Below, in pieces: positions 1-33,613 of a DNA stretch of 33,613 nucleotides. Under the pieces are notes generated by a model. That model was not told the origin of the DNA and searched no databases. It saw only the letters and a list, made by a program, of their open reading frames with translations. The DNA is from a virus, in IMG/VR virus record IMGVR_UViG_3300027710_000958, positions 1 to 33,613 of that record; one strand, given 5' to 3'. Both the position numbers and the translations under genes were made by a program. Position 1 is the stretch's first letter. Every line of letters begins with the position of its first letter.

Positions 1-52
1 CCTGGATCACTTCCAGCGGGTTGAGCGTCTCTTTAATTGTAATACTATGCAT
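1..52 (-). CDS. Partial small phage protein, cut by left window edge
   Basis: An open frame starts with ATG at position 52 and runs off the window. It reads MHSITIKETLNPLEVIQ. The start overlaps the end of the upstream gene (stop at 45-47), the same stop/start coupling seen between other pairs in this arm. Function unknown. The call rests only on the coupling and the open frame, so it is tentative. Confidence 0.4.
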   Translation of the reverse strand, partial: MHSITIKETLNPLEVIQ

Positions 53-257
53 GGTCCAGCATCCTCATCAGTTCGTTGTTCAGGTAGTTCATCTCGTCCC
101 TGCCGACATAGAAGTCAGTAGTCGGATCATAGTAGGAGCCTTCCTTTGGATCGTAGTACAGAACACGACCGGAGAAGTTGAACGGACCTTCCAGGCCCTT
201 GCGTGGGCCGTACTTGTCGCGCATACGATCTACGGTGTCTAGTACTCGATATCCCAT
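45..257 (-). CDS. Small phage protein of unknown function (70 aa)
   Basis: A 70-aa soluble protein starting MGYRVLDTVDRM, rich in Tyr and Asp in its middle part (YYDPKEGSYYDP). The start is supported by an AAGGAGC ribosome site 7-8 bases upstream and by a consensus sigma70 promoter at 284-312. No recognised domain, no signal peptide and no membrane segment. The downstream partial gene overlaps its 3' end, so the two are probably co-translated. I do not recognise a function; its place in a run of small early-type genes suggests an accessory host-takeover gene. Confidence 0.75.
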   Translation of the reverse strand: MGYRVLDTVDRMRDKYGPRKGLEGPFNFSGRVLYYDPKEGSYYDPTTDFYVGRDEMNYLNNELMRMLDHA

Positions 258-283
258 GTTCTGCTCCTTGTTGCGATGTATGT

Positions 284-312
284 ATTATAACGCGGTTTTA
301 CCTTCTTGTCAA
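284..312 (-). promoter_or_regulatory. Sigma70 promoter (cassette type)
   Basis: Read on the minus strand: TTGACA (312-307), 17-base spacer, TATAAT (289-284), both perfect consensus. The spacer contains GGTAAAACCGCG, shared with several other promoters here. It drives the 70-aa gene at 45-257 and the partial gene after it. Confidence 0.88.
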
Positions 313-338
313 CCTCTTAGGTGTTGTATTTTCACAAC

Positions 339-380
339 AAAAGGCGAACCCCTCAACTGCTTCCCAGCGTGGAGGGGTTC
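339..380 (-). terminator. Rho-independent terminator of the 425-700 gene
   Basis: Perfect 9-bp inverted repeat GAACCCCTC (380-372) / GAGGGGTTC (354-346) with a 17-base loop, followed on the minus strand by GCCTTTTG. It lies between the stop of the gene at 425 and the next promoter. Confidence 0.65.
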
Positions 381-424
381 TAGGGGTTGCCTGGGACACT
401 ACCCCCAGGACTTCGGAGCAACTC

Positions 425-700
425 TTAGACTAGACCAAGAGACATCGCTTTGTAACCAGCGGCAATTAACTTGCGGCTTGGTTGACCAATTTCATACTCA
501 GTAACTTGAACACCGTTACCTGCTTTGCGCTGGTTGCCATAAACGGCAAAACCTGCTTGGCGAATGCGTGATACTTCAGCACTCATGTTCTTGATACCGA
601 AACGGCTAGATGCCTGGCTTGCAGAAACCTTCTCGCCACTCTTCAATGCTGTGAATAGCTTGTGTGTCTTTGTGCCTTGGTTGATATTGTATGTAGTCAT
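425..700 (-). CDS. Small winged-helix/HTH-like protein (91 aa)
   Basis: Starts MTTYNINQGTKTHKLFTALK at 700, chosen because AGGAAAAG lies just upstream; a longer frame to 742 would run into the promoter. The layout 'HKLFTALKSGEKVSASQASSRFGIKNMSAEVSRIR' type, described here in pieces, has a helix (TKTHKLFTALK), then ASQASSRFG, then MSAEVSRIRQAG and a wing-like YGNQRKAGNG. This matches small phage helix-turn-helix proteins (HTH_39-like winged helix). A role in DNA binding or transcription control is likely by family; the target is unknown. It is transcribed from the promoter at 742-770 and ends at the terminator near 340-380. Confidence 0.7.
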   Translation of the reverse strand: MTTYNINQGTKTHKLFTALKSGEKVSASQASSRFGIKNMSAEVSRIRQAGFAVYGNQRKAGNGVQVTEYEIGQPSRKLIAAGYKAMSLGLV

Positions 701-741
701 TTTCTTTTCCTTTGTTTTATACTGCTGTGCAGTTAATAACA

Positions 742-770
742 AGTATATAGAAATTGATCATACAGGTCAA
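742..770 (-). promoter_or_regulatory. Sigma70 promoter
   Basis: Minus strand TTGACC (770-765), 17 bases, TATACT (747-742). Serves the HTH-like gene at 425-700. It overlaps the last codons of the gene at 767-985. Confidence 0.75.
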
Positions 771-985
771 GCCGCAATCTTACCGAATTCTTTATCCACG
801 TAATGCCGAATCAACTTGCGTTGGATCAGCGTTACCAAATCTCCGTGTTCGTCCGATACAATGAATCGAACTGGGCAACGGCCCCATGTACCCGATACCT
901 GGAACTCTTTGAACCATTTGCGATGCTGTTTGTTGCCAGCATCAAATGCAGTCCAAGGTCTCCCAATGTAATCTAATCTACTCAT
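767..985 (-). CDS. Small phage protein of unknown function (72 aa)
   Basis: Begins MSRLDYIGRPWTAFD and ends KEFGKIAA. A basic, aromatic-rich soluble protein with no domain that I recognise. AAGGATC lies at the right distance before the ATG. Its 3' end overlaps the next promoter's -35 box, a compaction seen repeatedly in this arm. I see no good promoter in 986-1065, so it may be co-transcribed with the gene at 1066-1497. Function unknown. Confidence 0.75.
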   Translation of the reverse strand: MSRLDYIGRPWTAFDAGNKQHRKWFKEFQVSGTWGRCPVRFIVSDEHGDLVTLIQRKLIRHYVDKEFGKIAA

Positions 986-1065
986 ATGATCCTTGTATTA
1001 ATAACCCCGCTGTATTATCGAAGAGGACTTATTGACATTGCCTCTACGCACACTGCAGGGGTTGA

Positions 1066-1497
1066 TTAGAAAGGAGCGTCTTCCAGATCGGCCAACTGTG
1101 CGGCAACCTCAGCTTTGGTTACGGCACTCTTAGCAGGCTTGGCTGCTTTGGCGCGAGCAGCAATGGCGTCCAGTGACGGCTTGCTTTTAGTGGCCTTCTT
1201 AACAGGCGCCTTGGCTTTGGGCGCTGCCTTGGCCTTAGGTGCAGCTTCAGTCTCGTTGTGCTTTTCTTGATAAGCCTCAAGAGCTTCACGGACCAGCTTG
1301 TTGCCATTGTCGAAGTTGATGCTCAACAGGAATGCAACCGCTTCCAGCTTGCTCATAGGATGCTTGAGCTCAATCAGATCAATATCGGAACTGCCAGTCT
1401 TGGCCAGTACCTTGACACGCATCTGATCATTGGCAAAGCGGGCTTTGAATGAACCTTCGCGTTTAGAAACACCTGCAAATTTAAAAGTCTTAGACAT
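1066..1497 (-). CDS. Phage protein with basic Ala/Lys/Pro linker and SSB-like acidic tip (143 aa)
   Basis: Two parts are visible. Residues 1-80 form a compact, folded-looking domain (starts MSKTFKFAGVSKREGSFKAR). Residues 83-130 are a low-complexity linker of Ala, Lys and Pro (AAPKAKAAPKAKAPVKKATK), like histone H1 tails. The protein ends LADLEDAPF, an acidic tail closing in Pro-Phe, which resembles the DxPF tip of single-stranded DNA-binding proteins that recruits partner proteins. By memory the N-domain occurs in other phages as a hypothetical protein. A nucleic-acid-associated role is an inference from the linker and tail, not a family assignment. The promoter is at 1554-1582 and the ribosome site is AAGGAGTTATC just before the ATG. 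Confidence 0.8.
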   Translation of the reverse strand: MSKTFKFAGVSKREGSFKARFANDQMRVKVLAKTGSSDIDLIELKHPMSKLEAVAFLLSINFDNGNKLVREALEAYQEKHNETEAAPKAKAAPKAKAPVKKATKSKPSLDAIAARAKAAKPAKSAVTKAEVAAQLADLEDAPF

Positions 1498-1553
1498 GAT
1501 AACTCCTTTGTGTATGTGTGTATGTCTTCTGCGAACCGTTTCGCATTAATTAA

Positions 1554-1582
1554 ATTATAACACCTTTGGACGGAGATGTCAA
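1554..1582 (-). promoter_or_regulatory. Sigma70 promoter
   Basis: Minus strand TTGACA (1582-1577), 17 bases, TATAAT (1559-1554), both perfect. The leader to the gene at 1066-1497 is unusually long (about 50 bases) and holds a short inverted repeat, TGCGAAACGGTTCGCA. Confidence 0.88.
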
Positions 1583-1594
1583 CCGTTTTTTTGG

Positions 1595-1777
1595 TTATGC
1601 GCCGTAGTAGGGACTATAGATCTCCTCCTCTTGTGGCGCATCTGCCACACCCATTTCTTCCAAACAACCCAACACCAATTCAATTGGGCACTCCAGAGTC
1701 AACGCAATCACTTTGGCACTCATGCCGTCAATGTACAGTTGCTCAATGTCATATGCTAGTTCAGCGACTTTACTCAT
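1595..1777 (-). CDS. Small HTH-like phage protein (60 aa)
   Basis: Begins MSKVAELAYDIEQLYIDGMS and continues AKVIALTLECPIELVLGCLE. The pattern (helix, DGMSAKVIA turn, second helix) resembles the helix-turn-helix of small phage and resolvase-type proteins. It ends in an acidic, tyrosine-rich tail. Start and upstream stop overlap as TAATG, so it is translationally coupled to the gene at 1777-2199. Function unknown beyond possible DNA binding. Confidence 0.75.
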   Translation of the reverse strand: MSKVAELAYDIEQLYIDGMSAKVIALTLECPIELVLGCLEEMGVADAPQEEEIYSPYYGA

Positions 1778-2199
1778 TATGCTCTCTCCTCTTGTGCAAT
1801 TCGATCTTGCTCGTTAATAAAAGCCATCTCCAACGGAATCCAGTTGCCTTGTGTGTCCCAGTAACGCACATACCACTGAGCTTTACCTTCCCAGTTCTTG
1901 CTGAGGATATAGTCGTATTCCTCGCCGTAGTTGTTTGCGTAATAGTCCTGGATGTCTTTGTATTTGTCGATTCGGCACTCCTCACCGCGCTGTGTGTATG
2001 CAGTAGCGGCAGTACCTTCTACAGTTGCTTCCAAGCTAGAGAAGCCGCCCAAGTCAATCAAGTCACGCAGTTTGAACGGATCGGAGTAGTGCTTGAGCAG
2101 GATCTGTCCGTTGTGCTCAAGGTAACCGTCCCAGTGGCAGTAGACTGCCTGTACTGTACCGTCTGCAAACTCAAGTGCGATAGTGCTTCGTGTTCCCAT
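1777..2199 (-). CDS. Conserved phage protein with MGTRS N-terminus (140 aa)
   Basis: Begins MGTRSTIALEFADGTVQAVY followed by CHWDGYLEHNGQILL. This N-terminal signature (MGTRS, DGTV.AVYCHWDGY) is typical of a widespread phage and plasmid protein family of unknown function. Acidic and rich in Tyr and Trp (YYANNYGEEYDY; WYVRYWDTQGNW). A GGAGC site precedes the ATG and the promoter is at 2231-2259. It is the first gene of a two-gene unit with the 60-aa gene. Confidence 0.85.
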   Translation of the reverse strand: MGTRSTIALEFADGTVQAVYCHWDGYLEHNGQILLKHYSDPFKLRDLIDLGGFSSLEATVEGTAATAYTQRGEECRIDKYKDIQDYYANNYGEEYDYILSKNWEGKAQWYVRYWDTQGNWIPLEMAFINEQDRIAQEERA

Positions 2200-2230
2200 T
2201 GTGTGCTCCAGTGTGTTTGTGTAAGTGTTA

Positions 2231-2259
2231 ATTATAGCAAGGTTTTACCAACTTGTCAA
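2231..2259 (-). promoter_or_regulatory. Sigma70 promoter (cassette type)
   Basis: Minus strand TTGACA (2259-2254), 17 bases, TATAAT (2236-2231). The spacer holds GGTAAAACC and is nearly identical to that at 5223-5251 and 7202-7230. Confidence 0.88.
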
Positions 2260-2262
2260 CCA

Positions 2263-2523
2263 TTATTTGTAGTAGGCAATGTACATTCTTTTGCCTACAA
2301 TAGCGTAGACGTGCCCGCCTTCGTCAATTGGGTTTTCGGCACTTAGGATCTTGCCTACAACCTTGCGAACAGTAACGTCATTGGCGTCTTCTACAACATA
2401 GCCGCGGTCCTTGTCTGCGAACTCTTTGTGTGCAGACGCTGTGGCATATTTGCCGCTACATCCACAGCAACAACGATTTGGCTTGCCGTTGTAGACTTTG
2501 TATACATTGCTGAGATCTAACAT
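2263..2523 (-). CDS. Small phage protein with CCCGC cluster (86 aa)
   Basis: Begins MLDLSNVYKVYNGKPNRCCC and then GCSGKYATASAHKE. Cysteines at 18, 19, 20 and 22 (RCCCGC) sit next to a basic stretch and could bind metal. The rest is alpha/beta with an acidic 'VEDANDV' segment. By memory, similar CCCGC-containing small proteins occur in other T4-like phages as hypotheticals. The AAGGAGCAAC site and the promoter at 2550-2578 support the start. Function unknown. Confidence 0.8.
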   Translation of the reverse strand: MLDLSNVYKVYNGKPNRCCCGCSGKYATASAHKEFADKDRGYVVEDANDVTVRKVVGKILSAENPIDEGGHVYAIVGKRMYIAYYK

Positions 2524-2549
2524 TGTTGCTCCTTAGTGTCTATGTGTGT

Positions 2550-2578
2550 ATTATAACACCGTTTTGCTCAGTAGTCAA
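2550..2578 (-). promoter_or_regulatory. Sigma70 promoter
   Basis: Minus strand TTGACT (2578-2573), 17 bases, TATAAT (2555-2550). It overlaps the last codon and stop of the gene at 2568-2804. Confidence 0.82.
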
Positions 2579-2804
2579 CCAAAACCTTGTCCGCTGTAGG
2601 GTCATACTTGACAAAGACTTTGCACTCTTGCTCCTCATTGTTCTCAATGTAGGTGGCAGTGTAGCAGAACAGGTTGGCATTGGTCATGCCCAGGAACTTG
2701 GCTCGAGTGAACTTGTCCTTCTTATAGCCTGCCTGTTGGATGCCCATTGTAAGCATAGCCGCAGGCATATTGACTAGGAGTGCGAGCTTGTCTGCTTTAA
2801 TCAT
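2568..2804 (-). CDS. Small phage protein of unknown function (78 aa)
   Basis: Begins MIKADKLALLVNMPAAMLTM. Soluble, mixed alpha/beta, with no domain I recognise. The start overlaps the stop of the 59-aa gene upstream (ATGA), so it is the second gene of a coupled pair read from the promoter at 3006-3034. Its stop lies inside the next promoter's spacer. Confidence 0.75.
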   Translation of the reverse strand: MIKADKLALLVNMPAAMLTMGIQQAGYKKDKFTRAKFLGMTNANLFCYTATYIENNEEQECKVFVKYDPTADKVLVDY

Positions 2805-2980
2805 TCCGCCTCCAACTCCATAACGTCACAGCGCAAGTCCTCTACAATGTCCTCTATCCTGTTGTGCGTTTCCTCACACACGTCACAGGCACCTAGCGCC
2901 TGCTGTATAAGCGCATCTGCGTCCTGTAGCAGTTCCATCGCATCGCGCAACAACTGCGCCTTGTCTTTGTCTGTAAGCAT
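2801..2980 (-). CDS. Small acidic helical phage protein (59 aa)
   Basis: A short gene reading MLTDKDKAQLLRDAMELLQD, then ADALIQQALGACDVCEE, ending ELEAE. Almost wholly alpha-helical with heptad-like Leu/Ile spacing, and a CDVC pair in the middle. The ATG follows AAGGAGCTGAT and a consensus promoter (3006-3034), and the stop overlaps the next start (ATGA). The spacing and coupling make it a real gene. Function unknown. Confidence 0.75.
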   Translation of the reverse strand: MLTDKDKAQLLRDAMELLQDADALIQQALGACDVCEETHNRIEDIVEDLRCDVMELEAE

Positions 2981-3005
2981 ATCAGCTCCTTGTTAGTGTA
3001 AGTGT

Positions 3006-3034
3006 ATTATAACGCGAAAAGGCACTGCTGTCAA
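3006..3034 (-). promoter_or_regulatory. Sigma70 promoter with -35 in a terminator loop
   Basis: Minus strand TTGACA (3034-3029), 17 bases, TATAAT (3011-3006). The -35 hexamer is exactly the loop of the hairpin at 3021-3042. Drives the 59-aa and 78-aa genes. Confidence 0.88.
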
Positions 3035-3042
3035 GCAATGCC
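3021..3042 (-). terminator. Terminator whose loop is the next promoter's -35 box
   Basis: Minus strand GGCATTGC (3042-3035), loop TTGACA, GCAGTGCC (3028-3021), then TTTTCG. Eight pairs including one G-U. Ends transcription from the gene at 3051-3395 while carrying the -35 of the next unit. Confidence 0.65.
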
Positions 3043-3050
3043 CTTCCACT

Positions 3051-3395
3051 TTACTCGAGTACTAGCTCGCCAAACTTTGCTTCCCATGCTTGCAAGAAGT
3101 CTGCTTCTACGTCTAAGCTGACGTAGTTGTCCCCCTGCATACCTTGCTCGCTGTACTCTACAGCACACAAGCCTTGCGCTACTAAGAAAGCATTTAGCTC
3201 CTGCTTAAACTGTTTGTCTGTGTATATAAGTCCGTCTGTGTTAACGTCCCAGTCCTGTGTGTTAAAATACACGCACAGTTCTCCAAAATCTTTTTCATCG
3301 CTAACATAGCCCAAACGCATGTCTACAATGCGTACTGCCTTAACAGCGCGGCTCCAATAGCCCCGACCGTTTGTGTTTAGTGTAACTACTTGCAT
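3051..3395 (-). CDS. Conserved small phage protein (114 aa)
   Basis: Begins MQVVTLNTNGRGYWSRAVKA and contains RIVDMRLGYVSDEKDFGEL. Mixed alpha/beta, acidic at the C-terminus (ends KFGELVLE). By memory the segment after the start is shared with other phage hypotheticals. GGAGCAGAC precedes the ATG. It is the second gene after the 48-aa gene at 3408-3554, from the promoter at 3582-3610. Function unknown. Confidence 0.82.
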   Translation of the reverse strand: MQVVTLNTNGRGYWSRAVKAVRIVDMRLGYVSDEKDFGELCVYFNTQDWDVNTDGLIYTDKQFKQELNAFLVAQGLCAVEYSEQGMQGDNYVSLDVEADFLQAWEAKFGELVLE

Positions 3396-3407
3396 GTCTG
3401 CTCCTGT

Positions 3408-3554
3408 TTAATATACAACGTCGTCTAGTTCCATTGCAAGTGCATTAAATGCATTTTGCAAACGCTCGTGCTCGTCGAGCCCTATTAGCTCTAGCACTTC
3501 TTGCAATTGTAGCATAAGACTGTCGATTTTTTGTTTAGCTTGTATGCTTGTCAT
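3408..3554 (-). CDS. Small helical phage protein (48 aa)
   Basis: Reads MTSIQAKQKIDSLMLQLQEV and ends MELDDVVY. Predicted helical with coiled-coil-like hydrophobic spacing in the first 25 residues. The ATG follows AAGGAGCAACT and the promoter at 3582-3610, which makes it the first gene of its unit. Function unknown. Confidence 0.7.
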   Translation of the reverse strand: MTSIQAKQKIDSLMLQLQEVLELIGLDEHERLQNAFNALAMELDDVVY

Positions 3555-3581
3555 AGTTGCTCCTTTTTAGTGTATGTGTGT

Positions 3582-3610
3582 ATTATAGCGCAAAACAGCG
3601 CATAGGGCAA
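3582..3610 (-). promoter_or_regulatory. Sigma70 promoter overlapping a terminator
   Basis: Minus strand TTGCCC (3610-3605), 17 bases, TATAAT (3587-3582). The -35 shares bases with the arm of the 12-bp hairpin at 3596-3629, which may explain why it departs from TTGACA. Confidence 0.75.
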
Positions 3611-3629
3611 CCTATAACCCTATGCGCTG
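3596..3629 (-). terminator. Strong terminator merged with next promoter
   Basis: Perfect 12-bp inverted repeat: CAGCGCATAGGG (3629-3618), loop TTATAGGTTG, CCCTATGCGCTG (3607-3596), then TTTTGCG. A second, alternative stem, TAACCCTA (3637 side pairs with 3615 side), includes the stop codon of the gene at 3635. It ends that gene and overlaps the -35 of the promoter at 3582-3610. Confidence 0.75.
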
Positions 3630-3634
3630 TAGGG

Positions 3635-3904
3635 TTATACTAACAAGATGTTGTCTGTACGCAACACTTTTTTAGCTAATGCAATAGTATTAGCAATTGA
3701 CACGGAACGCTGTTCTGCTGTTTGCGTGTCTAAAGTTGCAACGTCTCCGCTTTTAAAAACAGCGTTTGTAATGTTAACTATAATATTACCATCTTTGTCT
3801 CTTTTAGTACTGTCAAAAGTAGCTAAGACGCGAACAGTTTGTAGCTTTTTGTTTACTTGAATTTTAATGTACGCGATGTTTGCGTTTTTAATAGTGCTTT
3901 GCAT
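3635..3904 (-). CDS. Small phage protein of unknown function (89 aa)
   Basis: Begins MQSTIKNANIAYIKIQVNKK, then LQTVRVLATFDSTKRDKDGN. Beta-rich in the first half, helical after TAEQRSVSIANTIALAKKV. The start is set by CGGAGCTCAT before the ATG. The ribosome site lies in one arm of a 13-bp inverted repeat (3909-3953), so translation may depend on which promoter made the transcript. The stop codon TAA forms part of the downstream hairpin. Function unknown. Confidence 0.78.
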   Translation of the reverse strand: MQSTIKNANIAYIKIQVNKKLQTVRVLATFDSTKRDKDGNIIVNITNAVFKSGDVATLDTQTAEQRSVSIANTIALAKKVLRTDNILLV

Positions 3905-3908
3905 ATGA

Positions 3909-3953
3909 GCTCCGTTTTGTTTAGTGTAAGTGTATTATACAACAAAACGGAGC
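3909..3953 (-). repeat. 13-bp inverted repeat spanning promoter -10 and ribosome site
   Basis: GCTCCGTTTTGTT at 3909-3921 is the exact reverse complement of AACAAAACGGAGC at 3941-3953. One arm carries the ribosome site of the gene at 3635-3904; the other lies between that gene's -35 and -10. Only read-through RNA from upstream contains both arms and could hide the ribosome site. Confidence 0.85.
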
Positions 3954-3962
3954 CGCAGTCAA
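3934..3962 (-). promoter_or_regulatory. Sigma70 promoter
   Basis: Minus strand TTGACT (3962-3957), 17 bases, TATAAT (3939-3934). Drives the 89-aa gene. Confidence 0.84.
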
Positions 3963-3965
3963 CCA

Positions 3966-3985
3966 CCCTACAGCGAGTAGGGTTA
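3966..3985 (-). repeat. Stem-loop at gene end (cassette hairpin)
   Basis: GTAGGG / CCCTAC pair with loop AGCGA, directly adjoining the TAA stop (TAACCCTA pattern) of the gene at 3983. The same TAACCCTA-type hairpin occurs at 3614-3637 and, in altered form, near 6420 and 6758-6780. Confidence 0.6.
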
Positions 3986-4570
3986 TTCGTTAGTAGCACT
4001 CAGTCCGTCATCTAAATCAATCTCTTGATTCTCAGCTTCGTACTCTGCCATTGAATCGCTGATGCAGAACATATCGTCTAGCTCTGCAGGAAAGGACTCT
4101 GCTACTTCGTCGGATGACATATCGCCATACTCGTAGTAGTCATCGTTGAAGCCGTCTTCGTTGCCTTCCCAGATGCCAGCAAAGCACATACCGGGTTCGT
4201 AGTAGTAGAGCTTGACTTCGAACCCCATCTCCGCCAATCGCTCCATTGCTGTAGTAGGGGGAGACCAAGCACTGTCAAATCCAGCAATCATCTTGCCTTC
4301 TGCTGTGATAGTAGGAGCACCGTAGTCGTTACCGCCTACATCCCACTTGGTACCCCAGTTTGCTACACAGAAGTCATACCAGGAACTGTATCCATACTTG
4401 GCCACCAATGCTTCATTGGTCATGCCGTTGGCAACAGAATCGCTCAGTTCTTTGGGCACAGGAATGAACTCGTGTAGGAACTCACCTCGGATCATAGCAG
4501 CCTTGGCACGCTCGATCATTGCAGGATCTTTGTGCTGGAGCTCCAGCGTATTGTTACACCAATTAGGCAT
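3983..4570 (-). CDS. YubB/DUF1281-like ferredoxin-fold phage protein (195 aa)
   Basis: Begins MPNWCNNTLELQHKDPAMIE. The MPNWC start followed by a beta strand, a FIPVPKEL segment, a WYDFCVANWGTKWD segment and FDSAWSPP belongs to the API92/YubB-type family (DUF1281), common on plasmids and phages and of unknown biochemical role. The start at 4570 has GAGGAG upstream and is preferred to a longer frame to 4597. The C-terminal 50 residues are strongly acidic. It overlaps the end of the 49-aa gene upstream by 8 bases, in a three-gene unit from the promoter at 5006-5034. Confidence 0.85.
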   Translation of the reverse strand: MPNWCNNTLELQHKDPAMIERAKAAMIRGEFLHEFIPVPKELSDSVANGMTNEALVAKYGYSSWYDFCVANWGTKWDVGGNDYGAPTITAEGKMIAGFDSAWSPPTTAMERLAEMGFEVKLYYYEPGMCFAGIWEGNEDGFNDDYYEYGDMSSDEVAESFPAELDDMFCISDSMAEYEAENQEIDLDDGLSATNE

Positions 4571-4712
4571 TCTGTTTCTCCTCAGGAAGATATGCAATCA
4601 ACTTGCCGCGGGGCACTTCCCACAGCAGTTCTTCAATGGCAGTGAAGTCTTGGTTCTTCACATCCTCTTTGATCTGTTCGATCAGTGCGTCAATCAGCTG
4701 TTCGTCGTTCAT
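4563..4712 (-). CDS. Small conserved phage protein (49 aa)
   Basis: Reads MNDEQLIDALIEQIKEDVKN, then QDFTAIEELLWEVP, ending LPEEKQNA. By memory the DFTA.EELL..VP....AYLPEE signature recurs in short proteins of T4-like phages. The start lies just after the stop of the 88-aa gene (TAAATG) and the end overlaps the next start. All helical, acidic. Function unknown. Confidence 0.8.
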   Translation of the reverse strand: MNDEQLIDALIEQIKEDVKNQDFTAIEELLWEVPRGKLIAYLPEEKQNA

Positions 4713-4979
4713 TTAGATCTCCGCATCGTATTCATAAAAAGACACTTTAGGGTCAAGTTGCTTCAACTGCTTTGCGGCAGTCATCAACTCCTTGTAGCGA
4801 CGATTGACTTCTGCACGGGGCAGTTCGCCATCACAAGTCAAGTTCTCTGGGCTCAGTGCGGCATCGATCATGTCCGCTACACGCTGTCGACCCTTGGCAG
4901 TTTGGATCTCATACTGCTCGCCTTTGAAGAAACTGTTCCAGTGATTCTTCTGCTCAATGAACTTCTGTAGTGCTTTCAT
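4713..4979 (-). CDS. Small phage protein of unknown function (88 aa)
   Basis: Begins MKALQKFIEQKNHWNSFFKG and ends DPKVSFYEYDAEI. Basic helical N-terminus, a QTAKGRQRVADMIDAAL helix and an ELPRAEVNRRYKEL helix. First gene of the unit read from 5006-5034; AAGGAGCAAAG precedes the ATG. No recognised domain. Confidence 0.8.
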   Translation of the reverse strand: MKALQKFIEQKNHWNSFFKGEQYEIQTAKGRQRVADMIDAALSPENLTCDGELPRAEVNRRYKELMTAAKQLKQLDPKVSFYEYDAEI

Positions 4980-5005
4980 CTTTGCTCCTTTGTTGCTAAG
5001 TGTGT

Positions 5006-5034
5006 ATTATAGCAAGAAAACAGGGGATTGTCAA
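5006..5034 (-). promoter_or_regulatory. Sigma70 promoter
   Basis: Minus strand TTGACA (5034-5029), 17 bases, TATAAT (5011-5006). Drives the genes at 4713-4979, 4563-4712 and 3983-4570. Confidence 0.88.
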
Positions 5035-5039
5035 CTACC

Positions 5040-5215
5040 CGCCGGTCCGTCTCCGGTGTTCAGTGTGACAAACATTACGCCCTAGTACCCCGTCAGCAAA
5101 CTCGTGTAAACTTTCGTTTACAACTGCCTTCATGCCCCACAGCAACCTGTCCCCGTCGGAACTCTTCGCTTGCTGTGGGCCCTAACGGACTAGGTAACCC
5201 TGTTTATTTCTTACT
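5040..5215 (-). ncRNA. Candidate structured RNA with its own promoter
   Basis: A perfect promoter (5223-5251) fires into about 180 bases with no gene of convincing size: the only frame is a 32-aa ATG frame lacking a clear ribosome site. Stems visible on the minus strand: CCCACAGCAA (5179-5170) with TTGCTGTGGG (5145-5136), 10 bp perfect; TGTAAAC-GAAA-GTTTACA near 5107-5124, a 7-bp stem with a GNRA tetraloop; and CCG-GAGA-CGG near 5043-5055. I cannot place it in a known RNA family. The alternative is a very short peptide gene with a structured leader. Confidence 0.4.
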
Positions 5216-5222
5216 ATGCCTT

Positions 5223-5251
5223 ATTATAGCAAGGTTTTACCAACTTGTCAA
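5223..5251 (-). promoter_or_regulatory. Sigma70 promoter with no clear protein gene downstream
   Basis: Minus strand TTGACA (5251-5246), 17 bases with GGTAAAACC, TATAAT (5228-5223). Unlike its sister promoters it is not followed by an AAGGAGC-ATG, which supports a non-coding transcript. Confidence 0.85.
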
Positions 5252-5484
5252 CCTAGTGCTTTGTATAACCCTATAAGCGTAATGGTTACTCCCACAACGT
5301 TAACAATAGTCTGTTGTTTATTTGCAACACGCAACGACCACACCAAAAACAGTGCTCCGCCCATGCATCCGGCAATTAATTGCAGAGTATGCTGTTCTTT
5401 GAAAAACGACATCGCAGTATACATAACCATGAAGCAGACAGTCCCTGCCCACTGTAGTACTTCATTTGTATTAATATTAAACAC
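5248..5484 (-). CDS. Small membrane protein, three predicted helices (78 aa)
   Basis: Reads VFNINTNEVLQWAGTVCFMV onward. Three hydrophobic segments are visible: about residues 9-27 (VLQWAGTVCFMVMYTAMSF), 34-51 (LQLIAGCMGGALFLVWSL) and 58-77 (IVNVVGVTITLIGLYKAL). The frame is open to a TTG at 5505, but GTG at 5484 has AAGGGA at good distance and a smaller overlap with the upstream gene, so I prefer it. Inner-membrane location inferred. It could be a small transporter-like or holin-like protein; nothing specific is seen. Last gene of a three-gene unit. Confidence 0.72.
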   Translation of the reverse strand: MFNINTNEVLQWAGTVCFMVMYTAMSFFKEQHTLQLIAGCMGGALFLVWSLRVANKQQTIVNVVGVTITLIGLYKALG

Positions 5485-5857
5485 TAACGATCCCTTCGCG
5501 ATCAACTATATCGCTCAACTCAGCGAACTTCTGTTTGTACTTGTAGACCTGCGACTTAGCTTCATGCAGTGCTTCGCCGATACAGTCTTCGGCAGTCCCG
5601 TCTGTGAGCACATCTTTGGCATTCTCGTACAGACACCCGCCCAGGTAGTGCGAGCCCATCTCAAGGCTATCAACCATTACACGTACACGGAGCATGAACC
5701 AGTCCAAGTTGCCGGAATCAATGTCTCTGCAGATCTGCTTAACATCGTGGCACTCGTCATCGAAGCAATCATGCGGGCTCAAGTCCTCGTAGCTCTTGTC
5801 TACAATAACAGTGAAGCCATCGCGCTCGTAAGTTGCCAGTTCGTCGTAGTATCGCAT
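5477..5857 (-). CDS. Conserved small phage protein (126 aa)
   Basis: Begins MRYYDELATYERDGFTVIVD, followed by KSYEDLSPHDCFDDE. By memory this N-terminal layout (short beta hairpin, then DLSPHDCFDD) is shared with other phage hypotheticals. Acidic, with three Cys in the middle third and a long C-terminal helix (EALHEAKSQVYKYKQKFAEL). Second gene of the unit after the 48-aa gene at 5867-6013. Function unknown. Confidence 0.82.
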   Translation of the reverse strand: MRYYDELATYERDGFTVIVDKSYEDLSPHDCFDDECHDVKQICRDIDSGNLDWFMLRVRVMVDSLEMGSHYLGGCLYENAKDVLTDGTAEDCIGEALHEAKSQVYKYKQKFAELSDIVDREGIVSV

Positions 5858-5866
5858 GTTGAGTCC

Positions 5867-6013
5867 TTATCGTGTTGCGGGTTTAACAATGATGTCGCAG
5901 GGGTAGCCATCGTGCTCGATTAGCCCTTTGCGTACATACCACAGCTCGCAGTCTGCGTCATAGAATACAGTATCAATGACACGCCCTTTGCGTATAACGT
6001 CCCATGCTTTCAT
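5867..6013 (-). CDS. Small conserved phage protein (48 aa)
   Basis: Reads MKAWDVIRKGRVIDTVFYDA, then DCELWYVRKGLIEHDGYP, ending IIVKPATR. The pattern WDV...G.VIDTV.YD.DC...YV...LI.HDGY is, by memory, a recurrent small protein of T4-like phages. AAAGGAGCAAAGC precedes the ATG, with the promoter at 6038-6066. Function unknown. Confidence 0.8.
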   Translation of the reverse strand: MKAWDVIRKGRVIDTVFYDADCELWYVRKGLIEHDGYPCDIIVKPATR

Positions 6014-6037
6014 GCTTTGCTCCTTTAGTGTAAGTGT

Positions 6038-6066
6038 ATTATAACACGATTCTGCTTAGGTGTCAA
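6038..6066 (-). promoter_or_regulatory. Sigma70 promoter
   Basis: Minus strand TTGACA (6066-6061), 17 bases, TATAAT (6043-6038), followed by the common leader ACACTTACACTAAAGGAGC. Drives 5867-6013, 5477-5857 and 5248-5484. Confidence 0.88.
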
Positions 6067-6067
6067 G

Positions 6068-6097
6068 CCCTGCGAAGTACCCAGGCGACTTGCAGGG
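6068..6097 (-). terminator. Possible stem-loop between units
   Basis: CCCTGC (6068-6073) pairs with GCAGGG (6092-6097), just upstream of the promoter at 6038-6066 and after the stop at 6120. No good T-run, so it may be a cassette hairpin and not a true terminator. Confidence 0.4.
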
Positions 6098-6119
6098 TCT
6101 AGTGGCAGGGCCTGGCACT

Positions 6120-6341
6120 TCAGCAATCTGGATCAAAGGATTCCCACTCTTGCGCTTCGTCGGGCTGACCATCGTACTCGTCATCTTCCTCATCGTCCTC
6201 GCCGATCAGCAGATCGTTAGCAAGGCACATGTCCTTAACGTCATCTTCGCTCATGTAAGCCAGCGCCATCTCTGCCACAGCTTCTGCGGAGATCATGCCC
6301 TCGTCCATCATAGCAATCAGTTTGGAAGTGTATTCGCGCAT
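6120..6341 (-). CDS. Small acidic phage protein (73 aa)
   Basis: Begins MREYTSKLIAMMDEGMISAE. A helical N-terminal part (AVAEMALAYMSEDDVKDMC) resembles the small family of phage proteins with 'L..M...G..S.E..A...L.YMSEDDV'. It is followed by a very acidic tail (GEDDEEDDEYDG). The acidic tail could mimic nucleic acid or bind basic host proteins; that is inference. AAGGAGC upstream, promoter 6373-6401. Confidence 0.8.
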   Translation of the reverse strand: MREYTSKLIAMMDEGMISAEAVAEMALAYMSEDDVKDMCLANDLLIGEDDEEDDEYDGQPDEAQEWESFDPDC

Positions 6342-6372
6342 TTCAAGCTCCTTAGTGTTTCAGTGTAAGTGT

Positions 6373-6401
6373 ATTATAACGCAAAATTGTGTGCAGGGCA
6401 A
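6373..6401 (-). promoter_or_regulatory. Sigma70 promoter overlapping a terminator
   Basis: Minus strand TTGCCC (6401-6396), 17 bases, TATAAT (6378-6373). Same arrangement and same altered -35 as at 3582-3610. Confidence 0.75.
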
Positions 6402-6418
6402 CCTAATACCCTGCACAC
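6389..6418 (-). terminator. Terminator merged with next promoter
   Basis: Perfect 10-bp inverted repeat GTGTGCAGGG (6389-6398) / CCCTGCACAC (6409-6418), followed on the minus strand by AATTTTGC. Ends the gene at 6426-6698 and overlaps the -35 of the promoter at 6373-6401. The hairpin sequence differs from that at 3596-3629 but the loop (TATTAGGTTG versus TTATAGGTTG) is nearly the same. Confidence 0.72.
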
Positions 6419-6425
6419 TGTAGGG

Positions 6426-6698
6426 TTATACCGCTTCCAACATGTTAGCAGGCACTTTCCACAGGCCCTGCGCGGTACGCACAGTGACAAATTTAATAGC
6501 GATCTTGTCTACTGTGCCAGTGTAGGTCATGCCCGTTTTCATAGACGTGAACCGTACAGTACCGCCCAAGCGGAGCGTTCGCTTGGTTGCATCAGTAAGG
6601 CGTGCGCGAGCGAACTTGACAGCGTCGATGATGCTAGACAGTTGCTCGTTAGTGAAGTTGCCTGCAATGATCTCAGCGTTGATAGTTTGAATCGACAT
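6426..6698 (-). CDS. Conserved phage protein with SH3-like C-terminal half (90 aa)
   Basis: Begins MSIQTINAEIIAGNFTNEQL. A helical first half (SSIIDAVKFARARLT) is followed by a beta-rich half (GGTVRFTSMKTGMTYTGTV, then KIAIKFVTV and LWKVPANMLEAV). By memory this two-part layout, ending in W.VPANML, is widespread in phages. The beta part looks like a small SH3-like barrel, suggesting nucleic-acid or protein binding, without firm function. Promoter 6725-6753; GGAGCATCC precedes the ATG. Confidence 0.84.
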   Translation of the reverse strand: MSIQTINAEIIAGNFTNEQLSSIIDAVKFARARLTDATKRTLRLGGTVRFTSMKTGMTYTGTVDKIAIKFVTVRTAQGLWKVPANMLEAV

Positions 6699-6724
6699 GG
6701 ATGCTCCTTAGTGTGTAAGCCTTA

Positions 6725-6753
6725 ATTATACAGTGGTTTTACCTGATTGTCAA
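6725..6753 (-). promoter_or_regulatory. Sigma70 promoter (cassette type)
   Basis: Minus strand TTGACA (6753-6748), 17 bases, TATAAT (6730-6725). The stop TGA of the gene at 6750-6899 lies inside the -35 box. Confidence 0.86.
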
Positions 6754-6899
6754 CCAATAACCCTGGACAGCGTAGGGTTACTGCGAACTACCCGGCGCCA
6801 GTCCCACAGAGCTTGTACATAGGCCCTGCGGGATTGGGTAAACTTGGGATCTCGTTTACCCGCCCAGATGACAAAGTTCAGACGCTCTATATTAGACAT
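6750..6899 (-). CDS. Small basic phage protein (49 aa)
   Basis: Reads MSNIERLNFVIWAGKRDPKF, then TQSRRAYVQALWDWRRVV, ending SRVIG. Rich in Arg and Trp. The start at 6899 has GGAGC upstream; a longer frame to 6974 lies within the previous gene and is less likely. The reading frame passes through an AGGGTTA hairpin (6758-6780), and the stop sits in the next promoter's -35, so its end may have been created by insertion of the promoter cassette. Confidence 0.65.
   Translation of the reverse strand: MSNIERLNFVIWAGKRDPKFTQSRRAYVQALWDWRRVVRSNPTLSRVIG
6758..6780 (-). repeat. Cassette hairpin TAACCCT/AGGGTTA inside a gene end
   Basis: TAACCCT (6758-6764) and AGGGTTA (6774-6780) pair perfectly with a 9-base loop. 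The same hairpin type forms gene ends at 3614-3637 and 3966-3985, but here the TAA is out of frame and the gene reads through it. Confidence 0.65.
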
Positions 6900-6900
6900 A

Positions 6901-7176
6901 TTACATGCTCCAGTAGAGTTCTGAGCTTGGATCACAGCTTCGTGGCGTGTCATGCGGGATCTGCACTTCTGCACCGCTCATCAAGTTCCGCACAGTTTTC
7001 ATGCTAGGCGTCCAGTCAAAGCGGAAGCCGTCTTCTGGGCGATACAGTGGAAACAGATCCGCTACAGTGCGGCGCATGGCATTGTCGTCTGCTACGGGCC
7101 AAACTGTAGTAGAGTACAGGCGCTCTCCGGTTTTGTAGCGAGCATCTGCTTTGTAGATGTATAGTGTATAACTCAT
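6901..7176 (-). CDS. Small phage protein of unknown function (91 aa)
   Basis: Begins MSYTLYIYKADARYKTGERL, followed by YSTTVWPVADDNAMRRTVADL. By memory this resembles phage hypotheticals with a 'YxLYIYKaDaR.ksGeRl..ttvw' start. AAGGAGCTGAC precedes the ATG; promoter at 7202-7230. The next gene begins 2 bases after its stop. Function unknown. Confidence 0.8.
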   Translation of the reverse strand: MSYTLYIYKADARYKTGERLYSTTVWPVADDNAMRRTVADLFPLYRPEDGFRFDWTPSMKTVRNLMSGAEVQIPHDTPRSCDPSSELYWSM

Positions 7177-7201
7177 GTCAGCTCCTTGTTAGTGTAAGAG
7201 T

Positions 7202-7230
7202 ATTATAGCACGGTTTTACCTGCTTGTCAA
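7202..7230 (-). promoter_or_regulatory. Sigma70 promoter (cassette type)
   Basis: Minus strand TTGACA (7230-7225), 17 bases with GGTAAAACC, TATAAT (7207-7202). The stop TGA of the GIY-YIG-like gene lies inside this -35. Confidence 0.88.
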
Positions 7231-7565
7231 TCCCCGCGAACATCTGTGTTGAGCACGGGCTTGACAGCACGGCGTATCTCAACTTCCCGCTTATGGGCTT
7301 CAGCCTTGCCGCGAACCACTTCGTGTATATAGCACTCGATCTCGTCCTTAGACTCCAGCTTGCGAAGTTCAGCGCACAGTAGCCAGTTCTTGTCTTCTGT
7401 CTTTGCACGATAGAAATGCTTGTTGGCACGAACGCGAACCGACTTGCCCACAGTGCTTTCTGTCTTTGCAGTGACACCTATATAGTTCTTGCCGTTGACG
7501 ACAAGTTCGTATATGATGTGATTGCGATCTACTCGCTTTTTACGGGGTGCTAGTGTCTGTGTCAT
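7227..7565 (-). CDS. GIY-YIG-like endonuclease-fold protein (112 aa), probably leaderless
   Basis: Starts MTQTLAPRKKRVDRNHIIYE. Motifs of the GIY-YIG nuclease fold are visible though degenerate: IIYELV in place of the first triplet, NYIGVT for YIG, a VRVRANKHF segment with conserved Arg and His, a KREVEIR helix with the metal-binding type Glu, and VLNTD near the end. Such domains occur in homing and host-DNA-degrading phage nucleases; activity is uncertain given the altered first motif. The ATG lies only 7 bases after the -10 (7577-7572), so the mRNA should begin at or next to the start codon and lack a ribosome site. Confidence 0.7.
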   Translation of the reverse strand: MTQTLAPRKKRVDRNHIIYELVVNGKNYIGVTAKTESTVGKSVRVRANKHFYRAKTEDKNWLLCAELRKLESKDEIECYIHEVVRGKAEAHKREVEIRRAVKPVLNTDVRGD

Positions 7566-7571
7566 GTGTGT

Positions 7572-7600
7572 ATTATAACACGGTTTTACCAGATCGTCAA
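7572..7600 (-). promoter_or_regulatory. Sigma70 promoter abutting the start codon
   Basis: Minus strand TTGACG (7600-7595), 17 bases, TATAAT (7577-7572). The downstream ATG is at 7565, giving an essentially leaderless transcript. Confidence 0.84.
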
Positions 7601-7659
7601 GTCTTTTTGACAAGTTTTTTCGTTGTATTTTCGCCACAGATCTGGCACTCCAAGAGAAA
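7601..7659. other. Short non-coding spacer
   Basis: No gene is seen. On the minus strand it has GTCAAAAAGACTTGAC, which duplicates part of the -35 region, and is otherwise unremarkable. Confidence 0.5.
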
Positions 7660-7684
7660 CCCTATAGCCTACTCAACTATAGGG
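7651..7684 (-). terminator. Terminator of the tRNA/RNA transcript
   Basis: CCCTATAG (7684-7677), 9-base loop, CTATAGGG (7667-7660), followed on the minus strand by TTTCTCTTGG. Placed at the end of the transcript that starts at 8082-8110. Confidence 0.6.
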
Positions 7685-7740
7685 TCTTTCAGTCAGCGTC
7701 TCAGCAAGTGTCCGTCCGCCGCCCTCCCCGCTTGTTCCTG

Positions 7741-7860
7741 CACATGTACGAGCCTTAACCGCCGGAAGGCAACGGTCGCGAGTTCAGTCTTTGCCACACA
7801 GCTTACAGCCGTTATTCAAATATTACACTACAATCACCAAGACTTCCGGCTCCTAATTGC
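7741..7860 (-). ncRNA. Candidate structured RNA downstream of tRNA
   Basis: No protein gene fits here. On the minus strand GCCGGAAG (7850-7843) pairs exactly with CTTCCGGC (7768-7761), closing a domain of about 75 bases. An adjacent GAGCC/GGCTC pair (7853-7849 with 7754-7750) competes with or extends the helix. Inside, AACGG and CCGTT form another short stem. It would be co-transcribed with the tRNA from the promoter at 8082-8110. I looked for a tmRNA-like tag ending in ALAA and for other known RNA hallmarks and found none, so the family is unknown. Confidence 0.4.
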
Positions 7861-7879
7861 TTAGTAATATCCTATGCTC

Positions 7880-7955
7880 AAACTTAAGGTTTATCAACTC
7901 TATATATAGTGTATATATTCTAGTGTAACTCTACACTATATAGTAACGTATACAA
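7880..7955. repeat. AT-rich inverted repeats beside the tRNA
   Basis: The segment holds repeated TATATAGTGTA / TACACTATATA words in both orientations, for example TAGTGTA...TACACTA around 7921-7940. A similar set (ACTACAGTATATATA, CTACACTGTATAGTAG) lies on the other side of the tRNA at 8041-8080. They could form stems flanking the tRNA that guide processing. Confidence 0.55.
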
Positions 7956-8033
<78 letters not shown>

Positions 8034-8081
8034 ACTGTATACTACACTACAGTATATATAACTCTACACTGTATAGTAGTT

Positions 8082-8110
8082 ATTATAGCATGGTTCTATG
8101 GTTTTGTCAA
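8082..8110 (-). promoter_or_regulatory. Sigma70 promoter of the tRNA
   Basis: Minus strand TTGACA (8110-8105), 17 bases, TATAAT (8087-8082), perfect boxes. Confidence 0.87.
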
Positions 8111-8541
8111 CGTGGATTACCGTGGAGTGTGGTTAGGAATCCACAGAAAAATACGGTGGTTTTTTGGTTGAAATCGTGGGGAAAGTGCCACAAATTTGGT
8201 AGAATTTTTACCATTTTGAGAGAAAAAATGGCCGATCTCGGGTGGTTTCTAGGGTGGTCTACGGTTCGGAGCACTGTGGTCTAGAGAGGCTTTAGTCAAA
8301 TGTTCCATCGCCAGATCAAAGAATTTCCACACTAGATCATGTTTTCTTTGGTCTAGATCCACGGCCCCCTGACCGTTACAGCGGGGTATTCCACTAGGCC
8401 GCTACAGCGGGGTATTCAGGTCTATATACGCATCCTCTACACTAGTCGATCAAGTGTTCTTAACAGCGTTGGATGTTTGGTTGTTGTATATAGTGTAACC
8501 GTTACAGCGGGGTATTTGGGTTGGGTGCTACAGCGGGGTAT
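8111..8541. other. Gene-free region with iterons and stem-loops
   Basis: No frame here has a ribosome site or protein-like composition; the only longer frame (64 codons from 8090, plus strand) starts inside the tRNA promoter. Features present: GTGGATT (8112-8118) / AATCCAC (8138-8144) hairpin, a GTGG-rich stretch, an AGATCAAAGAA ... TTCTTTGGTCT near-perfect inverted repeat around 8314-8365, and four iterons (separate entry). Candidate replication origin or regulator-binding region. Confidence 0.6.
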
Positions 8542-8542
8542 T
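8376..8542 (+). repeat. Four 15-bp iterons YTACAGCGGGGTATT in two pairs
   Basis: Copies at 8376-8390, 8402-8416, 8502-8516 and 8528-8542, identical apart from the first base. Within each pair the spacing is exactly 26 bp, and the pairs are 126 bp apart. The first copy of each pair is preceded by CCG, the second by G. Several extend to a dyad such as CCGCTACAGCGG. A degenerate copy (ATACAGCGGGGTTATT) lies on the minus strand near 1000-1016. The pattern is typical of protein-binding iterons; the ligand is unknown. Confidence 0.9.
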
Positions 8543-8745
8543 TACTTACGTGACTTATCAGCTAGGTATCGTATGTGCTCACGTACTTCTAATATGTCTA
8601 CTGCACTATATAGTAGTAGTTCTCTTAGTAGTCCCATACAGTATAGTCTATGTAGTGCTTTGTCGTGTTTATACGGAGAGTTCTCCAACATCTCTTCGAT
8701 CTCTTTACGGAATATATCTTTGCGAGTAGGTTGGTTCGTGGACAT
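8542..8745 (-). CDS. Small charged helical phage protein (67 aa)
   Basis: Begins MSTNQPTRKDIFRKEIEEML and ends REHIRYLADKSRK. Predicted all alpha, strongly charged. The stop overlaps the last iteron. The upstream sequence is a perfect inverted repeat ACATGTAA/TTACATGT (8742-8761) that includes the start codon, leaving no clear ribosome site, so start and regulation are uncertain. Function unknown. Confidence 0.6.
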   Translation of the reverse strand: MSTNQPTRKDIFRKEIEEMLENSPYKHDKALHRLYCMGLLRELLLYSAVDILEVREHIRYLADKSRK

Positions 8746-8761
8746 GTAATTATTTACATGT
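8742..8761. repeat. Inverted repeat ACATGTAA-TTAT-TTACATGT at a start codon
   Basis: A perfect 8-bp dyad between the stop of the glycosyltransferase-like gene and the start of the 67-aa gene. It could be an operator or an RNA hairpin that hides the start codon. Confidence 0.75.
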
Positions 8762-8763
8762 TT

Positions 8764-9483
8764 TTACAGCCAAGTCCAGTGTTGTCCTTGTACGGGAGTT
8801 AGTCCTATGTGTGATCGTTGTATAAAGTAACGATCTTCTCCGATGTTTAATTGATCAACCAGGTTTGCATACACAGAGTCTACTAGTATAAGGCTTTGAG
8901 CACGTTCTAGGGTTAATAGCCAGTCTTGTAGGTTGTATCCTGGGAGTTGGGTAATTTCTACTGTTTGCCAGTCGGCGGGTATGATGTTGGGATCGTAAGT
9001 GGCACGGTGATCGGATCCTTGCAAGTGTACCGCCACATAGTTGGGGTTTTGTACTACTTCTTTGTACAGTGCTTCTTCACGTGCTGGATTCCGTGTAATA
9101 TACTTGTGTAGATCCCATTTCTTCAGGAAAGGTACGCCTGCACGTATATATTTGTACTGATCAAAGGAAGTGTACTGGAAATACTTTTCTTTGGAGAAAT
9201 CGTGGTTACTCAAGTGCTGATACAGGGGTATGATTTCATCACAGCGGAAGTTCCGCAGTCGCTCCAGGGGTACGTCATAAAAGTAGCGTCCCGGGGCATC
9301 GTACGGTACAGGTACCCACTTTACCCACGGGGCCAGGGCAGTCATGCTTGGTACAAACTGATCCAGGATGGGCCAGATGATGTCATACCCTTCTTCATAG
9401 AAGTGGCCCGCTATGGGGAGTGCTATGATTAAATCGCCCAGCCCACGTGTTTGGATGATGCCCAGTGTCTTGCGAGTTACCAT
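8764..9483 (-). CDS. GT-B / heptosyltransferase-like (GT9-like) protein (239 aa)
   Basis: Begins MVTRKTLGIIQTRGLGDLII and continues ALPIAGHFYEEGYDI. The RGLGDLI..LP....F...GY.I start is the N-terminal Rossmann signature of the heptosyltransferase/GT9 clan, which transfer sugars from nucleotide donors. A second-domain signature follows: YVAVHLQGSDHRATYDP and later LTLERAQSLILVDSVYANL, matching the donor-binding half. At 239 aa it is shorter than bacterial heptosyltransferases (about 320-350), as is usual for phage versions. It starts within the stop of the 55-aa gene (ATGGTAA). Donor and acceptor are unknown; glycosylation of virion, host surface or a small molecule are all possible. Confidence 0.75.
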   Translation of the reverse strand: MVTRKTLGIIQTRGLGDLIIALPIAGHFYEEGYDIIWPILDQFVPSMTALAPWVKWVPVPYDAPGRYFYDVPLERLRNFRCDEIIPLYQHLSNHDFSKEKYFQYTSFDQYKYIRAGVPFLKKWDLHKYITRNPAREEALYKEVVQNPNYVAVHLQGSDHRATYDPNIIPADWQTVEITQLPGYNLQDWLLTLERAQSLILVDSVYANLVDQLNIGEDRYFIQRSHIGLTPVQGQHWTWL

Positions 9484-9644
9484 GTTGGATTGGGAGTAAT
9501 GTCGCGATAAGTGATCACGTTGCCGGCGCCATATTGTGCCGCGGCCATCTGTTGTACAGCATAGGCATTTTCAGCTGACATTTGGACAGCTACAGTGTTA
9601 GAGCGATCGCCGTTGAGTGCAATCCGTACTTCGAAAAGATACAT
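9477..9644 (-). CDS. Small phage protein (55 aa)
   Basis: Reads MYLFEVRIALNGDRSNTVAV, then QMSAENAYAVQQMAAAQYG, ending ITPNPTW. The beta-hairpin then helix (FEVRI.LNG......V...AENAY.A...A.AQYG..NVI.YR) is, by memory, a common small phage protein. AGGAGATCACAC precedes the ATG and the promoter is at 9671-9699. The end overlaps the glycosyltransferase-like gene. Function unknown. Confidence 0.8.
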   Translation of the reverse strand: MYLFEVRIALNGDRSNTVAVQMSAENAYAVQQMAAAQYGAGNVITYRDITPNPTW

Positions 9645-9670
9645 GTGTGATCTCCTGTTGATATGTGTTA

Positions 9671-9699
9671 ATTATAACATGGTTTTACCACCGTGTCAA
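9671..9699 (-). promoter_or_regulatory. Sigma70 promoter (cassette type)
   Basis: Minus strand TTGACA (9699-9694), 17 bases with GGTAAAACC, TATAAT (9676-9671). Drives the 55-aa and the first glycosyltransferase-like gene. Confidence 0.87.
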
Positions 9700-9701
9700 C
9701 C

Positions 9702-10460
9702 TTATGCGTAGCGTATGTTTGGAAAGCGTGGAAAGTAGCACTCGTTACGGGCCAGGGGCATGTCCACACGGGCTTCTAAGCGTATATCGGGTATGCCCAG
9801 CCCCACAGCCAGGGCGTATGCTTGGGATTGGTTTCCAATAAAGGTTTTGGCACCCCCTATAACCTGGGCCAGTTCCAGCATGGTACCCGTGGCATAGTAG
9901 GGTATGTCCCAACCCGTAGTCTGGGTGAACGCGGCGTACTCTTCGGGTAGCCCCACAAACAGTGCCCGGTCTTCATAGCCCTGGGCTTTTAGGTCGTCCC
10001 ATATAGGTGCGGGGGTAGACCCTATCCAGCGTAGGGTACGGTTAATAACAACATCGCGTCCGGATTCCACTACAGGGTCGGGCACGGTCAGCCAGGGGGT
10101 ATACATCAGGTCTGGGCTCACGTTGTGTACTTGTGCGTACAGGTCCAGGTAGTTGGCCGGGTGGCCCACGAACTGGGGTCTGAAGCGATCCAGGTTATGG
10201 GTAATCTCTATAACAGGGTCCATGATCCCAAAGTAGGTGATGTACTCCTGGGCTTCCATGAACTCACGCATATAGTCGTAGTCGTCCTGGGTCATGCGCC
10301 CTTGATGGAAGGGGGCCGGGGGTGACCCATAGTAGTGCTGGCCTATCCAATCCATTTGGTTAAGGTGCAAGTAGAACGCACCCCCGCCTGTGTGCTTGAC
10401 AATGGGTAAAGAATAGATTAGGTCGCCTGTGGCTCCGGAGTGTTTATATCTGTTGGTCAT
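9702..10460 (-). CDS. GT-B / glycosyltransferase-like phage protein (252 aa)
   Basis: Begins MTNRYKHSGATGDLIYSLPI. The HSGATGDLIYSLPIVK motif is the Rossmann start of phage proteins of the heptosyltransferase-like clan. A C-terminal donor-type half is visible (ALFVGLPEEYAAF; MLELAQVIGGAKTFIGNQSQ, then AYALAVGLGIP), where IGGAK.FIGNQS..YALA.GLGIP resembles the sugar-nucleotide pocket of that clan. It is separated from the first glycosyltransferase-like gene by a promoter, so the two are independently read. Likely a sugar transferase; substrate unknown. A late-type promoter candidate lies 17 bases upstream. Confidence 0.75.
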   Translation of the reverse strand: MTNRYKHSGATGDLIYSLPIVKHTGGGAFYLHLNQMDWIGQHYYGSPPAPFHQGRMTQDDYDYMREFMEAQEYITYFGIMDPVIEITHNLDRFRPQFVGHPANYLDLYAQVHNVSPDLMYTPWLTVPDPVVESGRDVVINRTLRWIGSTPAPIWDDLKAQGYEDRALFVGLPEEYAAFTQTTGWDIPYYATGTMLELAQVIGGAKTFIGNQSQAYALAVGLGIPDIRLEARVDMPLARNECYFPRFPNIRYA

Positions 10461-10476
10461 AATATACGTAGTTTAC

Positions 10477-10485
10477 TATATTTAA
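10477..10485 (-). promoter_or_regulatory. Possible T4-type late promoter (TTAAATATA)
   Basis: TTAAATATA lies 17 bases before the ATG at 10460, where a T4-like late -10 (TATAAATA) would be expected, and no -35 box is seen. Weak evidence from similarity and position only. Confidence 0.35.
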
Positions 10486-10518
10486 GTTTCTAGTTCAAGA
10501 GCGTCAAATGTTCTGACA

Positions 10519-10527
10519 CTAAATATG
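10519..10527 (+). promoter_or_regulatory. Possible T4-type late promoter (CTAAATATG)
   Basis: CTAAATATG lies 26 bases before the ATG at 10553 in a divergent intergenic region without any TTGACA box. Shares TAAATAT with the minus-strand candidate at 10477-10485. Would suit late expression of a virion protein. Confidence 0.35.
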
Positions 10528-10552
10528 TGCTGTACCAGGAAACTTCACTTAT

Positions 10553-12694
10553 ATGGGTAAAATTCTCGCCAGCTACCAAAATTTAATTCACGATCGCTTG
10601 TTCGATCTACTAGGCACGACTTCTACAGGTTATGGATCTACCTTGTTGGCAAACCCTGTATCAGCGGGTGATGTTATAGAACCTGATACGTGGAATCAAT
10701 TGGGCTTTGATGTTGTACGTTGTGTAATTCACCAATACGGCCCTGCGTTTGATACTCCTAGCACATACGATTTAGACATTGGTAAAGTGTTACATGCAAC
10801 AACAGGAACACTGGTCACACCTGAAGCACCTGATAGACTGTTTACCAACGTACAGTTGTTATCAGCTACCAGCGCCACAGCACATCCTAGCCAATTGGTA
10901 ACAGAGCCCATCTATCCTGAAGATACCAGCGCCGATAGCTGGAATAATCATTGGGTTGCCGGGCAGTGGCAAGAACTTAGTTCTAATCGCTGGCAAGAAG
11001 TCAACAGAAGTAATGGATATGCAACATCCATGAGTTTTACCTGGTTCCATCCTATAGAATTAAACTATTTCTTTAACCTGGGCGGCTACCTGACTCCTAA
11101 CGTTGTTATTTCGGGAAGCATACCTTACGAAGTAGCATCGTGGCAACCTTTGGTAGACTCTCTAAATACCATAAAATTTGGTAAAGATGAATACTATGCA
11201 ACAATGGCAGATCCTGATAAAATGTACAGAAGGATCCTTAGTAGACCAGCGATCCCGGGCTTGAGCTATGCCAAAGCCATTATTTTAAAATATCAAATTA
11301 GGGATTCTGTTATTTCAATAACGGTTAACTTCATTGCAGGATTTAGCAAACTTAAAAAGACAAAGGGCTCGATCAAAGGAAAGTGGAAGAGTGGTGGCAA
11401 GTGGAAAGGCGGCGGCAAAGGAAAGAAGCAAGATACTGTGGTTAACCTACGAGTTCGTGCAGACGTTTATACCACATACAGTACGGGCGAAACTGGTGGA
11501 GTTCAGGCTCCTATCCCACAGCCACAGTTAGTTGGTGGATTTTTAAGTGCTCCTATTGATCCAGTTGCTCCGTTTACTTTTGCAACAGGATCTGGCAGCG
11601 ATGTTAGAACTATTGTACTACGTAACAACTCAACTCTTACCTGTACAATCTCTGATATTACATTAACAGGTGCAGGCAATGGATATGATGTAGGAACAGT
11701 AAGTACCACCACAATGGTTATTGCCCCAATCAGTTCTAGTAGCTTTACAGTTCAATATTTTGGAGATACTCCGGGATATAATAGAGGCTATATCTATGTC
11801 ACTTCTAACGTTAATCCTGTGGTATTGTTCACAGAAATTAATATTGGCGGCATAGAACCTAACAGTTGGATAACAACCACTACCACTACAGCCTTAATGA
11901 CGCAGGACTTTGTTGTAGATCACGCAGGTGGAAATTACAGAGGATTTGATGTATCAATAGATCCTGTTGATGGATTCTCATACGTGCCAAATATCCCTGG
12001 CGACGAATACGATAATTTTAGAGTAATTTTTAATCCTGTTGGAAGAAGCAACGGAGTATATTCTACAACAGCTACAGTCCTTATTCATCCATTGGATACT
12101 AGCCTTGGTGATATTGTTGCACGTATTCCAATCTCTATTACTAGAAATGTACGAGATCAACATCTAGGATCTTGGATTAGTGCTCACGGATTTATGAATG
12201 AGGTTATTGGATTCAGCTATGACTGGATTGGCGGCATCAAGTATCTAACTATTGGACTTGGTGTAAACTCAACACTATCTCAATTAGGAACAGTAAACAG
12301 TTTTGGTACATGGGACGAAGTGTATCGCATTGAGATTACCGGTGAAGTTGCTACATATCATACAGATGGTAACATTATCAAGTCACAAGACTTCTTTGAA
12401 GGTAATACCATTGGTTATCACTTTGGTGTTGGTAACTCGTTAAATTCAATATGCACAATCAAAGATAATGGCGCAGGCAATTTAAGTATTGTAATGAATA
12501 CAGTGCGTGAACAAACTGGTGACTCTGTGATTGAAGGAACATTGACCAGTTTAGCAAATGCAGCCTATTACTACGATGAAACAGTAAATCGTGTAACACA
12601 GCTAGAAGCCCTAGCACCGTTTACAAATTTCTTTACCGGATTCACTGCTGGTGGAACAGTTAAAACAAAATTAGTCAGACCTAACCTACTGTAA
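10553..12694 (+). CDS. Large beta-rich probable virion protein with ASH/Ig-like domain (713 aa)
   Basis: Begins MGKILASYQNLIHDRLFDLL. Residues 1-260 have no recognised domain. Residues about 266-295 are a Lys/Gly-rich linker (KTKGSIKGKWKSGGKWKGGG). At about 335-430 there is an Ig-like fold of the ASH/choice-of-anchor type: IVLRNNSTLTCTISDITLTG, later IAPISSSSFTVQYFGDTPG and GYIYVTSN. A second Ig-like stretch follows to about 535, then a C-terminal Trp/Gly-rich beta region (SWISAHGFMNEVIGFSYDW) that looks lectin-like. Composition and size suggest an exposed structural protein (fibre, decoration or baseplate). It heads the plus-strand operon of radical SAM genes, so it is also a candidate target for their modifications. 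No signal peptide. Confidence 0.7.
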   Translation: MGKILASYQNLIHDRLFDLLGTTSTGYGSTLLANPVSAGDVIEPDTWNQLGFDVVRCVIHQYGPAFDTPSTYDLDIGKVLHATTGTLVTPEAPDRLFTNVQLLSATSATAHPSQLVTEPIYPEDTSADSWNNHWVAGQWQELSSNRWQEVNRSNGYATSMSFTWFHPIELNYFFNLGGYLTPNVVISGSIPYEVASWQPLVDSLNTIKFGKDEYYATMADPDKMYRRILSRPAIPGLSYAKAIILKYQIRDSVISITVNFIAGFSKLKKTKGSIKGKWKSGGKWKGGGKGKKQDTVVNLRVRADVYTTYSTGETGGVQAPIPQPQLVGGFLSAPIDPVAPFTFATGSGSDVRTIVLRNNSTLTCTISDITLTGAGNGYDVGTVSTTTMVIAPISSSSFTVQYFGDTPGYNRGYIYVTSNVNPVVLFTEINIGGIEPNSWITTTTTTALMTQDFVVDHAGGNYRGFDVSIDPVDGFSYVPNIPGDEYDNFRVIFNPVGRSNGVYSTTATVLIHPLDTSLGDIVARIPISITRNVRDQHLGSWISAHGFMNEVIGFSYDWIGGIKYLTIGLGVNSTLSQLGTVNSFGTWDEVYRIEITGEVATYHTDGNIIKSQDFFEGNTIGYHFGVGNSLNSICTIKDNGAGNLSIVMNTVREQTGDSVIEGTLTSLANAAYYYDETVNRVTQLEALAPFTNFFTGFTAGGTVKTKLVRPNLL

Positions 12695-12720
12695 TTAACT
12701 ACACTGATAATTACTATGTA

Positions 12721-14985
12721 ATGTCAGTATTCAATCACACTCCTTTAGTTTGGGAAATCAACCCAGACCTTGATCCTCAAATGACCTTTGAGGAGTTTAC
12801 CTTCCTACCTCACGAACTTGGCAGTAGCAGTAGTCCTTTTAAATTAGTTTGGTATATTGATCCTCGGGTGAATCCACTAGAAGAAAAAGTGTGGGCAATG
12901 TCTTGTTATCGTAAAGGTGCTGACTACAGGTATTCAAAAGACATGGGCTACATTATGCCCGAAATTAATGTAGAAATAAACCCAGATGTTAATGCTTTTA
13001 CATTTGATGTAGATGTATGTTATCCTGCATTCTGGGAGTTGGATACCTATAAGATATATAAGTTAGATCCTGAATATGCTGACCGTACGAAGCAATGGAT
13101 AGTTAAGTTTAGTCCAAAGTACAAAACTGTTACGAAATGGGAATGGGCTGGAACGATTTCACCTACGTTTGAAATTGTGACAAATCCTGCACTTCCTAAG
13201 TTTAACTACGATCTTGATTACCGTATTCCTTTACATGATCTGTGCTACGAACATGTATGGTATCTCGATAAAAAACTTAGTAAAGAAAAAGTATGGGCAG
13301 TAAAGGTTACTCCTAGTGCAAAAATCACAGGTCGTAAAGAAATGGGAGAAGTTATCCCGGTATTGGAAGATCTAGATGTTGTATTCATTTCGTACAACGA
13401 GCCCAATGCAGAAGAAAATTGGCAGCGTGTTTTAGAAAAAGCTCCACAAGCAAAAAGAGTAGACGGCGTCAAAGGAATCTTCAACGCACACAGAGCAGCG
13501 GCCGAAGTAGCAGATACAGATATGTTCTATGTAGTTGATGGCGATGCATTCCTGGAAGACAGTTGGGATTTTGGATTCCAGCCAGGTATCTTCGACAGGG
13601 ATTGTACATACATCTGGCAGAGTCGTAACCCAGTTAACGATTTAGTATATGGGTATGGTGGTGTTAAATTATTCCCTAAGAGTGCATTACTTAAAATGAA
13701 ACAATGGACAACTTTAGATTTGTCTACTACAGTTGTTCCTAAGTTAAAGGTAATGGATGGCATTAGTAATGTAACAGCATTCAACACAGATCCATTTAGC
13801 ACTTGGCGCAGTGCATTTAGAGAAGTTGTTAAACTTTGTAACAACATAAAAAATAATCCAGACGATTCTGTATCTAAGGACAGAATAAATATCTGGGAAA
13901 CAACAGGTGATAAAATTTTCGGCAAATACTCAATCTCCGGTGCAAAGGCCGGCAAACAATTCTTTGAATCAGCTGACGACTTAACCAAGATTAATGATAG
14001 AGACTATCTACAATCTTTATTTGACAAACAAGAAAAGAGTCGCTATCCTTATATCAAGTTAGTTCATTCTAATCCTACACACCAGGAATGGTTTGTGGTT
14101 AACTGGTGCTTAGGTAATACTTGTAATTTTAAATGCAGTTATTGTCCTACAGATCTTCACAATGCTACGAACCCATGGCCTGAGCTAGATGCTATCAAGA
14201 ACTTTATCTTGCAAGTAAAAGCAGCCCATCCTAATAAAAAGATATACTTTGAGTTTACTGGCGGCGAAGTTACATTGTACAAACACTTTATTGAAGTGTG
14301 CAAGTTTTGCACAGAGCAAGGTGTTCGTGTAGGACTTATCAGCAATGGTAGTAGAACATTACGTTGGTGGGAAGAAAACAAACAATACTTTGATCATGTG
14401 TGTCTAAGTTTCCATCCTGAGTTTGCAGATGAGAAACACTTTATTGAAGTTGTTAAAATTCTACACGATGACTTGCGTACACATGTAAACATTATGATGA
14501 GTCCGGAAAAGTTTGACTTCTGTTATGCTGTGGCTAACAAAGTTAAAAACATTGGCAACATCTCAATGGCATTACAACCATTAATTCATGACTTCGGCGA
14601 AGTACTATACGAATACAACGAATTTCAAAAGAAGATATTTGAAAAGCAACACGAGCTAATTGTTAAGCATATCAAATACACAAAGAGCTTTGACTACTAC
14701 AGAGGTGCAATGCAAACTGTAGCAGCTGATGGATCTACAAGAGTTGCCAGCGCACATAGATTCATTAGTGAGAAAGCTAACGATTGGTCCGGTTGGAAAT
14801 GTTATGCAGGAGTAGAACAATTGATTGTTGATATGGACGGAACCGTACGCCGCGGATGGTGTAAGGTTGGAGAGAACATTGGAAACATACATGATGAACA
14901 ATTGACTCTACCTACAGAACCTGTCGTTTGCGATAAGACAATGTGCCACTGTAACTTTGATATTATGTGTACAAAAGAACTATGA
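12721..14985 (+). CDS. Repeat domain / glycosyltransferase-like / radical SAM / SPASM-like fusion (754 aa)
   Basis: Four regions. Residues 1-215 hold about 2.5 repeats of about 70 aa with the pattern 'vWyLDp....vWavk..p......mG.i.P....' (for example KVWAMSCYRKG, QWIVKFSPKYK, KVWAVKVTPSA). Residues 215-370 look like a GT-A type glycosyltransferase (DVVFISYNEPNAEENW; FYVVDGDAFLEDSW with a DxD-like DGDA at about 272-275). Residues 460-680 are a radical SAM core: C468, C472, C475 in CNFKCSYC, and FTGGEVT. The C-terminus is a cysteine domain (C-x19-C-x22-C-x4-C-x-C) like an auxiliary Fe-S (SPASM-type) domain. Reaction unknown. The combination of a sugar-transferase-like domain with radical SAM in one chain is unusual. 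It is the first radical SAM gene of the plus operon and its stop overlaps the next start (ATGA). Confidence 0.85.
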   Translation: MSVFNHTPLVWEINPDLDPQMTFEEFTFLPHELGSSSSPFKLVWYIDPRVNPLEEKVWAMSCYRKGADYRYSKDMGYIMPEINVEINPDVNAFTFDVDVCYPAFWELDTYKIYKLDPEYADRTKQWIVKFSPKYKTVTKWEWAGTISPTFEIVTNPALPKFNYDLDYRIPLHDLCYEHVWYLDKKLSKEKVWAVKVTPSAKITGRKEMGEVIPVLEDLDVVFISYNEPNAEENWQRVLEKAPQAKRVDGVKGIFNAHRAAAEVADTDMFYVVDGDAFLEDSWDFGFQPGIFDRDCTYIWQSRNPVNDLVYGYGGVKLFPKSALLKMKQWTTLDLSTTVVPKLKVMDGISNVTAFNTDPFSTWRSAFREVVKLCNNIKNNPDDSVSKDRINIWETTGDKIFGKYSISGAKAGKQFFESADDLTKINDRDYLQSLFDKQEKSRYPYIKLVHSNPTHQEWFVVNWCLGNTCNFKCSYCPTDLHNATNPWPELDAIKNFILQVKAAHPNKKIYFEFTGGEVTLYKHFIEVCKFCTEQGVRVGLISNGSRTLRWWEENKQYFDHVCLSFHPEFADEKHFIEVVKILHDDLRTHVNIMMSPEKFDFCYAVANKVKNIGNISMALQPLIHDFGEVLYEYNEFQKKIFEKQHELIVKHIKYTKSFDYYRGAMQTVAADGSTRVASAHRFISEKANDWSGWKCYAGVEQLIVDMDGTVRRGWCKVGENIGNIHDEQLTLPTEPVVCDKTMCHCNFDIMCTKEL

Positions 14986-16400
14986 ACGAAAAATTAATTC
15001 CTATTATTCCTATAAGAGAAAAGACACGAGATCCAATTGATACCGTTTGCGAGTTCAAATGGAACTATCCTATATTTCAAATGGATCGTGGTGAGTTTAG
15101 AAGCTGTTGTCGTACACCCTCCTATACTGTAACCGAAGAAGAATTGCAAGCCAAAGGTCCTAATGCATTTTTGGATAGCGATCGTTTGAAGAAAAGCAGA
15201 ATGGATTTAATTAAAGGAGTCAGGAACGAAGATTGTCGTAGTTGCTGGAACTTAGAAGACCAGGGAATGACTAGTCCACGTATTCCAGAAAACTTCTGGC
15301 ATTTCATGAGAAGGGCTGGAATGATTTCAAAAGAAAATCTAGATAAAGAATACCATCCTGATATCATTAGGACAGAACTTGCTAGAGTTACTTCAATGGA
15401 TGATCGTTTCTTAAATGCAAATAGACCCTACATGCTTGAACTTAGTCTAGGTAATACCTGCGATATGAAATGCATGTATTGTAATCATCACTACAGTAGT
15501 CAATGGGCATCTGAGATGATTAAGAATGGCGAGATTACACAAGAGCAATACGATAGAGAACTACCTAAGCCTGCTCCTAGTTTTGAAACTAATTTTTGGA
15601 AATGGTTTGACACAGTAGGTAGACTACACATACATCGTATTAATATAATTGGTGGCGAACCGTTGATCATTCCTAAGTTTTATGAATACGTAGAATTAAT
15701 GAAAGAGAAGATAGCAATGGTAAAGGATCACTTACCATCAACTATCAAACCTACTCTATGTATTGTTACTAACCTAAATACACCTCCAAACTATTTTAAT
15801 AGATTCATGGATAGACTTGAAGCATTCACAGAAGTATTTGACATTGAGATCTTAATCAGTGCAGAGAGTCTCGGTGCTAGAGCAGAGTACATTCGTAATG
15901 GCGTAGATTGGGAAAGGTTTGAATCAAACATCCATAAACTATTTGCACGTAAAGATGTAAAGTTTACACTAGGATTCTTAATGAGTATTAACGCATTGAG
16001 TATTGCGACTACTAAAGATTTTGTACAATGGGCAACTGAGTTGTCTAAAAAATATGACAGGACCGTACACTTCAAACAAAATATTGTTAATTACCCATTG
16101 TGGCAAGCACCAATGTTGCTACCACCTGAGTTTGCAAAGTATGTAGATGATGCAATTGAATACATGGAACAACATGTTGACAGTATGCCAATTGCTACAG
16201 ACTTCTCAGGAAGATATGATCAGTACATTATATTTTTAAAGAGCTTGTCTGATAGTTTGAAAAACAACACAGCCGACCATACTGCCAACAGAAAGATATT
16301 TCATCATTGGTTCAAGCAGTTTGATGAAAAGAGAAAATTAAACTTTGAAGAAACATTCCCAGAGTATGTTCAATTTTCAAAATACTGTGAGAAGCTATAA
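14982..16400 (+). CDS. Radical SAM protein with N-terminal twitch-type domain (472 aa)
   Basis: Start MNEKLIPIIP at 14982, overlapping the previous stop as ATGA; a frame extension to 14967 is less likely. The N-terminal auxiliary domain has C23, C42, C43, C85 and C88 (SCCRTPSY; CRSCWNLEDQG). The radical SAM core has C160, C164, C167 (CDMKCMYC) binding the [4Fe-4S] that cleaves SAM, then IIGGEPLIIPKF for SAM binding. Family motif ARAEYIRNGV...WERFESNI follows. Twitch/SPASM enzymes carry one or two extra Fe-S clusters and modify peptides, proteins or sugars. Substrate unknown. Ends in FEETFPEY, shared with the next two paralogues. Confidence 0.9.
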   Translation: MNEKLIPIIPIREKTRDPIDTVCEFKWNYPIFQMDRGEFRSCCRTPSYTVTEEELQAKGPNAFLDSDRLKKSRMDLIKGVRNEDCRSCWNLEDQGMTSPRIPENFWHFMRRAGMISKENLDKEYHPDIIRTELARVTSMDDRFLNANRPYMLELSLGNTCDMKCMYCNHHYSSQWASEMIKNGEITQEQYDRELPKPAPSFETNFWKWFDTVGRLHIHRINIIGGEPLIIPKFYEYVELMKEKIAMVKDHLPSTIKPTLCIVTNLNTPPNYFNRFMDRLEAFTEVFDIEILISAESLGARAEYIRNGVDWERFESNIHKLFARKDVKFTLGFLMSINALSIATTKDFVQWATELSKKYDRTVHFKQNIVNYPLWQAPMLLPPEFAKYVDDAIEYMEQHVDSMPIATDFSGRYDQYIIFLKSLSDSLKNNTADHTANRKIFHHWFKQFDEKRKLNFEETFPEYVQFSKYCEKL

Positions 16401-17779
16401 TGGACAAAAAACAATACGTTCCTATCATACAGGTAACTGGCAGTAGCAGTATTAAAGACAAACTACGTATTGCCAAGGACCTAGACAAAGAATTTGGTTT
16501 AGGATTAACACCTGTAGTAGCTAATCAATCTCCTGCATATATTAAGAACCTTAGAGCATTGGTTCCTGAAAACTTTTGTGTGTATCCTTTTATACATCTA
16601 CAAATTGATCCTGATGGTCGTGCTCGCCCTTGTTGTAAGTACAAGGTAGGAGATGCATCGTGGCAGAATGATGTTCCTAAGTTACCAGATGTTAACATTG
16701 ACGAGTTGTGGCATCAACCAGAGTTGCAGGAACTACGAGGACAGTTTATTCGTAACGAAAGACCGTCAGGGTGCAAAGCCTGTTGGGACGAAGAAAAAGC
16801 AGGTATGCAGAGTATGCGGAAATATGAAGAAGGAGGAACGTTGTATCCAGAAACAACGTTCTTTGCACATATCCCTCGTCACTCGCCTAAGAGCTTAGAT
16901 TTAAAATTAAGTAACCTATGTAATCTTAAATGTAGAATCTGTACTCCTTTCCTAAGTAGTCAATGGATCAAAGAACACAAAGATTTAAACTTAGCAGATG
17001 CTAATGTTATTAAAATGTACACTGACAACTCTCGGGAGAAGTTGTTCAAAGATCCTATCAATGCAGAGATACTACAAACATGGGCAAAGAATATTGACCA
17101 CTTAGAGTTCTACGGCGGTGAACCATTACTACAGCAAGAGCATGAACAAGTTCTTTCTATTATCAATGAGTTTGGTAATCCTGCACAAACAAAGATATGG
17201 TACAATACCAACACAACTATTTGCGAAGAAAAGTTTTTTAAAGTGTGGAAGAACTTTAATGAGATTACCATTAGTCTAAGCATAGATGATATTGCTCAAC
17301 GATTTGAATATCAACGCATGAATGCAAAATGGATAGAAACACTTGAAAACATAAACAAGTTTAAGTCGTTTGGTAAAGAATACAATGTCAACTTGAAACT
17401 ACAAGTGTATGTTACTGTTGGATCTTTGAATGTATTTTATCTTAAAGAGCTGATTGAATTTGTAAGAGATAACTTAGATCTGCCAATAGTGTTCAATATG
17501 GTACATTACCCTCACCATTATAGTATTGTAAACCTACCAGAGTCTGTAAAATTAGTGGTAGCAGAAAAACTACGTTCTATTGATTTATCTACAGTTACTA
17601 TGTTAGAGTGGTCTCCTACTATTGATAACTTAATAAGGTTTATGAATGATAGGACATGTAATCAAGATGAATTAACAAAGTTCTTTGATACAACAAAATT
17701 ACATGATGAATATAGGAAACAAGAGTTTGCAGAAACATTTCCTGAGTTGTATAGTTTATTGAAGGAACATAATGTCTGA
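16400..17779 (+). CDS. Radical SAM protein with N-terminal twitch-type domain (459 aa)
   Basis: Begins MDKKQYVPIIQVTGSSSIKD. The auxiliary domain has C60, C78, C79, C125 and C128 (FCVYPFIHLQIDPDGRARPC; CKACWDEEKAGM). The core has C174, C178, C181 (CNLKCRIC), then EFYGGEPLL and a family motif RFEYQRMNAKW. The C-terminal motif VHYPHHYSIVNLP recurs in several paralogues. An extra 50-residue N-terminal segment precedes the auxiliary domain. The start overlaps the previous stop (TAATGG), so it is coupled. Its GGEP segment binds the SAM amino group by family knowledge; substrate unknown. Confidence 0.9.
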   Translation: MDKKQYVPIIQVTGSSSIKDKLRIAKDLDKEFGLGLTPVVANQSPAYIKNLRALVPENFCVYPFIHLQIDPDGRARPCCKYKVGDASWQNDVPKLPDVNIDELWHQPELQELRGQFIRNERPSGCKACWDEEKAGMQSMRKYEEGGTLYPETTFFAHIPRHSPKSLDLKLSNLCNLKCRICTPFLSSQWIKEHKDLNLADANVIKMYTDNSREKLFKDPINAEILQTWAKNIDHLEFYGGEPLLQQEHEQVLSIINEFGNPAQTKIWYNTNTTICEEKFFKVWKNFNEITISLSIDDIAQRFEYQRMNAKWIETLENINKFKSFGKEYNVNLKLQVYVTVGSLNVFYLKELIEFVRDNLDLPIVFNMVHYPHHYSIVNLPESVKLVVAEKLRSIDLSTVTMLEWSPTIDNLIRFMNDRTCNQDELTKFFDTTKLHDEYRKQEFAETFPELYSLLKEHNV

Positions 17780-18944
17780 TACGTTTTGTGCATTGCCTTG
17801 GATAAATCTGTCTACAGATGTTAATGGCTCGTTGCGTCCTTGCTGTAAATTTGCACAACCTAGTCCAACTAACGAATATCAACTGCCAAATATGAAAGAC
17901 GGCAGTTTGGATATTGTGTGGAATGACATTAAGTTTCAGGAGTTACGTCAAGCATTCTTAGATGGTAAGAAGCCACGAGAATGTCAAAGCTGTTGGGACG
18001 AAGAGGCAGCAGGTATTCCTTCGTTTAGATTACAATTTGCCAAAGACAAAAAGATTAACACATCAGGCATGGAGTTTAATCGTATAGCAACAGCTGGTCC
18101 AAAAGCAATAGACTTTAAACTTAATAATGTATGCAATTTAAAATGCAGAATATGTGGTCCACAGGCAAGCTCTACATTCCTTAAAGAGTATCAAGAAATA
18201 TACAATATTAAAGTTGAGGATGGTGCATATTGGTTATCTAATAAAATATTAGGAACAGCCAACGAAGATGTAATTCGACAATGGGCACAGGATCTTGTGC
18301 ATTTAGAAATTACCGGAGGCGAGCCAATGGCAAGCCCGGAGAACATTAAAGTATTAGAGTTGTTGATAAATGAAGGCAGAGCGAGATACATTACTATCTT
18401 GCTTAATACCAACGGAACATTGTATAATAAAAAGTTCCTAGACTTGATTGTACAGTTTAAAGAAGTGACAATGTGTGTTTCTATTGATGACTTAGGAACT
18501 CGTTTAGAATACGAACGTTACCCTGCTGAATGGAATGTAGTGCAAGAAAACATTAAGAAGTTTGCAGCATTACGTGATCAACACAGTAATATATTCCTTA
18601 CATTGTGTCCAACTGTAAGCATCTTTAATGTTTACTTCTTGCCAGACTATCTAGAATGGGCAAAGAGCATTGGGTTCTTTACGTACTATAACATATTACA
18701 TTATCCTCCTAACCACAGCATTAAAAACTTACCTGATAAGATAAAAGACATTGTGTCTGCAAGATTAACAGCACCTGAATTTGATACTGTAAAAAACTTT
18801 TTACATTTATCATGCGACAATGCATCTCTTGTTGAAGAATTTATTAAACTAAATGAAGAACGAGATATGGTACGAGGACAGGACTTTCATAAGACGTTTG
18901 GAGAATGGGCAGCATTGTTGAATGAGTATAGAGCGAATGAATAA
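17772..18944 (+). CDS. Radical SAM protein with N-terminal twitch-type domain (390 aa)
   Basis: Begins MSDTFCALPWINLSTDVNGS, the most typical form of the phage twitch family. Auxiliary Cys at 6, 24, 25, 71 and 74 (LRPCCKF; ECQSCWDEEAAGI). Core C121, C125, C128 (CNLKCRIC), ITGGEPMASPENI, then DDLGTRLEYERYPAEW and a LHYPPNHSIKNLP segment. Overlaps the previous gene by 8 bases. Closely related to the gene before it (same order of motifs, same CWDEE.AG). Probably a paralogue produced by duplication. Substrate unknown. Confidence 0.92.
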   Translation: MSDTFCALPWINLSTDVNGSLRPCCKFAQPSPTNEYQLPNMKDGSLDIVWNDIKFQELRQAFLDGKKPRECQSCWDEEAAGIPSFRLQFAKDKKINTSGMEFNRIATAGPKAIDFKLNNVCNLKCRICGPQASSTFLKEYQEIYNIKVEDGAYWLSNKILGTANEDVIRQWAQDLVHLEITGGEPMASPENIKVLELLINEGRARYITILLNTNGTLYNKKFLDLIVQFKEVTMCVSIDDLGTRLEYERYPAEWNVVQENIKKFAALRDQHSNIFLTLCPTVSIFNVYFLPDYLEWAKSIGFFTYYNILHYPPNHSIKNLPDKIKDIVSARLTAPEFDTVKNFLHLSCDNASLVEEFIKLNEERDMVRGQDFHKTFGEWAALLNEYRANE

Positions 18945-20079
18945 ATTAACAACAACACAAATTGAAGAGTACAATATCAAACGACAACAGTTTGATATGA
19001 ACAGGACAATTAATAAAATCAGTCCGTGTGTTGCTCCTTATAATAACATGTACTTTACCACAGAAGGTAATGTTGCACCTTGCTGGTTGTTAGTAGGACA
19101 TTTAGATAAGTGGAGTCCTACACGCAGTATAAAAGATATCTGGTTTGGTGAGAAGTTTACTGAGTATAGGAACAATCTTAAAGAAGGTATCTTCAACAGC
19201 GATTGTAGAGTATGCAAACAAAAGATTGAAGCAGATACATGGCCGCTGGCATTGGCATATGATGGGTTCAGTATAAAAGAATATCCTACGTTACTAGAGT
19301 TAGAACTTAGCAATCAATGTAATCTTGAATGTGTTATGTGCGAAGGCAGATTGAGTTCTGGTATACGCAAGAATAGAGAACAGCTACCTCCAATGCCACA
19401 GGTATACGATGACAGTTTTGTAGAACAGTTAAAAGAGTTTATTCCTCATTTAGAAGAATTACGATTTAACGGCGGTGAACCTTTTGCACAAAAGATTGTA
19501 TATGATATCTGTATGTTGGTTGCAGAGATTAATCCTGGACTACGAATTAACATTGCCACTAACGGTACTGTATATAATAAACAGGTTAGAGCAATATTAG
19601 AAAAATGTAATGTAAGTTTAAATATCAGCATTGATAGTTTAGATAAAGAAAACTACGAGTCAATTCGTATTAATGGAAACTTTGATGACCTAATGGAAAA
19701 CTTTGCAACATTTAATCAGTACTGCAAAGACAACGACAGAGGTTTGAGTGTAATGGTTAATCCAATGCGTACCAATTGGTGGGAAATGCCCGAGTTTGTT
19801 AAGTTTACAACAGAGAATAAAGTACACCTTTGGTATAATACTATTCACCATCCTGAACATTTAGGCATTTGGAATTTGCCTGCATCCGATCTAAGTGTTA
19901 TTATGCAAACACTAGAGCCACAAGTTGAAGAATTAAAACCAGGTGAAACTGATAATCATGTTGCACATGGTAATTGGGAAAAACTTAATCACTTTGTTCA
20001 TAAACAAGTTTCCAATTGGCATTCTAAACAATTGCTAAGAGAGCAAGAGAAGAAAGTTATTGAAATTAAACCTATATGA
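18937..20079 (+). CDS. Radical SAM protein with N-terminal twitch-type domain (380 aa)
   Basis: Start MNKLTTTQIEEYNIKRQ at 18937 overlaps the previous stop; an in-frame ATG at 18922 is the alternative. Auxiliary Cys at 31, 49, 90 and 93 (GNVAPCW; DCRVC), with only one Cys where the others have CC. Core C128, C132, C135 (CNLECVMC), RFNGGEPFAQ, NIATNGT and SIDSLDKENYESIR. The C-terminal IHHPEHLGIWNLP matches the HYP...NLP motif of its neighbours. Overlaps the SGNH-type hydrolase gene by 4 bases (ATGA). Likely the same pathway; substrate unknown. Confidence 0.9.
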   Translation: MNKLTTTQIEEYNIKRQQFDMNRTINKISPCVAPYNNMYFTTEGNVAPCWLLVGHLDKWSPTRSIKDIWFGEKFTEYRNNLKEGIFNSDCRVCKQKIEADTWPLALAYDGFSIKEYPTLLELELSNQCNLECVMCEGRLSSGIRKNREQLPPMPQVYDDSFVEQLKEFIPHLEELRFNGGEPFAQKIVYDICMLVAEINPGLRINIATNGTVYNKQVRAILEKCNVSLNISIDSLDKENYESIRINGNFDDLMENFATFNQYCKDNDRGLSVMVNPMRTNWWEMPEFVKFTTENKVHLWYNTIHHPEHLGIWNLPASDLSVIMQTLEPQVEELKPGETDNHVAHGNWEKLNHFVHKQVSNWHSKQLLREQEKKVIEIKPI

Positions 20080-20909
20080 AAACTTTGTTATTCAACGGAT
20101 GTAGCTTTATGGCCGGAGATTGTTTTGCATGGGAACAATTCCATAAAGAACATAATAGACCATTTAAAGACTGGCTAGAAGAATCTTCCCCTGAAGAGTT
20201 TGAATTTAGAAAAGAGTATTTAGAGTATCGCAAGAATATTAATCTAACTGGACTTATTGGTAAACAACTAGGATTAGATAAAATTGATATCTCTGAAGAT
20301 GGAAAGAGTAATGAACATATTGCACTTGAGACTATTGCCTATATACAATCTATACCACCTGAACAAAGACAACAGTATCATGTTGTAATAGGATGGACTG
20401 CAATTTCTAGGGTAATGAAGTATTCTACTGTTTCAAATACATTTATTGATTTAACAATAGGTCATTATCAGATTAATGATCCAGATCCTACTAAGGCAAA
20501 CTTAGATGATTATATTAAGGCAAGGATAATTGATGCAGATATTCATGACTCTGTTATGGATTACGTTAGAAGTATAATGTTATTAGAAAACTTCTTGAAG
20601 TGTAATAATATGACTTATACATTTTTTAGAAGTGTTGATAATCCCATTGATCCTGAACTAAAAATAGGACCATTTTCGTTCCTGCAGGCTTATACAATTG
20701 AACAACTTAATGTAACTGATCATTCTAAATGGTATAAGTTTATACCTGACTTTGATAATAATTATTTTCCATTTGCAGGGCATTCGTGGGCATCAATTAT
20801 TAACTTTAATCCAGAATTGATAATAGCTAATAACAATCCACACCCTAATCAACGTACAATAGAAAAGTTTGCAAATGAGCTTGCAAACTTTATTCCATCT
20901 ACGTTTTAA
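20076..20909 (+). CDS. SGNH/GDSL-type hydrolase-like protein (277 aa)
   Basis: Begins MKTLLFNGCSFMAGDCFAWE: GCSF.AGD is the block I of SGNH hydrolases with Ser10 as probable nucleophile. EDGKSNEHIALETI (N79) corresponds to the G..N block, VVIGWTAISRV follows, and PHPNQRTIEKFANELANFI (H256) carries the C-terminal catalytic His. In phages such proteins are usually annotated as SGNH hydrolases or acetyltransferase-like esterases acting on O-acyl groups of sugars. A role in removing or moving acyl groups on a glycan would fit the neighbouring genes, but this is inference. Last gene of the plus operon; its stop overlaps the stop of the convergent gene. Confidence 0.8.
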   Translation: MKTLLFNGCSFMAGDCFAWEQFHKEHNRPFKDWLEESSPEEFEFRKEYLEYRKNINLTGLIGKQLGLDKIDISEDGKSNEHIALETIAYIQSIPPEQRQQYHVVIGWTAISRVMKYSTVSNTFIDLTIGHYQINDPDPTKANLDDYIKARIIDADIHDSVMDYVRSIMLLENFLKCNNMTYTFFRSVDNPIDPELKIGPFSFLQAYTIEQLNVTDHSKWYKFIPDFDNNYFPFAGHSWASIINFNPELIIANNNPHPNQRTIEKFANELANFIPSTF

Positions 20910-23476
20910 GGTTTCTGCAATACCAACATCATATCTGCTCGCTCAACAATTTTCCATCCTTCGTTAATTAGTAATGTAAATTCGTTGTAGACATCTACAC
21001 ACAGCTTTTCATTATAAGGATGTGCAATTATATATCCATCTGGCTTAATACGACTTTTCCAAAAATCTATGTTATCTCTTAATCTAGGATTTTGATGGAA
21101 ACTAATTACACATAGGTCAACTGGTGCATCCCATGCTTGCATATCTTCAGGGGACTTGAATTTATGTAGGAATACATTGGCATGCTTTCCTGCAATGCGA
21201 TTCCATGTTAGTTCTCCTGTTGGATCTACAGAAAAGTCTTCAGTGATGCCATTGTATAAATCATCAGCCTGTGTAGGATCAATGTTTAAATTTCCGCAAA
21301 TGTCGTGCAGTTGTACTTTGACCCACGACTCCATTCCTTTAAACTCTTCCTGCAACGATATTTCTGAAAAATCTTCAATGCTATGGATGACTATATCTTT
21401 ATTGGCATGTGCAAATATAGCAGCCTTACCACCAAATCTCGATCCTACATCAACTACTATTGAATCTTTGTGTAGCGATCTTGCAACTTTTAAAAGTAAT
21501 GATCTTTCTGGAACACTAACTGATGAGAAACAACTTTCAAGCGGAAGGTTAATTTGATCAATGACTTCTTGCTTAATGAAAAATATCTTTTTCATTTGTG
21601 TCTTTTTAGATTCTTTCCACTGTCCTTCTGAAATATACTCGTAATCAAATCCAGATAATGAAACTACATACCTATCGTTATTTTTAAAATTAAATTTACA
21701 TTTAGTTTGGAAGTTACCATTGTCGTCAATTTTAAACCAAACATCTGCATTGTATCTATGTGTATCAGGTGATATGGCAAAAATAAAATCTTGATGGTCT
21801 AGATCTTTATTAAATTTAATATTAATCTCGTAGCCTCCGCGGACTCTCCATAGCATACGAAGGAATCCAAATACTTCATTCATAACACTGTCTGCAAAGG
21901 CACCGTGTCCTGAGTTGATAATATTGAAATCAAAGTTTTCGTATTCAACACTGTCGTTAATGTATTCGGAATCAAATGTAACATCAAAGTGATCTGTGAT
22001 ATTCCCAATCTTATGTACATTGGTTAATGTTCCGCCGTATTCTCTACATAGGTAAAGCCACATGTGCATTAACTTAATTCTAATATGTCTATGTAAGCGT
22101 GTGTTGGTTAGGTCTAATGAATACCATCCTCCTAGCCATGGCTTTTCTCTAGGATTGATATTGTATTTTTCTCTATCATCGTAAGCAGATCCCATATTAT
22201 CGCCTAGCCCTGGTCCAGGACTAACAGCCATAATTCTAGTACGGTGATTCCATAGCATATTAAAGCTGTGCGTAAATGCTTCAATGTCTTCGCCTGGCGC
22301 ACCGATTACCCAACAGGCAGATACCTTCATACCTACTTTCTCAGAGTCAATAAAGTTCTGGTTAATTTCTGCTACTGTGTTCTTTTTATTAATTGCTTTT
22401 AAAACTTTATCGCTACCAGATTCAATACCATAATTAAATCCTTGACATCCTGCATCTGCCATTGCTTGATAAAAGTCTAAGTCCATGCGCCCGTCGGCTC
22501 TGGCATAACCCCACCAAGAAAATCCTAACTTTCTTTTTATCAACTCATCGCAGAATTTTCTAAACTCTTTTAAGTTTCCATTCATTAGACTATCAACAAA
22601 GGATACAAAACTAATTCCGTATTTCTTAACTTGATATTCTAATTCGTCTACTACGTTATTTGCTCCGCGATCTCTAAACTTCCAATAGTACACTTCTGTG
22701 CAGTAACTACACTTTGCAATACATCCTCTGCTTATTTCAGCACAGATAGAATTCTTACCCCAATACTTTGAAAGATCAAAGTCAGAATAGTCAGGGTACG
22801 GCAGACTATCGATATCAATTCGGGTATCGCTGTATAAACTTCCGATAGCAGGTTGTGCAGGCTTAATACCTTGTTCCCAGTTATTCAAGAAGTCTAGTAT
22901 GTTTTGTTCACTCTCGCCGATGAAGTAATAGTCTACATCATTTGGCAGTCTAAAGTATTCTTCGTGACATTCGGGTCCGCCCAGTACAATAGTAGCATCT
23001 GGCCTACGCTTCCTTAGTTCAGTGACTATCCACTTTGTAGGAAGTATGTTTGTATAGTAGGTACTGAATCCAAATATATCTGTATCAGTTGCTACTAATA
23101 TTTCAAGGTATTCTTTTAAGATTGGTTCGTAGGTAGGATGAATGCGTTTATAGTACTCTGGATCTTGCCACCAGAAATAGTTAGCACCATTCCATGCATC
23201 TGCTAAATCAGGATTTGCTTGTTTGAGTGCATAATGGGACTCGACATTAAAATCATATACCGTTGTAGCATACCCAGCTTCTCTAGTTAAACTAGAAAGC
23301 CTTGCAATATTATACGGAGGCATGTAAATTGCCCAACTACCCAGTACGCATATAGTAAACTTTGTTTTTCTAGTTGCCGTGAATACATCTACTGACTTTA
23401 CATTCAGTCTGGGTTTTCTATCCTGCTCTACATTTTTGGGAATTAAGTTTTCCGCTATCCAAGTATCTTTATCCAT
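20906..23476 (-). CDS. B12-binding-like / radical SAM / methyltransferase fusion (856 aa)
   Basis: Three domains. Residues about 40-225 look like a cobalamin-binding Rossmann domain of class B radical SAM proteins (PPYNIARLSSLTREAGY; DIFGFSTYYTN; IVLGGPECHEE), but the DxHxxG base-off motif is not present. Residues 245-460 are the radical SAM core with C252, C256, C259 (CIAKCSYC), and YGIESGSDKVLKAINK. A beta-rich region follows, then residues about 660-856 form a class I methyltransferase-like domain (IVVDVGSRFGGKAAIFAHAN, IEDF). Class B enzymes methylate or rearrange unactivated carbons; phosphonate, bacteriochlorophyll and antibiotic pathways are known examples. Having an extra SAM methyltransferase-like domain on the same chain is unusual. 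Last gene of the minus operon. Confidence 0.85.
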   Translation of the reverse strand: MDKDTWIAENLIPKNVEQDRKPRLNVKSVDVFTATRKTKFTICVLGSWAIYMPPYNIARLSSLTREAGYATTVYDFNVESHYALKQANPDLADAWNGANYFWWQDPEYYKRIHPTYEPILKEYLEILVATDTDIFGFSTYYTNILPTKWIVTELRKRRPDATIVLGGPECHEEYFRLPNDVDYYFIGESEQNILDFLNNWEQGIKPAQPAIGSLYSDTRIDIDSLPYPDYSDFDLSKYWGKNSICAEISRGCIAKCSYCTEVYYWKFRDRGANNVVDELEYQVKKYGISFVSFVDSLMNGNLKEFRKFCDELIKRKLGFSWWGYARADGRMDLDFYQAMADAGCQGFNYGIESGSDKVLKAINKKNTVAEINQNFIDSEKVGMKVSACWVIGAPGEDIEAFTHSFNMLWNHRTRIMAVSPGPGLGDNMGSAYDDREKYNINPREKPWLGGWYSLDLTNTRLHRHIRIKLMHMWLYLCREYGGTLTNVHKIGNITDHFDVTFDSEYINDSVEYENFDFNIINSGHGAFADSVMNEVFGFLRMLWRVRGGYEINIKFNKDLDHQDFIFAISPDTHRYNADVWFKIDDNGNFQTKCKFNFKNNDRYVVSLSGFDYEYISEGQWKESKKTQMKKIFFIKQEVIDQINLPLESCFSSVSVPERSLLLKVARSLHKDSIVVDVGSRFGGKAAIFAHANKDIVIHSIEDFSEISLQEEFKGMESWVKVQLHDICGNLNIDPTQADDLYNGITEDFSVDPTGELTWNRIAGKHANVFLHKFKSPEDMQAWDAPVDLCVISFHQNPRLRDNIDFWKSRIKPDGYIIAHPYNEKLCVDVYNEFTLLINEGWKIVERADMMLVLQKP

Positions 23477-23489
23477 ATGTTTAGTTATT

Positions 23490-24620
23490 TTAATTTAGGT
23501 TGGGTATTTGTATTTTAGGATAGTTCATTACTTCTGGCAAAGCTAATATATCTTTAACTTGGTTATGTTTCGTAGAACTTGCACCCCATACGGCTTTTTG
23601 ATCAAACACTTCTTGTTTGTAGGTTCCCCAGTTTAGTATATTGACAATGTATATCTCTGGAAGGTTGTCTGGATATTGATATGCTAACTTGATTAATTCG
23701 GGAATAGATTCAAAATTATCTTCTTGCAATACAACATTCCATGCCCATGTTTTATTAGGATTATCTTTTAAAGTGTTTTTGTACAGATAGTTAATGTTGT
23801 CCCATAGCAGTTCCCAGTCTCCACCGCAACGAACTTTATCGTAACTTTCTTTGTTACCGGCATCTATGCTAATCCTGATTCCTCTTAGTCTATCAAACAG
23901 ATTGCTGTATTTTTGTTGGATCTTCTCTGTCATCATAACACCGTTTGTACATAATACTACTTTGAAGTTAGGCCACTTCTCTGGATTATGAAATACTTCT
24001 TCTGTATCAAATATTTCTCTATACACAGGACTAAAAAATATCTCGCCATATCCATCAAATGTCATTGTTATAGATTTGTCATGCGGTGTGTTAAACACTG
24101 ACTTAAATGCTGTCCTTAAAATAGTCAATGCTTTGTTATGTGCCACAGGATCTAGCGTTCCTATACGGGAAGTTCTACAACTAGGGCAAACTAAATTGCA
24201 AGTATTGTCAATTGAAAATGCTATGTTCTTAGGATACTCATTTTGCGGATCAACAAAGGTAGACTTAGGAACAATGCGTGGCCCGCCACCTGCTGACATT
24301 GCAGGACATGTCTTTGCATTGCAGTATTTGTATGTTCCATCTGTAATAGAGTTTCTAATCGTCCTTGCTTTTTCGCTATTCCACATGGCGTTTAGATCTT
24401 CTGTCAACAGATTACCTATTGATGCTGGGTTCCATCCAGGGCAACACATATGTACGTTGCCGTTTCCTTGCACTTCAATATCGTTAAATGGTAAGTCGCA
24501 AATAAATTCGTTTTTATCAAACTTACATGACTCAGGAGAATCGTATTCTTCATATTGCAACTCTCCTAGAACAGGATCTTTAATTATCCTCCTCTTTAGA
24601 TGAATACTGTATTCTCTCAT
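23490..24620 (-). CDS. Radical SAM protein with N-terminal twitch-type domain, altered GGEP (376 aa)
   Basis: Begins MREYSIHLKRRIIKDPVLGE. Auxiliary Cys at 41, 59, 60, 100 and 105 (NVHMCCPGW; YCNAKTCP). Core C141, C145, C148 (CNLVCPSC). At the SAM-binding position it has TFDGYGEIFFS instead of GGEP, the usual form being lost while G and E remain. LCTNGVMM and ISIDAGNKESYDKVRCGGDW follow. More divergent than its neighbours, so it may act on a different substrate. The next gene upstream overlaps it by 4 bases. Confidence 0.88.
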   Translation of the reverse strand: MREYSIHLKRRIIKDPVLGELQYEEYDSPESCKFDKNEFICDLPFNDIEVQGNGNVHMCCPGWNPASIGNLLTEDLNAMWNSEKARTIRNSITDGTYKYCNAKTCPAMSAGGGPRIVPKSTFVDPQNEYPKNIAFSIDNTCNLVCPSCRTSRIGTLDPVAHNKALTILRTAFKSVFNTPHDKSITMTFDGYGEIFFSPVYREIFDTEEVFHNPEKWPNFKVVLCTNGVMMTEKIQQKYSNLFDRLRGIRISIDAGNKESYDKVRCGGDWELLWDNINYLYKNTLKDNPNKTWAWNVVLQEDNFESIPELIKLAYQYPDNLPEIYIVNILNWGTYKQEVFDQKAVWGASSTKHNQVKDILALPEVMNYPKIQIPNLN

Positions 24621-25840
24621 TTTGGTTTTATCTCGTTGGTTAGTTGGGGCACAATATTTAATATGTTGTTGCCTCTAACTGTTTCCATTAGCTCAGTATA
24701 CTCAACCCATTGTTTATGTACTTCATCGCCTAAGTAACTATTTTTTAAAGTATTGATAACAACATCGAACTCGTTGTTCATATTGTTTGCTGTATAATAT
24801 TCAACTAACTCTGCTCGTGTACTATCTGATAAAGTATTAACAGACAAGTACGGAGGACTTTGAACAGTGTTTTGGAATCCTAATTCTGCAACAATGTTAT
24901 TGTATTTTTTAGATAATCCTACAAACCAATCTCTAATTTCTACTAGATGGAATGCATTGTAATTCATAGTTGATGTACTAGAACGTATACTGATATTTGA
25001 CAATGTGCTTACTTGTGCAATTACAGGCTCTATGTCACTAAACTTAGCATCGCCATATCTGATATAATTGAATAGGTCTCCGACACCATCTACTGAGATT
25101 AGGAATTCAACATGTTTACATTTACCTAGTAGTTCTATAATTTCTTGTGTAATATAAGTTCCGTTTGTCACAACAAAGACAGTTATGTTTACTAACAATC
25201 CTTGCTCGTTCATGTACTTTAATACTGATGTGGTTTCAGCGTTAAGCAATGGCTCTCCGCCTTTAAAATTAATTGTTCTAATGTTTGAAAGATCAAGTTG
25301 CCTTAAATTTTCAACAACCAATTCTGGATTAGGTAGATGCATTTTTGTTGTTTGGTGTCTAGCTTCATCATTGAGCTCTACAACAGATCTAAATCTATGT
25401 AACCTTTCTTTTTTATCAGTGTCATAAGTGTTGATAAGGTTCCTTACTTTTTTACTTTCAATTACCCATTTGCTACTAAACCCTGCATGACAATGCAAGC
25501 AAGCTAAGTTGCATATATTACTTCCGTTAAATTCTAAGTAGACTGGTTTTTCTTCTTCCCACCCTGTTACATCGATGCTTCCTTCTGTGTATGCTTTTCT
25601 AAGACTGAAGCCGGTATTGTCTTCTGTATTCTTACAAGGAATGCATTCAATGGGCCACTCCTTATTATACATCTGCTGTTTTAATTGTTTCCATCTCTCA
25701 CTGCTGATTATTTCAGTAATAGATTGTTCTTTCAAGTTACCTAAAAATTTACCTTCAAAGAAACAACACGGACGAATACCCTTGTTTGTATCTATCAACA
25801 CAGACGCCAATGGTGCTGTGCATAAAACGTTATTAATCAT
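24617..25840 (-). CDS. Radical SAM protein with N-terminal twitch-type domain (407 aa), copy A
   Basis: Begins MINNVLCTAPLASVLIDTNK. Auxiliary Cys at 7, 25, 26, 66 and 69 (IRPCCFFEGK; ECIPCKN). Core C110, C114, C117 (CNLACLHC), then NFKGGEPLLNAET, SVDGVGDLFNYIRYGD and the tail NTLSDSTRAELVEYY. The C-terminal VRGNNILNIVPQL is shared with copy B at 25833-27059: same Cys positions, same order throughout. A tandem duplication of the gene explains both. Substrate unknown. Confidence 0.92.
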   Translation of the reverse strand: MINNVLCTAPLASVLIDTNKGIRPCCFFEGKFLGNLKEQSITEIISSERWKQLKQQMYNKEWPIECIPCKNTEDNTGFSLRKAYTEGSIDVTGWEEEKPVYLEFNGSNICNLACLHCHAGFSSKWVIESKKVRNLINTYDTDKKERLHRFRSVVELNDEARHQTTKMHLPNPELVVENLRQLDLSNIRTINFKGGEPLLNAETTSVLKYMNEQGLLVNITVFVVTNGTYITQEIIELLGKCKHVEFLISVDGVGDLFNYIRYGDAKFSDIEPVIAQVSTLSNISIRSSTSTMNYNAFHLVEIRDWFVGLSKKYNNIVAELGFQNTVQSPPYLSVNTLSDSTRAELVEYYTANNMNNEFDVVINTLKNSYLGDEVHKQWVEYTELMETVRGNNILNIVPQLTNEIKPK

Positions 25841-27059
25841 TTCTGTACTTTAATTCTGATTCTAGTTGGGGAACAATATCTAATATATTGTTACCTCTAA
25901 CAGTCTGCATTAGCTCTGTATAGTCAACCCACATGTTATGCACATTGTTTCCTGCATACGATCCTTCGAGTGTGTTGATAACTTGTTTGAATTCGGTGTG
26001 ATCTATATTCTTATAGTGTTCTATTAACTGTTGTCTTGTGCTATCTGATAGAGTTTGTAATGACAGATAGTTTGGATGTTGTACACAATTTGCATAGCCT
26101 CCTTCTTTCCTAACTGTTTTATATTTGGTAGACAATTGACTTACCCACTCTCTAATTTCTGCTAGATTGAATATGTTGTAATTCATAACAGCAGTTTGAC
26201 ACTCAATTTTAATGTTAGGTAGTTCGTTTAATTTTGCAATTACAGGCTCTATGTCACTAAACTTGGCATCGCCATATCTGATATAATTGAATAGGTCTCC
26301 AACTCCGTCTAGTGACAAATTAAACAAAATAGATTTACACTTCTTAAAGGCTTCAATGATTGCTGGATTGATATATGTTCCGTTACTAGACAATATAATA
26401 CGCACGTTAGGTAGTATAGATTGCTCATCTAAGTAATTTAATATTGCCAGTGTTTCAGAGTTAAGCAACGGCTCTCCGCCTTTGAAATTAATTGTTTTAA
26501 GATTTGTTAAATCTAATCCTTTTAAGTTTTCAATAATAAGCGAAGGATCGGGCAAATGCATCTTAGTCGAACGATCAGTTGTATCATTAGTATATTCAAT
26601 AACAGCATCAATGTGGCTGATACGATACTTCTTTGTATCATCCATTGTTGAAAGTACCTTTTGTGCTTTCTTGTTATCAATTACCCAACGACTACTGAAT
26701 CCAGGAGTACAATGTAGGCATGCGAGATTGCAAATATTACTTCCGTTGAATTCTAGATAAGTTAACTTTTCTTCTTCCCAACCATCTATGTCAAAACTTC
26801 CATCTGTAAACAATGTTCGAACACTCCAGTCTGACACTTGTTCTCGTTCTTTGCATTGTGTACATCCAGGCGCCCACTCATTACTATACATTTGTTGTTT
26901 GAGTGTTTTCCACTCTGTACTATTAATAATATTAACAAGTGGTTGTTCTTTAATATTACCTATGTAGTTAGGAGTATAAACACAACAAGGTCTGACACCT
27001 TTGTTGGTGTCAATCAATGCTGCCGTTAGTGGTGCTGTACACAGAACTTTATTAATCAT
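25833..27059 (-). CDS. Radical SAM protein with N-terminal twitch-type domain (408 aa), copy B
   Basis: Start MINKVLCTAPLTAALIDTNK at 27059, overlapping the oxygenase stop (ATGA); the longer frame to 27077 lies inside that gene. Auxiliary Cys at 7, 25, 26, 66 and 69 and core C110, C114, C117 (CNLACLHC) match copy A residue for residue. NFKGGEPLLNSET follows. A stretch of about 65 bases (about 26234-26300) is almost identical in DNA to copy A (about 25015-25080), although the genes otherwise differ considerably. Probably a paralogue kept for a related substrate or step. Confidence 0.92.
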   Translation of the reverse strand: MINKVLCTAPLTAALIDTNKGVRPCCVYTPNYIGNIKEQPLVNIINSTEWKTLKQQMYSNEWAPGCTQCKEREQVSDWSVRTLFTDGSFDIDGWEEEKLTYLEFNGSNICNLACLHCTPGFSSRWVIDNKKAQKVLSTMDDTKKYRISHIDAVIEYTNDTTDRSTKMHLPDPSLIIENLKGLDLTNLKTINFKGGEPLLNSETLAILNYLDEQSILPNVRIILSSNGTYINPAIIEAFKKCKSILFNLSLDGVGDLFNYIRYGDAKFSDIEPVIAKLNELPNIKIECQTAVMNYNIFNLAEIREWVSQLSTKYKTVRKEGGYANCVQHPNYLSLQTLSDSTRQQLIEHYKNIDHTEFKQVINTLEGSYAGNNVHNMWVDYTELMQTVRGNNILDIVPQLESELKYRND

Positions 27060-27718
27060 AAAGGCAATAAAGACCACCCAATGAGTGCTCTTTTTTCAAA
27101 TATCTTTTTTATTGCAAAATTATCACTACAATGGAACGATGTTCTAGGCATTGCTAATAGATTACCTTTTTTCCATGGAAATATAATATCAATAGAAAAG
27201 TAACTAATTAGTTCTTCACTTTCATGTGTTAGATATTGTTGATATATATCTTTGCTAATTGAGTGTTGCGGTACTCTGGATTCGTGTTCGATCCAATTGT
27301 TTGATAACTTTGTTCTTGCACTTCCTTCGTTAAACACAATTGTGTTGGTGTCATAATCGTCTAGTGGAATTAAAAATGTCCATCCAAATTCATAACCATC
27401 CGGCAAAGAATGTATATGAGCATCAACGATATCATCTAACGAATCTGTGTGTATTCCATATGGCCTATACCCATTTAAGATGTGCCAGTTATCACATTCA
27501 TTTTTTCCAAATACTACATTTATTTTTTCGTTGATAGAATCACATAACTTGTTTTTATAACTAGGTCCAGGATAACAATACAATGCCTGTGCTTGTTCTC
27601 CTGGAAGCCATAATATTGGTTCGATCCATAGCTTAGTATCTGTGTTGGCTCTAAACCCTTTCTCAATATCGAACAACTCATCCTCAGTTAAAAAATTTTC
27701 AATAACTGTGGCTTTCAT
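27056..27718 (-). CDS. 2OG-Fe(II) oxygenase-like protein (220 aa)
   Basis: Begins MKATVIENFLTEDELFDIEK, a start typical of the prolyl-hydroxylase-like group. The iron triad is visible: H90 and D92 in YGIHTDSLDD and H196 in MPRTSFHCSDNF; R210 near the end (KRALIGWSLL) would hold 2-oxoglutarate. PWKKGNLLAMPRTSFHCS is the usual strand before the distal His. Such enzymes hydroxylate proteins, sugars, lipids or nucleotides using O2. It lies between two radical SAM genes with overlapping ends, so it probably works in the same pathway. Substrate unknown. Confidence 0.85.
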   Translation of the reverse strand: MKATVIENFLTEDELFDIEKGFRANTDTKLWIEPILWLPGEQAQALYCYPGPSYKNKLCDSINEKINVVFGKNECDNWHILNGYRPYGIHTDSLDDIVDAHIHSLPDGYEFGWTFLIPLDDYDTNTIVFNEGSARTKLSNNWIEHESRVPQHSISKDIYQQYLTHESEELISYFSIDIIFPWKKGNLLAMPRTSFHCSDNFAIKKIFEKRALIGWSLLPL

Positions 27719-28758
27719 TTACGATCCCCAAACAATATGTAATCTTCTTTAGTATACCCATCCATCACCTCGCTACCAGACTTTAAGTTTGGTGCGCTGT
27801 TCTTGTTGTCAAGGTCACCGCGAATAGGAACAATGGCCCATGTACAGTAATCCTTGAAGTACGGTAATGCTTTAAGTTCTTCTTCTAGTGCCAAGGTCTC
27901 TTCTCTGTTGTGAGGAGCCATCATAAACTTAACTTCTAAATGTCCGCACCCTTCTACAGTTGCTTTCTCATGTGCTACCGCTTCTACTACCTTAACAAAC
28001 TTAGCACGATCATAAAACTCAAAGTGTACGCTTAGGTTAAGATCACCGTAATGAATAACTTCTCTGTAATAGTCAGGCAAGCGACTTCCGTTACTGTGTA
28101 AGCTGACATGATGTCCCATTACATTTAAGTAACGCAACCAGTCTAAGAAGTTCTTGTTGGCAGTAGGTTCACCGCCGGAGATAATAAAGTTAACTGATTC
28201 ACCTTTGGTAAAGTGCTTCTCTAAGTTATGTGTGGCGTGCATTAGTTCTTCTAATGACTTATGTCTATCAGTGTTGTTATGGATCCACGGCCAGCAGTAT
28301 GAGCAATCGTAATTACATCTACGGCTAATTTCCCAATAGATTTGTTTTTGTGTGCTGGCGTGTGTTCGCTCCATTGCCACAAACTCTGTAAGCTCGTCGT
28401 TACGAAGTTCGGATTGAACCGGTAGTCCTTGACCTTTACGTAACAACGGGCGGAATTCGATCTTCTGTGTCTTAGGAATAAACAAGTCTGCACCACAGGA
28501 GCAGTTGTTTCTTGTGCAGTCAATCCACGATTCCGGCACTCTAAAATCTTCAAATACGTTACCAAGTGGTCCGCCTACTCTACAGCTAGCAGTCCACACG
28601 CCTCCGTCCATATCAATAAACAGACTATCTACACCTGCTCCACACTTCCAGCCTGTGATGTAATTTAACTTTGCACCTACTAATTCGTCCGTGCTCCAGT
28701 CACGCCATTGTCCGTTTTCTGCGTATGTTCTAATAGGTTTACCGGGTGTTTGGTCCAT
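27715..28758 (-). CDS. Radical SAM protein with N-terminal auxiliary Cys domain (347 aa)
   Basis: Begins MDQTPGKPIRTYAENGQWRD. The N-terminal 95 residues hold C39, C59, C81, C86 and C88 (GWKCGAGVDSLFIDMDGGV; CTRNNCSCG). This same domain with nearly the same spacing (C-x19-C-x21-C-x4-C-x-C) lies at the C-terminus of the 754-aa fusion at 12721-14985. The core follows with C148, C152, C155 (CNYDCSYC), IISGGEPTANKNFL and LHSNGSRL. Hence the auxiliary domain is on the opposite side of the core in the two proteins. First gene of the minus operon; AAGGATAAAAA precedes the ATG and a late-type promoter candidate is just upstream. Substrate unknown. Confidence 0.9.
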   Translation of the reverse strand: MDQTPGKPIRTYAENGQWRDWSTDELVGAKLNYITGWKCGAGVDSLFIDMDGGVWTASCRVGGPLGNVFEDFRVPESWIDCTRNNCSCGADLFIPKTQKIEFRPLLRKGQGLPVQSELRNDELTEFVAMERTHASTQKQIYWEISRRCNYDCSYCWPWIHNNTDRHKSLEELMHATHNLEKHFTKGESVNFIISGGEPTANKNFLDWLRYLNVMGHHVSLHSNGSRLPDYYREVIHYGDLNLSVHFEFYDRAKFVKVVEAVAHEKATVEGCGHLEVKFMMAPHNREETLALEEELKALPYFKDYCTWAIVPIRGDLDNKNSAPNLKSGSEVMDGYTKEDYILFGDRK

Positions 28759-28774
28759 TTTTTATCCTTATGGA

Positions 28775-28783
28775 CTATTTATT
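28775..28783 (-). promoter_or_regulatory. Possible T4-type late promoter (AATAAATAG)
   Basis: Minus strand AATAAATAG about 17 bases before the ATG at 28758, at a position fitting a T4-like late -10. No -35 box. It would drive the whole minus-strand radical SAM operon. Confidence 0.4.
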
Positions 28784-28796
28784 GTAGATAAGTACT

Positions 28797-28804
28797 GCTA
28801 TAAT
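28797..28804 (+). promoter_or_regulatory. Extended -10 promoter candidate
   Basis: TGCTATAAT gives an extended -10 (TGnTATAAT) about 10 bases before the ATG at 28814, with no recognisable -35. Would drive the 37-aa peptide and carbamoyltransferase genes; the very short leader makes it uncertain. Confidence 0.4.
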
Positions 28805-28813
28805 AATATTCAT

Positions 28814-28927
28814 ATGCACAACTTTTTACAATTTTTAAAGAATCCATACCGGTGGTATGTTAATCGTAAGTTACTAAAGAAACGACTTGAAGACTTACGT
28901 AACCGCGACCCGTTTATCTACAAATGA
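28814..28927 (+). CDS. Small basic phage peptide (37 aa)
   Basis: Reads MHNFLQFLKNPYRWYVNRKL, then LKKRLEDLRNRDPFIYK. Amphipathic and strongly basic. The stop overlaps the start of the carbamoyltransferase-like gene (ATGA), which supports a real, coupled gene. By memory, the RDPFIY ending occurs in other small phage proteins. Could be a partner of the carbamoyltransferase-like protein or a modification target; neither is shown. Confidence 0.65.
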   Translation: MHNFLQFLKNPYRWYVNRKLLKKRLEDLRNRDPFIYK

Positions 28928-29871
28928 TACATTGGGGAGTTAACGCACTTAATCACGGCAGCAGCCTTGCTATATTTGACAATGGCAAGCTGGTAGGTAC
29001 TTCGGTTGACGAAACAGATGATACGCTTCGTAAACTAACCAGTACAGCATTGTTTAGAGGATGGGAGCCAGATCGTATCTTTTGGTACGAGCAACCTTGG
29101 ATAAAGAAAGCAAGACAAATAAAGGCCGGACAATACAACACAGCATTTGATATGAGTGTGTTGCCTAGTCGTAGCTTGAAGAAGCAAGGCCTTGGAGGCA
29201 TACCTATTACATATACTCCGCATCATGCTAGTCATGCAGCCGCCGGATACTATACAAGTCCATTTAATCACTGTGCCATAGTAGTATTAGATGCGATTGG
29301 GGAGTTTGAGTGTGCTAGTATTTGGGAAGGTAAACACGGTGAAATAAAGAAAGTATGGAGCCGCAGTTATCCTCATAGTTTAGGATTGTTCTATTCTGCC
29401 TTTACCAAGTTTGTTGGACTACAACCTATCCGTGATGAATACCTGTTCCAGCAGATGGCAGAGCGCGGCAATCCTAAGCGATTCAAAGATACTATAGCAA
29501 TGTACTTTAAACCAGGTATTATGGAATTGGATTACAATTTCCATCGAGGTATCCGTAATTGGAGTTGCGAAACATGGTCTGAACAAGAGAAGTGTGACCT
29601 TGCTGCCGCTGTGCAAGAGATGTTCGAGTTTCAAGTAGAAATGGTTATGTTCAAAGCCAAGCAATTTATTAAGACCAACAACCTAGTCTACATGGGTGGG
29701 TGTGCTATGAATAGTCGTGCTAATAAACAAGTTGTGAAAAATTTTGATTACACATGGAGCCTGCCTAATCCTGGAGATCCTAGTAGTGCAATGGGTGCTG
29801 TTCTGTATCATACTAAACAACGAGTGTGGCAGGAATGGCCTGCTGTTAAACATATTGAGATTAAAGTATGA
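28924..29871 (+). CDS. Carbamoyltransferase N-domain protein (NodU/CmcH-like), 315 aa
   Basis: Begins MIHWGVNALNHGSSLAIFDN, the ASKHA-fold start of the NodU/CmcH family. ITYTPHHASHAAAGYYTSPF carries the His cluster (H100, H101, H104); VVLDAIGEFE has the metal/phosphate Asp123; YMGGCAMNSRANK is the second phosphate loop. In this family the N-domain moves a carbamoyl group from carbamoyl-AMP onto sugar hydroxyls, while a separate YrdC-like C-domain makes carbamoyl-AMP. At 315 aa only the N-domain is present, as in other phage versions, so activity would need another protein or the reaction has changed. Its gene lies beside a methyltransferase and the radical SAM operons. Confidence 0.85.
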   Translation: MIHWGVNALNHGSSLAIFDNGKLVGTSVDETDDTLRKLTSTALFRGWEPDRIFWYEQPWIKKARQIKAGQYNTAFDMSVLPSRSLKKQGLGGIPITYTPHHASHAAAGYYTSPFNHCAIVVLDAIGEFECASIWEGKHGEIKKVWSRSYPHSLGLFYSAFTKFVGLQPIRDEYLFQQMAERGNPKRFKDTIAMYFKPGIMELDYNFHRGIRNWSCETWSEQEKCDLAAAVQEMFEFQVEMVMFKAKQFIKTNNLVYMGGCAMNSRANKQVVKNFDYTWSLPNPGDPSSAMGAVLYHTKQRVWQEWPAVKHIEIKV

Positions 29872-30413
29872 ACGTGAATAAAGATGCATTCAGCAGTGGT
29901 CAAGTTGGCAGCAAGATTTGGCTATGCGAAGAACTTGAAAAGTTAAATTGGCAATCCAGTCTTACCTACATCTATGGCGGATGGTATGGTGTCACAGCAT
30001 TCCTATTGTTGAGCAGAGGCAAGTTCAATGTTGACAAGATCCGTAGCCTAGACATCGACCCACAATGCCAAGAGGTCGCTGACATGATTAACGAGAACTG
30101 GGTATGGCAGGAATGGAAGTTCAAGGCCTTTACACAGGACTGCAACAACTATGAAGGCCAGTTTGGTGACTTGATTATTAACACCAGCACTGAACACTTT
30201 GAAAGCATGGACTGGTTTGATCGTATTCCGAAAGGTACACGAGTAATATTACAAGGCAATAACATGACGCATGATGATCATCATGTACACAGCGAAACAT
30301 TGGAAGCATTTACTGAACTATTCCCTGTCAGCCAAACATTGTACGCAGGCCAAAAAGAATTTGTTTATCCAGATTGGAAGTTCACAAGATACATGCTAAT
30401 TGGCATTAAGTAA
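29868..30413 (+). CDS. Class I SAM-dependent methyltransferase-like protein (181 aa)
   Basis: Begins MNVNKDAFSSGQVGSKIWLC. LTYIYGGWYGVTAFLLLSR replaces the usual GxGxG loop (GGWYG), SLDIDPQCQEVAD carries the acidic residue for the SAM ribose (D62/D64), and DLIINTSTEHFESMDWF is motif IV-like. By memory, phage genomes often carry this short form. Methyl acceptor unknown. The start overlaps the carbamoyltransferase-like gene by 4 bases (ATGA), so the two are one unit. Confidence 0.78.
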   Translation: MNVNKDAFSSGQVGSKIWLCEELEKLNWQSSLTYIYGGWYGVTAFLLLSRGKFNVDKIRSLDIDPQCQEVADMINENWVWQEWKFKAFTQDCNNYEGQFGDLIINTSTEHFESMDWFDRIPKGTRVILQGNNMTHDDHHVHSETLEAFTELFPVSQTLYAGQKEFVYPDWKFTRYMLIGIK

Positions 30414-30433
30414 GCAGTTTTTACCAAAAAGGC

Positions 30434-30462
30434 TTGACTTTACCACTCTTTCTTGCTATACT
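30434..30462 (+). promoter_or_regulatory. Sigma70 promoter for the lysis genes
   Basis: Plus strand TTGACT (30434-30439), 17 bases, TATACT (30457-30462). Followed by an AAAGGAGG ribosome site before the ATG at 30512. Confidence 0.82.
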
Positions 30463-30511
30463 AGTGGCTTAGTTGATAACTATTTTACCACTAACGAAAA
30501 AGGAGGTCTAT

Positions 30512-31090
30512 ATGACTGAGTTAACGCTAGATAGGGAACAAGAAGCACAAGTAACCATTCCCGCCGCAATTACGGCTGTAAAGGTTTTACTTATGGTGTT
30601 GGCACTGATGCTTTCAGTGTTTTTGCTCAAATGGACAGTATCGGACAAACTAGCAAAGTTCGAGCCACAAGAGAGTTCTCAAATCACAACAGCAATGAGG
30701 GAGAGACAATTAAATTGTTTATCCAAAAATATCTACCACGAAGCAGGTAACCAGCCGTTTGAAGGCAAGGTTGCAGTTGCACAGGTTACGCTAAACAGAA
30801 CCGAAAGCGGTCTGTATCCTAGCGATATCTGCAAGACAATTTACCAAAAGAATATTGTTTACGAAAAAGTACTATGCCAATTTAGTTGGGTATGTGACAG
30901 AAATTCAGGAGCAAATCCACCTAACAATGCAAACTATCGAGAGAGCCAAGAAGTAGCTAAGAAAGTTCTATTGGAAGGATTCCGTCTACCTGCCTTGGAA
31001 AAGGCAATGTACTTCCATGGGGATTATATAAATCCTGGTTGGAAGCGGGAAAAGATAGCAAAAATTGGTAATCACATTTTTTACAAATAA
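30512..31090 (+). CDS. SleB-type cell-wall hydrolase with N-terminal membrane anchor (192 aa)
   Basis: Start MTELTLDREQEAQ at 30512 set by AAGGAGGTCTAT. A single hydrophobic helix at about 19-40 (AITAVKVLLMVLALMLSVFL) anchors or exports the protein. Then the SleB/Hydrolase_2 domain: CLSKNIYHEAGNQPFEGKVA with the probable catalytic Glu77, VAQVTLNRTESGLYP, CQFSWVCD and MYFHGDYINPGW. These enzymes cleave peptidoglycan glycan strands, usually as lytic transglycosylases or amidases. The anchor suggests a signal-arrest-release type of endolysin. A putative holin gene follows directly. Confidence 0.88.
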   Translation: MTELTLDREQEAQVTIPAAITAVKVLLMVLALMLSVFLLKWTVSDKLAKFEPQESSQITTAMRERQLNCLSKNIYHEAGNQPFEGKVAVAQVTLNRTESGLYPSDICKTIYQKNIVYEKVLCQFSWVCDRNSGANPPNNANYRESQEVAKKVLLEGFRLPALEKAMYFHGDYINPGWKREKIAKIGNHIFYK

Positions 31091-31100
31091 GAGCAGACAC

Positions 31101-31421
31101 ATGAAATTTTTTGAATTTATTAACAATCTCTTTTCCGTAACTCTTGCATTTTTCAAAGAGCATATTGGACATATCAGTGCTCACACATTGGGATGGATTA
31201 CCATTGTGCTTCTGCACTTTGCGGCAATTCCTACTCTTGTATCAGTGCTTTTAGCACAGAATGACAAGTTACCCCCTGTAGACCTTATGATCTTTGTATG
31301 GGCTTCACTTACTACTCTATTCTTTAAGAGTTTAATCGAGCGCAACTTTTTGTATGTTTCTACAATTTGTGTAGGCTTTATCGCGCAAGTAGTTTTGATG
31401 GGATTGATTCTTTTCAAATAA
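31101..31421 (+). CDS. Small membrane protein, possible holin (106 aa)
   Basis: Begins MKFFEFINNLFSVTLAFFKE at 31101, preferred to the longer frame to 31065 that overlaps the lysin. Three hydrophobic segments are visible: about 28-51 (AHTLGWITIVLLHFAAIPTL), 60-79 (DLMIFVWASLTTLFFKSLI) and 84-105 (LYVSTICVGFIAQVVLMGLI). Size, helix count and the position right after the lysin fit a class I type holin, but no specific family is recognised, so this is inference from context. Confidence 0.75.
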   Translation: MKFFEFINNLFSVTLAFFKEHIGHISAHTLGWITIVLLHFAAIPTLVSVLLAQNDKLPPVDLMIFVWASLTTLFFKSLIERNFLYVSTICVGFIAQVVLMGLILFK

Positions 31422-31428
31422 ATACTTG

Positions 31429-31680
31429 ATGCGAATTATTGATCTATTATCTGAAAAAACTCTCCCTGCTCCTACTGCTAGCCAATGCTCAGTAGGGCAT
31501 TCTCGTTTAAGTAACGTCCGCTATTCACAATGCGTGAGTCACGGTTTACTGAAACACGACAGCGACCATACAGCAGGTACTGGCAAGCAAGGAGTCAAAG
31601 GTAGCGGAGTTCCACTTCGTGGCAAGAAGATGAAAAGTGAAATACATGGCGGCCCGGTAAAAGATTATGACGGAAAATAA
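31429..31680 (+). CDS. Small phage protein of unknown function (83 aa)
   Basis: Reads MRIIDLLSEKTLPAPTASQC and ends HGGPVKDYDGK. Rich in Ser, Gly and Lys, with three Cys/His-type motifs (CSVGHSRLS, QCVSHGLLKHDSDH) that may be a loose metal site. By memory, MRI..LLE type starts are common in phage accessory proteins. Its end overlaps the Cys-cluster gene by 14 bases. Function unknown. Confidence 0.7.
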   Translation: MRIIDLLSEKTLPAPTASQCSVGHSRLSNVRYSQCVSHGLLKHDSDHTAGTGKQGVKGSGVPLRGKKMKSEIHGGPVKDYDGK

Positions 31681-31837
31681 ACTCCCATTGTATATGGATG
31701 ACTATAACAGTTATAAACGATTTACAAGAAAATGCAAGTGTGGGTGCGAACACCATTGCGGGCATAGTTGCTCAGATTGCGAATATTGCCCAGATTGCGA
31801 GTGCGAATCCTGCGTTGAAGGGCAAGGTCAAAATTAA
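31667..31837 (+). CDS. Metallothionein-like Cys-cluster protein (56 aa)
   Basis: Reads MTENKLPLYMDDYNSYKRFT, then a run of ten Cys in 29 residues with His at 29, 30 and 33 (KCKCGCEHHCGHSC; CEYCPDCECESC). The pattern of CxC, CxxC and CxHxxC is typical of metal-binding clusters (zinc, iron or copper). An alternative ATG at 31694 would give 47 aa. The stop overlaps the iscU start (TAATG), giving translational coupling to the Fe-S module. It is therefore a candidate iron or sulfur handler, metal store or Zn-finger-like partner; function is inferred only. Confidence 0.65.
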   Translation: MTENKLPLYMDDYNSYKRFTRKCKCGCEHHCGHSCSDCEYCPDCECESCVEGQGQN

Positions 31838-32220
31838 TGGCTTATTCCGATAAAGTAATTGATCATTATGAAAATCCAAGAAATGTAGGATCTTTTGAAA
31901 AAGATGATCCTACAATAGGCACCGGCATGGTCGGTGCACCTGCCTGCGGTGATGTAATGAAACTACAGATCAAGGTAAACAATGAAGGCATCATTGAAGA
32001 CGCAAAGTTTAAAACGTACGGATGTGGTTCCGCAATCGCAAGTTCATCACTCGTTACGGAGTGGGTCAAAGGTAAGACGTTGGCAGAAGCAGGATCTATT
32101 AAGAATTCTGAGATCGCCGAACATCTTGCACTCCCCCCAGTTAAAATACATTGCTCAATTCTTGCTGAAGACGCGATCAAAGCGGCTGTAAATGATTACC
32201 GTAACAGACACGGCATCTAA
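31837..32220 (+). CDS. iscU: Fe-S cluster assembly scaffold IscU (127 aa)
   Basis: Begins MAYSDKVIDHYENPRNVGSF, as in bacterial IscU, and is nearly the same length (128 in E. coli). The cluster-binding residues are all present: C37 with D39 (ACGDVM), C63 (KTYGCGSAIASSS), H105 and C106 (KIHCSILAEDAI). LPPVK at 99-103 is the binding motif for the HscA chaperone, so host HscA/HscB should still be able to use it. It receives sulfur from IscS and iron to build [2Fe-2S]. First of three Fe-S genes; the iscA start lies inside its last 29 bases. The close similarity to the bacterial protein suggests recent gain from a proteobacterial host. Confidence 0.96.
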   Translation: MAYSDKVIDHYENPRNVGSFEKDDPTIGTGMVGAPACGDVMKLQIKVNNEGIIEDAKFKTYGCGSAIASSSLVTEWVKGKTLAEAGSIKNSEIAEHLALPPVKIHCSILAEDAIKAAVNDYRNRHGI

Positions 32221-32518
32221 AAAGATAACTCAAATTTTGACCAAACGCGGCAAAGGTGTCGGCATACGTATTGGTGTAAAAACCACTGGGTGTTCGGGCC
32301 TTGCTTATGTTCTTGAATTTGTAGATGAGTACACACCCGAAGTAGGTGTTACAAATTATGCACATAAAGATTTTATAGTTTTGGTAGATATGAAAAGCCA
32401 AGTTTATCTTAACGGAATGATAATAGACTGGGTTCGAAATGGACTCAATGAGGGATTTGAATTTTCCAATCCCAACGAACGTGACCGTTGTGGTTGCGGC
32501 GAAAGTTTTAGGATTTAA
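32192..32518 (+). CDS. iscA: A-type Fe-S carrier IscA (108 aa)
   Basis: Begins [40 protein letters not shown] carries C34, [20 protein letters not shown] carries C100 and C102, the three ligands of A-type carriers. The [14 protein letters not shown] segment is the IscA form. These proteins pass [2Fe-2S] or [4Fe-4S] clusters from IscU to target enzymes and support [4Fe-4S] maturation. The gene overlaps iscU by 29 bases and is followed by erpA after 4 bases. Confidence 0.94.
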
Positions 32519-32522
32519 TAAT

Positions 32523-32852
32523 ATGGAACAAGTTGAAATAACCGCATCTGCTATTGCCAAGGTATCTGAATTATTGGCAGAAGAGAATAACCCAAACTTA
32601 AAGCTACGTACTTTCGTACAGGGTGGGGGATGTTCTGGATTCCAATATGGATTTACGTTTGACGAAGAGCAAAACGAAGATGACTTTATAATTGAACGCC
32701 CAGGAATGACTATTCTTATAGATGCTATGAGTATGCAGTATATGCTAGGTGCTGTAATTGATTACAAAGAAGAATTAATGGGTAGTAGCTTTACAATAAA
32801 GAACCCAAATGCCGAATCTACTTGTGGATGCGGAAGTAGTTTCTCAATCTAA
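32523..32852 (+). CDS. erpA: A-type Fe-S carrier ErpA (109 aa)
   Basis: Start at 32523 ([20 protein letters not shown]); longer frames overlap isc[21 protein letters not shown] (C37) and [14 protein letters not shown] (C101, C103) are the ErpA form of the A-type signature, and [15 protein letters not shown] and [15 protein letters not shown] match it too. ErpA delivers [4Fe-4S] to enzymes such as radical SAM proteins in E. coli (IspG, NAD(P)-type targets and others). In a phage with ten radical SAM genes it is an obvious maturation factor. Last gene of the Fe-S unit. Confidence 0.94.
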
Positions 32853-32866
32853 ATGGTAAAAATTAC

Positions 32867-32895
32867 TTGACAAGTTGCCAAAATACATGTATAAT
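32867..32895 (+). promoter_or_regulatory. Sigma70 promoter of the DNA ligase gene
   Basis: Plus strand TTGACA (32867-32872), 17 bases, TATAAT (32890-32895), perfect. Lies 15 bases after the erpA stop. A 7-codon frame (ATGAACAGTAAATTAGGAAAATAA) sits in the leader and its stop overlaps the ligase start; it may be chance. Confidence 0.87.
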
Positions 32896-32924
32896 TTGCG
32901 TATGAACAGTAAATTAGGAAAATA

Positions 32925-33613
32925 ATGTCTACACCTTGTGACGCAGTTATCCGTAGTCTGGAAGATCATCCCAGCCGTCTTAATAAAGAAGCAATTATTG
33001 AAGCAGAAAAAGACAACGTAGAGTTGTTTGAAGGCTTTCAATTGGCTTTGAGCCCGTTTATTACATTTGGTGTAAAGAAAGTACCTAGCTTTTCTGGCCC
33101 AGATGGTCAAGGACTTCCTTGGGTTGCATTTAAAGAACTGTGTGAACTACTACGCACACGACAGCTCACTGGTGACGATGCTCGTTCTGCAATTGAACTG
33201 GCTTTGTCTGCAAGCACAAAAAATCAATGGAACGATTGGTATCGTCGTATCCTTATCAAAGATTTGCGATGTGGCGTTTCTGAAAAGACAATCAACAAGA
33301 TTGTTAAGAATGCTGTGCCATTGTTTGAATGCATGTTGGCACATGATGGCGCTAATCATGAAAGCAAAGTAACCGGTAAGAAACTACTTGAGCCAAAGCT
33401 CGACGGTGTTCGTGCTCTATTGATTATCGATGCAGGAGCACGTTCTGCTACTATCTACAGTCGCAACGGCAAGATTCTAGAGAACTTTGGACACATTACC
33501 AAAGGCATTGAAGATAATATTGAATTGTTTGAACGTAGTATTGTCATTGACGGCGAAGTGGTTAGCTCTAGCTTCCAAGCATTAATGAAACAAGTCCACC
33601 GTAAAAGCGATGC
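32925..33613 (+). CDS. ATP-dependent DNA ligase, N-terminal part, cut by window edge
   Basis: Starts at 32925 with AGGAAA upstream and runs off the right edge (229 complete codons visible). N-terminal region (STPCDAVIRSLEDHPSRLNK) resembles the small helical N-domain of phage T4-type ligase. LLEPKLDGVRA carries the catalytic Lys158 (KxDGxR motif I), ATP-bound AMP attaches there. IYSRNGKILENFG is motif III-like and VIDGEVVSSSFQ is the usual next motif (D-G-E). The C-terminal OB-fold is outside the window. It seals nicks in phage DNA replication and repair. Confidence 0.95.
   Translation, partial: MSTPCDAVIRSLEDHPSRLNKEAIIEAEKDNVELFEGFQLALSPFITFGVKKVPSFSGPDGQGLPWVAFKELCELLRTRQLTGDDARSAIELALSASTKNQWNDWYRRILIKDLRCGVSEKTINKIVKNAVPLFECMLAHDGANHESKVTGKKLLEPKLDGVRALLIIDAGARSATIYSRNGKILENFGHITKGIEDNIELFERSIVIDGEVVSSSFQALMKQVHRKSD

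Follow-up and report, generated by a model that had tools for sequence, protein, structure and literature searches.

The 347-aa radical SAM protein described here is best explained as the product of a natural circular permutation in a radical SAM/twitch enzyme with two domains. The permutation would have arisen through one, perhaps two, old events in an ancestor having the radical SAM core first and the auxiliary cysteine domain second (core-aux), by way of split or tandem intermediates, and the protein probably modifies a glycan; we put the probability of this explanation as a whole at roughly three in four. The protein is encoded in IMG/VR record IMGVR_UViG_3300027710_000958, positions 1 to 33,613 (33,613 nt, viral), referred to below as the window, where the auxiliary (aux) domain of the 347-aa protein precedes its core (aux-core) and a 754-aa protein has the core-aux order (Table 1).

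Homologous domains in circularly permuted order

A preliminary description of this DNA had noted similarly spaced cysteines at opposite ends of the two proteins, and its spacings are exact. Specifically, Cys 39, 59, 81, 86 and 88 form C-x19-C-x21-C-x4-C-x-C at the N-terminus of the 347-aa protein, and Cys 694, 714, 737, 742 and 744 form C-x19-C-x22-C-x4-C-x-C at the C-terminus of the 754-aa protein. The aux homology extends some 30 residues ahead of the first Cys and includes a ...N..GWKC.AGV...DMDG.V block; the shared region had been placed at about residue 690 of the 754-aa protein, where it is indeed present but starts near residue 664. Between residues 9-96 (347-aa protein) and 664-752 (754-aa protein) identity is 36% (blastp E 7e-15), and the observed alignment score of 155 stands at Z = 26 relative to 500 shuffles, the best of which reached 47. 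Family profiles of the aux domain in its aux-core and core-aux forms also match each other in hhalign (prob 99.9, E 4.7e-37), indicating that the two Cys domains are related, as had been supposed. The cores are likewise homologous, with 27% identity between residues 114-298 and 430-611 (E 2e-16, Z = 24 vs shuffles) and radical SAM motifs at C148-x3-C152-x2-C155 (CX3CX2C) and C468-x3-C472-x2-C475, respectively. When the 347-aa sequence was searched against the whole record, the 754 gene was matched as two pieces in swapped order, so the permuted order of homologous domains that had been proposed is real.

Searching a profile of 18 core-aux proteins against 15 aux-core proteins in their native order gave two swapped matches in every case. 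For the 347-aa protein these ran from residues 10-97 to profile positions 227-315 and from residues 139-298 to positions 21-173 (55.0 + 71.9 bits). Upon rotation in silico, all 15 gave a single collinear match, which ends at profile positions 273-292 where an aux insertion is present; the match of the rotated 347-aa protein covers positions 21-315 of 318 with 131.1 bits. Since swapped matches that become collinear after rotation define circular permutation, the 347-aa family is a true circular permutation relative to the core-aux family. The new chain ends lie in the loop between core and aux (core-aux positions ~207-226), a new linker of about 40 residues is present, and the new C-terminus of the 347-aa protein follows a '...VPIR...YT..' segment. 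A stop codon directly 5' of the ATG (stop-to-stop length 348) indicates that there is no hidden core upstream and that the aux domain is the true N-terminus.

In an alignment of 15 diverse aux-core members, C39, C81, C86, C88 and all three core cysteines are invariant, and Cys59 is retained in most members, with a 2-residue shift in the 'CNTAS' members. Purifying selection acts on both domains: dN is 0.02-0.17 for aux and for core while dS is saturated in most pairs, and dN of the linker exceeds that of aux or core in the majority of pairs. One aux-core subgroup (L118:7825-9255, L112:7265-8689, L074:5903-7153 and relatives) carries ~50-120 extra residues in the aux domain, inserted between Cys2 and Cys3, and in some of its members Cys2 is displaced by two residues.

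Table 1. Radical SAM genes of the window and the parts of the 754-aa and 347-aa proteins
Feature	Position	Strand	Evidence
754-aa core-aux radical SAM ORF	12721-14985	+	
754-aa protein, N-terminal part, residues 1-438, glycosyltransferase-like by eye (DxD)	12721..14034	+	
754-aa protein, radical SAM core, ~residues 439-650	14035..14670	+	Pfam PF04055 E 2.6e-11; AF2 model pLDDT 88.5
754-aa protein, aux Cys domain, residues 664-752, C-terminal to core	14710..14976	+	blastp, profile match
Four N_Twi_rSAM-type radical SAM genes (477, 459, 390, 385 aa)	14967..20079	+	NF033640 241, 329, 316, 162 bits, cut-off 170
B12-binding radical SAM protein, 856 aa	20906..23476	-	Pfam PF02310 + PF04055
Three N_Twi-like radical SAM genes (376, 407, 414 aa)	23490..27077	-	NF033640 58, 233, 236 bits; Pfam SPASM at N-terminus
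347-aa aux-core radical SAM ORF	27715-28758	-	
347-aa protein, radical SAM core, residues 138-347	27718..28347	-	Pfam PF04055 E 5.8e-16
347-aa protein, linker, residues 97-137, old C-terminus (aux end) to old N-terminus (core start)	28348..28470	-	between swapped profile matches
347-aa protein, aux (twitch-like) Cys domain, residues 9-96, N-terminal to core	28471..28734	-	blastp, profile match

Relatives were gathered from viral contigs and bacterial genomes, and every open frame was scored with the aux and core profiles. The resulting 291 loci hold 258 core-aux frames (including distant bacterial relatives), 130 aux-core frames and separate aux or core frames; beyond the 130, there are a few in which the ~50-120-residue insertion breaks the aux match. 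Separate core genes are ~230-260 aa long and separate aux genes ~95-145 aa, and this split state occurs in at least three lineages of the tree described below. In phages the two genes are adjacent in L251, L254, L268, L288, L247, L237 and L241 (the pairs listed include overlapping core and aux genes) and unlinked in L280 and L234; in Bdellovibrionota separate core and aux genes occur in L309, L310, L311 and L319. A search of a viral structure library with the 347 model returned an uncharacterised 100-aa phage protein, A0A6J5T420 (~98 columns, TM 0.82 by its own length), which by its length may be a stand-alone aux domain; the library also holds a 206-aa protein annotated as a radical SAM core. 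The Oligoflexia frames L143:5920-7890 and L143:1-1338, on a 216-kb contig, have two aux domains each, arranged as core-aux-long linker-aux and aux-aux. Among 50,697 phage records, tblastn found no match to the 347-aa protein and only a partial match, in Pelagibacter phage HTVC008M, to the radical SAM part of the 754-aa protein.

Age of the change of order and possible routes to it

The preliminary description had proposed a domain-wise phylogeny, and we built maximum-likelihood trees of both domains from 70 genes. The 28 aux-core proteins all lie on one side of a branch of the core tree (support 90/86), in a clade placed inside the core-aux/split family, and there are 4 changes of order overall as opposed to 28.5 with shuffled labels. 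The tree of the short aux domain (94 columns) agrees but is weak: 24 of the 28 group together (92/91), and the other four (L141, L234, L237, L241) group with two split genes (87/86). Here a single aux-core clade is not rejected (p 0.40), nor is a union of the 754 clade with the main aux-core group (p 0.29), whereas the core rejects a grouping of aux-core with the 754 clade (p 0.0075). Concatenating the two domains yields one aux-core clade (92/91). With N_Twi_rSAM cores added as an outgroup, aux-core nests within the core-aux and split genes, and the N_Twi cores form a clade of their own (97*). This tree placement, together with an NF033640 aux profile that does not align, indicates that the change of order is old, that it proceeded from core-aux, which looks to be the ancestral state with aux-core derived, and that it is independent of the known N-terminal twitch of NF033640. 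Judged from these trees, it was most simply a single event, or perhaps two.

The permutation had been read as an event between these two genes in one genome, but both orders are far older than the window. That domains were shuffled recently within this phage lineage, with a copy of a 754-type aux domain placed ahead of some other core, is very improbable: the two aux domains are clearly homologous, but the core tree rejects a union of the 347 subclade with the 754 clade (p 8e-7). Moreover, the aux and core trees both place the 347-aa protein with the same relatives (L038, L095, L220, L134, L135 and L123), and the aux alignment, too short to decide by itself (p 0.13), shows no sign of recent exchange. 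The suggestion that the aux domain moved as a module between existing genes finds no support in the trees. Least credible of all is a reading in which the 347-aa protein simply belongs, unpermuted, to N_Twi_rSAM (NF033640), an already described family whose twitch domain is N-terminal. Like the 347-aa protein, that family has an aux Cys domain N-terminal to the core and shares gene neighbourhoods with it, and its model matches the 347 core. In addition, seven window proteins are of N_Twi type with a SPASM-like domain, different from the 347/754 aux, N-terminal to their core, so an N-terminal position as such is not unusual here. However, the match reaches 28.3 bits, over the core only, against a curated cut-off of 170, the aux part is unmatched, the aux profiles have no detectable relation (hhalign prob 6.8 over 22 columns), and the 347-aa protein nests with core-aux and not in the separate N_Twi core clade.

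The route from core-aux to aux-core we infer indirectly, because none of the frames in the 291 loci has a core flanked by aux on either side. Both classic routes are open, fission with refusion being slightly better supported than tandem duplication. In the former, which is a special case of our preferred explanation and as such is given somewhat less than an even chance, core and aux became neighbouring genes and the aux then fused to the next downstream radical SAM core. The splitting and refusion raised in the preliminary description is made plausible by the split state itself, seen in at least three lineages, in phages as well as on Bdellovibrionota contigs. For example, the aux gene of L310 overlaps the next radical SAM gene, such that one frameshift could fuse the two, an aux-core gene lies directly 5' of the split core and aux in L237 and L241, and one split group joins the four stray aux-core proteins of the aux tree. 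Against this, the core and concatenated trees put the split genes in a sister group and not at the base of the aux-core clade, and split genes that arose at least three times may be side branches. Tandem duplication with trimming, where two core-aux units, fused or side by side, were pared down to the inner aux and core, appears to us a possible but less probable course. An 894-aa core-aux-core-aux-core-aux fusion does exist (L155:1802-4483, Omnitrophota MAG), and aux-core usually comes directly after core-aux on the same strand; but L155 is only distantly related (domain E-values 1e-3 to 1e-16), and no core-aux-core fusion was found near the aux-core clade.

In our preferred explanation, that of an old circular permutation, the 754-aa protein would keep the usual order, with a (beta/alpha)6 radical SAM core followed by a one-cluster twitch-like aux domain. 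In the 347 family the chain would have been opened in the core/aux loop and the old ends joined by the linker, through intermediates with separate core and aux genes or tandem copies, and both domains would since have been inherited together.

Predicted fold, known relatives and proposed function

The predicted models of the 347-aa (pLDDT 81) and 754-aa (pLDDT 88.5) proteins both have a six-stranded core and a small beta/loop aux domain. In Foldseek the top PDB match of the 754 core-aux model is BlsE 7vob, whole-length over 305 columns (E 1.6e-8), and the 347 aux-core model aligns to BlsE over 219 columns, roughly a core's length (E 1.7e-4), a shorter alignment that is expected because the order is broken. 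BlsE, DesII and BtrN are sugar-modifying twitch enzymes, and the latter two are also among the fold matches of the core-aux model. Both window proteins share with SPASM/Twitch enzymes (BlsE 7vob, EpeE, SkfB, BtrN, anSME) a CX3CX2C (beta/alpha)6 core and one Cys-rich aux domain. The aux domain follows the core in all SPASM/twitch structures that the SkfB paper (PMC6231123) describes, as it does in the 754 family, whereas in the 347 family it is N-terminal. The C-x-C near the aux end resembles Cys385/Cys387 of SkfB (PMC6231123). Pfam SPASM matched neither aux domain at E 0.1. The NF038073 model (STM4011 family) matches both proteins in two stretches with 28.6 (347) and 55.8 (754) bits relative to a cut-off of 200, the best stretch in the 347-aa protein joining residues 36-88 to positions 201-253 of 278, in the C-terminal part of the model. 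Viperin (NF038283) was rejected as an assignment, with 49.3 and 59.0 bits in the core region only vs a cut-off of 180.

We infer that both proteins are active enzymes in which the aux cluster domain would dock against one side of the barrel, the same for either domain order, and, judging from the split genes, perhaps in trans as well. Both most likely modify a sugar of a surface glycan, on the cell or flagellum in Bdellovibrionota and on the host surface or virion in phages. This tentative reading is drawn from a linked glycosyltransferase-like gene, the neighbouring N_Twi radical SAM enzymes, sugar-modifying enzymes among distant fold matches, flagellin neighbours in one case and the known phage-island link (PMC7029224). 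It is conceivable, though we think it unlikely, that the conserved and mostly neighbouring core-aux and aux-core genes specify a heterodimer whose chains complement each other. Their mirror-image connectivity would then permit aux docking in cis or in trans, one subunit's aux cluster would act with the other's radical SAM core, and the split genes would follow the same plan in trans.

There are precedents for N-terminal aux domains, for phage-borne radical SAM genes and for circular permutation in general. What is new, as far as the searched open-licence literature shows, is one radical SAM/aux pair in all three states (core-aux, aux-core and split); no paper on permuted radical SAM/twitch domains was found in that literature, which is weak evidence. 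An unrelated enzyme presents the same three states, lipoate-protein ligase, a two-domain enzyme with bipartite (LplA+LplB), fused Lpl(AB) and circularly permuted fused Lpl(BA) forms (PMC10332631). That one domain pair occurs as core-aux, as aux-core and as two genes, sometimes within one gene cluster, provides a natural experiment on whether an aux cluster domain must be covalently placed, and also on the role of the aux cluster, as the domain could be added, withheld or exchanged in the form of a free-standing protein. It is also a warning for annotation, as order-dependent family models score such proteins low or partially.

Gene neighbourhood and bacterial occurrence

Ten radical SAM genes lie within ~16 kb of the window (12721-28758), comprising the seven of N_Twi type, one B12-binding gene and the 347 and 754 genes. 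The C-terminus of the 856-aa B12-binding protein is a possible methyltransferase region (Methyltransf_24, E 0.04 only). A Pfam search of residues 1-438 of the 754-aa protein gave no match. The counterpart of its residues ~210-440 lies just upstream of the core-aux ORF in most related phages, and a bacterial homologue of the N-terminal part, L329:1490-3037 (phmmer E 6e-92), matches Pfam Glycos_transf_2 (E 6.9e-7); a putative glycosyltransferase-like gene is often linked to core-aux. Among viral contigs with a 347-like gene, 33 of 49 also carry a 754-like gene, and core-aux followed by aux-core within 150 nt on one strand was seen in 44 locus-level cases (some contigs being counted in more than one locus). 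N_Twi radical SAM genes near these genes score above the curated cut-off in 10 of 14 phage records and are also present in bacteria. Radical SAM cassettes with glycosyltransferases are likewise described for pelagimyophage host-recognition islands, variable regions near tail-fibre genes (PMC7029224).

Several other window genes may bear on this cluster. A NifU-like Fe-S cluster assembly protein (31837-32220; phrog_8429, E 2e-40) is encoded near it and may supply clusters to the window's Fe-S enzymes. A 315-aa carbamoyltransferase (28924-29871) matches only the N-terminal Pfam domain PF02543, and the 181-aa protein directly downstream has a homologue (E 2e-32) near the bacterial aux-core gene of L332. 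Upstream of the 754 gene, a 713-aa protein (10553-12694) with a Lys/Gly-rich stretch (KGKWKSGGKWKGGGKGKK) gave no Pfam or PHROG match; it may be a tail or surface component on which the enzymes of the cluster could act.

Near-full aux-core matches were present in 16 of 369 Bdellovibrionota genomes (G001-G009, G109, G207, G208, G216, G238, G241 and G351). At E <= 1e-35 there were none in 398 Pseudomonadota, 284 Myxococcota and 296 Bacteroidota genomes (0 of 978 sampled), a result that rejects aux-core as common in other phyla; one aux-core gene was found in a putative Gammaproteobacteria MAG (G384). This near restriction to Bdellovibrionota among the sampled cellular genomes hints that these predatory bacteria are hosts or gene partners of the phages, and shared radical SAM islands tie a group of large environmental phages to them. 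That the matches are phage contigs binned into MAGs was rejected for several of them: two contigs with aux-core genes measure 626 and 937 kb, which indicates that the genes are chromosomal there, a split pair lies on one of 917 kb, and further matches adjoin flagellin, MeaB, methylmalonyl-CoA mutase or GTP1/OBG genes.

A Pfam search of the neighbours of bacterial aux-core genes revealed no single recurring partner. The adjacent core-aux/aux-core pair is also found on the Bdellovibrionaceae contigs L133 and L134. In L133 (1725-8057, Bdellovibrionaceae MAG) it lies between two flagellin genes, beside a 608-aa protein that is SGNH-like by eye, and this flagellin context suggests flagellar modification. 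Finally, on the 917-kb Bdellovibrionota contig (L310 / L328), about ten N_Twi-type radical SAM genes surround the split core and aux pair.
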